Shown piece after piece: positions 1-64,000 of a stretch of DNA of 64,000 nt. Every line of letters begins with the position of its first letter. The first letter of the stretch is position 1. The position numbers and the translations under genes are program-made. Under the pieces are notes generated by a model. It worked only from the letters and a program-made list of their open reading frames with translations, did not search any database and was not told the DNA's origin. The DNA comes from Paramacrobiotus metropolitanus (taxonomy: Eukaryota > Tardigrada > Eutardigrada > Parachela > Macrobiotidae), in NCBI RefSeq assembly GCF_019649055.1, contig NW_026570236.1:992001-1056000 (forward strand), given 5' to 3'.

Positions 1-204
1 AGCGCACTCCCCTGTAAATTTAGACCTACAAAAACGGGAAACTGACGCTTACGCGCCCCAAAATTGTAAAATATACCAACAATCCGGAACAACATTCAGA
101 TACAAACCACACATTACTCAGAAATCGACATGTAAAAATACAATACCGATAAACAAGCACAAAGCCACAATTCCCACAAACAATCTCGTGCACGGCTGAC
201 TCCC

Positions 205-2358
205 TCAGATCTGCAGCGTGTCCCTTTTGAGACGAAGGGATTTCACCCAGGAACTATTCTGGATGCTCTCCAGCGGCATTCGTTCGTTCCCCTTCAGCTT
301 CAGCATTCCCTGGATCATCCAGCGGGCGTCTCGTGATACGTATGTTGGAATCTGGTATTTTAACTTGGTAATCCTCTCATACAACTTTTCATGGTTTTCA
401 CTTTGGTTTTGGTCTTCAAATGGGGCGGAACCGACAAGGAGTTCATACCTGAAATTGCAAAAATAAAATACAGTAACCAGACAATAAACTTATTTTACAT
501 GTGTATCACAGAGTCGCAGACCACCTGTAACTTTTCTTGGAAGACATAACATAAGCACTTTCTGCATAAAGCGAAATTCGGAGCAGTGTGATATGTACTC
601 ATTACTCGATGCAAAGCGATGTTGAATTATTTTACAGTTTTACTTATTGAACAATTTAGAGCATACTCTGCCTGAATGCGGTGCTGGTCTCCTAGAATAA
701 AATTTTTCACTAATTCCGTTAACAGAAACGTGCATTTTCAATCAACTTCCATTTCGTCATGTTTAACTGAACAGCGCAGTGGTAGTAGCCAAACGTTAAT
801 CATTCACTGAAGAATTCAAAATTAAAAGTGCCAGTTTCGTGCAAAAACGCTTTCACAACAGACTTCTGCAAGTATTGAAAGACAACTTACATCAAAACAC
901 CGACACACCAAATATCGGCGGTTTTGTTGTGTTGGCGCGTTGTTATCATTTCCGGTGGCAAGTAATCCGGTGTACCGCACACTGTGCGACGGTTTTTATT
1001 ACCAGCTGCATTGACTGACCAACCGAAATCAGCCAGCTTCAGCTCTCCGTAGCCTAAAACAGTGTGATCAAGATAGCGAAAGTACTGCACAGACACCAAC
1101 CTACTGTAGCAAGACCAAATACAATAATATGCTCAATAATTAATAAGACACTTACCACCCAAAAGCAAATTCTCAGGTTTGATGTCGCGATGAATAATGT
1201 TTTTCGAGTGACAGTAGATCAGCGCGTCCGTCAACTCAGCGATATACTGTTAAAGAAAAGAAATTACGATTGCCACGAATGGCCCACGATCAAAATTATA
1301 TCGCAAAATAACCGTTTTAAACTACCGAATCATAAGCTGTTGTCCATGGCTAGCTCTTCAACCATTTTGAAACGTGAACGAAGTGGTTTAAAAAGTGGAA
1401 ACCGTACCAAAAAAAATATAACAAAATACAAAAAACACCCTTTACGGCACAGTATATTACTAACAATTAATGATGAGTCGTAAACATTTGAAAACTTCAG
1501 AAAATCGGTTAACAAAAGTGACAAAACGGAAGGGAAAATTTAAAACCAGAATTTTAATACACTTCACTAATTATTGTCATTACATAGTACGCAATGCTCA
1601 TTGCTCAATACACATGTTAGAATTGTTACGATTAAATTGTATCATTTTTCTAACTGATACGCCAGCAACAAGTTATCAAATTAACAAAAAAAACTTCCAA
1701 TCGCCTGGAAAGACATTAATAGGAGCTGGCTACTGTAGTTCGATAAAAAAATAATAATAAAATAATAAATCCACCGAAATCTCCCTCCAGGCAGTGAATA
1801 ACCGTGGAATTTTTAATTTTTTACTACCAGAACATTTTTGTATATCTATCTCACCGTAACTGCCTCCGGCTCCTGAAATCTTATAGCCGTTCGCAGTTTT
1901 TTAAACAGCTCCCCACACGCCGCATACTCCAGGATCAAATACACCCGCTGCTGATCCCAGAACACGCCGTACATCTGCAGAATATTGGGATGCCGCAGCC
2001 GTGCCTGGATCTCGATCTCGCGGCGCAGCGTCTGCTCCTGTTTATTGTCCAGCAGCTCTTTCTTGAACAGCACCTTCAGCGCCACAATATAATCCGATTT
2101 CTTCTCCTTGGCCAGGTAGACCCGGCCGAATTTCCCCTTGCCCAGGGGACGGCCGATGTCGAAATCTCTGTACGACCATTTGCGCACGGTTCTCTTTCTA
2201 GCGTCGTTCTCTTTGAAGGAGCCGGTGGATGTGGCGGATGCCCCGCAATCGGTGGACCGCGCGGAGGGAATGGCGGGGATGATCGGTCGGTTAACTGGTC
2301 GGCTGAGCGCTGGAGTTTGGAAATCCAAGGCTCGTCTGTTGCAAAAAGTCAAACGCAA
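205..2358 (-). CDS. Aurora-family serine/threonine kinase, complete, 4 exons
   Basis: Exons (minus strand): 2358-1855, 1246-1156, 1053-891, 448-205, all with GT/AG borders; the joined frame gives 333 residues. Aurora kinases phosphorylate spindle, centrosome or chromosomal-passenger substrates in mitosis. Visible parts: a basic N-terminal tail of about 65 residues; glycine loop GKGKFGRV (73-80); ATP lysine in VALKV (K95); HRDIKPEN (187-194); DFGWS (207-211); activation loop [16 protein letters not shown]-terminal lobe ending near [19 protein letters not shown] and DFGWSV followed by the Cys-Gly-Thr activation segment are Aurora hallmarks. Length suits the short invertebrate Auroras. A versus B type cannot be settled here. 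The start is the first Met of the open first exon; an upstream exon cannot be excluded. It is divergent from the coiled-coil gene at 3248. Confidence 0.93.
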
Positions 2359-3247
2359 TCGCTATTTCGCTCTTTACGCTGTGCGTTCTATTTCGTTGCT
2401 ATTATAATAGTATTATTTTACAGCACAGGGAGCACGCGTCCAAGCAAGGATGCTGGGAAGGATAAGATTTCCACTTACTGCTCGAATCGTTGAGTTAAAA
2501 CTGTGACGGTCTTCTTAATATCCATATCGCTCGGAATACTATTCATGAAAACTCCAGAGCTTCGAAGCAACAATTTCTCAACCATGCGCAAATGTTAGGT
2601 TCCTTTGAAAATACACAGGCCAACATACAACTTACAGAAATTAACAGAAAACGATTACAAGAACAGAACTTGACGCACCATGATAACTTGGACGGAGATA
2701 AAGTATGTAACTATAAAAAAGCTTTAAAGTAAAACCTAAAATGGCTTCGAAGCGTACGAAAAATTTCGCTGTTTTGAGTTTTGACTTTTGAGTTATTTTA
2801 TGCGTTTCAGGCTTTCAGTTGCCGTTTGCCAACGCTTTTGTTACTATCGAGGCTACGCTTTCCATTTCCAATTTAACTTCCGTTTCCAGTTCCCGTCGGT
2901 GGATGCCAATCACGCAGCTACCGTCTATAGAGGGTCGCCGTTTCCCAATGATTGAGCGCTGGAAGTCGCATGTATGACTCACGACCTAATGGAAATCCAT
3001 TTCCGCCGACCGATTTCCGCTTTTATTGTCAGTGCAACAAGTTTGCTCTGCGAGTCTTCAACGCTCTACAAAGTACAAACTACAAGCCTACATTATTTTT
3101 AGTTTAGAACTTTAGCACAAAGAAAAAGCCTACAAATCTTTGCTTATCCCTTGATTTTGATTCTTGAACTGTTTCTCTGAGTCTTTTATGACTTTGCCTT
3201 GAGGTAACTTGCTAATCCTTCGCTCCACTGTTAAACCATCAGCGAGA
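2359..3247. other. Intergenic region between two divergent genes
   Basis: This 0.9-kb gap separates the start of the Aurora kinase gene (minus) from the start of the coiled-coil gene (plus), so it should hold both promoters. I see no convincing TATA box and no coding segment. A run of near-repeats of TTTCC/TTCC type lies at about 2815-2910. Confidence 0.5.
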
Positions 3248-5051
3248 ATGGAGAATCATGATAGTTTCCCTGAAAACGACGAGCGCCAAGCTGCACTGGC
3301 TAGACTCGAACAGGCCTTCTCCAGACTGAAAGCCCACACTGATGAGCGCCAGCAGGATAAAGCGGCGAAGAATGCCGAAATCCAGAAACTCCAGGCTACA
3401 CTACTAAATAAACGTCAGGAGCTAAAGTTGCTGGAAGAACAGGCAAAGTAAGTTTTTCGAACGTGTAACCAGTAACTTCTGCAACTCTTGCGTGGGACTA
3501 GACTTATCTCCGATTTATTATTACTGTAACTCTTGACGATGATACTGTAACTGGTAAACATAAGCTATGACATAAGAATATGACGATACATTGTAATGCC
3601 AGTAATATTAATGCTGAATGCTTAAAACGATACACGATACATCAACTGACGATACATTATAATGGGTAGCGGTTTTCCTTTTTAGTTCAGTATTACTTTA
3701 GGGTTTTTTTATCACTTACCAAAAAAGAATTAATGGAAATACTGTTTTTATTGAGAAAAAGTTTATCTTTGAATTTTTAATCAAAATTAAACTTAAAACT
3801 GCCGCGCTTTGTTCGGGTTTTTTATCGCTTATCGAAAAAAGAATTACTGGAAATACTTTTTTGTTTTTATTAAAAAGCTTAGCTATGGTTTTTTGAATCG
3901 AAATTCGGTTGGTACGGACTTATTACCGTTTAAAACTAGTTTTGTTGTGTAGGAAACTGGAGGATTGTCAAACTGTGGAGGTGGTTCAGAAAGAAGCGGA
4001 ACTGGCGGAGGAAACGAAGGCACTTGCTGAACTGGAAAACCAGTTGAATATCTCCAGGTGAGCAACAACTCCGAATGTCTTTCGAACAAGCTTACCTCCT
4101 CGTAGAACGTCTGTACGGCCATAACCGTTTGGTTTTTGTTTTTAGTGAACTGGTTGATTTGACACAGAAATGTGTGCGGCTGGAGTGCAAATTTAAAGAT
4201 GAGGAAAAGCCCGCTGAAGTCACGAGTGCTTGTAAGTCCACTGTCTAATTGAATGTAAGTCCATTGAATCGAATTGATTATTGCTTGACGGACTGAAGTT
4301 TTTGTCCGTGAAACAGAAATAATTTTCAGCCCCTTTGCTGTATATTGATGATTTTACATTTTTACTAATGATTTTCCGGTTTTTGCTCTTTACAAATTCC
4401 GTCTTTTTTTTAAAATCCAGGAATACTTAAACATTATTTTGTAAATTACTGCTGCAGATTACTGTTTTATAAATTTCATTTTGTAGATGAGGTAATTTTA
4501 GAAGAGAATAATTGTTCTACAAAAAGGTGGAGTAAGTAAAGCTTCGTTTTATCATTTATGGCAGCGACATCTTCATAACCATTATCCCCGCGCATCGATG
4601 CTTTCATTACTTTGCGCTCGGTGTAGTAAAGAAGAATGATCTTTTTAATTAACAAATTTTTTTCTCTTTAAAGCTAGTATTCTCACTCTCTAGTGGGCGC
4701 TGATACAGTTATAAAATTCAATATCACAATGAAAGATTTGTTCTGTGTTCTCTGGCAGCGTTTTCATTGCATGTAGCAACGCTCCTACCATTTCACATGT
4801 CTGTTTGACTGGTGACTAGTCTGACAACAATTAAGTGTAATTCCTTTATTGCAGTTTTGATGCGGTACAGCGGGAAACAGAACGCATTCGTTCCGACGCG
4901 CTGTGTTCCGATGGGTTTGCCATACGATGCGGCACAGGTGGGGATGTTGTGGCAATGGTTGGAGGAAATTGTGCAGAAGGAAGAAGCGCTGGAGCACAAG
5001 AAAGACCAGCACATGGATCTGCTCAGCACCGATGTTCACATGGTCGAGTAA
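3248..5051 (+). CDS. Short coiled-coil protein, unknown family, 4 or 5 exons
   Basis: Exons: 3248-3447, 3953-4057, 4146-4231, 4855-5051, giving 195 residues with all phases matching. An extra 45-nt exon at 4487-4531 (AG before, GT after, phase preserved, no stop) would raise this to 210 and may be a cassette exon. Residues 1 to about 125 are rich in Glu, Lys, Gln, Leu and Ala with heptad-like leucine spacing (for example LEQAFSRLK, IQKLQATLL, LKLLEEQAK), so a coiled coil is likely. The C-terminal part has a Pro/Gly turn (VPMGLPYD) and a second helix (LWQWLEEIVQKEEALEHKK). I do not recognise the family; small kinetochore, centrosome or dynactin-type adaptors look like this. The Met at 3248 is the first ATG in the frame. 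It converges on the receptor gene ending at 5282. Confidence 0.75.
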
Positions 5052-5281
5052 GGCGGACGCCTGGAACGCCACGTGCTGATTAACGGCATTTTTCAGGAAG
5101 ATTAGATGCCTTGTCGCCTGTCGGTTTCCGGCATTTATTTCTTTGGAGATCTTCCCTGCTGATCCTGCGTGATGACGAATATTTGGTCTCTTTTACCAGC
5201 GCTGTTTCTGCATGTTATTACTCAGTTTTATTTTATATTGGTTTGCCCGTTTGCATGTCGTATTTTAGGCGACAGTTTGTG

Positions 5282-8200
5282 CTACAAAAGTTGCGAGCAG
5301 ATTGGGTTGAATTCGGACTTGGTCTGGTTGATGCACTTTTTTGGGATCGGGTCGCGCCTGTCATATAACGATGGCGCGTTGAGCAGAATGGTTAATGTGC
5401 CCACCAGCACACCGATCCCGAATAAAATCAGGAACAGCCGATCGATCACGCGGGCGACGTACTTCCAGTCTTGAATGCTCTGTAAAAGGCAAATATCGGT
5501 TCATCGCACAGGTTAATCCATAATATCTATATAATAAAAATAACAATTTTATAAATATGCTTTAGCCTTTAAGTAAATTTAGTGTGTCAAATTGGAATAC
5601 TACAGTAATTTACTAAATGTTAATTAATAGTAGCAATACTGGTACCGGTAATTAAATTTTCTAGCAGACTTAGCGGACAATGACATTCCGATGGCACTTA
5701 ATTTAATTTAACACTTGTGAATGCCGAATGGTAATTAAACAGGTTACCATCAGTACATACATTCTGCCTATCAAGTTCCCTTTAAATTATTACAGTATAT
5801 TACTTACAGAAACCACGAAAACTTTAAGATTGACTTACATTTTCCTGTTCTTTATTGTCACGGTATTTGTCCGCGATGTACTTGAGTCCCTCAATGGCCC
5901 GCTGCACTTCCGGTGAATAGGTGTGCTCCAATTGGAATTCCGTGCTGACCGGCAATGGGTCATCGTCGTAGGAATACGATGCCACGGACAGTTCATCCGG
6001 TTCCAGAGTGCGCGCCGCACTGTACTCGCTGCGCTTGACAAACTTCTCCCGCTCTTTATCGACGCGGCTTTTGTACTCGAATTTGGGAGCGTATTGCCGG
6101 GGTCGTTGGATGCGGATGATACGCGGTAGAATATCCACGAAGACACGGCGTATCCACGGGGACATTTTATAGTGCGTGCTAGGATTGCGGAACTGTGAAC
6201 ACCCCCATCGTACGTATTAGCTGCGGAAGAAGGATAGCTGTCGTCATTGCAAGAAATAAAACCTTTACATGAACGTCCAATACGGCGACGGTAATCATGA
6301 TGCTGAGCGTTACTAGTACCATGGTGAATACTAGATATTTTCCAATGAGGGGTACAGCAAGACTGGTTGGCGGCACATTCTGTAATAAAAAACGACGTCG
6401 TCAAGATCGATCGTACTGGCCGCTTCGCGCGCATTATTTTTGTTTTACGAAAAACGAAGGTGATTATACGTGAAGACGTTTGTTGAAAAACTGGACCCCA
6501 GGTAATCGGTAATCAAAGTCTTAACAGTAAATTTAATTTTGCAGATTGTTTATGCATAAGTTTCGGATGACATTGTCCCTGGTATAACCGCCCTTGCACT
6601 ACAGCCAACGATACAAGACGTCACGCAACATATTGCAACATAATACTCGTATATCGGTTGCATGTTTTGCGTAAGTGTCTGTCCATCGGTAATACGAGTA
6701 CTAGCAAAGTGAACAAACTACAAATGTACGAGTACTCCAAATTTTGTAACATTTTTATCCATCATAACAATTACGCAGCTTTCCATTAATAAAATATACG
6801 CAGCAAGGAGTTCATTAACGATGGTTTTTAGAGCTGCGTACGATAAAGCGTTATTTCGATGCTACTATCCTAACTGCAGTGAGATAGGTACTTACTTCGG
6901 CAAGGAGAAGAAAGAACACGGTGAGGGACATCAGTACGGAAATGCTCAATGTAATCTGCAAATTGCATTAGATAAGCAGTTAATTAATCACCAAATTAAA
7001 ATGTAAAAGGTTGTTGGAACTGACCTTTTCACCACTGTCGCTGGGCAGATAAAATACTAGCACCGTCAGGAACGATATGGCCACACAAGGAAAAATCATA
7101 TTCACTGCAAGAAAAGCACACTTCTAACTAATTCATGTTTTGTATATACGCGAGTATGGGATCTTTCGGAAATGGACAGATAAGATTTTTTCTGTCTAAT
7201 ATTTTGCCGTTTTACCGGTGAAGTACATGGTCTTCCGACGGATGGAGAATTCGTACGTGATATCGATGTACGGCTCGGGACAGCACGAGTACGAAATTGC
7301 ACTGCGTTTGGCGGTGACCTTTTCAAAGCAAATCGTTCATTTGGTACGAGTAAATAAAATACGTCGTTCTCGGTTCTAAACTACATAACTTTCTTCCGGC
7401 TTTCAGTGCAAGTTTGCAGATACCAGATGTTCATAGCAAAATTATTCTAAAAGTCAGTTTGGTATGACAGGAAACGTATTAAATGATACGAGATATATCA
7501 TTCAGTTCTCATAACGCCGTTACAAGCTAACGCCTATATCACAAAAATGTTAAAAGCCGGGAAGGCATCCTTACTTTCATGATATCCCATTCAATGCTGA
7601 GATAGTATTCCGATAAGTCCATACCGTCAGGAATAGTGGTGTTGTCGTCCACATAACCGTGCAACGGCAACAGATTGATCTTGAAACCATCGTAGCTCCA
7701 TGTTCCGAACTACAATATGTACAGAGCCAGTAAGATATGCACAAATAAATTCATAGTAAATTTCATGCATTCATTGCCGTCAGACAAAAAACTGAGGAAC
7801 TCCTATAGTTTACAGTATTTACAGTATAAATATTATTTGCAGGGATACGCCAGGCTTGATTTATTACAACTTCCATGATTTACTGTAGATATTTAAATTA
7901 TGAGACTACACAGTCAGTTTGAAAAGCTTGCAGTACTCCGTAAAAGATGTCACGGTTATTCATGAAATCGATCGCGTTAGATTTTTTGCCGTGCTACGGC
8001 GCGCTGGATAATGCGTATGTTAAATTTTATAAAGACTATTGTGTTATCGCTTCCACGTGCCATCGATGGGAAATTTCTGACGACCAGGGTCAATCTAATC
8101 AATACGCTCACTTTTTCTGAAAATGCATATATGTGGATGTCGAAGCAGACTCACCTTAAGCCTACAGGTTTGTTCGTCCTGAAAATAAAATCTGGCTTTA

Positions 8201-10430
8201 GTTAAATGCGTTCCAAACCCTTTTTGGAATTAATTATTCGGTTTTTAAGCAAAATAAAATGTGGGATGCCGAATTACTACTGTACTATATCTTGGGTGCA
8301 AGAGGAAGCATAGCAGCCTGCACTTACGTAAGGAAAGTATTCCACGAAGATCATACAGTAGCTAGAAGCAATGAAAACGATTTTATTTTAATGTACAAAA
8401 TACGTGCTGGATTAAATGAGAAGTAAATAAATAACAAGGGAAACTTTATGAACTCCTTAAATGCTTTACCTACGATAAATAGCCGGTGGCTCCCAGATCA
8501 GTTCGCCAGTATATCGCACAACGGCACGCGTTTTCAGCGTTATTTCATAATTCCCATCAGCGCTGCAATTTTTCAAAATCAAGCATATAAACTCCGGCAG
8601 GGAAAGTTTGCTAAATTTTACGGCATAAGTATTTTCAAGTAAGTAAACTTTATTCAAAACTTATAATGCTATTACAATTGTACGCTAGACTGCATATCAT
8701 TTCGGCTTCACACTATAAAAGGTTTTTCTAAAACAATCTACTTCCCAAATCGCCATTTTTACATTCATATACATTATCGCACATGCTGTTCATATAATGT
8801 ATTGTACAAAGTATCTGTGCTATACAATAATTATACTTATTATAAAGAACGATGTCCGGTGTCCATAACGTGTCGCTGAGGATTTGAATGGTCTCGATCC
8901 CATCGTATTCTTTCGGATCCCAAGTTAGACGGTAATCTTTCCATTGCTGCATCAGAACCCTTCTCGTTTTATTTAACCATACATATGTAATTCATTTTTC
9001 TTCTTAATGGTTAATTCTCAAGACAACAGACGCAATTAACCCACCTGACGAAGCCACACATTTGTCATAACTGAAATAAACCCAAAAAATTATCGGTATC
9101 ATCCTACGAATATCCAGTTCGTTATGGTTTTCTACATACATTTATGTTTTCTGTAATTGTGCACCTATTCACTCAAGTAACTATACAATATATACACGGA
9201 TAATACACCGTATCTCGTTTTATGACAGCTACGACGCTCTGCATCTTGCGTGTATAAAATACAATATGTCTGCAGCACATCGGTATGTAGTACTTAAGCA
9301 ATAATTATCGCTGTATAATAAAGTACGAGTATACTTAAGCAGACTTAAGCAATGTATAAGCATTGACGCTGTATAAGCAATCGATTATTGTAAATAAATG
9401 TGTTGCCGATTATTCGACTTACCTACTTGATTGACCTCATCCTACAACAACAATTCAGAAAATGACAATTAAACGGGTAAACAGAATGTAATTATATAGT
9501 ACTTAGTCAGGTGTGAAGTTGTAATTAATGAAAAAGGCTAAATATTGAAAAGTTAATTATTGGGAACGATGCGGTTGTCCTCCCTGTAGCTGGTCGTTAA
9601 AGTTAGTTTATCACATTTCCATCTGGAAGAAATTTTAAAATTCCGATCAATCAGTCGGTGTAAAATTAGAACGACAACATTTGTGCTCTGGCTAATAGCC
9701 CGAAAATTGTGCGCCGACACATAGCAGTTTAACACTTGCGCTAAAAATAATTGTGCTGACATCGGAGAAGGCCGGTTCACTTGCTTTTAAAACTGAACGC
9801 AAGCAAAATCTCTAACAACCAGCAGAAAAAGGATGCTCTCTTTTCTGCGCAATTATTGCATATTTTATAAGTAAAGCACTGCTCCTAGTGTGCCCACTGC
9901 GCACAGTTTAGCTAACTACATATTTGATTTATACAAACAGTACAATTTATTTGGAAATTTTGCATTGGTTCTAGCCCAGTTTTTTTCTGCACCAAAATTG
10001 TGCACGAGTTGTTGCATAATTGTATTCATATGAATGGCCAAAATCATTTTCCGTTTTTGAAGCAAAAATTATACAGCAGCATTTTTGTAGCTCAACAAAA
10101 TTTCACTGGCAGCTTATTCAGTTTAGATAAAAACGGTATATACGTACTGTTCAATTCTAATATCACAAAATTTGAATCATATACTGACTAACTGCGGCGC
10201 AAAAGCTATTAATTAAAACGTGCAAGTACAGATCTGCTTACCACGTCGATCAGTTGTGTTAGTTTGACTCCCAAGAAGACATCAAGTGGCATCGTATCAT
10301 TCTCCACCGGACGAACTAGTTTATTGTAATCCCGCATAAGCCACTCATATAATCGTCGACCATCCGAATTGGCCGCAATCAAACTGGGCAATACCAACAC
10401 AACAATCGCCGACAAATGGCTAAATCCCAT
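5282..10430 (-). CDS. Nicotinic acetylcholine receptor, alpha-type subunit, complete, 14 exons
   Basis: Exons (minus): 10430-10242, 9441-9423, 9070-9045, 8946-8837, 8562-8470, 8361-8328, 8178-8155, 7709-7575, 7318-7216, 7104-7025, 6955-6896, 6379-6269, 6192-5839, 5479-5282. All phases agree and the product is 511 residues. It is a ligand-gated cation channel subunit of the plasma membrane. Visible: signal peptide (1 to about 20), loop [10 protein letters not shown], the 13-residue Cys-loop C148-C162, loop B WSYDG, vicinal C222-C223 that define an alpha subunit, TM1, GEK just before TM2 (cation selectivity), TM2 (272-291), TM3 (about 306-326), an intracellular loop of about 130 residues ending in an amphipathic MA helix, and TM4 (about 458-480). 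Four exons are only 19, 26, 34 and 24 nt. The cysteine-loop segment ([12 protein letters not shown]) is somewhat unusual but keeps both cysteines. Confidence 0.92.
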
Positions 10431-12576
10431 TTTATCCCGGTTAGACCCAATGGGTACGTGCAAAAATATTGGCATGCGATTGTCAGTACTTTCGGCGCAC
10501 AATGTGAAATTTCATTAATTTTGATACTTCGCGGTCCAGTCGGAAAAGTGTATACGTAGGTACACACATATGAAAGATCAGTGTGCCACGCAGATTTTCG
10601 GGAATCATCAAACTTTTACGCCCGAGTTTGAAGTGATCTTGAAACCGGCAAAACAATCCAGTCGGGAAAATGTAAGAAAACCTGAAAACATAACATATCA
10701 AAGGTTAGGCTTTACTGTATAATGCGGCATTGCATTAAAAAAAGTGAGCACCGCATCCACCGATCGATTTTTTTGGATCGATACATCCTAAATCACAAAC
10801 AAGGATTTTCTGCATAATATGTATTATAATTTGTGTGTCCGTCACCGCATCAGTCTGCGTGCGTAATACCAAGAATGACCACCAAATTCTAATGTACATA
10901 GTAATTAATCAAATTAAACAGCAAATTTTAATAGATCCCAATTCTGCTTTGGTTTCTCTTAAATTTGAAAATATTATATAGCGTAGTTTGATTGGATTAA
11001 AAATAAATTAAAATAAATTTAAAACAGTATTTTCCGTTAATTATCGTCACATATTATGCTTTGCAATACCATAAACAGCTTCCGTAGAAAAAAAATAGCA
11101 GTATTTTGAAGGCACTTTTCGTTTAATAAAAACTATAACCGGGCATAAAGATCAACAAAACATAACCGGTAACACAAAGATTTCCGCTACCGGACTTTCA
11201 ACCAGCCAGACTGTTTAATTTATAATTAACTTTTTTCTTGTTACCTAACAGAATGGTTGTCAGCTTTTTCTTGGTATGAGCAAAAAAACGTATTCTTAGA
11301 TAAAACGAACTTATAGGTAATTATTGCTTACCGCAATCGGATTTCCGGCAAGTGGGAGCTCTGGGATCAACGTTTAAAGCAGCACTAGAGGCGTCTTTTC
11401 ACATATCCGGCTGAATGTGGGACCGGGATTCCCATGCACATATATATATTGTCAAGAGGGTCACCACAGACGTTAAGATAAAAAGGTTTGATGCATCTTG
11501 GCCAACATCAACACCGGCTAAGACGACACTCGGGCAGACGTAAATATAATATGCACTGCCACTGCCAGGCCCAGACTCGACCAAATATTAACCCATAGAA
11601 AAATCGAAGAGTTGAGAGTTCATGTGAAACTGAAGGATCTTTCTGCAAATATTGTGCCAGGGCTTCTCCAGATGTTTGGTTTGATTAATGGGCCACCGCT
11701 GTACAGTAGACGTCTTAAGTAAATTTCTCCATGGTCCACATTTTAAAAATATTCACCAATAAAAATTCATGGATCATCCCGAATATATCGTGTATATCCG
11801 GTTTGAATCACAACTGCAGCACATCTTTATTGCTATTCTGTATTGATCACAAGATTATGCAATCCCAATTTTGTGACACACTGCACCTTCATAATCATTC
11901 GCTAGATTTACTTTTTGCGATTAATTTCGACGATACGGATATGGATTCTTCGGATTCGTGATACCATTCAAATTTATAGAGACTACAGTACTTCAGCTTT
12001 TTTGTAGCGGTAGTTTTAATTTGCACAATACATACACGGCGGTTTAGCGCCTCTTAAATTATACGTCAAATATAATCAGCATTTCAGGGCTGCATTATAT
12101 ATTGATCGCTCTCTTACTAAATTTACATTCTGTTAATCTCACTTTTTCGTTGATCTATAGCTGTTATACCTTGTACTACACAGAAACATTAGATTTTCAT
12201 TACTTACACATTTTATGGAAATAGCTTGGATACATGATTTTGCGCACTAACATGTGCGGAACAGAAAAGGCTACGCATATCGATAATTATTAAGCAACAT
12301 ATCAGTAATTTCCACGCATATCAGTCATTTCCACGGCATCAGTAATTATTAAGCAACATGCTCAGCGATTTAACTAGGCCGCGATTCTACAGCCGATATA
12401 CAAAATTAATTGGGATAAACCGATACGTTCAGCCAGCTATAATAACCAAATCACGTACGCAGCGGGAAATTCAATTCAAATGATTACACCATGCCTAATT
12501 GTTTTCCCATGATACCTTCGGTGTTATCAGTAGGAGAACCGATTTCCCGCATGTGGTATCGCTTGCTGATCCTACC

Positions 12577-12662
12577 CTAGGATTTCTGGCTTGTTTCCGG
12601 ACGAATAATTGTGGAGGCGTCGAATCTCACTGCCTCGTTGCCGGCCGGCATCAGTTTTTCGA
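12577..12662 (-). other. Possible orphan exon (low support)
   Basis: On the minus strand an AG acceptor precedes an open frame reading EKLMPAGNEAVRFD and on to a TAG stop. The residue composition looks protein-like and GC is higher than in the surroundings. No partner exon was found that I can defend, so this is a lead only. A second open stretch at 13357-13483 (minus; contains MEITINENSISGR) could belong to the same gene or relic. Confidence 0.2.
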
Positions 12663-12830
12663 CTGGAAAGGATTACACACGCCGAGAGTCCAGAGAACAA
12701 GGTCGAAGATGCCGAAATGTACAACCATCATTCACAGACATTATACTCGTAGAATCGATATCGCACATTTAGTTGCTTTAATATTCTTTATGATCGACGT
12801 GATGTATGATGTATTGTACAGAAATTAGAA

Positions 12831-12854
12831 ATACAGTACGAGCTCGTACTGTAT
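12831..12854. repeat. 24-bp perfect palindrome
   Basis: The segment ATACAGTACGAG is followed immediately by its exact reverse complement, with no loop. It contains a SacI-like GAGCTC core and two copies of the GTACGAG word that recurs in this window. It lies outside any gene. Function unknown; it may be only a by-product of the over-used GTAC words. Confidence 0.9.
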
Positions 12855-13860
12855 CATAATATTATGTAGAAAGAAGCGACACTTATTGTACGCGTACGAA
12901 TACCGCTCCGAGGTTTAACGGCCCTTACATAATATAATTAATTTTAACCTTTAAGCACCGTTCCGCAACAGATTTGACACCGATCAAGCATTTGTTCCGA
13001 ACGTTTATCACACATGTACGGTGATGTACCTAGTATGGTATATTAACATTACATTATTTAGAAAAGTAAATTACTGATTCGATAAATGTAAAAACAATAG
13101 ATCCGGCAAACACGTGCAATGTCTAGCCGACTGCACTTTATCCTCGTGTATAGATATATGCTTGATTTACTCGATCGTAGTATTAATTTCTGCGGTTTTA
13201 CGATAAATAAAGGGCATGCAGCCATGCATCTTGTATTTGATAATGAGAGAGCGAAAGTACTCACCGAAACATCTATAGACAAATTAGTTATAAAATTATT
13301 ACTCCATAATCCATAATTATATGAATCATGTGCCAAGTTCTGCAACAATTTTAACGTTAAGTACCCTTTAACTGTGATATGTTACAGATCGTGGCGGTTG
13401 GAATGGCAAACGTGTGTGCAATGAGTGGACGCCCGGAGATGCTGTTTTCATTAATCGTTATTTCCATCGTGCCCTTAGGTCTTCTGCAAAAAAATTCTGG
13501 AAACGGTTCACAAAGCTTATGATCTAATCAAATAAAACTTCAGAATTAAAACTTTAACAGAATCTATTTCAAGTATTTGAAGTTATTATAAAGACTTATA
13601 AAGAAAAAAGTCGTATGGACATGATAGTATGATAATAGAGTCATAAAGTTCTTGAAATGGAGTCTGGATGTCAAAGCCCGATTTTAATGTTGTGATTAAA
13701 GCCTCTTGACTCCTTGATTGTCACACTGTTTAATACTGTGTGTTTCATGCGTGACAGCGAACTGCAGAGTGCAGACGCCAGAAAATTTATGTGAGAGCTT
13801 CCCCCCAACTGATCTGGTCACAGCAGCTGTGCCACGGTGCGGATTAGTGGGTAGAAAATT

Positions 13861-16800
13861 ATGGACCCCTCCTCCACGGAACCCTTGGATTTGTGCGGCG
13901 TCAGTTTTGACGAGAGCTACCGTAACGTCCTGGAAACCCGCGAAGAACTGGAGTTGCTGCTGCCTGCAGCGCTGGATTTGGCGGGGAACCGCGATGAACT
14001 GCTGCGACTGTCCATGACGGTGGTGAGTCGTCTGTTTGGATCGAACGCTCGTGTTAGCTATCTTTTTATTAGGTTTATGGTCGACCACTAAACCTAATAG
14101 AAAAGTAATTAGTTTGCACTGTACATGTGTATAAGGACCTATAGGCTATAACCTATAGGCTTTTCTTTGACATCTCCAGCAACGACAGCTTAACTCACGC
14201 GCACGATCAGATTTGAGATTTGGTCAGTCGACATCAGATGTCTGGATGGGTTTTTATTTTGGCAACGGCTATACCTTGTTCTTTGATTTGAAATTTTGTG
14301 GATTTTCAGTTAGCACTTGTGACGCGTGTGGTGACTGATCCCGTTATCCGTACCTGTGTACACTGTAACAGTAGATTAAAATTGAATTTGTTTTGCTTGT
14401 AGAATAAGATGCTTCAGTCGTGCGGGACCATCCGGAGGGAAATCCTTAGCAGGTTGGTTTTGCTTTTTGTTTTTTGCACCAGTTGAGTTTTGTTTCTGTT
14501 GCTGACGTTTTTCGTAGTTGCGTACTTCGACGACACTAAAGATATTGAGTTTGTGCTAGCTTTCTCGTGTTGTGACGTTTTCATGAGTTTGTATTGGTTT
14601 TTTTACTTTTTTTGCAGGGAAATTTTAAAATAAAATAGTTATTAAATTTTTTAATTGCATCGTTCTCTGATTTCTCAGTGGAAGGGTTTTTGCTGTGAAT
14701 TTGATAGTTTTATAGTTTTGGCTGTTGTTTTACGGTTTTTTATTGGTTTCTTAATTTTTTGCAGTGAAAATTTGAAATAGAATAGTTGCTGATTTTTTTA
14801 ACTGCATCTTTTCTGATTTCCGGTGATTTTGTAAATTTTATATTATATCTGTTGTGCAGTATGATTTTTATTGTGCAGAATTGTCCAGATAGACCATAAC
14901 AGTCGTGATGCCCCCTCCCGTCTGCCATCCACCATGGTCCCCACCACACGCTCCTCACCGGTTACCGTGCACTCAGCCAGTAATTTTACTCAACCGCCGT
15001 CAGCCGCAGCAGTCCCCGTCCAATCCGCTCCCAGTGTGCCTTTGGGAACCGCGCGTTCCACGATGAGCAGTGTTCCCGCGCCTGCTTCCTCACGTTCCAG
15101 TTCGGTTACGCACGCTAAATCCCCCATGTCCGCACCCGATCAGGCCGGCCAGTGCAACGGGGAAACGGCGCTCAATGGATCCACTGGCGCGTACTCGGAT
15201 GTGCTGGATCTCGGCAAGATTAAACCGCTGCCGGTTAATGGACTCAGCGAAGAAATGCTCGACGGTCTCCCTATGTACGTATAGTTATTTACATCGGGAA
15301 AAAAACAGTTTGGTAATGTAATCAAGATCGGCAGTTTATCTCCAGCTTACCGCAGATCCGCCACAAATTCGGGAATGTATTTAGTGTACAGTATTGTAAA
15401 AATAAGAAATTTACTATTTAAATTTATCTGTGTTTCTCTCGTGTACCTGATAACATACCGATTCGCAGTGATTTCGTTTGCAGGTAAATATTTGCGGTAT
15501 TAAATTATTGATTACGTTGTCTGAATTCCGTATTAATTTTTGTTTTCCTGAACATTTTTTCCTGTGTTTAGGTTCTGAAAACTTAATATGTTTTGCATGG
15601 TTTTTGTTACTTACTTATGTCAAGTCCGGTTTCTTATGGTTGCTCATCTTTATATCATCTATAAGTATATAATACAATGAAAGAAATTTCATAATCATGG
15701 TTACTGATGGGATATTTTAATGCAGAATGCGAGTGTGGTTCCCCTTCTTGAATCCGGCAACCACTCCAGAATCGCTGCAAGCCGGACTGAGAGCCCTCGG
15801 TTACGTTGTGAAGAATATGGAGCTGTATCGCTGGCAAAATAACAAATTCCGCGGTTGTGGTTGGGTGGAATTAAACAGAGCACATCACATATGGGAATTG
15901 ATTGGGCGATCCGATGTGGTTATCGACGGATGGATTGTTACGCCGAAACTCCGCATTGTATGTCGAACGACATTTGCATCTGTTAATTTTCTATGAAAGA
16001 GATTACATCTTGTGTAAAAACTAGGAAGTGACGTTAAATATTATAAGCATTGCCGAATACGCTTCAAAGAAAAACGACGCTATATCAAACTCGAAAGGAA
16101 AATTTACATTTCGCTCATGTTAATTTGGTTAGACTGTCGCTTGGCATGACAGTAATACTGATTATCTAGTTCCCGATAGTACTAATTATGTAGCTCCCGT
16201 CATCTAATACAATTGCAGATTTTGTGTTATTTGCGTTTTATCACATGTTGTCGTAGGTTTCCAGTGTATTTATTAATTTTTACAGGAAGAGATGGAAATC
16301 CCGCACGTAAACGGCATAGGACCGGAAGACATCCAGGAAACGTTGGATCTGACACCAAGAGATATTTTTGGACGAGATTTATCGGATCCGGAGGTAATAA
16401 TAAAAACAGTGACCAATACGTTATTTTTATATCATATTCGGATTTCTTTTGAATGTATAAAAAGTTGGCTTTGTGAAGAATATTTTGTGTGTTAAATTCC
16501 ATAACACCGTACCGCTTTTTCGCCAAAAATATCGGACACTATTGCCTTAGTTAACAATACCAAAATAATATCTTTCCAAAGTTCATGTTTGTATGGATAA
16601 TGGCGTTGAATAGATTATTTAGCATTGTTGAGTTGGATTGTGGATAACCTGCGTGAAAACATCAGTCATATTAATCTGATGGTAGTTTCACAGCACTGTC
16701 CGTGTAAATCAAACTAAGGATTGTAACTGACGGTTTGGAAAATATTTTTTGTTTAGGATCTGGAGGCCTACCAGTGTCTACAGCTGTTTATGTTGAACAA

Positions 16801-16900
16801 CTGGCTGCCGGTTACGCATCCACAGGACAGCTACACGCAGCGACGAGCAAAGGAATTGCCTTTCGAATCCGATGAGGCTGGTTTGAATCATAGTGAATAG
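13861..16900 (+). CDS. Protein with a probable RRM domain, 6 exons
   Basis: Exons: 13861-14022, 14403-14452, 14879-15274, 15726-15957, 16286-16393, 16757-16900; phases agree and the product has 363 residues. Residues 1 to about 75 are an acidic, helical N-terminus (EELELLLPAALDLAG). About 75-185 is a Ser/Thr/Pro/Ala-rich linker, probably disordered. Exon 4 (about residues 203-280) has the pattern of an RNA-recognition motif: strand VWFPFLNP (RNP2-like), helix TTPESLQAGLRALG, strand, then FRGCGWVEL (RNP1-like), a second helix and a last strand VIDGWIVTPKLRI. The tail is acidic with a DLTPRDIFGRDL segment. The fold call comes from pattern alone; no orthologue is recognised. The start is the first Met of the open frame. 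Confidence 0.78.
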
Positions 16901-17659
16901 AAGAATGAAGAAAGAGAATTTTGGGCTTGGTTACTTCATTGTACAGATTTACCGTTTGCTCCTGGGCCGAACTGTCCTGGATCTTTTGCACAAGACTGGT
17001 TAACGCTTTTGTTCGATTTTCATAATATTCGTTAAAATGCATTTTTTAGACTGTGGTTTAGACTCGTGATAAAATGTGTGCAAAACAGGTTTTGCCTTAT
17101 AAGGCCTGTTTTTGGCTGGAATTTACTCGAAATCTGGGTTGTGAACCTTGCATAAATATTAAAAGGTTTGAACTTGCCTGCGTATGTCGTTATCCCATAA
17201 GAAATGAAGTGCAGAAAATTTTTCCCCAGCCAGGGTAAGAATATTTAATTGCGTGCGTTTACAGGGAGAATTGAATCTTTTAAAATACAAAATCAAGTTG
17301 CGACTTGTGATCATTCAACATTGCTACCAAAATGCGCAGTCAAATGCAAATACAAATACATTTCGCCAAGCTTACGATAAAACAAAAAAAATTTACTTTT
17401 CTGGCTGCGTCACTGATCGTAAGATGGCCTTTGGGTTGACATCTTTCTTTCCGTTCGCCGATTGCGAACGACGAGCAAGCCCCTTCAGTAATCGAGGAAA
17501 TCGCAGCAAAATATGCAAATACCGCAGCAAATACAAATACAATTCGCAGCAAATACCGACTGGATTGCGTTGACAACTGCGTTGGAATAGGCAGATGCCA
17601 TCATGCCACTATGTCTTCGACATCATGACAAACGAACCCTATCCCGACATGATGGCGAC

Positions 17660-17745
17660 ATCCTATGGACTATTCGACTCCTATGGACTATGGAGCCTAT
17701 GGACTATGGACTATGGAATTCGACATCCTATGGACTATGGAGCCT
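17660..17745. repeat. Imperfect tandem repeat, unit about 7-9 bp (CTATGGA)
   Basis: The word CCTATGGACTATGGA recurs with small variations about eight times, interrupted by ATTCGAC(A/T) words. It is a simple-sequence array outside any gene. Confidence 0.8.
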
Positions 17746-18654
17746 TAAGAAATACTGTAATGCAAGATGTATAAACATAAGTAATCACTAGCGCAATTAT
17801 TACAGCTATTTTCTGTAGGCATTGTTTTGCATTATGGCAGTTTCAGCATAGAGGTTGCTTGACCTTTATATAAGTACACTGGTCTAGCCTAGTCTACTAG
17901 CTAGGTAAACGTTTTTGGTACTGTACATTCACTGTCATACGATTGTCTGTTGCTTTAATGCGCGACACACAAGCGAGGCAGGGCAAAGCAGGACTTATGA
18001 ATTCGGGATACGCGAGGTGGACTTGCGCCAGGTAGTTTTCGCATCAACTTGAGCGCACATTTTTTATCTGTCGCTTTATCGCAGCGAATAATGTGGTGGA
18101 ATTTAGATTCTGCATGTGTGCATGCTGCTTCAGGACGGGACTGGATTTTGTGCTCGAAAATGTCTGAGCTTTCGAGTCGTTAATTTTCCCCTTGCGTCCA
18201 GGTCAACTGGAAGAGTTTACCGGTGCCGTACGGTTTATTGTATAGAATCCCTTTATCAATTATGGCACCACAATTTTTCTGGATGGTGGCTTCCGAAACC
18301 CACTAAGGTCAAAATATGCGTACAACGGTACAAGCAAAACACTACGAAGAACAATGATTTTTTATTTAAGGCAGTCGTAATTCGTAATTTTGGTGATCTA
18401 ATTTCGCTATGACCTTGTCTTTTACCACAGCGGTTAACGCGGGAACGCCAGTTACGTCTTAGCAATAAACCGAACCACTTTCCAAGTTTCGAACTTTCAA
18501 TAAAGTATCAATCTAAATCTTTGCAGCATTATTGTGTCAGAAATATCTAACAACAAGGATTGTCTTCGTTTTGCTGTTTATCGCTGGCGCATTGATATCA
18601 ATCGAGTCATATGATTTCTTTGGACCAACACGTTTTCGTAATTCAGTGTTACAC

Positions 18655-18704
18655 GTAATACCATAATATTACTAAACAGTATTTAGTAATATTATGGTAA
18701 TACC
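18655..18704. repeat. Small hairpin with 8-bp direct repeats at its ends
   Basis: GTAATACC occurs at 18655-18662 and 18697-18704 in the same orientation. The 34-bp core between them is nearly self-complementary (ATAATATTACTAAA pairing with TTTAGTAATATTAT). The layout resembles a miniature fold-back insertion with a target duplication, although part of the direct repeat also pairs within the hairpin. Confidence 0.7.
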
Positions 18705-18873
18705 TACAGTCACTTTCGAGTAAGGAAGTAAAGCTGACCATTGGACATTTATTTGTGTCAATACAAGTTTTCTTGAAAGTTTTTCCTTTTCGAAATCCAT
18801 GTACAGTCTTATTTTGCTCCTGAACTTCCTTTACAAGAAACCAAAATACTACATCCCATCATGTGCCTTTAAA

Positions 18874-18965
18874 CCCCTTTCTTTTGTTTTTGATGGTCCG
18901 GTTAGGACCTTGTGTTATTTTATGGGTTTTACATTTCCCCCATTATTGTTGCCGAATTCGGCGGG
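18874..18965 (+). repeat. Dispersed repeat fragment, copy A
   Basis: Contains TTTTTGATGGTCCG, TTAGGACCTTGT and GGNTTTTACATT, which recur in the same order on the opposite strand at about 55552-55637. Other bases differ, so it is an old interspersed family. Class unknown. Confidence 0.65.
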
Positions 18966-20229
18966 GTTGGTTCTGAAGGAATTCCTTCACATTTTGATTT
19001 GGATGTCCGAGAACAGGGATATCCGTCACTCGTACGTACATTATCGACTTTTGCTTCGAAGTCCGAGAACACGGATTTCCGCATGCGCGAGCGGTTGATT
19101 GGCGCTGCAGCTTTCGCTAGCAGGCACTTTTACACGTCGCCGAAGAGGGGTACCATGACATAGGATATTTTCACCACCGCTCCTCCTAATCTATGTTCTT
19201 GCACCGGTTTTATACTGAACCGTTCGTTCCGTAAAATTATTAAATTTTACAATGAAAAGAATGATTAATTTCTGGAGTTTTCAAATAACTTGAATCGTAA
19301 AAAGCGAACCCATTTCTCGTGCGCTTCCGCTGGTGCACTTCATTTTTTAGCTTAACCATACTCGTAGGTTTACAGTCAACGATCACATTTTCTGAAGGCA
19401 CGCAAATTACCGATATACTCTGCTTGTATTCGCAGGCGCTGTACGTATACAGAGTAGTGGGTAAATCAAGTCAATCATAATTGCAGAAACTTCTTGAGTG
19501 AAATCTCACTAATCGAATTAATCTTTGGCAGAATACGAATAAGGTACAAGTTATTCTTTTGAACAACAGAAATCTGTTTTTTTTTCTTGCAATCCAGCAC
19601 AAATTGTAACCTCAAAATCACAGCTGTCAGCTCGAAAGCCGTTAAAATTTCTTTTCATACAGGCAATATGTGATTGTACTCGTAATTATTTGAAGTTCTT
19701 TTCGTAATTATTTGAAGTTCGAGTGTGACTACCCAGTAGGATGTACAGTAACCAGATGCAGAGTAAGCGCTAAAAAATGTGCAAGTGCTGCAAGTGATGT
19801 TCCCAAGATTACTAAAATTTTTTGTTGTAAAAGAGCGATGTTGCCCTGATAATGGTCATTCAGTCTCTTGGTAGCACAAGCTGAAAACGGAATGTTCACC
19901 CAGACTGAATTCGATACTATAGCATCCATTTCCTGATTTAATGAACTTTTCCTTCGTTTGGATCATGTATCAGGTTTAGTTCCTACCTAGTACAAGTTGT
20001 CGCAAATTTGTATATAGGATGGATTCGGTGTCAACAGAAACCGTGCCTTACCCAAACCCAGAATTTTAATTTAACACTTAAGTAATTCCGTGTTCGGTAT
20101 CCGGCTCGTTGTAATCAACAGAAATAAACTGTGAATCCAATACTTGCTTTCGTTACTGGAGTCAGACGTCTGGAATTTCCACAAAAGTAACACATCGTTT
20201 GCAATAAAATGATTAAGTCGTCTCTTCAC

Positions 20230-20237
20230 TATATAAG
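20230..20237 (+). promoter_or_regulatory. Putative TATA box of receptor gene 1
   Basis: TATATAAG lies 116 bp before the ATG at 20353, which leaves room for a start site about 30 bp downstream and a short leader. Based on the consensus alone. Confidence 0.4.
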
Positions 20238-20352
20238 ATGCGGTCAAGTCTTGTTCTTATTACTGATACGCAGCCCAGAAGTAGTTGTATCAATTTGGTA
20301 TTTTTGTTGTTTGAATCACGGCTAAACGTTTGCGACGTACGAACGAAGCAAG

Positions 20353-21944
20353 ATGGACCAGAACGACATTGTGACGAATTTGTCCGCAACTAGCACATCA
20401 AGCAACGCCACAGAGCTGCAGTACACATGGAGTTTTGTCCCGGGAATGGAAGTAATAATTTTCCCAAGCGTACTGATTCTCAACGGTTATGTTTTAGCGC
20501 TATTTTGCATTACCAAACGTTTGCACACTCCGTTTAATATTTACTTGGGCAACGTCCTAATCTGCAACATCGTGAACGGTATCCTGAATGATCCCTTGGA
20601 CATCCTAAATTTCATCTCGTCGTACTGGTGGCTCGGAGATGCCTTGTGTATGGTCTACCAATATTCCATCAATGTCTTCGGTGGCGTCGTAATGCACGCT
20701 CATGTCCTCATCACGATCAACCGCGTCTGGGCGGTGACCTTTCCACATCCCTATCGTCAATAGAGTTCGTAATTCGTCAAGATTTCAGCAGCGCAACGGA
20801 AATTTTCAGCCTTTTGGAAAAACTTGACGAAACCTAACTGTACGCAAATTTAGAAAAATAATAACGAAACTTAGCGATTTTACTAAACCATTTAACGAAA
20901 CTTGGCGATGACGGAACATATTTCACGTACTAAAGAACGAAACTGAGCGAAAAATTTTGAAAGAAAGATTACTTATTCAAACTGAGCCTAAATTTTGCTC
21001 CTATACGCTTGAAACCAAGCAAAAACTGTTGAAGGCAGTAAATTTTGAAAAAAATCAAAGAAAACATCATAATTTCGCGCGCAGCGCGAAGCTGACGGAC
21101 AGATTTCTTTAAAATCTGCCAGAAATTTCCGAAAAAACCGAAATAAGTAGCGAAATTTTTAGCGAACGAAAAAAGAAGCAATACCTAGACGAAACGAAAG
21201 GTTAAATTGAAATAACGAAGCTAAGCGAAGCGGTGTCCATTGCCCTTAAAACCTGCGCGAAACTTGACGAACCGCTTCGTTAACTATCGTTACGCTTCGT
21301 CATTTTGAGGACTTACGAACTCTAATCGTCAACATCACTCGGTGCGTTGCGCTGTTTTCTTCATCGTTAGTATGTGGTTCTACGTTCACCTTGTGTGTCT
21401 TCCGATCTTCATTGCCAATGTCATCCTGTACCCACAGGATATTGAGACAACGGGCTGTATGACGGCAGTGATGCCGGTGTGGACCTCCCTGATGCAGTTG
21501 GTCATCTATTTGCTGCCTAATCTGTGCATTATTGTCGCCTATCCGTATCTGGTCGGTTTGGGACGTCATCAGCGGAAAGTGATGGCTCTGAGTAAATTAC
21601 AAGCAACATCGACGAGTCATACTAATCGTGACACACTCAATGTGGCGTTAGCATCGGAATCTGCAGCTGCGTCTGCTGAACAGAAACAGGAAAGGTCGCC
21701 AAAGAAGAACAGTCGGGCGTTTGCCGTTTTTACCGCCCTCACGATTAGCATCACCGTTTGCTGGACACCCGAAGTTATGTTTTATTCGGTTTCTGACCTT
21801 TATTTAGATCTGTCGGCATACGCAAAAACCCTGGAGTTTTGTGAGATGTTGTTTGTGCTGCAGCCGGCGTTAGATCCTATCTTCTTTGCGGTCATAATTC
21901 CCGATATACGAACGCACATTATGCAGTGCTTCCGGAAACGTTGA
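20353..21944 (+). pseudogene. Rhodopsin-like receptor 1, interrupted by a hAT-like element
   Basis: This is the first of four related intronless receptors. Coding parts are 20353-20760 and 21333-21944, separated by a 564-bp transposon plus one copy of its 8-bp target duplication. The left part has TM1 with LNGYV, TM2, the TM3 cysteine and NRVWAV in place of DRY. It ends right after TM3 because the first three bases of the element are an in-frame TAG, so the expected product is 136 residues. The right part continues without other stops through TM4-TM7 (CWTP in TM6, LDPIFF in place of NPxxY). It also differs from its relatives at PEVMFYSVSD, where they have PLDTYYT. The intact remaining frame suggests a recent insertion. 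It could still be expressed only if the element is spliced out or absent in other individuals. Confidence 0.88.
20761..21324. mobile_element. hAT-like non-autonomous element (MITE), 564 bp
   Basis: Inverted ends TAGAGTTCGTAA at 20761-20772 and 21313-21324 (imperfect for a few more bases) are bordered by the 8-bp duplication ATCGTCAA at 20753-20760 and 21325-21332. An 8-bp duplication and a TAGAG terminus are typical of hAT transposons. The interior has repeated AACGAAACTTAGCG-like words near both ends, as expected for subterminal transposase sites, and no transposase frame. It sits inside receptor gene 1. Confidence 0.9.
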
Positions 21945-22311
21945 ATTAGGAAAAGATAGACGGGATTCACTAATTACAAGAAAGAAAGAAAGAATTCTTT
22001 GTATGTGCACCTAGTGCCGTCTGCATCTGCACTTTGCGGTGCGCAGCAGCTTCTCGCGTTAAGAATTCCTCTCGAGGGGAAGCAGTTCATCGATCTCAAC
22101 CTTCATTCTAATATCACTGATTTTTCAAGCACAACAATATTTTTTTTTCGTTTTTCGGGCCTTTCTGCATGGTTCGTGTGCACCCTGAAGACATTGTTCA
22201 GTATTAATTAGGCTGTTTTGTAAAGCAGACTAAACGCATTGTTTTCTCGTTCTGTTGTTTTCATAAACATAAGCTGGGACCAGGGTAATTAATGAGGGTA
22301 TTGTCACTTAC

Positions 22312-22399
22312 CTTTGGTGTAAAACCGAAGATTAACAAGCCTTCCTTGTATTTGTTGCGTATAAATTTGAGACCGATTACTGTATCGGCTACTGTGTTG
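22312..22399 (-). other. Possible orphan exon (low support)
   Basis: On the minus strand an AG acceptor is followed by 29 codons with no stop (contains VIGLKFIRNKYKEGLLIFG) and then a GTAAGT donor. Both splice signals are good and the residues look protein-like, but no neighbouring exon could be attached. It may be a relic or part of a gene that I cannot see. Confidence 0.25.
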
Positions 22400-23252
22400 C
22401 TGGTTTTTAGTAAGCTCAGAAGTATGACTATTGTAATTATTTGTATGTACGAGTACTAAACGGAATATTCTATCCGCATCGATCGCGTTATGCGCGGGGT
22501 GCTTGTTCTAATCCTAATTTTAATAGCTCTCTGTATTTTGCGCTCTTCATATTTATTTTAATGGCTCTGTGTATTTCGCGCTCCTAACGGTCCAAAACAA
22601 AGATGGTACTGCGGAATCTCACGTATAATGGGACAAGTATTATAAAGCTGAACTGGAAATAGCCGATGCGCGTCTAAAGCTATAAGGATTCGGGCGCAGA
22701 GACAATATCGGTCGGATTATTACTTATCGATAAATGTATGAGTACTTCTACTTGTACGAAAAATGAGCAACTTCAACGTGCTGTGCAAGAGTAGGCGGAT
22801 ATCGAGACTGTATCCACTGGATTCGTCTGCATTTTCACGCTTCCGGTATTATTTTACACATTCAGGAAGTCCCGGAAATGAGCGACGTATAACCGGAAGT
22901 CTTCCAGAAAATGTCATAATAATGCTCAGAAAACCATTGTTTCAATATGATCTGTCAGATTCGGATCATCACAGCTTTCTCTGAACACCAGTCTGCAATA
23001 CATCTGCAACTAGACCCATGGACCTTTCCAGTGATTACTTTTTTGAATGGTCCGACGAACTGGTCCAATAAAAATAAAAACCGAGTCTACGACTGAAAGT
23101 GAAGCGTCTAAATGTACGCAGCTACAGTACATTATAAATGCCGCACAATCCATGTGGCTCATTTGAACGAAAGATCGCAGATTCGTAGTGTTCTTTCTAA
23201 TTATTACGGAGTAGAAACCTTAAGATTGTGATTTAAATAGTACGAAAAATGA

Positions 23253-23281
23253 ATGTTGTTATTACATCATAATAACAACAT
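23253..23281. repeat. Short hairpin, 11-bp perfect stem
   Basis: ATGTTGTTATT is followed after 7 bases by its exact reverse complement. Intergenic, with no T-run afterwards. Function unknown. Confidence 0.75.
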
Positions 23282-24033
23282 GCGATAATCGCCCAGAACA
23301 GTCATCCCAACTGCTGATGGAGGAAGCCGAATTCCATTAATTCCCACAGTTTGCTCGCATAATAGTTATTGTGCCCATAAATTCTAGCCTTCTTGGAATA
23401 TGTACAGCTTTACGAAGTTCTTCTAGTTCTATCAAACGGCGGTATTCGAACACAGCAGTTTGCATATCAAAGTTGTCGCTGGTATACAGTGACTGTAGTA
23501 CTTTCACATATATCTGTACAATTGTGGTCTTTGCCGGCTATGCGCGTCATATTATTCGAATAATTTAATGGCGATCATCCGGTCTATTCCACAGGGCACA
23601 CAGTTTCAGGAAATGAGCGCCGACTATCATACATTAACTGCAGTTATTCTGTAAGTGTGAAAGCGAGAAGATGCCTTCAGTACCCTGGATGCTACTTATT
23701 TTATTTCCAAAAGTGCTGACGCGGGAATTAACAGTTATAGCGAATTCTTAATGTTATCGATAATCGTTTTGTTTTGGATAGCAAAATCTTTTTCTGTCTG
23801 CATCGGAATTTTGCGCAAAGAAGCTTCCAAAAGTAACATATGGTGGATCCAATATTATGGAATCCACATTTATTATTCATGAAGTTACCCGTAATCTTGT
23901 GTACCTATACCGTGTCCGGATCAACATAATGTTGACCTAAATCCACATTTTTTGGAGTTTCAGAATGATCATTGCACTCTGATGTTGTTCTTGTAAGGAT
24001 TACTTCGGAATTTTTCCGACGTGCTTACCGAAA

Positions 24034-25065
24034 ATGAATACGACTGTGAGTGCCGCAACCTGGTCTACAAGCAACGCTACCAACAACTCCACCAGGTTAT
24101 TTCAATACAGCTGGAGTTTCGTTCCGGCAATAGAAGCGATTATTTTTCCCTGCGTATTGCTTTTTAACGGTTCTGTTCTGGCGTTATTCCTCATCACAAA
24201 GCGCTTCCAAGTCCCGTTTAATATTTATCTAATCAGTGTCATGGTCTCCAATATCGTGTACGCTGCTCTGGATAATCCTTTAGATATTCTCAACTTTATC
24301 TCCTCGTATTGGTGGCTGGGAAATGGCTGGTGCGCTGTGTATCTGTACTCCATATCCGTATCCAGCGGAATCGTCATGCAGTCCCACATGCTTATCACCA
24401 TTAACCGCATCTGGGCGGTGACCTTTCCCTATTCTTACCGTCAGCATCACTCAGTGCTCTGTGCCGTTCTGTTGGTCATCGCCGTTTGGTTGCTCGTGCA
24501 CATTATATCGCTACCGGGTTTGGTAATGGATATTATTTTGTGCAGACTGGCCAATACGACAACGGTCTGTGTGATAAATACGGCCGAAACGCCCGTGTGG
24601 AGCACTATCTCCCAAGTGCTGATTTTTGCAGTGCCCAATCTGTGTATTATCATAGCCTATCCGTATTTGGTCGTTATGCGTCATCGTCAGAAGAAAGTAA
24701 TGGCACATACCAAATTGCGCGGAACGTCCAATGGCGGTGTGACAAGCAAACGCGACAATCACACTGCAACTTCAACCTCGGTGTCTGCAGTAGCGTCCGT
24801 TGCCCCAGGCCAGGAAAGGCCACCGAAAAAGAGAACGCGGGCATTTGCCGTCTTCACCGCATTGACAATCAGCATTATGATTTGCTGGACGCCGCTGGAT
24901 ACGTATTATACGGTCTGGTATTTTATGGATTTGTCCAAATATGCAAAAACATTGGAGTTTTGTGAAATACTTTTCGTGCTGCAGCCGGCCTTGGATCCTA
25001 TATTCTTTGCTGTTATTATTCCTGATGTACGATCGCATATTTTAAAATGGTTTCGATGTCGCTAA
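24034..25065 (+). CDS. Rhodopsin-like (class A) orphan receptor 2, intronless
   Basis: 343 residues in one exon. The N-terminus is short, with several N-glycosylation sequons (NTT, NAT, NST). TM1 (32-53) has N45. TM2 is 63-86. TM3 starts near C100 and ends in NRIWAV (N124, R125) instead of DRY. TM4 is 141-162. Two Cys (170, 179) lie in the second outer loop. TM5 (190-212) has PNLCIIIAYPYL. The third inner loop is basic and Ser/Thr-rich. TM6 carries CWTP (284-287) and TM7 has LDPIFF in place of NPxxY. The pattern is that of a plasma-membrane G-protein-coupled receptor; the ligand is unknown. It is closely similar to receptors 3 and 4 and belongs to the same tandem set. The start is the first Met, matching the length of its relatives. 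Confidence 0.9.
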   Translation: MNTTVSAATWSTSNATNNSTRLFQYSWSFVPAIEAIIFPCVLLFNGSVLALFLITKRFQVPFNIYLISVMVSNIVYAALDNPLDILNFISSYWWLGNGWCAVYLYSISVSSGIVMQSHMLITINRIWAVTFPYSYRQHHSVLCAVLLVIAVWLLVHIISLPGLVMDIILCRLANTTTVCVINTAETPVWSTISQVLIFAVPNLCIIIAYPYLVVMRHRQKKVMAHTKLRGTSNGGVTSKRDNHTATSTSVSAVASVAPGQERPPKKRTRAFAVFTALTISIMICWTPLDTYYTVWYFMDLSKYAKTLEFCEILFVLQPALDPIFFAVIIPDVRSHILKWFRCR

Positions 25066-25651
25066 ATCTTAGAATGTGGTGATTTGTAGTTCTTCCACTG
25101 GAAAATCCCGTGTAACCGCTGTCAGTGGAAGTTATAGCTAAGCGACGTTGTGGAGAACCAATTTATCGGATTGTAGATTTGGTAGCAAGGATTCATCGTT
25201 TATGTATATTCTATACAGTTATGTGACATGTGTCATGGTAAAGAATACGCACGATGTTTACCGGTTTTTCTGGCGTAGTTTGTCAAATTGGTTAACAGAT
25301 ATTTGCTAAAATGGCGCGATAGTCACAAGCTTTGTGCGCTAGCAAGATAGGTGTCTGAGTCACTTGCTGAACCTTTTACAAGCCCAATATGACATGACTA
25401 TCGCATTTGTGACGTTATCTGTTTACCTCGATTGCACCTAGTAAAACAAAATGCATATAAGTATAGATAAACCTTTGCACAGTGCTAGTACCCAAAACAA
25501 ATACCGAGGAACCCGTTGCAATCTGTAATCAAACGATAACGCAGTTGCACTGTTACTTATTAATATAGAGTTTTCTGGATTCGGTACGCATATTATTACC
25601 CGTTCAGCCGTAGCCAGCAAATTACTTTCACTACTGAAAGTTTTCCTAAAG
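25066..25651. other. Gap between receptor 2 and kinase 1
   Basis: 586 bp with no coding segment. It should contain the 3' end of receptor 2 and the promoter of kinase 1. No clear TATA box. Confidence 0.5.
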
Positions 25652-27044
25652 ATGGCGGCACACAATACGATTATACCGGTGGAGTCTATGGATAAGCTGG
25701 GCAGCCCTACCGGCGTCGGCAGTCAAGCGGAAGTTTTTAGAGCAATTCGGATAGACACCCAGGAAATCATTGCACTGCGGATACCCTTCTTAGAACGTGA
25801 TGCGGATACTAGACAACGACAAATCCAAGAGCTGGCACAGCGTCTCGAACCTTTTCTTCACCTCAGCCATCCGAATCTTGTCCGCCATCTCCATTATCAA
25901 ACTGTGATACCAGACGAAGCAGCTCAACGAATGCGCGGCGGTTTGCCTGATTTGCCCGAATACCAAATGCTCATGGAATTCTGTACAGGTACTTAAATAT
26001 TGCATCGGCGAATACTCGCTGATGTACTTCGAAAGCCTAAAGAATACAATCCAAATCCTACCTTTATAAATGAAAATGATAATACAGTAGCATCTGCACA
26101 TTTTAATATACCGGTGCTGTATATTACAATAATCTGCATAAAATATTCGGTATGGGTATACCTCTAGAATATCCGGACGAATAAAACCGACATCTGCATA
26201 ATACGTACGCAGTGCACGCATTAATACATTCTACAGCAGCATAGATATCGTATACTTCGTGAAGCACCTAAAATAATTCCTTCATAAAAAACATTACATT
26301 CACACATTGCATTATATTAAATATATATACGTTAGATGAACGTACGTTCACATGAAGCATGCATTAACAGGTGGCACTCTCCGGAAATACATCGAAACCA
26401 ACTGTTTAACCATAGCCTTGCTGCAAAATTTGGTCCAGCAGTTAGTCAGCGGTTTATCGTATCTCTGTCAACAAGGTTTTGCCCATCGTGACATCAAGAC
26501 CGAAAACATTTTCATGTCCCAACCCAATGCCGAAAATTGCTTGTTAAAAATTGGTGATATTGGTGATGTCAAGCGCATCGTTGGCGAATTCACGCACCGT
26601 GACGAACTCTCCTCTGGAAAGGGCACGTACGAGTTTATGTCACCCGAGATGATCATCGGCGACGCGTCGCCTTTACATGTCGCAGCAAACGACGCACGAG
26701 AAGATAGTGGCTTGATTGTGGGACGGCGCAGCGATGTCTGGAGTCTTGGCTGCGTTGTTATTCACATGATCACCGGTCGGTTACCGCGATTCTATAAAAT
26801 TTTACCGAATGGCGATCGCATGCGGTTGAAAATACCTATGGCCATAATGTATTTCGTGGGTAGTTCAGAAGGATCTCCAACGATTCCCAGGGAATTGCCA
26901 AAGGAGCTTCACAATTTTATCGAGAAGTGCCTTACGCGGCAGGTTAAAAATCGACCATATGCTACAGCTTTACAAGGGCATCCGTTTTTAACGACAGTAA
27001 ATGTTTCGGAATGGAGACTTCCGGCAAGAGAAACGGATCCATAA
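25652..27044 (+). CDS. MEKK/STE11-like kinase copy 1, ATP-lysine replaced by arginine
   Basis: Exons 25652-25988 and 26371-27044 join in phase 1 (Gly hinge) to give 336 residues. The N-lobe has an untidy glycine loop (SPTGVGSQAEVF) and reads IIALRIP where the active copies read IAIKIP or IAVK, so the strand-3 lysine that holds ATP phosphates is Arg. The C-lobe keeps HRDIKTEN, DIG for DFG, SPEM for APE and DVWSLGC. An insertion after SPEM (about 15 residues) is longer than in the other copies. Known families show that Arg at this lysine usually abolishes or strongly lowers activity, so a scaffold or weak kinase is likely. It most resembles copy 6 (FLERDADTRQ versus FLDDNADMRA). The intron is 382 bp. 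Confidence 0.85.
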
Positions 27045-27384
27045 GACGGAGCCCATCGCAGTTGTACACACACGATGCCCCAAGCTGTGTATCTAGATCT
27101 AAAAGTATGTTTTGTGACTCTACGGCAGCTTTGATTTCTAAAAAATTCTGATACCTCCAAATTGCATCCCACGCGCACATACTTTAATTTCAAGTTTTGG
27201 TGCTTCGATACTTCCGTTTTCGCATGCCGTACATCACCAAAAACAATTGCCTTGTATTAAAACATTACATAAATTTGCACTGTTGGTACAAATTCTTCAC
27301 CTTTAAAACCTTTAGAACTCTTAAAAACTCACAACTCTCAAAACTCTTAAACTACATTTGCACGCTTGTATTGTACACTTTAAA

Positions 27385-27568
27385 GTTTTTTGTTGCTTTT
27401 TTGTAATACAGTACAGCCCTGGGCAGCCAGGTTGGGGCAGTTGTGTTAATCAAATTATAAAATATTTTGTTAGCCGTTTTTGTTTAACATATAATTATTG
27501 CACTTTTTTATAAAAAAATTTTTCTAAATTTTTTTTTAATTTTTTGTTGCTTTTTTGTAATACAGTAC
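27385..27568. repeat. Pair of direct repeats in T-rich DNA
   Basis: TTTTTTGTTGCTTTTTTGTA followed by ATACAGTAC occurs at about 27387-27414 and again at 27540-27568 in the same orientation, with AT-rich filler between. This is probably a local duplication. Confidence 0.7.
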
Positions 27569-28403
27569 GTAATTTACCGCTTTAATTTCTGTCTTTATAC
27601 AGATTTTTTGTTCAAGTAATACACTTCTATCTGAACATCGAATGCGAAGCGGCTTGTTTGATTAATTTTGTTAAACAATTATTCCGCGCTTCCTTGATGC
27701 CACAATACGGTGCTCGTCGATATATAAATCTTCCGGTGTATTTCGTGCACGACTCGGTGCAATGTTTCTTGATATGTTCTTCGAATTTGTTTATGTAAAT
27801 GCACTCGGAAAAAGCTGTACAAAATAGTGAAATAACGCAAGCGACATGGATGTAAATAAGCTTGAAATTAAGTACAGTTATTCTTTTTTGACGATAAATA
27901 AAGCTGCCAGTAGACGTAAACGCTGCTACATTAAGCGGGCTTTGCGTTAGCGACAGAAAAATTTCAAAGAAAGCACGTCGGATGCAGCAAGTTGCCCGAA
28001 AGGTCGTCACAAAGGAAGAATAGGTAACAGAAAAAGACAAGAAGACCCAACAATAAATCCAGGGCTCAGAATCGCATCATAAACCCTGGATTTCCAAGAT
28101 GGGAGAGTGAGAGGAAAGCATAGTGAAAACGAAAGAATGAAGAGCGTCTCTCTGGGATCAGTGAATATGCATCTGGTTTCAGTGCATCCAAACGTAGGAG
28201 CAACGCGAACAGTCCAAAACCAATAGTCACAACAGACCGATGCGCAGATTTCCTCAAATAAGAACCGGATTGTAAAGGACTCCACGCGTTAGAAAAACAA
28301 GAGCGTCGCAGAAAGAAGACCGAGGGACTGCTAAATCCGTTGGACGACTGGTTCTTAATTGCCGACGGCGAATTCAAGGTTGTCGGCGTGCATTTATTGG
28401 TAC

Positions 28404-28439
28404 TATGACCAAGGTGAACACTATTCACCTTGGTATGAC
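28404..28439. repeat. Small hairpin with 6-bp direct repeats at its ends
   Basis: TATGAC at 28404-28409 and 28434-28439 flank a core in which CCAAGGTGAA pairs with TTCACCTTGG across 5 bases. The architecture matches the hairpins at 18655 and 33408. Confidence 0.65.
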
Positions 28440-31168
28440 TTTGCAAATTGCAGTAATTATAATACAGAGTAATGTATGGATTTCGTCGCAAAACCAGTGC
28501 TAGATTAGTTTTTCTTACGCTTTATTTGGCCAAAATTCTAGTACAAGGTGATGATGATTTCATTGCATTCTGCGTCGTGTCATTTCACAAGGAAAAATAG
28601 CAATCCCTTATTGAACGCTAGTACACTGGAAAATTTCAGATTACACCTGATCAGTAAGCGACGATCTCTTTGAGATAGGATAAAACGGATTCGCAGATAA
28701 TGCATGATCATGATTCGGCGAGCCCCTTTGGGGAATGAGACCATGGAAAATGCAGGCAGTTATAGGATTAATTTGATCTAATCGCTGCTACTTTGCCCTT
28801 TCAAAACCACCAAAGACGCTGACAAGAGGACAGTTCATAGAACATGTCATTCTATTCTTTATATCTGTAATAGTTAATATTCGTGTCGCTTATACGCAAT
28901 TCTACTTGCTTAACTTGGACCTGCTAAGGCCACAAATGCACTTTTACGGTTCGTGCCAGCTAGGTAGGTGGCATGCTTACATGCCAATAGATACGTTATT
29001 AGAATGCACGTAGTGTAGCCAATAGTGAGAAACATATAAGTACATAGTTAAGATGACCTTTTTATGTTGATACCTGCGTTGTTCATGGTAGTGCGCCTGC
29101 GTCTGTGTCTAATGTGAATCGGTTATAAGAAATTAGCAATCACTACGTCGTTATAGAATCTTTTAGCTCCGACGTCTGCAGATTGATTCCCATAGTCTGC
29201 ATCGCAGAAAATTATTTGACTGACTCGCACTTGGACCTACCCTAGTCTTGCATTGCATCAGCATGTAAGTGGATACGTCTTGTAGTGCAGCTGCGCGCTA
29301 ACTGTGGAACCTCATCTTTGGCTGCGCGCGGTACTCCTCTGCTGGATTCCATCATGTTCCTACAATCCGCTTCGGTATTTGCCATCCTCTAAGCAAGCAA
29401 AGCACATTATCTTTGTTACATTAGGTATCTGCGTATAATGGAGACAATTATACAGTAAGAGCCGCTCGATTTATCGAGTATGGTCAGTAATTACGCAAGC
29501 TAGATAGGTGTTTTCGTGTCGTCTCGCCTCCACGGCAGCAGTCAGTCATCAGTAATATTTTTTACTATCGCATATAATTATCTGAAAGAAAGTGCGTATA
29601 ACACACCAACAAAATTACTGACGAGACGAGGACTTTGTTTTACAGTGAAGAAATATATTGTGCATACCCGGAGTAATACGTTGTGGAGTACTGTTCAACC
29701 CTACAGTGCTGAATGCGTTGTGTTTAATGCAGTGAGTGTGTTGTGCTGATGATTAAAAAATACTGCCACAAACTTTAGGTAAATAAGTTTGTACATTTAG
29801 CAAATCGCTTATGGAAGATACCTAAAATGTGTTCAGAAATTAACCGTACGTGTTTATCTAGCAGAGTTTTTAAAATTAACAATTTTTTTAGTTTTAAGGT
29901 GAATCCCTCAATACACAATAACTATTCCAATCTTACAAGAGGAACACTGGCAAGCTGTGCGTTAATACATTTTTATAAGTACATACTGTACTTACTTTAT
30001 ATCTATATGGTACTACCGTACTACGTTGTACAATTCAAAACTGCCCCGGATCCATTAAGTCCGAACGCCGTCTGACGCCTGTGTTCCAGTTGCGTCTTCT
30101 GTGTTTAGAAAATCGCGTATTGTATTTAATTCCTAATGAAATGTTCCTTTCCTGATGTTTGCATCCTGATGGGAAAAATGGTGTTCAGTTCTATAATCTG
30201 ATACGAAATTGCTTTTGTTAAACTGTTGTTGTAGCACGTGACAAGTGTAAGATAGGTTGAGGATTCAGTTTACAGTTAATCTGCTGAGCAAGATGTGAAA
30301 TGTAAAACGATATAAAGGGTTAGGTTTATTGAAAGTAAATCGGGATCTCTTCTGATTTGAAAGATCTTTTATGCTACCAGAAAGCCTGCTTAAAACCATG
30401 TTTAGCAAAACTGTTTTAAGGACGAACATATTTCATCATTTAAAACGTCCCTTGAGGCTTGAGGTGACGTTTTCACCTTAACCGTGTTGGCTTCCGGTGC
30501 TCGTAGTAAAGCAACGGTTTCCGATAAATACTCTATTCTATTTGTCGGATCGTCGGTCCCTAGTTTTCAGGTAAGAATCAAAAATGTCAATGCCGGGAAT
30601 ATTCGTAGAAGAGTATGTTTTAAAATTTATATGGCGTGGTGCTTCTTTCTTCGTAATATTATAGTACAATTAGTCTACCTCATCACTCTTTTTTATGAAG
30701 CATGACATAAAACGTTGACGGTGCCCGTGATTTCAGCACTCCCAGGTGACCTTTTATGCTTTCCGCAGGCTACAACCAAGATAATTTAAACTAAATGGGA
30801 ATAAATTTTAATTTTTAGGTCTAACGAAAAGTGGCAGAAAGTGATGCAGGAAATAAGTATATGACATAACAAATTAGTATCAATTAACTTTCGAAATAAG
30901 AGAGAAGCCCGACCATTGTATTTGATAAGCAAATAGTGTGTGCATATTCTTTATTTGGATTGTGGACAGGGAAAGTTACTACGAGAATTTTCCAGAAAAT
31001 GACAAACTGTTGGGAATATATATGTACGAGTACATGAATCATAATCCTGAATGAAGGCTGTCGTATCGCCAGGGGATTTTATTAACATACCCGATTGCAT
31101 AATGGCTGCAGTCTAATTCTATTTTTGTACAGGTAACTGCTCCACTTTTCCCGTTTTCATGGTGCAAA

Positions 31169-32218
31169 ATGGATCAGAATACCAGTGCAAATTTTTCCAC
31201 AACCAACACAGCCAACAATGACACCACCCTGCAGTTCACATGGAGTTTTGTTCCGGCGATGGAAGCCGTGATTTTCCCGTGCGTGTTGATTTTTAACGGC
31301 TCCATTTTAGCGTTATTCCTCGTTACCCGGCGTTTCCAGATCCCGTTTAATATTTACCTGATCAATGTCATAACCTCCAACATTGTTTTCGCTCTATTGG
31401 ATAATCCCTTGGACATCCTGAATTTCATCTCTTCGTATTGGTGGCTCGGTAACACTTGGTGTACCGTGTACCTTTACGCAATCAACGTATCCAGTGGAAT
31501 CGTGATGCAGTCGCACATGCTCATCACCATCAATCGCATCTGGGCGGTCACTTTTCCCCATTCATACCGCCGCCATCATTCCGTGCGCAATGCTGCCGTG
31601 TTGGTCATCGCTGTCTGGCTATTGGTGCACGTTGTGTCGTTGCCCGGTCTCATCATGGATGCCACGTTGTACCGGTTGCCTATTGAAATAACGGGCTGTA
31701 TAATAAACACAAATGAGATGCCGGTGTGGAGCATCATGTTGCAACTGATTATCTTTGCACTGCCCAATTTGTGCATCATTTTAGCCTATCCGTATTTGGT
31801 TTCCATGCGCCTTCGTCAGCGGAAAGTGAGGGCGGCGAATAGATCGCCCGCCACAACCAAATTCGGTGGCAGTGTGCATTTCAAAGCCAATCGCTACTAT
31901 CACAGGGAAGCCTCAGCCTCAGCATCGGTCACGGTGACCAACAATAAAGCACCCGAAAGGTCACAAAGAAGGGACAATCGGGCGTTTGCCATCTTCACCG
32001 CACTTACTGTCAGCATTACCGCTTGCTGGACACCGCTGGATACGTACTATACGATTTCCTGTTTTATGGATCTGTCCACATACGTAAAAACGTTGGAGTT
32101 TTGTGAAATACTGTTTGTGCTGCAACCGGCTTTGGATCCTATCTTCTTTGCTGTTATAATTCCCGATGTGCGATCGCAGATCTTGCAGTGGTTTCGGTAC
32201 CGATGGGCCTCCAAATAG
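31169..32218 (+). CDS. Rhodopsin-like orphan receptor 3, intronless
   Basis: 349 residues, one exon, an intact relative of receptors 2 and 4. Features in order: sequon-bearing N-terminus (NFS, NDT), TM1 with FNGSILALF, TM2 ending DNPLDIL, cysteine before TM3 (NTWC), NRIWAV at the inner end of TM3, TM4, a second outer loop with a Cys, TM5 with PNLCIILAYPYL, a basic third inner loop with REASASASV, TM6 with CWTP, TM7 with LDPIFF, and a short tail WFRYRWASK without a palmitoylation-type cysteine. Substitution of DRY and NPxxY is shared by the family. An in-frame ATG directly follows GTGCAAA; no earlier in-frame ATG was chosen because relatives have the same N-terminal length. Confidence 0.9.
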   Translation: MDQNTSANFSTTNTANNDTTLQFTWSFVPAMEAVIFPCVLIFNGSILALFLVTRRFQIPFNIYLINVITSNIVFALLDNPLDILNFISSYWWLGNTWCTVYLYAINVSSGIVMQSHMLITINRIWAVTFPHSYRRHHSVRNAAVLVIAVWLLVHVVSLPGLIMDATLYRLPIEITGCIINTNEMPVWSIMLQLIIFALPNLCIILAYPYLVSMRLRQRKVRAANRSPATTKFGGSVHFKANRYYHREASASASVTVTNNKAPERSQRRDNRAFAIFTALTVSITACWTPLDTYYTISCFMDLSTYVKTLEFCEILFVLQPALDPIFFAVIIPDVRSQILQWFRYRWASK

Positions 32219-34438
32219 CCCCAAATTCATTCTTAACTCTTGGAAACGCAGTTCAGTAACGCTTACCATTAATCGAATATTATGGGTACATACTATATAA
32301 AGCCACAAATAAAAAGTTAGCAAGTGCTATTTGCGGTCAGCAAACGGTTAAATATCTGTGTCGGTTAGTTTTAATTTTCTGGCAAGCCCGGTATGATTGT
32401 TGTGTGCATTTCACGTTTATTTCGACTTGTTGCAGCTGGTATTCCACAAAAAAATTTATGGCAAATCGAGATCTGTTGGTGATCATTGTACCGCAGTATC
32501 AAAGTTGAATGTTAAACTATGATTCTAATTTTGCTTCTTGTATATTTTGAACCGCACTCACAAGGTCAAAAGTGACTAGACGCTTAGGACACTGCTTTGA
32601 AAAATTGATGCGTCGTTTGCGAGGAGTAGAATAAAACACTGCCATACTTCCCAACTAATTCGATGAAGCAGTGCGCGTGTCTGCGGAGTGTCTAATTTAC
32701 TTCACTCCCAAATTGCATGTTCTGAAGAAATAAGTACAGGGGTCAAGGATGGAATGATTAGTAATACAGGAGGATAGAGTTTACATTTTTAGTATGAGTC
32801 TCGTACTGCAATTGCCGAATGTCGGTATCACATCACAAAGATGTCACTATTTTCGCCCATCCTATTTGATTTCGCAGAGAAAAACTGCAATTCCGGAAAT
32901 GCATGTCAGCAGACCGGAAGGCTTCTGCAAGATTAATACCTTTGATCAGTCGAAAATTCAATTTTTCGAAAACGATCTGCCGGAACCGCAGATAATCATA
33001 GTTCGATAAATACGTATTATCAGCTTCTGTTCTGATCATTAATCATGTGAAACATTAAGACACTTTTCCGGTCCCTGGTTCTTTAGCGGCACTTCAGTAC
33101 GCAAACGATGACCGTACTCTCTAAGTTCATTTCTATCACAGCAGCCTACTTATCCTTTACTGTATCGGCAGTCACACTGGTTAGAATGGAAACTACGAGT
33201 ACTTTGTATTATAAATGCAGGAAAACTACTAGATCTGCTGAAGGTCTGCGATTCATGAAGTACAAGGTACTTGTTCAAAAGCTATGTTACACAATGCAAC
33301 AAATTTTGTTTTCTCCAACATTTATGAGATTACGACAAATTCCAGATATTACGCATTGTCCAGATATTTACATACAGTATTCAGCAGCTAGTGACTAAGA
33401 CAACAAACTTATGTCACGGTATAAAAGAGATAAATCTCTTTTATACCGTGCTTATGTCATCAGTATTTTTTTGCTTAATTTGTTTAGAATTAGGTTTAAA
33501 AAGTTTCTTTCGCTCGGAATCAGTGCTTGAGAAGTAAGTGATCACTTTTTGCGGAATACATTGGCACCGACTACCAATTACGTGCCCTTACAAACATTGT
33601 TGAATCTGCAGCTGCCTGTCGACTGCTGTACATGTACAAAATGTATGTTAACATTAACACAAAGACCCGACAGAAAAATTTAAACTATCATAAAACAAGT
33701 AGTATTCTAAGTAGAAATTAATACTTCGTGACAATATTGTTGCAATCTGTTAAAAATTGGCGTAATTAATTGCAAAGAGTTTCGCCAACTATGCACGCGT
33801 ACGCGAATGGCAGCTCTCGCAGTCCAACGTTGCTCGTTTTATATGTTCTTCTAAGATGCTGGCTGGCTGACATCAAATGACGTAAATTACTCTGTACGTA
33901 CGGTAATAAACTGTTTCTGATACCCCTTTACTTATTTGATGCTCAGTTTTATAATTGGGCAGGAAATGAATAACTGTTGATGACCTTTATCCTATACTCG
34001 TGATAACTGTTTCTGTAGGTGAAATAGTTTGAAAATTCAGCTAACAATTTAGGGTTTTACACGTGATCTGAGGTAAAACAATATGAAGGATTAAATTTAT
34101 TAGAATCAAAATTAATGAGAGAATCCCTCTTGGTTTGCAAAGTATTTATGCCGACGACGAAAAGCCATATCATTTGTGCTGAATAATTTCATCTTGATAA
34201 CGCTTGTTCTCCTTGTGGCAAAAAGAACGGCTGTATAGACCAGAATAGTTTTTCAATTCGTGACTAACGTAATTTATTCCTTAGAGTGGCGATTCCCCTT
34301 TTGCAAGAATTTCACCAAGTTATAATTAGTGAAGTTATCAACAGATCGATCGGAAACAATGAATTATAGATTTTATTGGTCGCCACAATCTGATGTCTTT
34401 AATCTTGTAAGAATAACTGCTGGACTTTCCCTGTTTCC
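32219..34438. other. 2.2-kb gap between receptors 3 and 4
   Basis: No supported gene. It holds a hairpin flanked by 9-bp direct repeats (33408-33459) and segments resembling those around receptors 1 and 3 (32890-33005; 34020-34200), which mark the borders of duplicated blocks. Confidence 0.5.
33408..33459. repeat. Perfect miniature palindrome flanked by 9-bp direct repeats
   Basis: CTTATGTCA at 33408-33416 and 33451-33459 flank a 34-bp core. A 17-bp perfect stem (CACGGTATAAAAGAGAT) with a 2-base loop spans 33415-33450. The direct repeats look like a target duplication of a tiny fold-back insertion. Confidence 0.8.
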
Positions 34439-35485
34439 ATGATTTCCAAAATGGACCACAACATAAGTGTAGCTGGCTTGCCAGCCAGCAACAGAACAAC
34501 CCTTAACGACACCACGCTGCGATACACATGGAGTTTTGTTCCGGGAATAGAAGCCGTGATTTTCCCATGCGTGCTGATTTTCAACGGCTCCATTTTAGCG
34601 TTATTCCTCGTTACCCGGCGATTCCAGATCCCATTTAATATTTACCTGATCAATGTCATAACCTCCAACATCGTTTTCGCTCTACTGGAGAATCCTTTGG
34701 ACATCCTTAATTCCATTTCTTCGTACTGGTGGCTCGGTAACACTTGGTGTACGGTGTATCTATACGCAATAAATGTATCCTGTGGAATTGTCATGCAGTC
34801 GCACATGCTGATGACCACCAATCGCATCTGGGCGGTGACCTTCCCCCATTCTTACCGGCAACACCACTCGGTGCGCAGCGCCGCCCTTTTGGTTATCGCT
34901 GTGTGGCTGTTAGTGCACATTGTGTCGTTGCCCGGCCTGATAATGGACGCCACGCTATACCGGTTGCCTATCGCGACAACTGGCTGTATAATAAACACAG
35001 TGGAGATGCCGGTGTGGAGCGTTATGATGCAACTAATAATTTTTACAGTGCCTAATTTGTGTATTATTGTAGCCTATCCTTATTTGATCTGTATGCGAGT
35101 TCGTCAGCGCAGAGTGATGGCACTGAGTAGATCTCAGAGAACAACAAGAACTGGCAGTGTTAAAAGTAATCGTTTCAAACACAGAGCGGCATCCACGTCA
35201 CTATCCGCAGCAGTGCCCAATGCGCAAGGGCCGGTACGGTCACCAAAAAAGACGAACCGGGCATTTGCTATCTTCACGGCATTGACGATCAGCATGACTA
35301 TTTGCTGGACACCTCTCGATACATACTATACTATTTCCTGTTTTATTGATCTGTCCACATACGAGAAAACATTGGAGTTTTGTGAAATATTGTTTGTGCT
35401 GCAACCGGCCTTGGATCCTATCTTTTTTGTTGTTGTAATACCCGAAATGCGATTGCCTATTATGGGCTGGTTTCCATACCGCTGA
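34439..35485 (+). CDS. Rhodopsin-like orphan receptor 4, intronless
   Basis: 348 residues from the first Met; a second Met four codons later (MDHNIS, 34451) aligns with the start of receptors 1 and 3 (MDQN) and is the likelier start. It shares with receptor 3 long identical stretches (FNGSILALFLVTRRFQIPFN, the NTWCTVYLYAIN segment), so the two are the most recent pair. NRIWAV replaces DRY. TM6 has CWTP. TM7 reads LDPIFFVVVIPEM, slightly changed from the family's FFAVIIPDV. A Ser replaces Phe in the TM2-TM3 loop (LNSISSYW instead of LNFISSYW). Function: presumed G-protein-coupled receptor, ligand unknown. Confidence 0.9.
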   Translation: MISKMDHNISVAGLPASNRTTLNDTTLRYTWSFVPGIEAVIFPCVLIFNGSILALFLVTRRFQIPFNIYLINVITSNIVFALLENPLDILNSISSYWWLGNTWCTVYLYAINVSCGIVMQSHMLMTTNRIWAVTFPHSYRQHHSVRSAALLVIAVWLLVHIVSLPGLIMDATLYRLPIATTGCIINTVEMPVWSVMMQLIIFTVPNLCIIVAYPYLICMRVRQRRVMALSRSQRTTRTGSVKSNRFKHRAASTSLSAAVPNAQGPVRSPKKTNRAFAIFTALTISMTICWTPLDTYYTISCFIDLSTYEKTLEFCEILFVLQPALDPIFFVVVIPEMRLPIMGWFPYR

Positions 35486-36853
35486 ATATAAAATGAATGT
35501 CATTGTTTGTCTAGCATGGATTTAAGAATTTCAAAATTCGTATGATTCGCTCAATTCGCACCTTCTTATGGTTAGTAATTCGATTAGAAAGAAGACAAAG
35601 ACTATTGACAGCGTGAAACTGCAAATGACGATTCGTACACAAAATTTCATATTGAACTACGCGTCTGTATATCTGTACTCTGCACTTAGTACATTAAATT
35701 GCCTGAACATCCAATAAATTTGGGGGGTGTAATAATTGTGTCAATTGTGGTAGCCGTAGCATGTTAATTTACCGACCTCCGTTTTGCTTCCCGACAGTTT
35801 GCTGACCGACATGTTTCTGTACCAGTTACGCCAAATAATTGTTTCTACAGCAGATCAAGCCATTAGTTAAAACTTAAAACTGATGCAGAATTTTAAAGTA
35901 GGTGTAAGGTATAACGAAAAATATTTTTGAGATTAGCTGCACTGCATAATTAATAATAATTAGTAGTTTACGTTTACTGCTTTCGAAAAGTTAATTTAAC
36001 TTTTTATGTGTAAAGTGACATGCAACAAGTACAGTACTCATCAGCTTGAAGTAGCGTTTTCTTTTTCTTCTATTTAATTCGCTTACTAAATCGTCTCGAT
36101 CCTCCCAATTAATGATGGTAGCCTTTGTATTTTAGAACAATCTCATGCTATCCAGTACCAACAGTATGATGTATGAGTACCACTCTGCTTGGCATATCTA
36201 TATACGGGCACTTGCAATTAATTTAATTTTGACCGTTTTTATATACCGTAAACTGCAAAATCTTTGTACGAGTACTTTAGTTTCAACAGGGATAACGTTG
36301 CTTACCCTTTGGCATAAATGTGGTAGAAATTATCGCCCGGGTAATTACGAGTGCGTAAATAAACATCTCGCAGTTGAGCATATGCATCATACTGGCAGCG
36401 AATGAGCATCATACTGGCAGCGAATGACACATAGTTAGGTGTGATGAGCGGAAGGACGAGTTTATTTCGATCGAAAGTTCGCAATGACGGTCTACAGTCA
36501 CACTCTACAGTAGATGTGCCGAAGGTCGGTACTTCAAAGTTGCAAATTAGGCGAATGTTTGCTCCGTAGAAAATCGTTGATAATGTGTGTTGTCTTTTAT
36601 CGAGTGTATGACTAATTAAAGCATTGTTCAGTTTAAACACTGCAAGATGCATCTGCACTTGCAGTACTTTACTGTTATACGCAGTGGTCTGTTTTGAAGG
36701 AAAGAGCGAAACACTTGGTTGGTTTAAGACTTCAAGACCGTTCTTGGATTTCATGTTCGCGAGTTGTGTGCGTCTCGCTGTCTATCCTTTTTGCACCCAT
36801 GAGTTGTTTATTTCTGCAATAGTAGTAGGACTGTTGCATGATTCTCTTCCGAT
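35486..36853. other. 1.4-kb gap between receptor 4 and kinase 2
   Basis: No supported gene. A 21-bp unit (starting GCATCATACTGGCAGCGAAT) is duplicated in tandem at 36384-36425. A 150-codon minus-strand open frame at 36302-36754 covers it, but shows no motif. Confidence 0.5.
36384..36425. repeat. 21-bp tandem duplication
   Basis: Two exact adjacent copies of a 21-bp unit that begins GCATCATACTGG. It is upstream of kinase 2 and outside coding sequence. Confidence 0.85.
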
Positions 36854-38130
36854 ATGGCTGCTCCAGACAGCCATTTTGTTGTTCTGCAGTTAATGAATTT
36901 GATCGATAGTGGTGCGCAAGGGAAGGTATATAAAGCCAAAAGAACCGACACGGATGTAATCATTGCTGTTAAATATGTCAACCTTGATCTCGAAAGCTCG
37001 AACCGGGAAAACCAGCTGGTAGCGCTTCGATCCAAGTTTGAGGATATTAAAAATCTGGATCATCCAAATGTAGTACGCCATATACATACGCAGACAAATG
37101 TGGTGGTTAGCCTCTACGAGCAGCCAACGTACCAAATTATTATGGAGTACTGCGAAGGTACGAGTACCGCATATCATGTATTTACTTTCGTTACGCTGTC
37201 AAGTTCAGTTACCTAACATCACATCAAGAATGCTTCTTATACAGTTATACGTACAGATACTCATGTGGTTGCTTTTATAAAATTGGCGCAAACCCCCATC
37301 GTGATATTTCTGGCTTTGTAAAATAAAAATTTCTAAAATGCTACGTGCCCCAAAATTTCATGGTGCGAAATGACTTTGAGCGTATAATTAAGTACAGACA
37401 CTGTTTTGATTATTAGATTGTTCAGTTAAATTAGCCAATTAAAAATCAATTAAATCAAGCAGAGAAAACAACAGTTTAATAACTTTTAGGCAAAACGCTA
37501 CATAATCTCGTGAAAGATTTCACGGTAACTCCACTACTCTTACAAAAATGGACCCGGCAGTTGGTCGACGCCATCACATACTTACACGAACAGTGCTGCG
37601 TCCACCGTGACATCAAAGGCGCCAACATTTTAACGACTTCGCTTGATGCCAACACGTGTGACTTGAAAATTGCCGATCTTGGAGATATTAAGCGTTTAAT
37701 GAAGGAAGCCACGCAGACTAAAGAAGTGTCGCATGAAAAGGGCACCTGGGCGTTTATGTCACCGGAGATGATTAAAGGGGAGCAGACAGAGAACGAGCAG
37801 TGTGCCGACAGGATTAAACTCGGGCGACGAACGGATATCTGGAGTTTGGGATGTGTGATTATCGAAATGCTCAACGGTGCACTGCCGCAGTTTCACAATA
37901 AGAATGGAATACTGGTTGCCGGTGATATGGCGGTAATGTATTTCATCGGATCGGGAGGGTCGCCAACAGTTCCCGCAAAGCTACCGCAGAAGGTACATGA
38001 TTTCATCACCAAATGTCTTAAGCGAAATCCGAATGAGCGACCTTTTGCTGCTGCTTTGAAGCAGCACGAATTCCTGACAAGCGCTCCGGAAGATGTTGCG
38101 ACATGGATACTGCCACCGCGTTTAAAATGA
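36854..38130 (+). CDS. MEKK/STE11-like kinase copy 2, catalytic residues intact
   Basis: Exons 36854-37157 and 37490-38130, phase-1 join at the Gly-Gly hinge, 314 residues. N-lobe: glycine loop SGAQGKVYKA, ATP lysine in IAVK, helix C region, HPNVVRH, hinge MEYCEG. C-lobe: WTRQLVDAI, HRDIKGAN (typical of the MEKK/STE11 group), DLG in place of DFG, KGTWAFMSPEM, LGRRTDIWSLGCV, ERPFAAALKQH. Nothing lies outside the kinase domain except about ten residues at each end, so it is a bare kinase domain. It should phosphorylate Ser/Thr. It forms a tandem pair with copy 3; shared hinge-exon start KTLHNLV instead of the GTLHxY of other copies marks the pair. Confidence 0.9.
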
Positions 38131-39238
38131 ATTGTTTATGGCCGGATACGAATGTTCATAAGCCCGTTCCGCTTGGTATCACATGTATGGTCAACCAAGT
38201 CCAAAGAAGGGGATATCCAATGCATCCCACGTAATTTTACATTTAAACGTCGTGTTACCCCTTTGCCTATTTTATGTATGTACCTTGTTACGTTTAAATC
38301 AGTCAAGCTTTTAAACTGTCAAGCTTGTCATTAATAATTTACCGGCGCTGCTAACTTGCAGCTAATTTTCCGTACTATGCAAAACTGGTGCGGCCATGGG
38401 CGACTGTGGCAAATCTGCACTGATTCTCGGCACGTGCATGAGTTACGAGTTATAAACCAGCTTAATACCGGAATGTGCGATATAAATAAACGCAAACAAA
38501 GGTTTCGTAAACTTTGCTGAACCGGAGAACCACGAAATGTTTGACCGACTGTCATTATAAGTTATAACTGGGAAATAGAACGGCACTATAAATCCTCACT
38601 TGGTACAGATAGTTCGTATTTTAGAGCTTTGAGTCATTCCAGTACTTTGTGTTAATCATTGAAGAAGCAGAAGTACCGGTAGTCATAAACTCATAATAGA
38701 TGTGAGTTGACCAGTTCACCAATGCGATTACTACTACTACTTACTAGTACCAGAATGAATTCCAAGTCGCTTATCTGCATTGTTGATAATGCTTTACAGC
38801 AAGTTTGATGGGTTTTCAGGCTGCATATACCTCTTATAAATGTAGAATAATTAAACACTATTGCTACTGAAACCAGTGATTCCTTACGCTTACAGTAGCT
38901 AATTTCCGCTACCGTATACAGTACGTCGATTATCTTGACGTGCTTTGATATACGTTAGCTTTCGTATTGAGCTGTTTTTCAATTGTACACCATATTTAGC
39001 TAAGTTAACTCAGTATTCCACTCTATTACGCTTTCACTGAGGAAAACCCATCTATTACTGTAAAATGTTGGTTCGTAGAAGTATTATAATTGTACAAGAA
39101 TGAACTCTCTTTGTGGACTTCGCTGTTCGTTAACTGCGACAATATGTTCTTAGCTCCAGGGTTCCTTGCCAAGCTTACTTCACCGTCTTAGCACAACTTC
39201 TATTATATGACAAGAAATGAAACGATAAATTAGCACAC
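38131..39238. other. 1.1-kb gap between kinases 2 and 3
   Basis: No supported gene; AT-rich DNA that should hold the promoter of kinase 3. No clear TATA box. Confidence 0.5.
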
Positions 39239-40476
39239 ATGGCCAATCCCGATGATCATATTGTTTCTTTAGAATACATCCGTTTAGTCGCTAGTGGCGC
39301 ACAGGGCACGGTGTTTGAAGCCAAAAAGATCGATTCTGGGGAACTTGTTGCTGTTAAGAATGTTTATCTTGATCCTGATCCAAAAAAGCGGGAAGTTCAG
39401 ACGAAAGCTCTAAGAGCGCAGTTCGACATCATCAAAAACTTAAATCATGCTAATGTCGTGCGTCACATGCTTACTCAGACAGATTTGGTTAGACCTAATC
39501 GCCCACTAGCCTTCCAAATCATTATGGAATATTGCGAAGGTAATTATTTAAGAACGCCAACAGTTTTTGCTTATATGTGTTCAGACAGTGGTGTACATGT
39601 GATTAAAGTTTACGGTAGCACGTAATACTACTTTACACATTACGTAGCAAGCACGTTCGAATTGTACGCATGTAGTATGTATATGAAACCAAAGATCACG
39701 TTATCGAGTTAAATCGGATTACCCTCATTAAACGAGTTGTATTACCTAATTAACCTGTAACAATTTAACCGATACCATGCTACGTTGTGATGATGGGTAC
39801 CTGAAATAAGGTCCGCGGTATAAATAAATCCGTTGTAGGTAAAACACTGCATAATCTCGTTCGAGAATTTCCGGTACCCCCGCTACTTCTGCAAAAGTGG
39901 ACCCGGCAGCTAGTCGACGGCATTACGTACCTCCATGAACAACGCTGTGTTCATCGTGACCTTAAAGGAGCCAATATTGTAACGACCTCCAATGATCTTA
40001 ACAGCTGCCATGTTAAGATTACCGATCTCGGTGATATCAAACGCCTGATGGCTGAAGCCACGCGAACTGGGGAATTGTCCCATGCAAAGGGCACCTTTGC
40101 CTTCATGTCACCGGAGATGATCAACGACAGGCAGATAGAAACGGAACCAGCGGGCGAGAAGGCTAAACTGGGACGACGAACGGATATCTGGAGTCTAGGC
40201 TGTGTGGTTATCGAAATGCTCAACGGTACACTGCCGCAGTTTTACAGACAGGGCGTGCTGATCACCGTTGACCTGGCGGTAATGCATTATGTGGCTAAGG
40301 GAGGATCCCCCACCATTCCTGCGGAACTACCAGGCAAATTATCTGATTTTATTGTCAGATGCCTTAAACATCATCCGAATGAGCGACCTTTTGGTGATGT
40401 TTTGAAGCAGCACGAATTTCTGACATCACCTGAAGAGGAGATTAAAAACTGGATTCTGCCAAAGCGATTACGTTGA
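39239..40476 (+). CDS. MEKK/STE11-like kinase copy 3, catalytic residues intact
   Basis: Exons 39239-39539 and 39839-40476, same phase-1 hinge intron, 312 residues. Glycine loop SGAQGTVFEA, lysine in VAVK, HPNV-type helix segment changed to HANVVRH, hinge MEYCEG, HRDLKGAN, DLG, KGTFAFMSPEM, RRTDIWSLGCVVIEMLNG, ERPFGDVLKQH. Domain-only protein. It is the tandem sister of copy 2 in the same orientation, with a similar-sized intron (299 versus 332 bp) and matching ends (ILPPRLK, ILPKRLR). An AATAAA lies about 210 bp after the stop. Confidence 0.9.
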
Positions 40477-40877
40477 TGTCTGCCGATTGAGCGTCGGATG
40501 ATTTATAACATGTTCAGGAAACTGCTCGATACAAAATCGTGGATAACATAATTCCGAACTATGATAAAACAACGTTTGCGTTTTCTCCGAGTACATAGGT
40601 GTTTTTAGTGTAAACAGCAGTTTGACCAGTGTCTATAAGGATATGCTGTAAGAAACGTCTACGACTCCACAGCAGAGTGCTCATTTAATAAAGTTTCAAA
40701 AACTTAACATTCGCATCACATGAAAGATTCAGTAAACCTTGGTTAGGAAGTGAAAATACAACCATCGTTTTCATACGCATTTTGCCACCTGTCACTAACA
40801 TTAAATTTTATTTTAAGTAACAGACGAAATGCTATTGACAACAGATCTTACGATTCGTTCTCTATAACCCAAGAATT
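40477..40877. other. 401-bp convergent gap between kinases 3 and 4
   Basis: The 3' ends of kinase 3 (plus) and kinase 4 (minus) face each other here. TTTAATAAAG near 40685 could serve the plus-strand gene. Nothing else seen. Confidence 0.5.
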
Positions 40878-41995
40878 TCATCCAGCTGGTGAATTCTGCA
40901 TCCACTGATCTTCCATACTGTTCGTACAGCAGGAAAAGAAAGGATGTTGAAGTAACTCACTGGCGGTAGGTCGATCATTTGGATCTCTAGCAAGACACTG
41001 CTCGATCATTTGCTTGAGGAGAGCTGGGATATCGCTGGGAATCGTGGGAAACCCTCCGCTACCGACAAAATATACAATCGCCAGTTCTCCCGTTATTGCC
41101 GTGACCTTATTGTCTTTATATTTAAGGAACTGCGGAATACTACGTGTGATCATCTGAATCAGCACGCATCCCAGACTCCATATATCACTTCGACGTCCGA
41201 GTTTCTTCGTTTCCCCAACGGGCTCGATTTCGACCTCGGAACCGGTTATCATTTCCGGTGACATGAATGCAAATGAGCTGGCTTTGTTGGTAATGTCACC
41301 GCAGTACATGGAAGTTGTTGTACTCGACAATAATTGTTTGAGATTTACAAGGCCCCCAATTTTTAAGCAGCAACAGTTTACATCGGGCGAGGAGAGAAAA
41401 ATGTGGTCACCCTTGAGATCCTTGTGAGCACAGCGGCGTTCGTGAAGATAAGCCAGGCCATCAGCCAATTGCCTAGCCCATTTTTGTAATAACCGTGCAG
41501 CGATGGGGGAGATTTTTAAAAGGTCATGGAGCGTGCCACCTAAAGGGAAACATTAGTCAATCAAAAATAAAAATATTTATAATTGTATTAGTCACTTCTT
41601 ATTCTTTATGCTGAGTTAACTGTACCTGAACAATATTCCATTACGATCTGGAACTGTGGAATCCGATAAAATTGGCTGTCCAGGGTGTTAAAGCGATGGG
41701 TCACTGAGGCCTTGATGATACCGATATCGTGATGAAAGTGCCGAACAACATTAACGTGATCAAAAGGTAAGATCTTTTTCATCACCCGTGCTATCCGGTC
41801 TATATCGCGTTGTCGTTTGCTTTCGTCATAATCCAGATAAGGTATTTTCACGGCTATTGAGTCCTTGCTGTTATACCATTTGCCAAGAAAGAGTTTTGCA
41901 TGGGAACTTTCTTTCAGCACAGAGGTGATATCCCCAATAAGAGGAGTTTGATTGGCGGTAAATGTTGAATCTGCCATACTAGTTTTTATGTTCAA
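40878..41995 (-). CDS. MEKK-like pseudokinase copy 4 (metal-binding residues lost)
   Basis: Exons (minus) 41995-41626 and 41539-40878, same phase-1 hinge intron (86 bp, the shortest of the set), 343 residues. A second Met at 41977 (MADSTF) is an equally good start. The ATP lysine is present (SIAVKIP). HRD is HKD, the Asn of HRDxKxxN is His (KGDHIF), and the DFG Asp is Gly (KIGGL). The glycine loop is absent (KESSHAKLFLG). SPEM, LGRRSDIWSLGC and DRPTASELLQHPF remain. The frame is open over both exons, so the protein is probably kept. Loss of Asn and of the DFG Asp predicts no magnesium-dependent catalysis; ATP binding without catalysis or a scaffold role are possible. Confidence 0.85.
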
Positions 41996-43746
41996 AACCG
42001 AAACAATAACTAACAGCGGCGTGAAACTGCACGCAATCTTTCACACTGCACGCAACTTTCTTGTAGACGCGAAATCCAGTTTGTAAATTTTTAGCAAGTC
42101 GGTTGTGCTTATATCGCTTATTTCTGCTTGCACCCACGGCAAAATTCCGGGAAGTGTCATACAATCAGTAAGGATGCGGTAAAAATTTAATGATATCTCC
42201 TCGTCATAGATGACGTCATTTAGATTTTAGCCTATCGGGAAGCGATCAGCTGTCGTTATGAATTATAATGATGCCATGCGATCGTAGTATGTATGAGCAA
42301 TGCCAACACTCATGTCCTTGTTGATATGATGTTGTATGAGTTACCTCGTCCGTATACGCATTGTGCTCTCGGCTGACTGAGTCATGCATGCTGTTTATCG
42401 CGGTTAAACTGTGCGCCCGATATAATCATGACTGTAAACTTATTCTGATGATACAAATTTGTACTATGCATACGTACTACAGTATTTTGTACTTTGCATT
42501 GTACAATGTCATGTTATCAAAACAGAAGTACAAATAGATATTACAGAAATGTATTCGGTGGTTCTTTTCCTATGATGCCAGTCAACTGCAATACCCGGTC
42601 AAAAGCGCGCAGTGTAATGTAATGCAAACCATTACCATTAGCATTTATTGCAGTTCTTTGTCCCAACAGAGAGGATGGCAGTGCAGGCAAAATCGATTTC
42701 GCACCGCCATCTTTTCTGTTGTGGCAAAAAATGCACGCGATAAAGCCATGTGAATCCATAATTTATATGCTGGCACTGGAAAAGAAAGTTTACCAAAAGC
42801 AGAATCAAATTTTGCGATGGCATCTCCATTCCTTATTACTGATGCATAGTGTAAACTGTAAACTGTGTAATTACAAAGAAAAACGGCAAGATTGCCTACT
42901 GTCACCATAGCTACATACAGGAACATATCTCTAGGATTTCGATACCCACTAAAATCAGTTTCTTCAGACTCACTCTTTGTGAAATGGCCACCTACAGTAC
43001 GTCAATGGGTGATGATCGTTCAAAGTGGTCATTCAAAGCAGACCGCCTCTTCAGCATGTACTACTATTGAACACCAAGCTGATAAAAGACCGTGCTGTAT
43101 GCTGCACTTCCGGTAAAGGTCACGCGTGACATTCAAATTGGCTTCCTTTTCTCTTGAGAGGAAGTTACCCGTTGCGAATGGATCGTTTACATCGTTCGCA
43201 CACATGCCTCAAGTTGTATCCATGCCAATAAATTTTAAAAAATCTGGTTTTTAGATTGATTGTTTTATCTGAATTTGCGTCGGCACACTGCACAGTGCTT
43301 CTACACGTACTTCTACACACATTATGCAACTGGCAGCTATAGAAGCCAGTTTTCAATTTTTAAGCGCAACTGATGTCACCATGAGCAATTGATACAGATA
43401 TTACAGGGCAGTGATCACATACGCAGTAAAACTGAAATTCAGCACGTGTTACGCATTTATGTTAGAGCTCATAACGTGTTCAACCGTTTGCTGGCCCGGT
43501 AAACAGTAAATGCCATAAGATACTTACAGTACATATGATTAGACACATAACTATCACAAGATAAGATACTTGATTATCCACCTTGGTAATATGTACGACT
43601 TACGAGCATATCATATTGCCTCACTGCGTTGCTAGCTCTTGTCTGTCGTTATACCGCCCGGGGTTCAAAACTACGGGTACATATAGCACTATCTTGCTAG
43701 AAATTTCTCAGTTTTTAAGAATCAACTGGTTAATTAGAAAACGAAC
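41996..43746. other. 1.75-kb gap between kinases 4 and 5
   Basis: No supported gene. The part from about 43050 to 43746 resembles 51640-52222 upstream of kinase 8 (shared words GGAACTGGCAGCTA/GCAACTGGCAGCTA, CAACTGATGTCAC, TTCAGCA(C/T)GTGTTAC), which shows that copies 5 and 8 were duplicated together with at least 0.6 kb of upstream DNA. Confidence 0.55.
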
Positions 43747-45463
43747 GTGAAATTAAATTTCAAGATGACCGGTGCGCTTTTTCATAAATACATTGTGCGT
43801 CAGAGGGATACGCGGATTTACAAGGCTGTACGGCTTGATACTAATGAGGTTGTTGCAGAACAAATCGTGCGCCTTCATCTTTGCGAACTAACTAGGGTTG
43901 AACAGATCCAACGGCTGGGGAAGAGTGCGGATCCTTTGCTACATTTTCGGCATCCAAACGTAGTGCGATATTTTCATCCTCAGCCAGTTTTCCCTGCAGG
44001 GAGGAATGAAATATCGGATCCTTATGGGATTCTGCTCAGGTACAAGAAGCATGAAAAAGCTAATAATACAGCACTTCTGCCCGTGTTGTGCAAGCCGCAA
44101 GGTAAAGAAAAAAAAGAATATTTACTAGGGTAGAGCGGTGCGTTATGGTCCGATAGCGCTGGCAGGCCATGCCAAACTGGACATGCATATGCCGTGCGTA
44201 AAAGTAATTGCAAAACGATGTTTCCATAAAAGCAGGTTCTGAGTTTTTGTTTTTCTTAATTTCCTAAAGGTTTCTTATGTTATTTTTTTGTTTTCTGATG
44301 TTCTCTTTTCTCAGTCTTTTGTAATAGACTATTTGTTTGATAGACGATATGTCGGAACGGCCTCGCGGCGAGATAAAGTGACGGCAAATCGTCCGTGACC
44401 AAATGGCCTGCGACTGGTTGTTCTCGGAAATGTCGCGGTGCTTACTTGAAATACTATTCAAGATTATGCCTTTTGCTGCATACATAGTATCCTCCTGATT
44501 CCAAAATAAACTTGTACTAAACAAAATGATCAAATCTGTGACCTTTTGTAGATTATTCTTAAGAACAAGCGAATACAATAAATATACTTTCATTTTGCAA
44601 TATTGTGCCGTAATTAAAATAAGAACGATTCTCCTTTCAAAAGGTTTACGACTATACGTCGTGCCACATAGCATTAAACATATAACTGCGATAAGCATTA
44701 ACCTGTGACCTTTTGTAACGACGATGACGACCGAGAATGCATAAACTGCAATGTGACGTTGTTATTTTGTAGTTTTACGCTTATTGACGTTTGTACTCAC
44801 TTAGGTGGAACGCTACATGATTACACGGCGAAAGCTCCCGTAACGCGACCACTGTTGGTAAACTGGACGCGCCAGCTGCTCGACGGCCTGGCTTATCTGC
44901 ATGAACATCGTTACATCCACCATCAAATCAACAGCACGCATGTACTACTGTCCTCAGCGGATATCACAAGCTGTTATTTGAAAATTGGCGGCTTGATTCA
45001 TGCGAATAGGGCCCTTTCTTACGACGGTCTTTCGATGGATCCAGACTTTGGAATAACCACACGCTTCAAGGCTCCGGAGGAGATCATGGGGAGAGGTGAC
45101 GAAGTGGAAGAAAGTGTGGCACAAAAGACGGACATTTGGAGTCTAGGATGCGTGATCATTGAAATGGTTACCGGGAGTATGCCAAAATTTTACAAATCCA
45201 CTGACGCCGGTGCATTAACTGAAATCACTGAAGATCTGGCAGTGATGTATTTTATCGGAAGTAACGGCTGCCCCACGGTCCCGAGTGAACTATCCGCAGA
45301 ATGTAAACATTTCATAAATCAGTGCCTAAAGAAAAAGGCTGCACATAGGCCAAGCGCAGAAGAACTAAAAGATCACCCCTTTTTGTTACCTAGTAAAATA
45401 AAAAAAGGGAAATTTCGTTCGACGGCAGGCACTTTTTTGGCGTGCTTTAGACATCGTCGATAA
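43747..45463 (+). pseudogene. MEKK-like pseudokinase copy 5, frameshifted in exon 1
   Basis: Exon 1 43747-44039 and exon 2 44805-45463 match kinase copy 8. In exon 1 a T-run near 43989 has one T more than copy 8, which shifts the frame. The shifted frame then leads into a stop just after the splice, whereas exon 2 is open from the splice to the end in the family phase. Residues lost even before the shift: no glycine loop, AEQIV where VAxKI is expected, HHQINSTH for HRDIKxxN, IGGL for DFG. TDIWSLGCVIIEMVTG and RPSAEELKDHPF remain. The C-terminal tail is longer than in copy 8 (about 22 extra residues, basic). A sequencing error in the T-run is the main alternative; then it would be an intact pseudokinase. 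Confidence 0.75.
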
Positions 45464-45884
45464 AAGCTTTCATGAATGCTTTATGGCCATCGTACCTCAA
45501 ATATGTGGGTAAATTTCTGCCTTTGCGCAGGCCACTGTGATATCTCCTAAATAACTTGTTATGATTCAAACTGTTTGAAAATTACAAAAATTATTCAACC
45601 TTTTTATTGTTAAATTAGAAAATTTCACGAATTCTTGTCCACAGCTAGCCAATGCATGCGATACGAACGTTGCCAAAAATCGCCAGTACTTCACCTGTGA
45701 CTGTGTGTATGGGTATTACGTCACCAGTTAGCGCAATTTTTTCATTTGCGGTACAAGAATACAGCTCGATCAACACATCATCATCACAGACGACAAGTAG
45801 ATAATGTGTTTCATTCGCTCGTTAACCTACTCGTAGCTGTCAAACTGCAGCGTACAAATCATAAAAAATAAAGCAGTGTGCAGA
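45464..45884. other. 421-bp convergent gap between kinases 5 and 6
   Basis: Facing 3' ends, AT-rich. Nothing else seen. Confidence 0.5.
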
Positions 45885-47246
45885 TCAATTTCTTTGTGCA
45901 TTGTTTCTTTGTGGCATCGTCCACTGGTCAGCCTCCCTTTCCAATAAAAACGCATCGCCTTGTAAATCTGGTGCATACGGGCGCTCCCGGACACTTCGTA
46001 TCAAACAGCGCTCAACGAATCTACGCATCGGTTCCGGCAAACCATTCGGAATACGCGGCATCCCTCCTAATTTCCCCACGAAATACATGATTGCTGTTCC
46101 GCTTGTAAGCTGCACTTCTTTCCCCTGAGGAAGGACTTTGTAAAAGTACGGCGCATGCCCCGTGATCATCTGAATCACCACACAGCCTAAACTCCATACA
46201 TCGGTCCGCCGTCCAACCAGAGCCGGGTTACCGGTGATCATCTCCGGCGACATGAACTCGTACGTGCCTTTTTCACAAGAGATCTCACTGCTGTCGGTAA
46301 ACTGCGCCACGATACGCTTCACGTTACCCAGATCACCGATCTTCAGATCACAGTTGTGAGCGTCCGGTGTGGAGAGGAAAATGTTCTCGCTCTTGATGTC
46401 GCGATGGACGCATTGCTGCTTGTGGAGATAGGTCAATCCGCTGACCAGCTGCTGTGTCCACTTTTGTATTAATGATGCGGACATGATATTGTCGCGGGCA
46501 TACGAATGCAACGTTCCACCTAGAAAATGCAGTGGATTGTGGACTGCTTTTTGCGCGGTGCCTCGAATTTTTATTACTGCATTATTGCATATCGTCACTG
46601 ATGATTGCTTAATCGCATTTACCAAAAATATTCACAATTATTCATAAATTATTGCACACATTAACAGCATTGCTGTTGGTCAACACTGTGCAAAGCATTA
46701 ATGTTTAATTTTTTTCGAACATCAAATCTGAAACACAACAAATTGACTACCGTAAGCATTGTAAATGTTTCGGGCGCACAGCAAACAACTATGCGCCGAA
46801 TCTGTCGAGCGTACTGAAGGAATTGGTAGAACAACCCTTTTACAATTTAATTTGGCTGCAAGCAGTGCAAACCGTCCACCTAAAGCGAAATCTGCTATTC
46901 TACCTGAGCAATATTCCATTAAGATTTGGTATTGTGGCATGGACGTTTGTTCTCCGTTTCTTTGCTCGGGCAGCTGCCTCGTAATTACCGTTTGGTGATG
47001 CAAATGCCGTACAACGTTCACGTGTTTCAGGTGCAGAAATGGCTCGAGACGTTGCGTCAGCTCCCAAATCTCTTGCGCTCTCATATCCGCATTGTCATCC
47101 AGGAATGGTATTTTTATGGCGATCACTTCGTCAGTATCGGTTCTACGCGCTCTGTACACAATAGCCTGAGCACCATGGCCGGCTGGATTCTGTAATAGTT
47201 CAACAGGGATCACGTCGGTGCTCCTTTCTACCTGATTGCACTCCAT
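45885..47246 (-). CDS. MEKK/STE11-like kinase copy 6, catalytic residues intact
   Basis: Exons (minus) 47246-46904 and 46519-45885, phase-1 hinge intron of 384 bp, 325 residues from MECNQ; an upstream in-frame Met at 47279 would add 11. N-lobe GHGAQAIVYRA, lysine in IAIKIP, HVNVVRH, hinge MEYCSG. C-lobe HRDIKSEN, DLG, KGTYEFMSPEM, VGRRTDVWSLGCVVIQM, ERPYAPDLQG. It lacks the acidic insertion after SPEM found in copies 2-4. It is the closest relative of copy 1, which sits 19 kb away on the other strand and has lost the lysine. An AG followed by GTGGACGG inside the intron (46872) mimics the true exon-2 start and may be a decoy acceptor. Confidence 0.88.
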
Positions 47247-49263
47247 ACCAGCATGCAAACGAATTTTGCAGTCAAGCAAACCAAAAACAATCCGGTTTTA
47301 CGGTTTACTTACAGCAGCATACGTTACCCATTATCGCTTGCACTAACGCAGGAGTATATCTACAATATATGTACACTGAATACAGTACAATAATAATTTC
47401 ACACACACCAAATCACTTACAAGTTACAGGCTACAGAGTACAGCGCTCGCCGTTAATATTACGTGATCGCGTGTTGCGACTTGCGAACATGTGTTGAAGG
47501 TTGTTTTTACGATAATACGGTGGGAGACGATGAGTCATCGTAGGTTAAACATAGCGCAAGCGTTTTAGTAATCCAGTTCCGGAATAGAACTATAACGTCC
47601 GAACGGATACGCGTACAGTACTTACTTCATAAAATAACGCGTGTATTAATATGCCGATAAGAACATTAACATTATCGCAAGCTGATAATACGAGTATTGT
47701 TATGACTTTTAGTCTTTGCCATGGTATAGACATAATCATATTATTTATACCGTTTAGATATCGTGTTCCGTTATCCTGCTCGAAATTCGGATCGGATAAG
47801 ATCGGGTGTACGATCCAATGTTCCAATCCGTTGCCCATATTCTATAATTAATCTGCAACATATGCATAATGATAAAACGGTTATGTGTAATTAAATTTTT
47901 GTCTAACGTCTATGCGTACGATCGAGTATTACGCATGCTAATAATGGGACGTACTTGCGGGTATCAAATAGAAATACCTATACAGATATGTCGGCTATTA
48001 ATACTGCATATTAAGGCTTGTATTTATATACTTTGCATTGAACATTCGTAATTTGTTGATCACTAATCAAATCGTCTTTTTATAATATTTATATCATTGA
48101 GCAGATAGCCGTCGAAAAGATTAATGTTAGGCGTCGGATCGTCGACTGTATGGCCGGTACACTGTATAGACAATTGTGATACAGTATTCTTACTCGTTAA
48201 TGTCAGAAAGTTCAAGACGCAAAATTAATATACAGAAACATAGGCATACTGTTTACGGCATTACAAGTGTTATCGACATAATGATATTAATAGAATGCAA
48301 GTGAAATATCGAAAGTTAAGTCATGATCAGTGCTTATAATTTATACACAATAGTGTGGAATAAACTTTTATGGTCCGTATTTGGCTGTTTTTGTAAAATC
48401 CGTCATTAGATCGTATCATTCTAACCATGCACGCCCAATCCAAGAGCGCAGAATACAGTAATAAACTCTTTATCATGGCATCTAACATTATATTACACGT
48501 ACGGACCGGTACGGTAACCCTTTATGTACTCGTAGCTCGGTTAATCTCATAATAATTATAAAATGATAAGATAATTTCTGACTTCATTGCAGCCATATGT
48601 AGCAAAAATTACGGCCAGATTATTATTCATCAGAGTAATGAGTCATCAACCTATTGTATCATAACTAGAGCCCCCGAACAGTAACAAATTTTTGTACGGC
48701 TACGTACGGTTTCCGCTTACGGCTCCTACGGCTACGGTACGGTTACGGCAGAAATAACTGGATTCACCGTACGGTATACCGCATACGGCAGTACCGTATA
48801 CGGCAAGCCCATTGTGAAACCGTGTTTTTGGCTTACGGTTACGTACGGCACTTTCGTTACCGTACCAATTTTCGCTACGGTTACGTACTGTTGTGCCGTA
48901 CAGTATGCCGTATACGGCAGTACAGTATACTGTTTGGGGGCTCTAATCATAACCGTCTCTTCATCAGACGGTATAGGACTATATAAATTCAATAATTATA
49001 CGATGCTCGGATGCTGTAAATGTCGGCGATTTTCTTCACAACGTTAAAAATTCCAAACTTGTTCTTTGCGTTATTTAAGTATACTGAAGGCTCCAATAAC
49101 GCCGTGTTGTGCATACAACACGCACAGTTACAGTTTACAATACACGGTTTCATTGAGTTTGCTCGTCTGCTGTAGCACGTGTGTGTCAGCTAACAGATAA
49201 AATTTAATTCAGGCCGGCTCGCGCCGGGAAATACGGGCTCTTCAACAAAACATTGCGAAAATA
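47247..49263. other. 2.0-kb gap between kinases 6 and 7
   Basis: Divergent gene starts with no supported gene between them. It contains the hAT-like MITE at 48666-48945. Confidence 0.5.
48666..48945. mobile_element. hAT-like MITE filled with TACGG repeats, 280 bp
   Basis: Inverted ends TAGAGCCCCCGAACAGTA at 48666 and, on the other strand, TAGAGCCCCCAAACAGTA ending at 48945, bordered by the 8-bp duplication ATCATAAC (48658-48665 and 48946-48953). The TAGAG terminus and 8-bp duplication match the element in receptor 1, but the interior differs: it is almost entirely TACGGT, TACGTACGG and GTATACGGC words in both orientations. No coding capacity. Confidence 0.9.
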
Positions 49264-50812
49264 ATGTTTTCGTTTCGCGCAATATCCCCTCTTGCTAATC
49301 CGCTGGGCAACGGAGGCAATGCCAGTGTCTACAGAGCCCAACGGACGGATATCAGAAATGGCAGCGATATTGCGGTGAAAATTATTCTCTTTCACGGATC
49401 AGATGAGCAGCAGAAAAATATTGATGAAATTAATCTTCTTACCGAAAAACTGGAACCGATCCTGGCATTGCGCCACCCGAATCTGGTTCATCATATCTTC
49501 CATCAAAGGATGCTGCAAAAAAACCAGTTTACAAAATGTGGATTGCCTACGGAGCTGCACTGCCCGCAGTATCAAATATTTATGGAATACTGCGCAGGTA
49601 TAATTTTAAGTAAACAATGTTGCACAAAAATACACTGCAGAATATAAATAACTCGTGCAGGTATATTATATAGAATATGCTGACAGAGTACTATACTTGG
49701 CAGAATTATTTTGATAGGTAGCTCTATACAATACGTCATGCTTTTAGCTTTCATAAGCGAAATAATTCATCAGCAAAACTATTTCAATATAAAGCAATAA
49801 AAATTAGGCTTTAGACTTTAGTTCTGCAATTACTTTTAAGGTGTTTTCTGGCTGCAGTAATAACTTATTAGTCTTAATTTTAACATAATTAGATCCGTAA
49901 CACATTTATGTCACGAAATTTTTCACATAGATACAGTATGCCGAACAATATTTTTAGTTATTGTTAATAACTTTTAGCTTTAATTTTAAGTACGAGTATG
50001 CTCTAATAATTTTTACTATTTTCAGTGTGCTGCTGTTGCCATTGCATTATATATTGCACTTGTACAGATCTAGAAGTACCGCTAAATGTGATGCTATAAA
50101 TATTTAAATTGTGCATCCTTCAGCGCTATTCGTGATTAAATTTTGTGATTTTTCTTGACTAGGTGGAACCTTACACGACTACGTCAAAATCAATCACCTC
50201 ACGGCTCCCCAGCTTCAGAACTGGACACGACAGTTAGTCAATGGTTTGACATACCTCCACGAGCAACAGTGCGTCCATCGCGACATCAAAGGTGACAACA
50301 TCTTCCTGACCAGCGCCGAACCCAACAGCTGCCTTAAAATCGGTGACCTGGGTGACATCAAACAGCTGGTGCAGAGTCTCACCGCCCGCAGAGAGGTCTC
50401 CCACGACAAGGGCACTTTCGCTTTTATGTCACCGGAAATGATCCTCGGGGAGCAGAATGATGATAGCTGTATTGTGGGGCGGCGCACGGATATCTGGAGT
50501 TTGGGATGCGTGGTCATCCAGATGATCACCGGACATGCTCCGCGCTTTTATAAGCCGGTGGTAAAAGGGAACGGTTATGTGGCGATTAAGGAACAACTGG
50601 CGATTATGTACTTTGTCGGTAAAGGTGGATCGCCGGCGATTCCGTCTGACCTACCGGAACCGATAATGGATTTTCTGCACAAATGTTTCCTGCGCAAGTC
50701 CACGGATCGACCGTATGCCCCCGATCTGAAGAAGCATCCGTTCTTAACAGCGGATGACGTTGACCACTGGACACTACCGATAAGACCGGATGTTAATGAA
50801 GGGTTGCGGTGA
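49264..50812 (+). CDS. MEKK/STE11-like kinase copy 7, catalytic residues intact
   Basis: Exons 49264-49597 and 50163-50812, phase-1 hinge intron of 565 bp, 327 residues. Glycine loop GNGGNASVYRA, lysine in IAVKII, HPNLVHH, hinge MEYCAG followed by GTLHDYV, HRDIKGDN, DLG, KGTFAFMSPEM, GRRTDIWSLGCVVIQM, DRPYAPDLKKHPF. Exon 2 is closer to copy 6 (TGHAPRFYK versus TGHAPYFYK; APDLK versus APDLQ), but exon 1 is more divergent. The start is the first Met of the open frame; it precedes the glycine loop by only 14 residues. Confidence 0.9.
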
Positions 50813-52222
50813 TTTTGCAATGACTTCAGCTTATACTGCGCCAGACAAACTAAGTACTGTGATAAATGTACAAGTATCGTTTTTGTAAGTACTGACAACT
50901 ATTCTAGCTAAGAGAGATGTAACCTTTAAAGTGTCCGCAGTAGTCGTCTTTCATCAGGAGCGTGTGCATTTTGCTTCCTATCCAGTTTCTGTCTTTCGTA
51001 AGTGCCGACTCCATGGAATTTTGTTACCGGGGAGTGGGTCCGAAACGCCAGCGCTCATACACTGCAGAGGCATGAATGTCAATTTGGCTCGCGATTTTCG
51101 CTACTATCTTATTACTTGCAAGAACTTGCTACAATTTTGAACACACAGAGCAAAAATTCTTTATGTTTATGTTTATTTAGTCGGCATAATATCTTCGACA
51201 AATCGTGCTCACCTTTCATCGCTTGATCGCTTTCCACTTCGCGCATATTCGTCTAACTTAACATTTTTAGGCTGCAGGGTTTAGTCACAATTTTAGTGGT
51301 GCACCCAAGCAGACTGGAGATTTCGAGTTTTCAATGATGGGAAGCACCAAATTTTTTCAGATTCACCGTTTGTGAAACCTCCCGCGAAATTTAGCTCTGC
51401 CAATCGCTTACATGTTAGACTCAACAAAACGGACCGTAAAGACGAATGAGAACCGCAGCTTCTACATTGCATCTTGTGCGACGTAAATATGCGATGTACT
51501 GCAAATGCCGGATATACAAGTACGTCATACCTTACGATTAATTTCGTACAGCAGGGAGTTTGGAGTCGACGCATACCTATCCCTGTTATGGCGTTATCGG
51601 CTATGGGTGTTAACTCCAGATTGAAGAACCTACTGCAACACACCTTGTAGTAAAGAACGTGTTGCACACTTCCGGTTGAGGTTACGCTTTTATCTAAAAC
51701 CTGGTTTGCCTTTCCTTAGAGCCCGATTGTGAATAGCTACATCGGTTGCACAATTGTCAAATCTGCCTGAAGTGGTCTGCCAAGAGACTTTGAAATACTT
51801 ATATTTTGAGATTACCCTAATTATTTTATCTGTTAGCGTGAACTGTGTGCATGTAATCGTAGAAACCGCAGTTCGACCATGGAACTGGCAGCTAAAAACC
51901 AGTTTTAGCCCAACTGATGTCACAATGAGTCAGTATGATAAGCCGGTGACCACACAGCGCAAACAGCGAAGTTCAGCATGTGTTACTCGTTTGTTCGGGC
52001 GTAGGGCGTATTGAAACAGCTGCGGCCCTGGTTAACATAAATGCAACAGATACGTGTCATCATAACGTAAGCGTATTTCATATTGACCAATCACTGCGTG
52101 ATTTTTGTCTGTCCTTTTGCCGTCCTTGCTATATCAATACAGAACCCTCGATATATATAACAATTTCAAGTTAAAAGTAGCAGCAGTTTTCAAGAATTTG
52201 CTGGTTTAATTAACAAAGGAAT
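50813..52222. other. 1.4-kb gap between kinases 7 and 8
   Basis: No supported gene. The right half (51640-52222) is the duplicated upstream block also found before kinase 5. A TATATATAA at 52152-52160 may be the TATA box of kinase 8. Confidence 0.5.
52152..52160 (+). promoter_or_regulatory. Putative TATA box of kinase 8
   Basis: TATATATAA lies 63 bp before the second codon region of kinase 8 (ATG 52223), a plausible distance for a short leader. Consensus only. Confidence 0.3.
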
Positions 52223-53877
52223 ATGAAGCTTGCATTCAATATGGATGATATCTGTACGCGTCATCAGGAAAGCATTCCGGTTGCACTGGAAATGTGCACG
52301 ATGCAAGAGAGGGATACGCAGGTTTATAAGGCTGTGCGAGAGGACACTAACGAGATTGTTGCAGCCCAAATCCTACTTCTGCACGTCGACAGCAGCATCA
52401 GGGATGAACAGGTTAAACGGTTGGAGAAGAACCTGGACCCTCTGCTGCAATTTCAGCATCCCAACGTAATGCGATACTTCAACCATCAGCAAGTTTCCTT
52501 GCAGGATGAAGTGAAATATCGGTTCCTTATGGAATTCTGTTCAGGTAATTATACGCAAAAAATCATAATATTACTGCTGCCTATACTATACGTACTGCGG
52601 CATGCAGAAGGTTGCACGAAATAAAAGAAAACTTTTACGAGAACAGTGTGCAAGTGGGCTAACAGAAACTTCTCTTCTTTTATTGCGAGCTACAGCAAGT
52701 TGAATATGACACACCGTGTGTGTAAACAGCTGCATATGTTTTGCATTGCATTGTAATGGGATTATTATTGTACTCTGTATCTTCGGGATACTGGAGAAAA
52801 ATGTTCGCTAATTTGACAACGTTACAGCAACTCTTTCCTTTTGCAAGCTTTACTCTGCGTGGATGGGTTAGCCGTTAGGATAGAATTATTGTACATATGG
52901 TCCGAAATACAACTGCACGAAGCATTAATTAGATCACTTTTGTGACCTTTTTTTGTAAATTATTTCCAAGACAAGCTATTTCATATGACCAAGCAAGCAA
53001 GTTGATGGGCATGTATTAAAGCAAGTTTTTGTTCCCATCAACGTTTAGAATTATAATGGAAAAAATAAAACTCTCTCCTTGTAGAAGGTTTAATTATAGC
53101 TTTAAGGTTGTGCTAATATTAATGTGATCGGACCATATATATTATCCAAAATAAAACTGCATTATGAATTATGATTACCTAATTTGTGACCTTCCTTTAA
53201 CTTGCGACGAATAACTGCATTAAATAAATCAATTATCAAAAACACAATGCGTCGTGCTGCTTATTGCATATTGGGCCCATTTAGGCGGAACATTACATAA
53301 TTACGCGACGAAATCTCCCGTGACGGGACCATTGTTGGTAAACTGGACGCACCAGCTGCTTAACGGCCTTGCGTATCTACATCAGCACCATTACGTTCAC
53401 CATCAAATCAACAGCATGCATGTGTTGCTGTCCTCAGCGGATCCCGCAACCTGTCATTTGAAAATCGCCGGCTTAGCTCATGTGAAAAAGGCTCTTGAAC
53501 ACGGCGGACGGTCAATGGATTCAAACTTAGGAATGACCACACGCTTCATGTCTCCGGAGGAGATCATGGGGTTAGGCGACGAAGTAGAAGAAAGTGTGGC
53601 ACAAAAGACGGATATTTGGAGTCTGGGATGTGTGATGATTGAAATGGTAACCGGGACTATGCCGAAATTTCACAAATCCACTGGCGCGGACGCATTAATT
53701 GAAATCACTGGAGATCTGGCAGTGATGTACTTTGTCGGGAAAAACGGCAGCCCAACGATCCCTAGCGAAATATCCATAGAATGTGAAAATTTCATGAAGC
53801 AGTGTCTAAAGAATAACGGCACAGATAGGCCAAGCGCAGAAGAGCTTAAAGGTCACCCCTTTTTATCAGCCACTTAA
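52223..53877 (+). CDS. MEKK-like pseudokinase copy 8, all catalytic residues replaced
   Basis: Exons 52223-52544 and 53285-53877, phase-1 hinge intron of 740 bp, 304 residues, fully open. No glycine loop (MCTMQERDTQVYKA), AAQIL for VAxKI (lysine to Gln), HHQINSMH for HRDIKxxN (Asp to Gln, Asn to His), KIAGL for DFG (Asp to Gly). Structural elements are kept: HPNVMRYF, hinge MEFCSG-GTLHNY, SPEE for APE, TDIWSLGCVMIEM and RPSAEELKGHPFL. Sister copy 5 shows the same losses, so they happened before the duplication, and this copy has stayed open since. That is expected of a pseudokinase used as an adaptor or allosteric partner. AATAAA words follow directly after the stop. Confidence 0.87.
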
Positions 53878-54781
53878 ATAAACAGAACGAAATAAAATTC
53901 CATCGCATTCGTACGCTACTACATATTTCCAAGATCTTTATTTCGGAGGTCAAACGGTTCGTTCGAAAAAATAGGATCTACGGTACCGGTCCGATTCAAA
54001 ACTAGTTGATTAAAGTGAAAAAGATGCTAGAAATTAGGATGCTAGGAATTTGTGCCTTATTCTGCTAATCGACTCCACAACTTTATGCAGGGATTGCGAC
54101 GCATATTCGGTCGCTGTTGACCAGTTTCTTTAACAATCGCAATCAGTTATTATAAGCTACGAGTAGAACGCCAAGAATTGAAGTCAGTGGAATTCTTCGT
54201 TTGCAGAGATTATTGACAAGGTCAATCCACGTATATTCTTGTATTTTACATAATTTCGGCAATGTACATAATTTATTCGGCAGTTTGTCCGTGGTATGGT
54301 CTTATCGCGTACTATTACGCCAGTATGTACTTACGGTTTCCGAAAACTGAATTCACTTCCATTTAGACAATAATATTGTATATGTGTCTACTATTACAAT
54401 GACTGTTATTATTTGCAGTAAATACTTTTGCAGGCTTATAAAGCGAGTGCAGGTTTTACATAAATCCCATTAATTATGTCGTGCTAATGGTAAAATAAGT
54501 AGTCGGGGTTAAGCACCTTGACATATCATTAAAGACTGTGTAGAACAAAGTGGTTCTGTGTAGAACAAAAATATATTATGCAATACCGCAAAACTAGAAA
54601 ATATTTCCAGGAAAACAACTTTGACCAAAGGTGTTTATGTTTCCATAAGTTTTCATTCCTTAGTCATTTGGGACTGTGACTGCAATAGCAAAAACGTAAC
54701 GTAAATCTTCTTGATAAGCTGTTTCACTGAAAATACGTCTTCATAATAATTTGGTGCAGTGGTTACACAAAACAACACTAA

Positions 54782-54945
54782 GGGTGGGTCTCACATTCAA
54801 AGCGAATCTCGTTATGGTACGGTTGCTCAACCGCACGAGGTGGTTGTTTGCAGTGGCCACGCCTACAGATACGGTACGCGAAGCCACCTCGCGAGGTGGA
54901 GTTGCTGTATCGCAACTAGATTCGCTTTGAATGTGAGACCCACCC
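54782..54945. mobile_element. PIF/Harbinger-like MITE, 164 bp
   Basis: Inverted ends GGGTGGGTCTCACATTCAAA (about 27 bp in all) at both borders, flanked by the 3-bp duplication TAA (54779-54781 and 54946-54948). A TWA duplication and G-rich ends are typical of PIF/Harbinger and its Tourist-type MITEs. The interior includes the palindrome CACCTCGCGAGGTG. No coding capacity. Confidence 0.85.
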
Positions 54946-55551
54946 TAACTGGTACAGTTACTTGCCTGGCCAGGACACGAGAACAGGTTTTCTTCTGCGT
55001 TCTTGTAAAACTACTTGTACGGTAGTGTGTTGTCACTGCCAGTTCTTTTCGGCCACTTTTTCTGATGAAAAAGCGGGCCCACTAATAATAATTAGACTTA
55101 TGAGCACACATGTAAACAGGCTCCCAAAGAGCGGACCGCCGGTTTCCCGTGAGCACGAGCTTTAATTCCTAGGTACGCAAAAAACGGGAAATTATGTACG
55201 TATGGTAGCGAGAGCACACGATGAACGATTTGACTTGCAATCGTTCAGATTATTTGAGAATTCCAGAAATTAATTATTCTTTTTATTGCCATCTTGGAAA
55301 ACTGCGCAAAACGACCACTACATTAAAAAACAGGAACAAGAAAACAAATTGGGAGGAGCGGCACAAAAATATGACAAGTCATGGTACCGTTCTTGGCGCA
55401 GTGAACCCGTTGCCTGCAGCTTGCGCTGCAGAGCCACACGCAAGTGTACGCTTACGGCTCTCAAATTCCTGGATTTCCAATGTATTATTGTCTGATATCA
55501 GAATGCGCCGAATTCGGACGCCCAATGGCAGCAGTAGCTGGCATCGCGCCG

Positions 55552-55637
55552 AATAAAAGGCAAAAATACTGAGGGCAATGTAAAATCCAAAAAATAAAAC
55601 AAGGTCCTAATCGGACCATCAAAAATAAAAGAAAGGG
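55552..55637 (-). repeat. Dispersed repeat fragment, copy B
   Basis: The reverse complement of the segment at 18874-18965: GATGGTCCGATTAGGACC, then a T-rich stretch, then GATTTTACATT in the same order. Diverged from copy A. Confidence 0.65.
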
Positions 55638-55920
55638 GCGGAAGTCAACTGGTAAGGAAACGTATACAGATACATTTTAATGTTTTAGTCGACCGTAGGG
55701 AACCGAAAGAAAGGTTAGGTTCTCTATGTTCAAGAGAACGGTTCAGTCCACCCAAAACTCACTTTTCTTAAAGGCTGGGCCGGCGACACCGAAAGTCTCA
55801 AAAGTTAAAGGAACAAACCATTCGAGTGAGAAAAGGTCCCAATCAGAAGGAAAGTTGTGCCAACGCAATAAATGTTGAAATTAAATAACTTTTGGATCGA
55901 GCAGCTGCATCTGGCATAAT

Positions 55921-57024
55921 TCACGGCGATGTTATTATGTCATCCGCACTGAGAAACGAATGCTCTTTCAGCTCTACCGCAGACGGTCGATCGGCCGGGT
56001 TGTGCCGCAGGCAATTGCCGATGAAATCAGCGACCGGACCTGGCAAATTGTCAGGAATGACTGGCGATCCGCCCATAGCGACGAAATACATTACAGCGTG
56101 CATTCCGGTAAGTTCGCGACCATCGCTTATGTTGACAAACTTGGGAAGACGCCCAGTGACCATTTCGACGACGACACAGCCCAGACTCCAGATGTCAGTG
56201 CGTCGTCCAACATTATGCTTGTCTAGTTCGACGATGATCTCCGGTGACATGAACGCAAACGTTCCCTTATAGCCGGACACTTCGTTCACTTGTGTCGTTT
56301 CGGAGCGTAAGAACTTCATGTCACCCATATCACTGATTTTCAACTGGCACGTGCTTATATCCATGGATGACAATAAAATGTTGGAGCCTTTAATGTCGCG
56401 ATGGACGCAATGCAAGTCATCATGCAAGTAAGCGATTCCTTCCACTAACTGCCGCGTCCATCTTCGCAGAAGTACCGGTGTCATCGTGATGGTCTTCACG
56501 ATGTCAGAAAGGGGTGCACCTACGACAACGACCAGAATAGTTATAGTTAGTTTATACCATAGCAGTTATCTATCTTTTTGTAACATCTACCGTTTGCTCA
56601 ATAAGAAGACTACGCTTTGCCATTAAATAAAACTCCAACATTCTTAGGAAGTAAGTACTGTTATCCGTTATCAGTTATATAGTGACAAGCACCGCCAGTA
56701 AATCACGGAGTGACCTTTGCAAAATTCCATAATGATGTGGTACTGTGGCAATCCGCTTTCGTGGCGTTCCGCATCACGTTGGCAATGGATATGGCGCACC
56801 AAGTTGGGATGATCTAATTTCCCAATTTTTTGCAGATGAGTTTGATAGTGTTTGATCTTCTTCTCCTGAGCGCTTTGGTCGAAATCCAGTAAAATACATT
56901 TAACAGCAACAACTTCATTGGTGTCGTTGCGTACGGCTTGATATGTTCTGCCTTCTTGACCTATCCCAATAAGTTTTTCCAGCCGAAGCGGTATAATATT
57001 GCTGCAGTCCTTTTCGAATACCAT
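55921..57024 (-). CDS. MEKK/STE11-like kinase copy 9, catalytic residues intact
   Basis: Exons (minus) 57024-56715 and 56519-55921, phase-1 hinge intron of 195 bp, 302 residues, the shortest intact copy. Glycine loop GIGQEGRTYQA, lysine in VAVK, HPNLVRH, hinge MEFCKG then GAPLSDIV (the usual GTLH is GAPL here), HRDIKGSN, DMG for DFG, KGTFAFMSPEI, VGRRTDIWSLGCVVVEM, DRPSAVELKEHSF. It is the most divergent of the active copies in its exon-2 start and lies at the far edge of the cluster. A TATATAAAG on the minus strand at 57171-57179 could be its TATA box. Confidence 0.88.
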
Positions 57025-58462
57025 CTTTCTTATATAAAGCTTACTCGTAGTATTACTATTTCGGTTATTACTTACGAATTTATGATTTAAGTAAAAGCGC
57101 TTTGTTTCGTTTAATTAAAAGCAGATGGAGCGCTGCTGTAAAACAAGCGCGTTAGGGATAATTGTTTGTACTTTATATAGCCGATCCTACAATGACTCAT
57201 GATAAGTTTGCTTGATTTAGCGGCACCTGTGAATATAAAGGTCAAATAACCTCTCCTATCAATGCTTGCAAACATGATAGCACCAGCATAAAACAAGCGC
57301 TGTGCATTCTGCACTTAGAATTTATCAACGAGGTTAGGCCAAACGTTTGACGATACATCAATTAGCCCTTAAGGTTAGAGAGCAACGATTGATAATTTAA
57401 GTTATCAACATTTCCTGTGATGAGTACTTACTGTTGGCCGATGTATATTCGCATTTGCGGAAACCTAGAGTACCCTAATTAATGCAAGAGGCTCGCTAAG
57501 GTTCAGTTCGTTTGGTTGGCGTATTACCGATAGATACGGGAGCGGTTTCGTAGCCATACGCGGTACAATAGAACACTTTATATTTGGGACAATATTTGTT
57601 TCCGTTAAGATAACCGGCAGACCAATGCATCATGCCCAAAATTTCAGCGGTGAATTATCAATGACACCCAAAGTGATCACATAAAAAAGTCGGTGTGTTC
57701 TGATCAGTTTGTCTGTACTTAGTGAATCTGTACGCTTTTCATATTTTTGTACTGACACCAGGGCCATCCGAGCGCGCAGGTCCACCTACTCTAGTGCACA
57801 TCCGAAATCCTCGCCTCATAAACGTTATTCAGACTGAGCACGAAAAGGGAACAAGGAATTGCAGTTGTCTCCGAATTGCAGTTGTCTCAAATCTTTCGAA
57901 ATACACTATATAGAATCTATTGTCGAGTCGAGAGACCCGAATCTTCCCAAAACGAATTTTTCTTAATCTTTGCGGTACTAAACTTAGATTAGGGTGTCAG
58001 TTCCGTTGGAATGGTGGCGTATAACGTTTATAAATCTAACCTAAAAGTCAGAATTTTATGGTACATTGTTAATTTTGGTAAAGAAGTTATATTCGGGATG
58101 ACGATCGCCCTCGAGAATCTATCCCCCATGACCTTCCGATATTCGAAGGCAACTGCGGAGAACAGTAATTCCTAGTACAGAATCTATTTTACGGTTGCGA
58201 CCAATTTTTTATTAATCAACAAAATAAAACAGATGTCAAAACACAAGTTTCGCACCAGCAACGCTAAAATACGTAGTTTAATGTTTAGTTAAACTGCAAC
58301 GCTAATAACGTAACTCCGAGGTACTCATTGCCAAGCGTGAACGAACCCCATGCCAAATGTGCCACTAGTTTTCGCAACGCGATATTGAAAGAATTGTGAA
58401 GTACGGAAAAAACCAAACAACTGCCATCAAAACATTGAGTTCGGCCCAGGCAGCCGCAATCC
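57025..58462. other. 1.4-kb gap between kinase 9 and the PEBP gene
   Basis: No supported gene. A minus-strand TATATAAAG lies at 57171-57179, 147 bp before the kinase 9 start. A 16-bp word (GAATTGCAGTTGTCTC) is duplicated at 57856-57888. AATAAA on the minus strand near 58210 could end the PEBP transcript. Confidence 0.5.
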
Positions 58463-60491
58463 TTAAGCACCGAGTTGTTTGTACAATTCCGGAACGTAAT
58501 CATCCCATTCGGCTTCGTAGAAATTGCCGGCCACCGGATCACCCAGTTTATACTTCTCAGCAAAACTGGCGATCTTGAATTTCCCGCGCCCGTCACCGGA
58601 TCGATTCGTTAAATGTTTCTCGGATGGGGAAATTTTGCCGGGCTGCTTGTATGCCAGCATAACATAACGATGCTTTCCTGAAACAAGTCATCCAGCTTAA
58701 CAGCACAGTAACCTCCCAGCAGGTGACTTCAAACGACAAACACAATGCTAACACTATTCAGAAGTAAAAAATTTTCTGAAGTAAAGCTACAAAACAAAAA
58801 AATATGACAGCAACACTAGAGTACATTCAGTACAGTACAATATAATATGCAAGCAGCTGACATGTTTATGTGCAAATAGTATGCGTGAACAAGAACCGAA
58901 AAACGTTGTTTTACTACAGATACTGCATACATTACAATGCACACAGTTCATTTGCAATAATGCAATTAATTTACGAGGTTTTCGTGGTACAGTGATTTCG
59001 GCTAAATAGCGAAACAATCAAATTGTTAAAGCAGCGAAGTCGCTTCTGAAAACGATCAGCGCGCGCGTTAAAACTACATTAGATAAAAAAAAATTATTTT
59101 TATCATAACAGTAAATTAATGTAACAAAACAATAAATTAATGTAAATTAGAAATTTATTTTTGCAAAAAAACAAAAACGCATTTACACAAATTTGATAAA
59201 AAAACAAAAACTTCATACAAGATGACTAAAATCACCGACTGCAATTTTAGCTTGTACAGTAAGTTCGTCTCAGATAAAACATCCACAAAGAATTAGTATA
59301 ACTCTGAAATAAGTTTGAATTTTATAAAGCCACACTTACCCGTTTTCTCAGGTGGTCCACTGCCGACATACTCCGACATAACCTGTCCTTCCTTAATGTT
59401 ACAACCCGGAATGTTCACCACCAACCAGTGATGCCACTCGCGAAATTTGGGATCACTGCGGCTGGGGGCATCCGGATCTGCAAGTAGTAGAAGTACACGC
59501 AATTATTACCAGTTGAACGTACGCGTCTGCAGGTGATGTACTGTGCAGCCAAAACCAAGCTTCTGTTAGTTTTTTATCACAGCCTGGCGTCTGCTACAAT
59601 TTACTGTCATTATTTTTTTCCTCCGCGGAAACATTTTCGCAAAAGTACAGAGTTGAGGATTAGTGAAAAGCTTAAGTTGACAATCCCTCGACATCAATCA
59701 GTACAGTGCAGAATTTCAGATACGTATCAGCAGTCAAAAAAAATTCACTCCTTTCACACCATTATTCAAATAAGTCACATTATAAGTGTTTAATTTTTCA
59801 AATCAATTTGACTAATTTGAGGTAAATATCAAGAGGGAGAAACTCTACTAAAAAGCTGCGAAGAAGGATGAGTAAAAATTCTCAGTGCATTACCTGTCAT
59901 GCACAGCGTGTACAGATCCTTATCGTTCGCTTTCCAGTGCACTTCCGGTTGGTCTTTCACCTGTCGTGGCTTCAGTTCGTTGCCCAGCTCCATCTTCGCT
60001 CCTGATGGGTATTTCACCTTAAAAAAATGTCACAATACGATTACAGGCATTACATACAAATTTTTCGGAGCCGTTCTTCTATTAATTAAATAACCACTGT
60101 ATCTGAAAGGAACATGAACAGTTAACTCTGTACGCGAAATGCCAAAATTCGTAATCCGCAAGTTTCGCGATTTATCACATGATTCACACCTCACTTCTTA
60201 AAAACAACCGAACAGCTTTGCTATACAGATACTAGTACGCGCAATCACAATAATAACCGACCCAGGTACCCACTGTTTTTTTAAGGACCCGCGTTTAGTA
60301 AACAATCATTCTAACTTACAAGCGCTTACATCAATCACTCCGACAGGGGCCGTAGAAATCACGTCGGGGACGATGCCCGCCTTGGCAAACTTCTCTTCCG
60401 TCATTTTGCCAGCTGATGCAAAACTCCGACGAATAATCTGCGCGGAGGATCTGCCAAGAACACCCAGAAACATTGTTACAAAATAGTTCAA
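58463..60491 (-). CDS. Phosphatidylethanolamine-binding protein (PEBP/RKIP family), 4 exons
   Basis: Exons (minus) 60491-60330, 60017-59894, 59477-59340, 58677-58463; phases agree, 212 residues. PEBP proteins bind lipid head groups or nucleotides in a small anion pocket and in animals modulate kinase cascades such as Raf. Visible signature: [94 protein letters not shown]. The core begins near [10 protein letters not shown] (Met 30); the 29 residues before it (with [13 protein letters not shown]) resemble a mitochondrial import sequence, unusual for the family. Starting at Met 30 instead would give a normal 183-residue cytosolic PEBP. The last exon holds the conserved C-terminal part. Confidence 0.93.
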
Positions 60492-61188
60492 TCAATCTTG
60501 GTGAAGAAATGGCATGCAAAGTGGGAAGAAGACAGAATATGCGAAGCAATTTACCGATGAACGACTGCGATAAAATGATTTTGACTTCCGAAGGAGCACT
60601 TTCCAAATGCTAAAAACTGCTTACACCGGAGCAAAGCAGAATGGTTTTCGGCCAGCTGTAGCAAAGCTGACTTCGTATTTAAGTTCTTTATGAATATCAA
60701 CCGGTTGAACCATTGCGACCCAGGGCGGTTGCCAATAGTGCTAGATGGGGCCGGGCCCTGGATACGGGATGGCACGCTGTTCTGGTGAAGCTACGGAGCG
60801 TTCTTTGCATGCCGTATGCGTCAAATGAAAACTCCCGTTATTGCACTCACACTCCGTCTCACAGTCAGTGCACTTCTGTCTGAAATAAATATTTTTATCG
60901 ACAAGTGTCACAAGTCGGAAAATTATTTTTTAGTCCACCGACCACCGTCATTCTTTTTTCCAGAAAAAGAACAGAATTGGGATGTGTCAAAAAGCATATT
61001 TTTACAATATTTGGTAACGTTTTTGCTGAATGTAGAATTGTAGATTGCAGATAACAGGCTCGTGGTTTTTCCGTTTTTCCATCGGCTAACAGGCAGTAAC
61101 AGCCAAGACCGCCCTAATCGGTGCGTTACGCATAAAGACGAGACGCTGAGTAATGCGAGCCTTTGTTTACTTGCTCGTATGCTATGCG

Positions 61189-63359
61189 ACCAAAAAATTT
61201 TATGTAAAAGGCTCCTGCTTGTAGCGGACGTCATCACGCGTCCTAAGGCTGAGCGCACGTATCCGCGTATGCGTGCATGTTATGCACACGTATGAAGACT
61301 TAGCGACTTTTTAAAACTGAAGCAATTCCAGTCCATTCTGCTTTCACAACATAACTGGAATCTAGAATATTCTGGCATCAGAAGTGAACTCGCACAGCTA
61401 TGTGCCATAAAAGCAATTACAACCGCTATTAGCTCATGATATAATTAAAAAAAGTGAACATGTTTTCGTCCTGAAACATTATTAGAACAAACAGGATATC
61501 ACTGAACATTAATTTAATTCTTTTTAATCAGACAAATACATTCGGGTACCACAGTTTTGCGAGCCCATCGTGGATTTTTGCAAGCTGCCTCAAGATAATA
61601 AAAACTCAGGATAATATCACGTTCTTGGAATAATTTTAAAAAAACTTTCAAAAAACAAGATCCATTGGTCGCTTATTCTACAAATTCCAATAAATTCTAG
61701 ACATGGCTGTTCTTTAACGGCAAGGCAATCTACAGGCCAAAGCGTATAAGTACATTTAAGTCACAGCGTACAGCATAGTTTATCCCATAGTGAACTACAT
61801 AGGTGATCCCACAGTTTATCCCGCAGTAAACCACACAGTTAAACGCACAGTTCTTCCAACAGTAAACCCCACAGTGTATTCCGAAGTTCTTCGGGTATCG
61901 TTTTCGCGTGTAATCCAATCTGTAGTAAACAATACAATATATTCCACATAACATCTCAAATTTTTTTATTTTATTTTGCAATATTTTGTAGCCTCACAGG
62001 GATACTCGTTTATGCAATTTTACAAACAAAACAACTACTAAAGTTTATATGCAGTTGCCGACTCGCGTTTGCACTTCTGATCTGTAATACGCAATGTTAA
62101 ATAAATACATAAGAGACCTCACAACAGTTGAATTATTGCATTTAGTATTTAATATAATTTTTTATGAACACAAACTTAAATAAAATTTATATCTGCAAAC
62201 AGTTTCTGAATTATTATTGGGATCAAAACATTAACGAAGCACCATACATCAAGTACTTTTATGACTAGGCACATAGTCATAGCTCCGGCATGTTGTTCCG
62301 GTAGTTCTGTAAAAAAAATCGAATCTACAGCTAGGCACATAGCTGTAGATTCGATTTTTTTACAGAACTACCGGAACAAACATGCCGGAGCTTCGCTAAA
62401 ACAAAGAAATTTACTTTACATGCCTGCCACTGTTCCTAATAACAGCGTTTACGAATTGCTTACAGTTTTTGCGCAAATACCTGGCACAAGTGATTGTGAA
62501 TAAATCATCTTTGTTTTAAAACTACTTTAATATAAATGTTTTTTGAAAAAAGTAGTGTTTTAAAAAATACTGCAAAAAATATTGCTACAAAATATTGTAT
62601 TGTTTACTACGGATTGACTTGCTCGTGAAAACGTTATGCAAAGAACTCCGGAATACACTGTGGGGTTTACTGCTGGACGAACGGTGCGGTTAACTGTGTG
62701 GTTTACTGCGGGATAAACTGCGGGCTCAACTATGTAGTTCACTATGGGATAAATAATGCGGTACGCTTTGATTAAAATGTCTACACTTTGGCCTGTAGAT
62801 TGACTTGCAGTCAAAAGAACAGCCATGTATAGAACTTATTGGATTCTCTAGAACTAAACGCGACCCATGGGTCTTGCGTCTTGAAAGTCTTTTTTTCAAA
62901 TTATTCCAAGAACATGATATTATCTTGAGATTTTGTTGCCTTGAGGCAGTTTCCAAAAACCCACGATGAGCTCAACAGAGATTGTGGTACCCGAATGTAT
63001 TTGTCTGAATAAAACAATTGAATTACTTTTCAGTGGCATTCTGTTTGTTTTAATAATATTGCAAGACTAGGAAAAAACGTTCACTTTTGTTAATTATATC
63101 AAGAACTAATAGCAGTTGTAATTGCTTTTTCATTTTCTTATGGAACATAACTATGCGAGTTCACTTCTGGTGCCAGAATATTCTGGATTCCAGTTATGTT
63201 GTGAAAGCAGAATGGACTGGAATTGCTTCAGTTTTAAAAAGTCGCTAAGTCTTCATACGTGTGCATAACATGCACGCATACGCGGATACGTGCGCTCAGC
63301 CTTAGGACGCGTGATGACGTCCGCTACAAGCAGGAGCCTTTTACATAAAATTTTTTGGT
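61189..63359. mobile_element. Mutator-like (MULE-type) element with about 800-bp inverted arms, 2.17 kb
   Basis: The sequence from 61189 (ACCAAAAAATTTTATG) reappears as its reverse complement ending at 63359. About 175 outer bases are identical by eye; similarity continues with substitutions and indels to about 61995 and 62582. The 10-bp duplication ATGCTATGCG borders it at 61179-61188 and 63360-63369. Long inverted arms plus a 9-11-bp duplication are typical of Mutator-like elements. The inner arms contain CACAGTTTATCCC/CAGTAAACC-type subrepeats. The central 590 bp holds a large hairpin and no transposase, so it is non-autonomous. Identical outer arms suggest recent activity or gene conversion between them. 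Confidence 0.88.
62281..62392. repeat. Large hairpin inside the Mutator-like element
   Basis: Two 52-bp arms (AGCTCCGGCATG ... CTACAGCT) differ by only two single-base length changes and are separated by 8 bases. The word TAGGCACATAG occurs both before the left arm (62265-62275) and across the loop (62332-62342). It is probably a nested fold-back insertion or a duplicated arm. Confidence 0.85.
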
Positions 63360-63643
63360 ATGCTATGCGCGCTTGCTTGCAATGCTTTCTTCGTTCCTGG
63401 AAACGTAAACATACCGGAAAAACCTGATGGCTTATTGTTTTGTTGCAAATCCAGATGATTGTATCAAACAAATTCTAATTCTTTTTCACTGTCAATCAAT
63501 TCACGCTTCCAAAGGGACATTTGCCCTCTAGGTTTTGCTACATATGGTTTTTATGCATGATTGGCGACATTGGAAGTATCGTTTCAGAGCATAGTCCATT
63601 TCTATCATCTTGTACTCTAGTCTTTTAATCGACAACTGCCAAA

Positions 63644-63758
63644 ATGATTGAATACCTATTATTTCCGGCGGTAGCTCTCATTGTGGCCGTTATTGCGGCC
63701 TTTGCTTATGTATTCAAAACACGGCCTGGACAGGATGGAACTCCGCCTGGACCCATGG
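63644..63758 (+). CDS. First coding exon of a probable cytochrome P450 (partial)
   Basis: The exon encodes 38 residues plus one base and ends at a GTATGT donor; the rest lies beyond the window. It starts MIEYLLFPAVALIVAVIAAF, a hydrophobic membrane anchor, followed by a basic stop-transfer (FKTRPGQ) and the proline hinge TPPGPMG. An anchor followed by PPGP is the standard beginning of microsomal P450s. No catalytic part is visible, so other anchored enzymes cannot be fully ruled out. From 63759 to the end is intron sequence with one small hairpin (63855-63883). Confidence 0.6.
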
Positions 63759-64000
63759 GTATGTATGTTTTTCGGGAATTACTACGAATATAATATTCGT
63801 AAAGTTTTTAATTTAGTAATTTTAGTTAGTAATTTAGCCTAACATTTGTGATTTGAATATTCCTAAATTATTTGGGAATATTCGAATGTCCTTAATTTCA
63901 GCCATGAATTTTTTGCTGTTGCATTGACTGTTAATTTACCTTTTATGTTAATCGGCATGTGCTTAGATTAGATAGAGGCACATAACTGTCTTCTGATTTG

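Follow-up and report, generated by a model that had tools for sequence, protein, structure and literature searches.

Kinase genes of the window and the structure of K8

The window, a 64,000-nucleotide stretch of contig NW_026570236.1 of the tardigrade Paramacrobiotus metropolitanus, contains nine kinase genes, K1–K9, which lie on both strands from 25652 to 57024. The intron position is identical in all nine copies and follows the motif MEYCxG or one of its variants. The copies K2 (36854..38130, +), K3 (39239..40476, +), K6 (45885..47246, −), K7 (49264..50812, +) and K9 (55921..57024, −) retain both HRD and D(L/M)G, with DMG for DFG in K9 and DLG in the other four; K7, the neighbour of K8, also has intact Lys and Asn. 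In K1 (25652..27044, +), HRD is intact, DFG reads DIG and the VAIK-Lys is replaced by Arg. K4 (40878..41977, −) is a partial pseudokinase of clade B (see below), in which Asn is replaced by His and DLG by GLV, while Lys and the Asp of HKD are kept. K5 (43765–45463, +) is a pseudokinase that starts 8.5 kb upstream of K8. Four tandem genes for rhodopsin-like receptors (GPCRs), assigned by eye from their translations, lie beside and within the kinase array (20326–21944, 23983–25065, 31103–32218 and 34403–35485, all +), and part of an Aurora-like kinase was recognized in the same way at 1846–2361 (−).

K8 consists of two exons on the forward strand, exon 1 (52223..52544) encoding the N-lobe and exon 2 (53285..53877) the C-lobe, separated by a GT–AG intron of 740 nt in phase 1 (52545..53284). 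Its coding sequence of 915 nt comprises 304 codons and a stop, with no internal stops and intact splice sites, and the open frame over 304 codons reported in the first-pass annotation is therefore borne out, as that of a two-exon gene. K8 thus does not have the broken reading frame of a pseudogene. Translation may start at Met1 or at Met7, and the C-terminus reads HPFLSAT followed by the stop. The assembly was built from Nanopore reads and polished by nanopolish, then twice by Pilon with Illumina reads. Against the Pfam Pkinase profile (PF00069), K8 scores 126.6 bits (cut-off 31.7; E = 1.5e-36); the match spans K8 residues 33–301 and profile positions 14–263 of 263, covering both lobes of the kinase fold.

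Catalytic residues of K8 and its sister K5

The replacements in K8 were read by alignment against the intact copies. The VAVK of these copies is VAAQ in K8, with Gln (Q49) at the VAIK-Lys position (52367–52369, +), and the Gly loop GxGxxG/A reads MQERDT (52301–52318, +). In the degenerate catalytic loop HHQINSMH (53398..53421, +; HHQINSTH in K5), HRD has become HHQ (residues 146–148) and the metal-binding Asn has become His153, and DFG, which is DLG in this kinase family, reads GLA (residues 170–172; 53470..53478, +; GLI in K5). Each of these changes had been named in the first-pass annotation and was confirmed by the alignment, as were the fold residues that it described as kept, i.e. the hinge (MEFCSGG), DIWSLGC (within TDIWSLGC) and RPSAEEL; we add to its list the replacement of the catalytic-loop Lys by Asn150. 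SPE, the APE-Glu, the αF-Asp and the αI-Arg are also retained. A pseudokinase is taken here as a protein that keeps the kinase fold and has lost at least one of the VAIK-Lys, HRD-Asp and DFG-Asp; K8 has lost all three, plus the Asn. We infer that K8 is a true pseudokinase that is catalytically dead, and ATP binding is predicted to be lost as well.

The genome (169,799,020 bases in 533 contigs) was searched with K8, and 130 of the 526 candidates were scored, all 130 counting as matches. From outside the window we took 31 stretches, comprising the better matches and three partial ones, which together with the nine window copies gave a tree of 40 rows, with L028, L034, L035 and L036 as the outgroup and the other 36 as the ingroup; for L031 and L033 no exon 1 was found in the fetched stretch, and for some other rows part of it was found. 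K8 belongs to this family both by its phase-1 intron after MEYCxG, a feature checked in the nine window copies, and by its nested position in the tree. DFG-Asp is replaced in 20 of the 36 family rows and HRD-Asp in nine; 23 rows carry a replacement at one or more of the four positions Lys, HRD-Asp, Asn and DFG-Asp (the Lys of L025 is a gap in the residue table, but is present on a closer look at the locus). Among the 36 rows, only K8 and K5 have lost all four.

K5 has an exon 1 (43765..44039, +) with a 1-nt frame shift, due to an additional base in a run of T near 43988 that may be real or an assembly error, and an open exon 2 (44805..45463, +) with the same catalytic replacements as in K8. 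The two copies share Gln for Lys, HHQIN, His for Asn, GL- for DFG and the absence of a Gly loop. They form a sister pair with support of 100/100 and a stem of 0.82, and again with 100/100 when the motif columns are removed. As the dead residues are common to both, the simplest reading is that catalytic loss predates the K5/K8 duplication. Exon 2 is 71% identical between them, and with its edges it gives a gapless alignment of 635 nt (81%); the introns are alignable in short pieces only, and in exon 1 the copies differ not only by the frame shift but also by indels towards the N-terminus, with 16 K8 codons opposite K5 gaps. No third member of the K5/K8 clade was found among the 130 scored of the 526 genome candidates, the next best having 46% identity. 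The dS of exon 2 (0.39) is below that of exon 1 (0.79), so K5 and K8 may have undergone partial gene conversion; such conversion would leave unaltered the finding that both copies are dead while constrained.

Constraint on the K5/K8 line and on the C-lobe

Comparison of K5 with K8 over 287 codons gave dS 0.50, dN 0.20 and ω 0.397 (bootstrap 0.28–0.56), and exon 2 alone gave ω 0.40 (0.25–0.65). The neutral ratio that the first-pass annotation had named as evidence against a selected role is thus not seen in this pair, whose dN/dS is 0.40. Other pairs in the family have dN/dS values of 0.10 (L009–L010), 0.13 (L012–L013), 0.15 (K4–L009), 0.21 (K2–K3), 0.23 (L032–L033), 0.35 (L021–L023), 0.43 (L024–L027), 0.45 (L015–L022) and 0.50 (L020–L026), and the pair K1–K6 is saturated.

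A custom-written codon model with branch classes (12 taxa, F3x4) rejected neutrality of the K5 and K8 lineages together, with free branch lengths (p = 9.3e-5) as well as with tied time (p = 4.3e-5). In the tied fits the neutral lengths of K5 and K8 are set equal, because they are two copies in one genome with equal time since duplication. With tied time, ω is 0.36 for K8 (profile about 0.20–0.60; neutrality p = 3.6e-5) and 0.56 for K5 (neutrality p = 0.0065). With free lengths, neutrality of one lineage alone is rejected neither for K8 (p = 0.60) nor for K5 (p = 0.13), and equality of the K8 ω with the background is not rejected either (p = 0.25), the difference being borderline with tied time. 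Saturation of the outgroups makes the two lineages inseparable with free lengths; the stem ran to 4.95, at its bound, and the free fit with K8 neutral needs about 4.5 times less neutral time for K8 than for K5. Among the joint-neutrality and tied fits, the free models were run from several starts and most of the constrained ones from one to two, while the free-length single-lineage fits are rough, as they come from one start and have an uneven profile (LRT 2.63 at ω 0.6 and 0.13 at ω 0.7). Simulation of neutral substitution on the K8 branch produced a mean of 6.1 stops at t = 0.19, with 0.17% of the runs stop-free, and 3.5 stops at t = 0.10, the shortest simulated, with 2.8% stop-free.

These comparisons of coding sequence support purifying selection in the K5/K8 line after catalytic loss. 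The selected non-enzymatic role proposed in the first-pass annotation therefore gains support for the line as a whole, through the rejection of pair neutrality (p about 9e-5), and for K8 alone it needs the assumption of equal time. The constraint on K8 may be relaxed, since its ω of 0.36 is about twice the family background of 0.19.

A different history would make K8 a dying duplicate, in which constraint on the pair lasted until not long ago and K8, by now neutral or silent, has yet to lose its frame. Decay of this kind would fit the frame shift in K5 and the state of the family, in which at least seven of the 36 rows look frame-broken or have stops in the assembly (K5, L018, L025, L029, L037, L038 and L039; a lower bound from a dedicated check of nine loci) and L030 looks truncated. 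Six of the seven are among the 23 rows with a replaced catalytic residue, versus one among the 13 others. The broken frames of K5 and of these rows suggest that the family turns over by birth and death of copies, and the free-length result for K8 alone also agrees with recent decay. However, the constraint that was measured postdates catalytic loss, the tied-time fit rejects neutrality of K8 and makes it the slower-evolving of the two copies, and there are no indels in exon 2 between K5 and K8. We regard a dying K8 as possible, if doubtful.

The constraint is not evenly spread along the C-lobe. The segment of K8 from the P+1 loop through APE and the EF loop to αF (53536..53649, +) is identical to K5 at 34 of 38 residues, with dN 0.06 and dS 0.31; this segment was picked after viewing the data, and 14 of 250 windows of the same length are as low or lower. 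Identity drops to 13 of 27 residues in the activation loop (dN 0.33, dS 0.47) and is 17 of 23 in the degenerate catalytic loop. Within the P+1–αF stretch lies GDEVEESVAQK, which of the 40 rows occurs in K5 and K8 only; a similar acidic run, SEVE, is seen in clade B. Conservation of this stretch between the two copies, GDEVEESVAQK included, favours a binding surface on the C-lobe. AlphaFold predicted a kinase C-lobe for exon 2 of K8 alone (mean pLDDT 79.8), for which Foldseek found solved kinases, headed by ULK1 (E = 3.1e-9), with ASK1 and Aurora A close behind. For exon 1 alone, five strands and one long helix were predicted (mean pLDDT 66).

Taken together, we consider it reasonably likely that K8 is a dead pseudokinase under purifying selection, probably a protein-binding module. 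K8 would have arisen within a tardigrade MAP3K/STE-like kinase family, from an ancestor shared with K5 that already lacked the ATP Lys, the HRD-Asp, the metal-binding Asn and the DFG-Asp, and conservation of the fold would have continued in the K5/K8 line after this loss. The most likely mechanism is one in which K8 does not bind Mg-ATP and works by binding proteins. Its C-lobe, from the P+1 loop to αF, may bind a partner or substrate of related kinases, and K8 could act as an allosteric partner or as a competitor of these kinases.

Known pseudokinases and catalytic loss across the family

The first-pass annotation had likened K8 to STRAD-type adaptors, which would imply a closed kinase shape, ATP held without Mg and allosteric activation of a partner kinase. 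According to the published account, the Gly loop of STRADα carries Met in place of one Gly, and Arg stands for Lys, Ser for the HRD-Asp, His for Asn and GLR for DFG; the protein holds ATP without Mg, the phosphates being held via Arg215, His200 and Lys197 (PMC2686265). K8 is similar in that a kinase fold is combined with replacement of the Gly loop, Lys, HRD-Asp, Asn and DFG (PMC2686265 for STRADα). At two sites, Asn to His and DFG to GL-, the letters are identical, which favours a STRAD-like K8. K8 differs in having Gln at the position of Arg100, Ala at that of Arg215 (the Arg of GLR) and Asn at that of Lys197 in the catalytic loop, and in STRADα it is Arg215 and Lys197 that hold the phosphates with His200; of the His, GLR and loop Lys of the STRAD ATP site, K8 thus has the His, with GLA and Asn instead of the others. 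Furthermore, the C-terminal WEF of STRAD is absent. A Trp is present in the last 25 residues of at least 28 of the 36 family rows, a lower bound because the tails of the fetched rows end 10 residues past the profile match, and in neither K8 nor K5. Among the 60 best PDB matches listed, out of 1697 to K8 and 2202 to a profile of clades A and B, none carries the name STRAD, and K8, unlike STRAD, is nested in a same-genome kinase family with HRD/DLG-intact members. Membership of K8 in STRAD was rejected on the WEF and on the ATP-holding residues, and the STRAD-type mechanism is not borne out, the GLR-Arg and the catalytic-loop Lys being absent along with the WEF; we consider it very unlikely.

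Among the PDB sequence matches listed, the best for K8 alone are the catalytic domains of STK25/STK24 and MAP3K12, and the best for the clade A and B profile are GCN2 and MAP3K5/ASK1. K8 resembles these proteins and ULK1 in having a STE/MAP3K-like catalytic domain by sequence or fold, with identities to the K8 C-lobe of 22–25% for ULK1 and 25–28% for ASK1 among the Foldseek matches listed. STK25/STK24, MAP3K12, GCN2, MAP3K5/ASK1 and ULK1 are active kinases, whereas K8 is predicted to be inactive. CASK, according to the same account, is missing the DFG Asp and works without Mg (PMC2686265). It compares better with clade B (K4, L009 and L010), which has lost the DFG Asp (GLV for DFG) and has His for Asn, but keeps the VAIK-Lys and the HKD-Asp, with an ω of 0.16; in K8, the VAIK-Lys and the HRD-Asp are lost too. 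Because Lys and the HKD-Asp are kept and constraint is strong (dN/dS 0.15 and 0.10 in the two pairs above), the members of clade B are candidates for Mg-independent ATP binding, and from its residues K4 would be a better candidate for this than K8.

Besides group A (K8 and K5) and group B, we distinguish group C, formed by the arrays on contigs C209 and C35, and group D (L024, L027, L032, L033, L038 and L039). At least three changes of the DFG-Asp are needed on the first tree and five on the tree without motif columns. A single origin of all DFG-Asp losses was rejected (p-AU 1.5e-50). With the motif columns in, K4, K5, K8, L009 and L010 form a clade, as in stepwise loss, with support of 77/75; with these columns removed, the clade is absent from the tree (p-AU 0.34, no rejection) and K5/K8 are placed by the K7/K6/K1 group (86/76). 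On C209 and C35, DLG is changed to HLD, HLG, HLE, QLE, RLD or NLD in L015, L020–L023, L025, L026, L029 and L030, and in some of the copies on these contigs HRD is changed to HGH, HGE, HSE or HCD.

The αC Glu position also deviates in the family, with Glu in one of the 34 readable ingroup rows, Asp in nine more, and Glu in all four outgroup rows. In an alignment that rests on one exon, this position lies nine residues ahead of the His in HPN, and by comparison with known kinases and the outgroup we take it to be the αC Glu site. Since Glu is so rare there, even the HRD/DLG-intact copies may be atypical, which calls for caution about the active paralogues that the first-pass annotation placed next to K8 and is not proof against them.

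K8 itself belongs to a known class, the pseudokinases, and the repeated catalytic loss in its family is the more interesting feature. A bolder reading, possible if doubtful, is that this family of some 36 loci or more has undergone repeated, selected loss of catalysis. At least three independent pseudokinase clades, which lack the DFG-Asp alone, the DFG-Asp together with the Asn, or all catalytic residues, would then share arrays with intact-looking copies and serve there as non-enzymatic regulators or as decoys. The family would parallel, in an animal, the rhoptry kinases of Toxoplasma, and K8 would be the member in which loss has gone furthest. If this is true, one small family in one genome holds a graded series from intact-looking to fully dead copies that arose by loss on several independent occasions; close paralogues could serve as controls in tracing the order of loss and the point at which selection shifts from catalysis to binding. 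The ROPK family of Toxoplasma, with ROP5, is described as lineage-specific and as mixing active and degenerate kinases (PMC3682881). The family of K8 is similar in being lineage-specific and in having intact-looking and degenerate members, an analogy of how the families may work only; ROPK and ROP5 differ in being secreted virulence factors of a parasite.

As in fast-evolving kinase arrays, K8 might instead mimic an active paralogue and divert a parasite protein or an upstream activator. The arrays, the broken copies and the repeated catalytic loss are what such a decoy would lead one to expect, but the dN/dS of the K5/K8 pair is below 1, as an average over the pair. We consider a decoy highly improbable, and a constrained, protein-binding K8 remains our preferred reading.

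To our knowledge, no pseudokinase array has been described in tardigrades. A search confined to one open-access collection found no paper on tardigrade pseudokinases, and among the papers listed for tardigrade or Paramacrobiotus kinases no title or beginning of an abstract concerned the kinase family of K8. The word 'kinase' is absent from the main text of the P. metropolitanus transcriptome paper (PMC11191345). In a further study, 27 kinase clusters are reported among the tardigrade-only clusters with congruent domains (PMC5531438). Finally, more clusters of distant kinase-domain matches, with 27–37% identity to K8, lie on contigs C105, C72 and C232.
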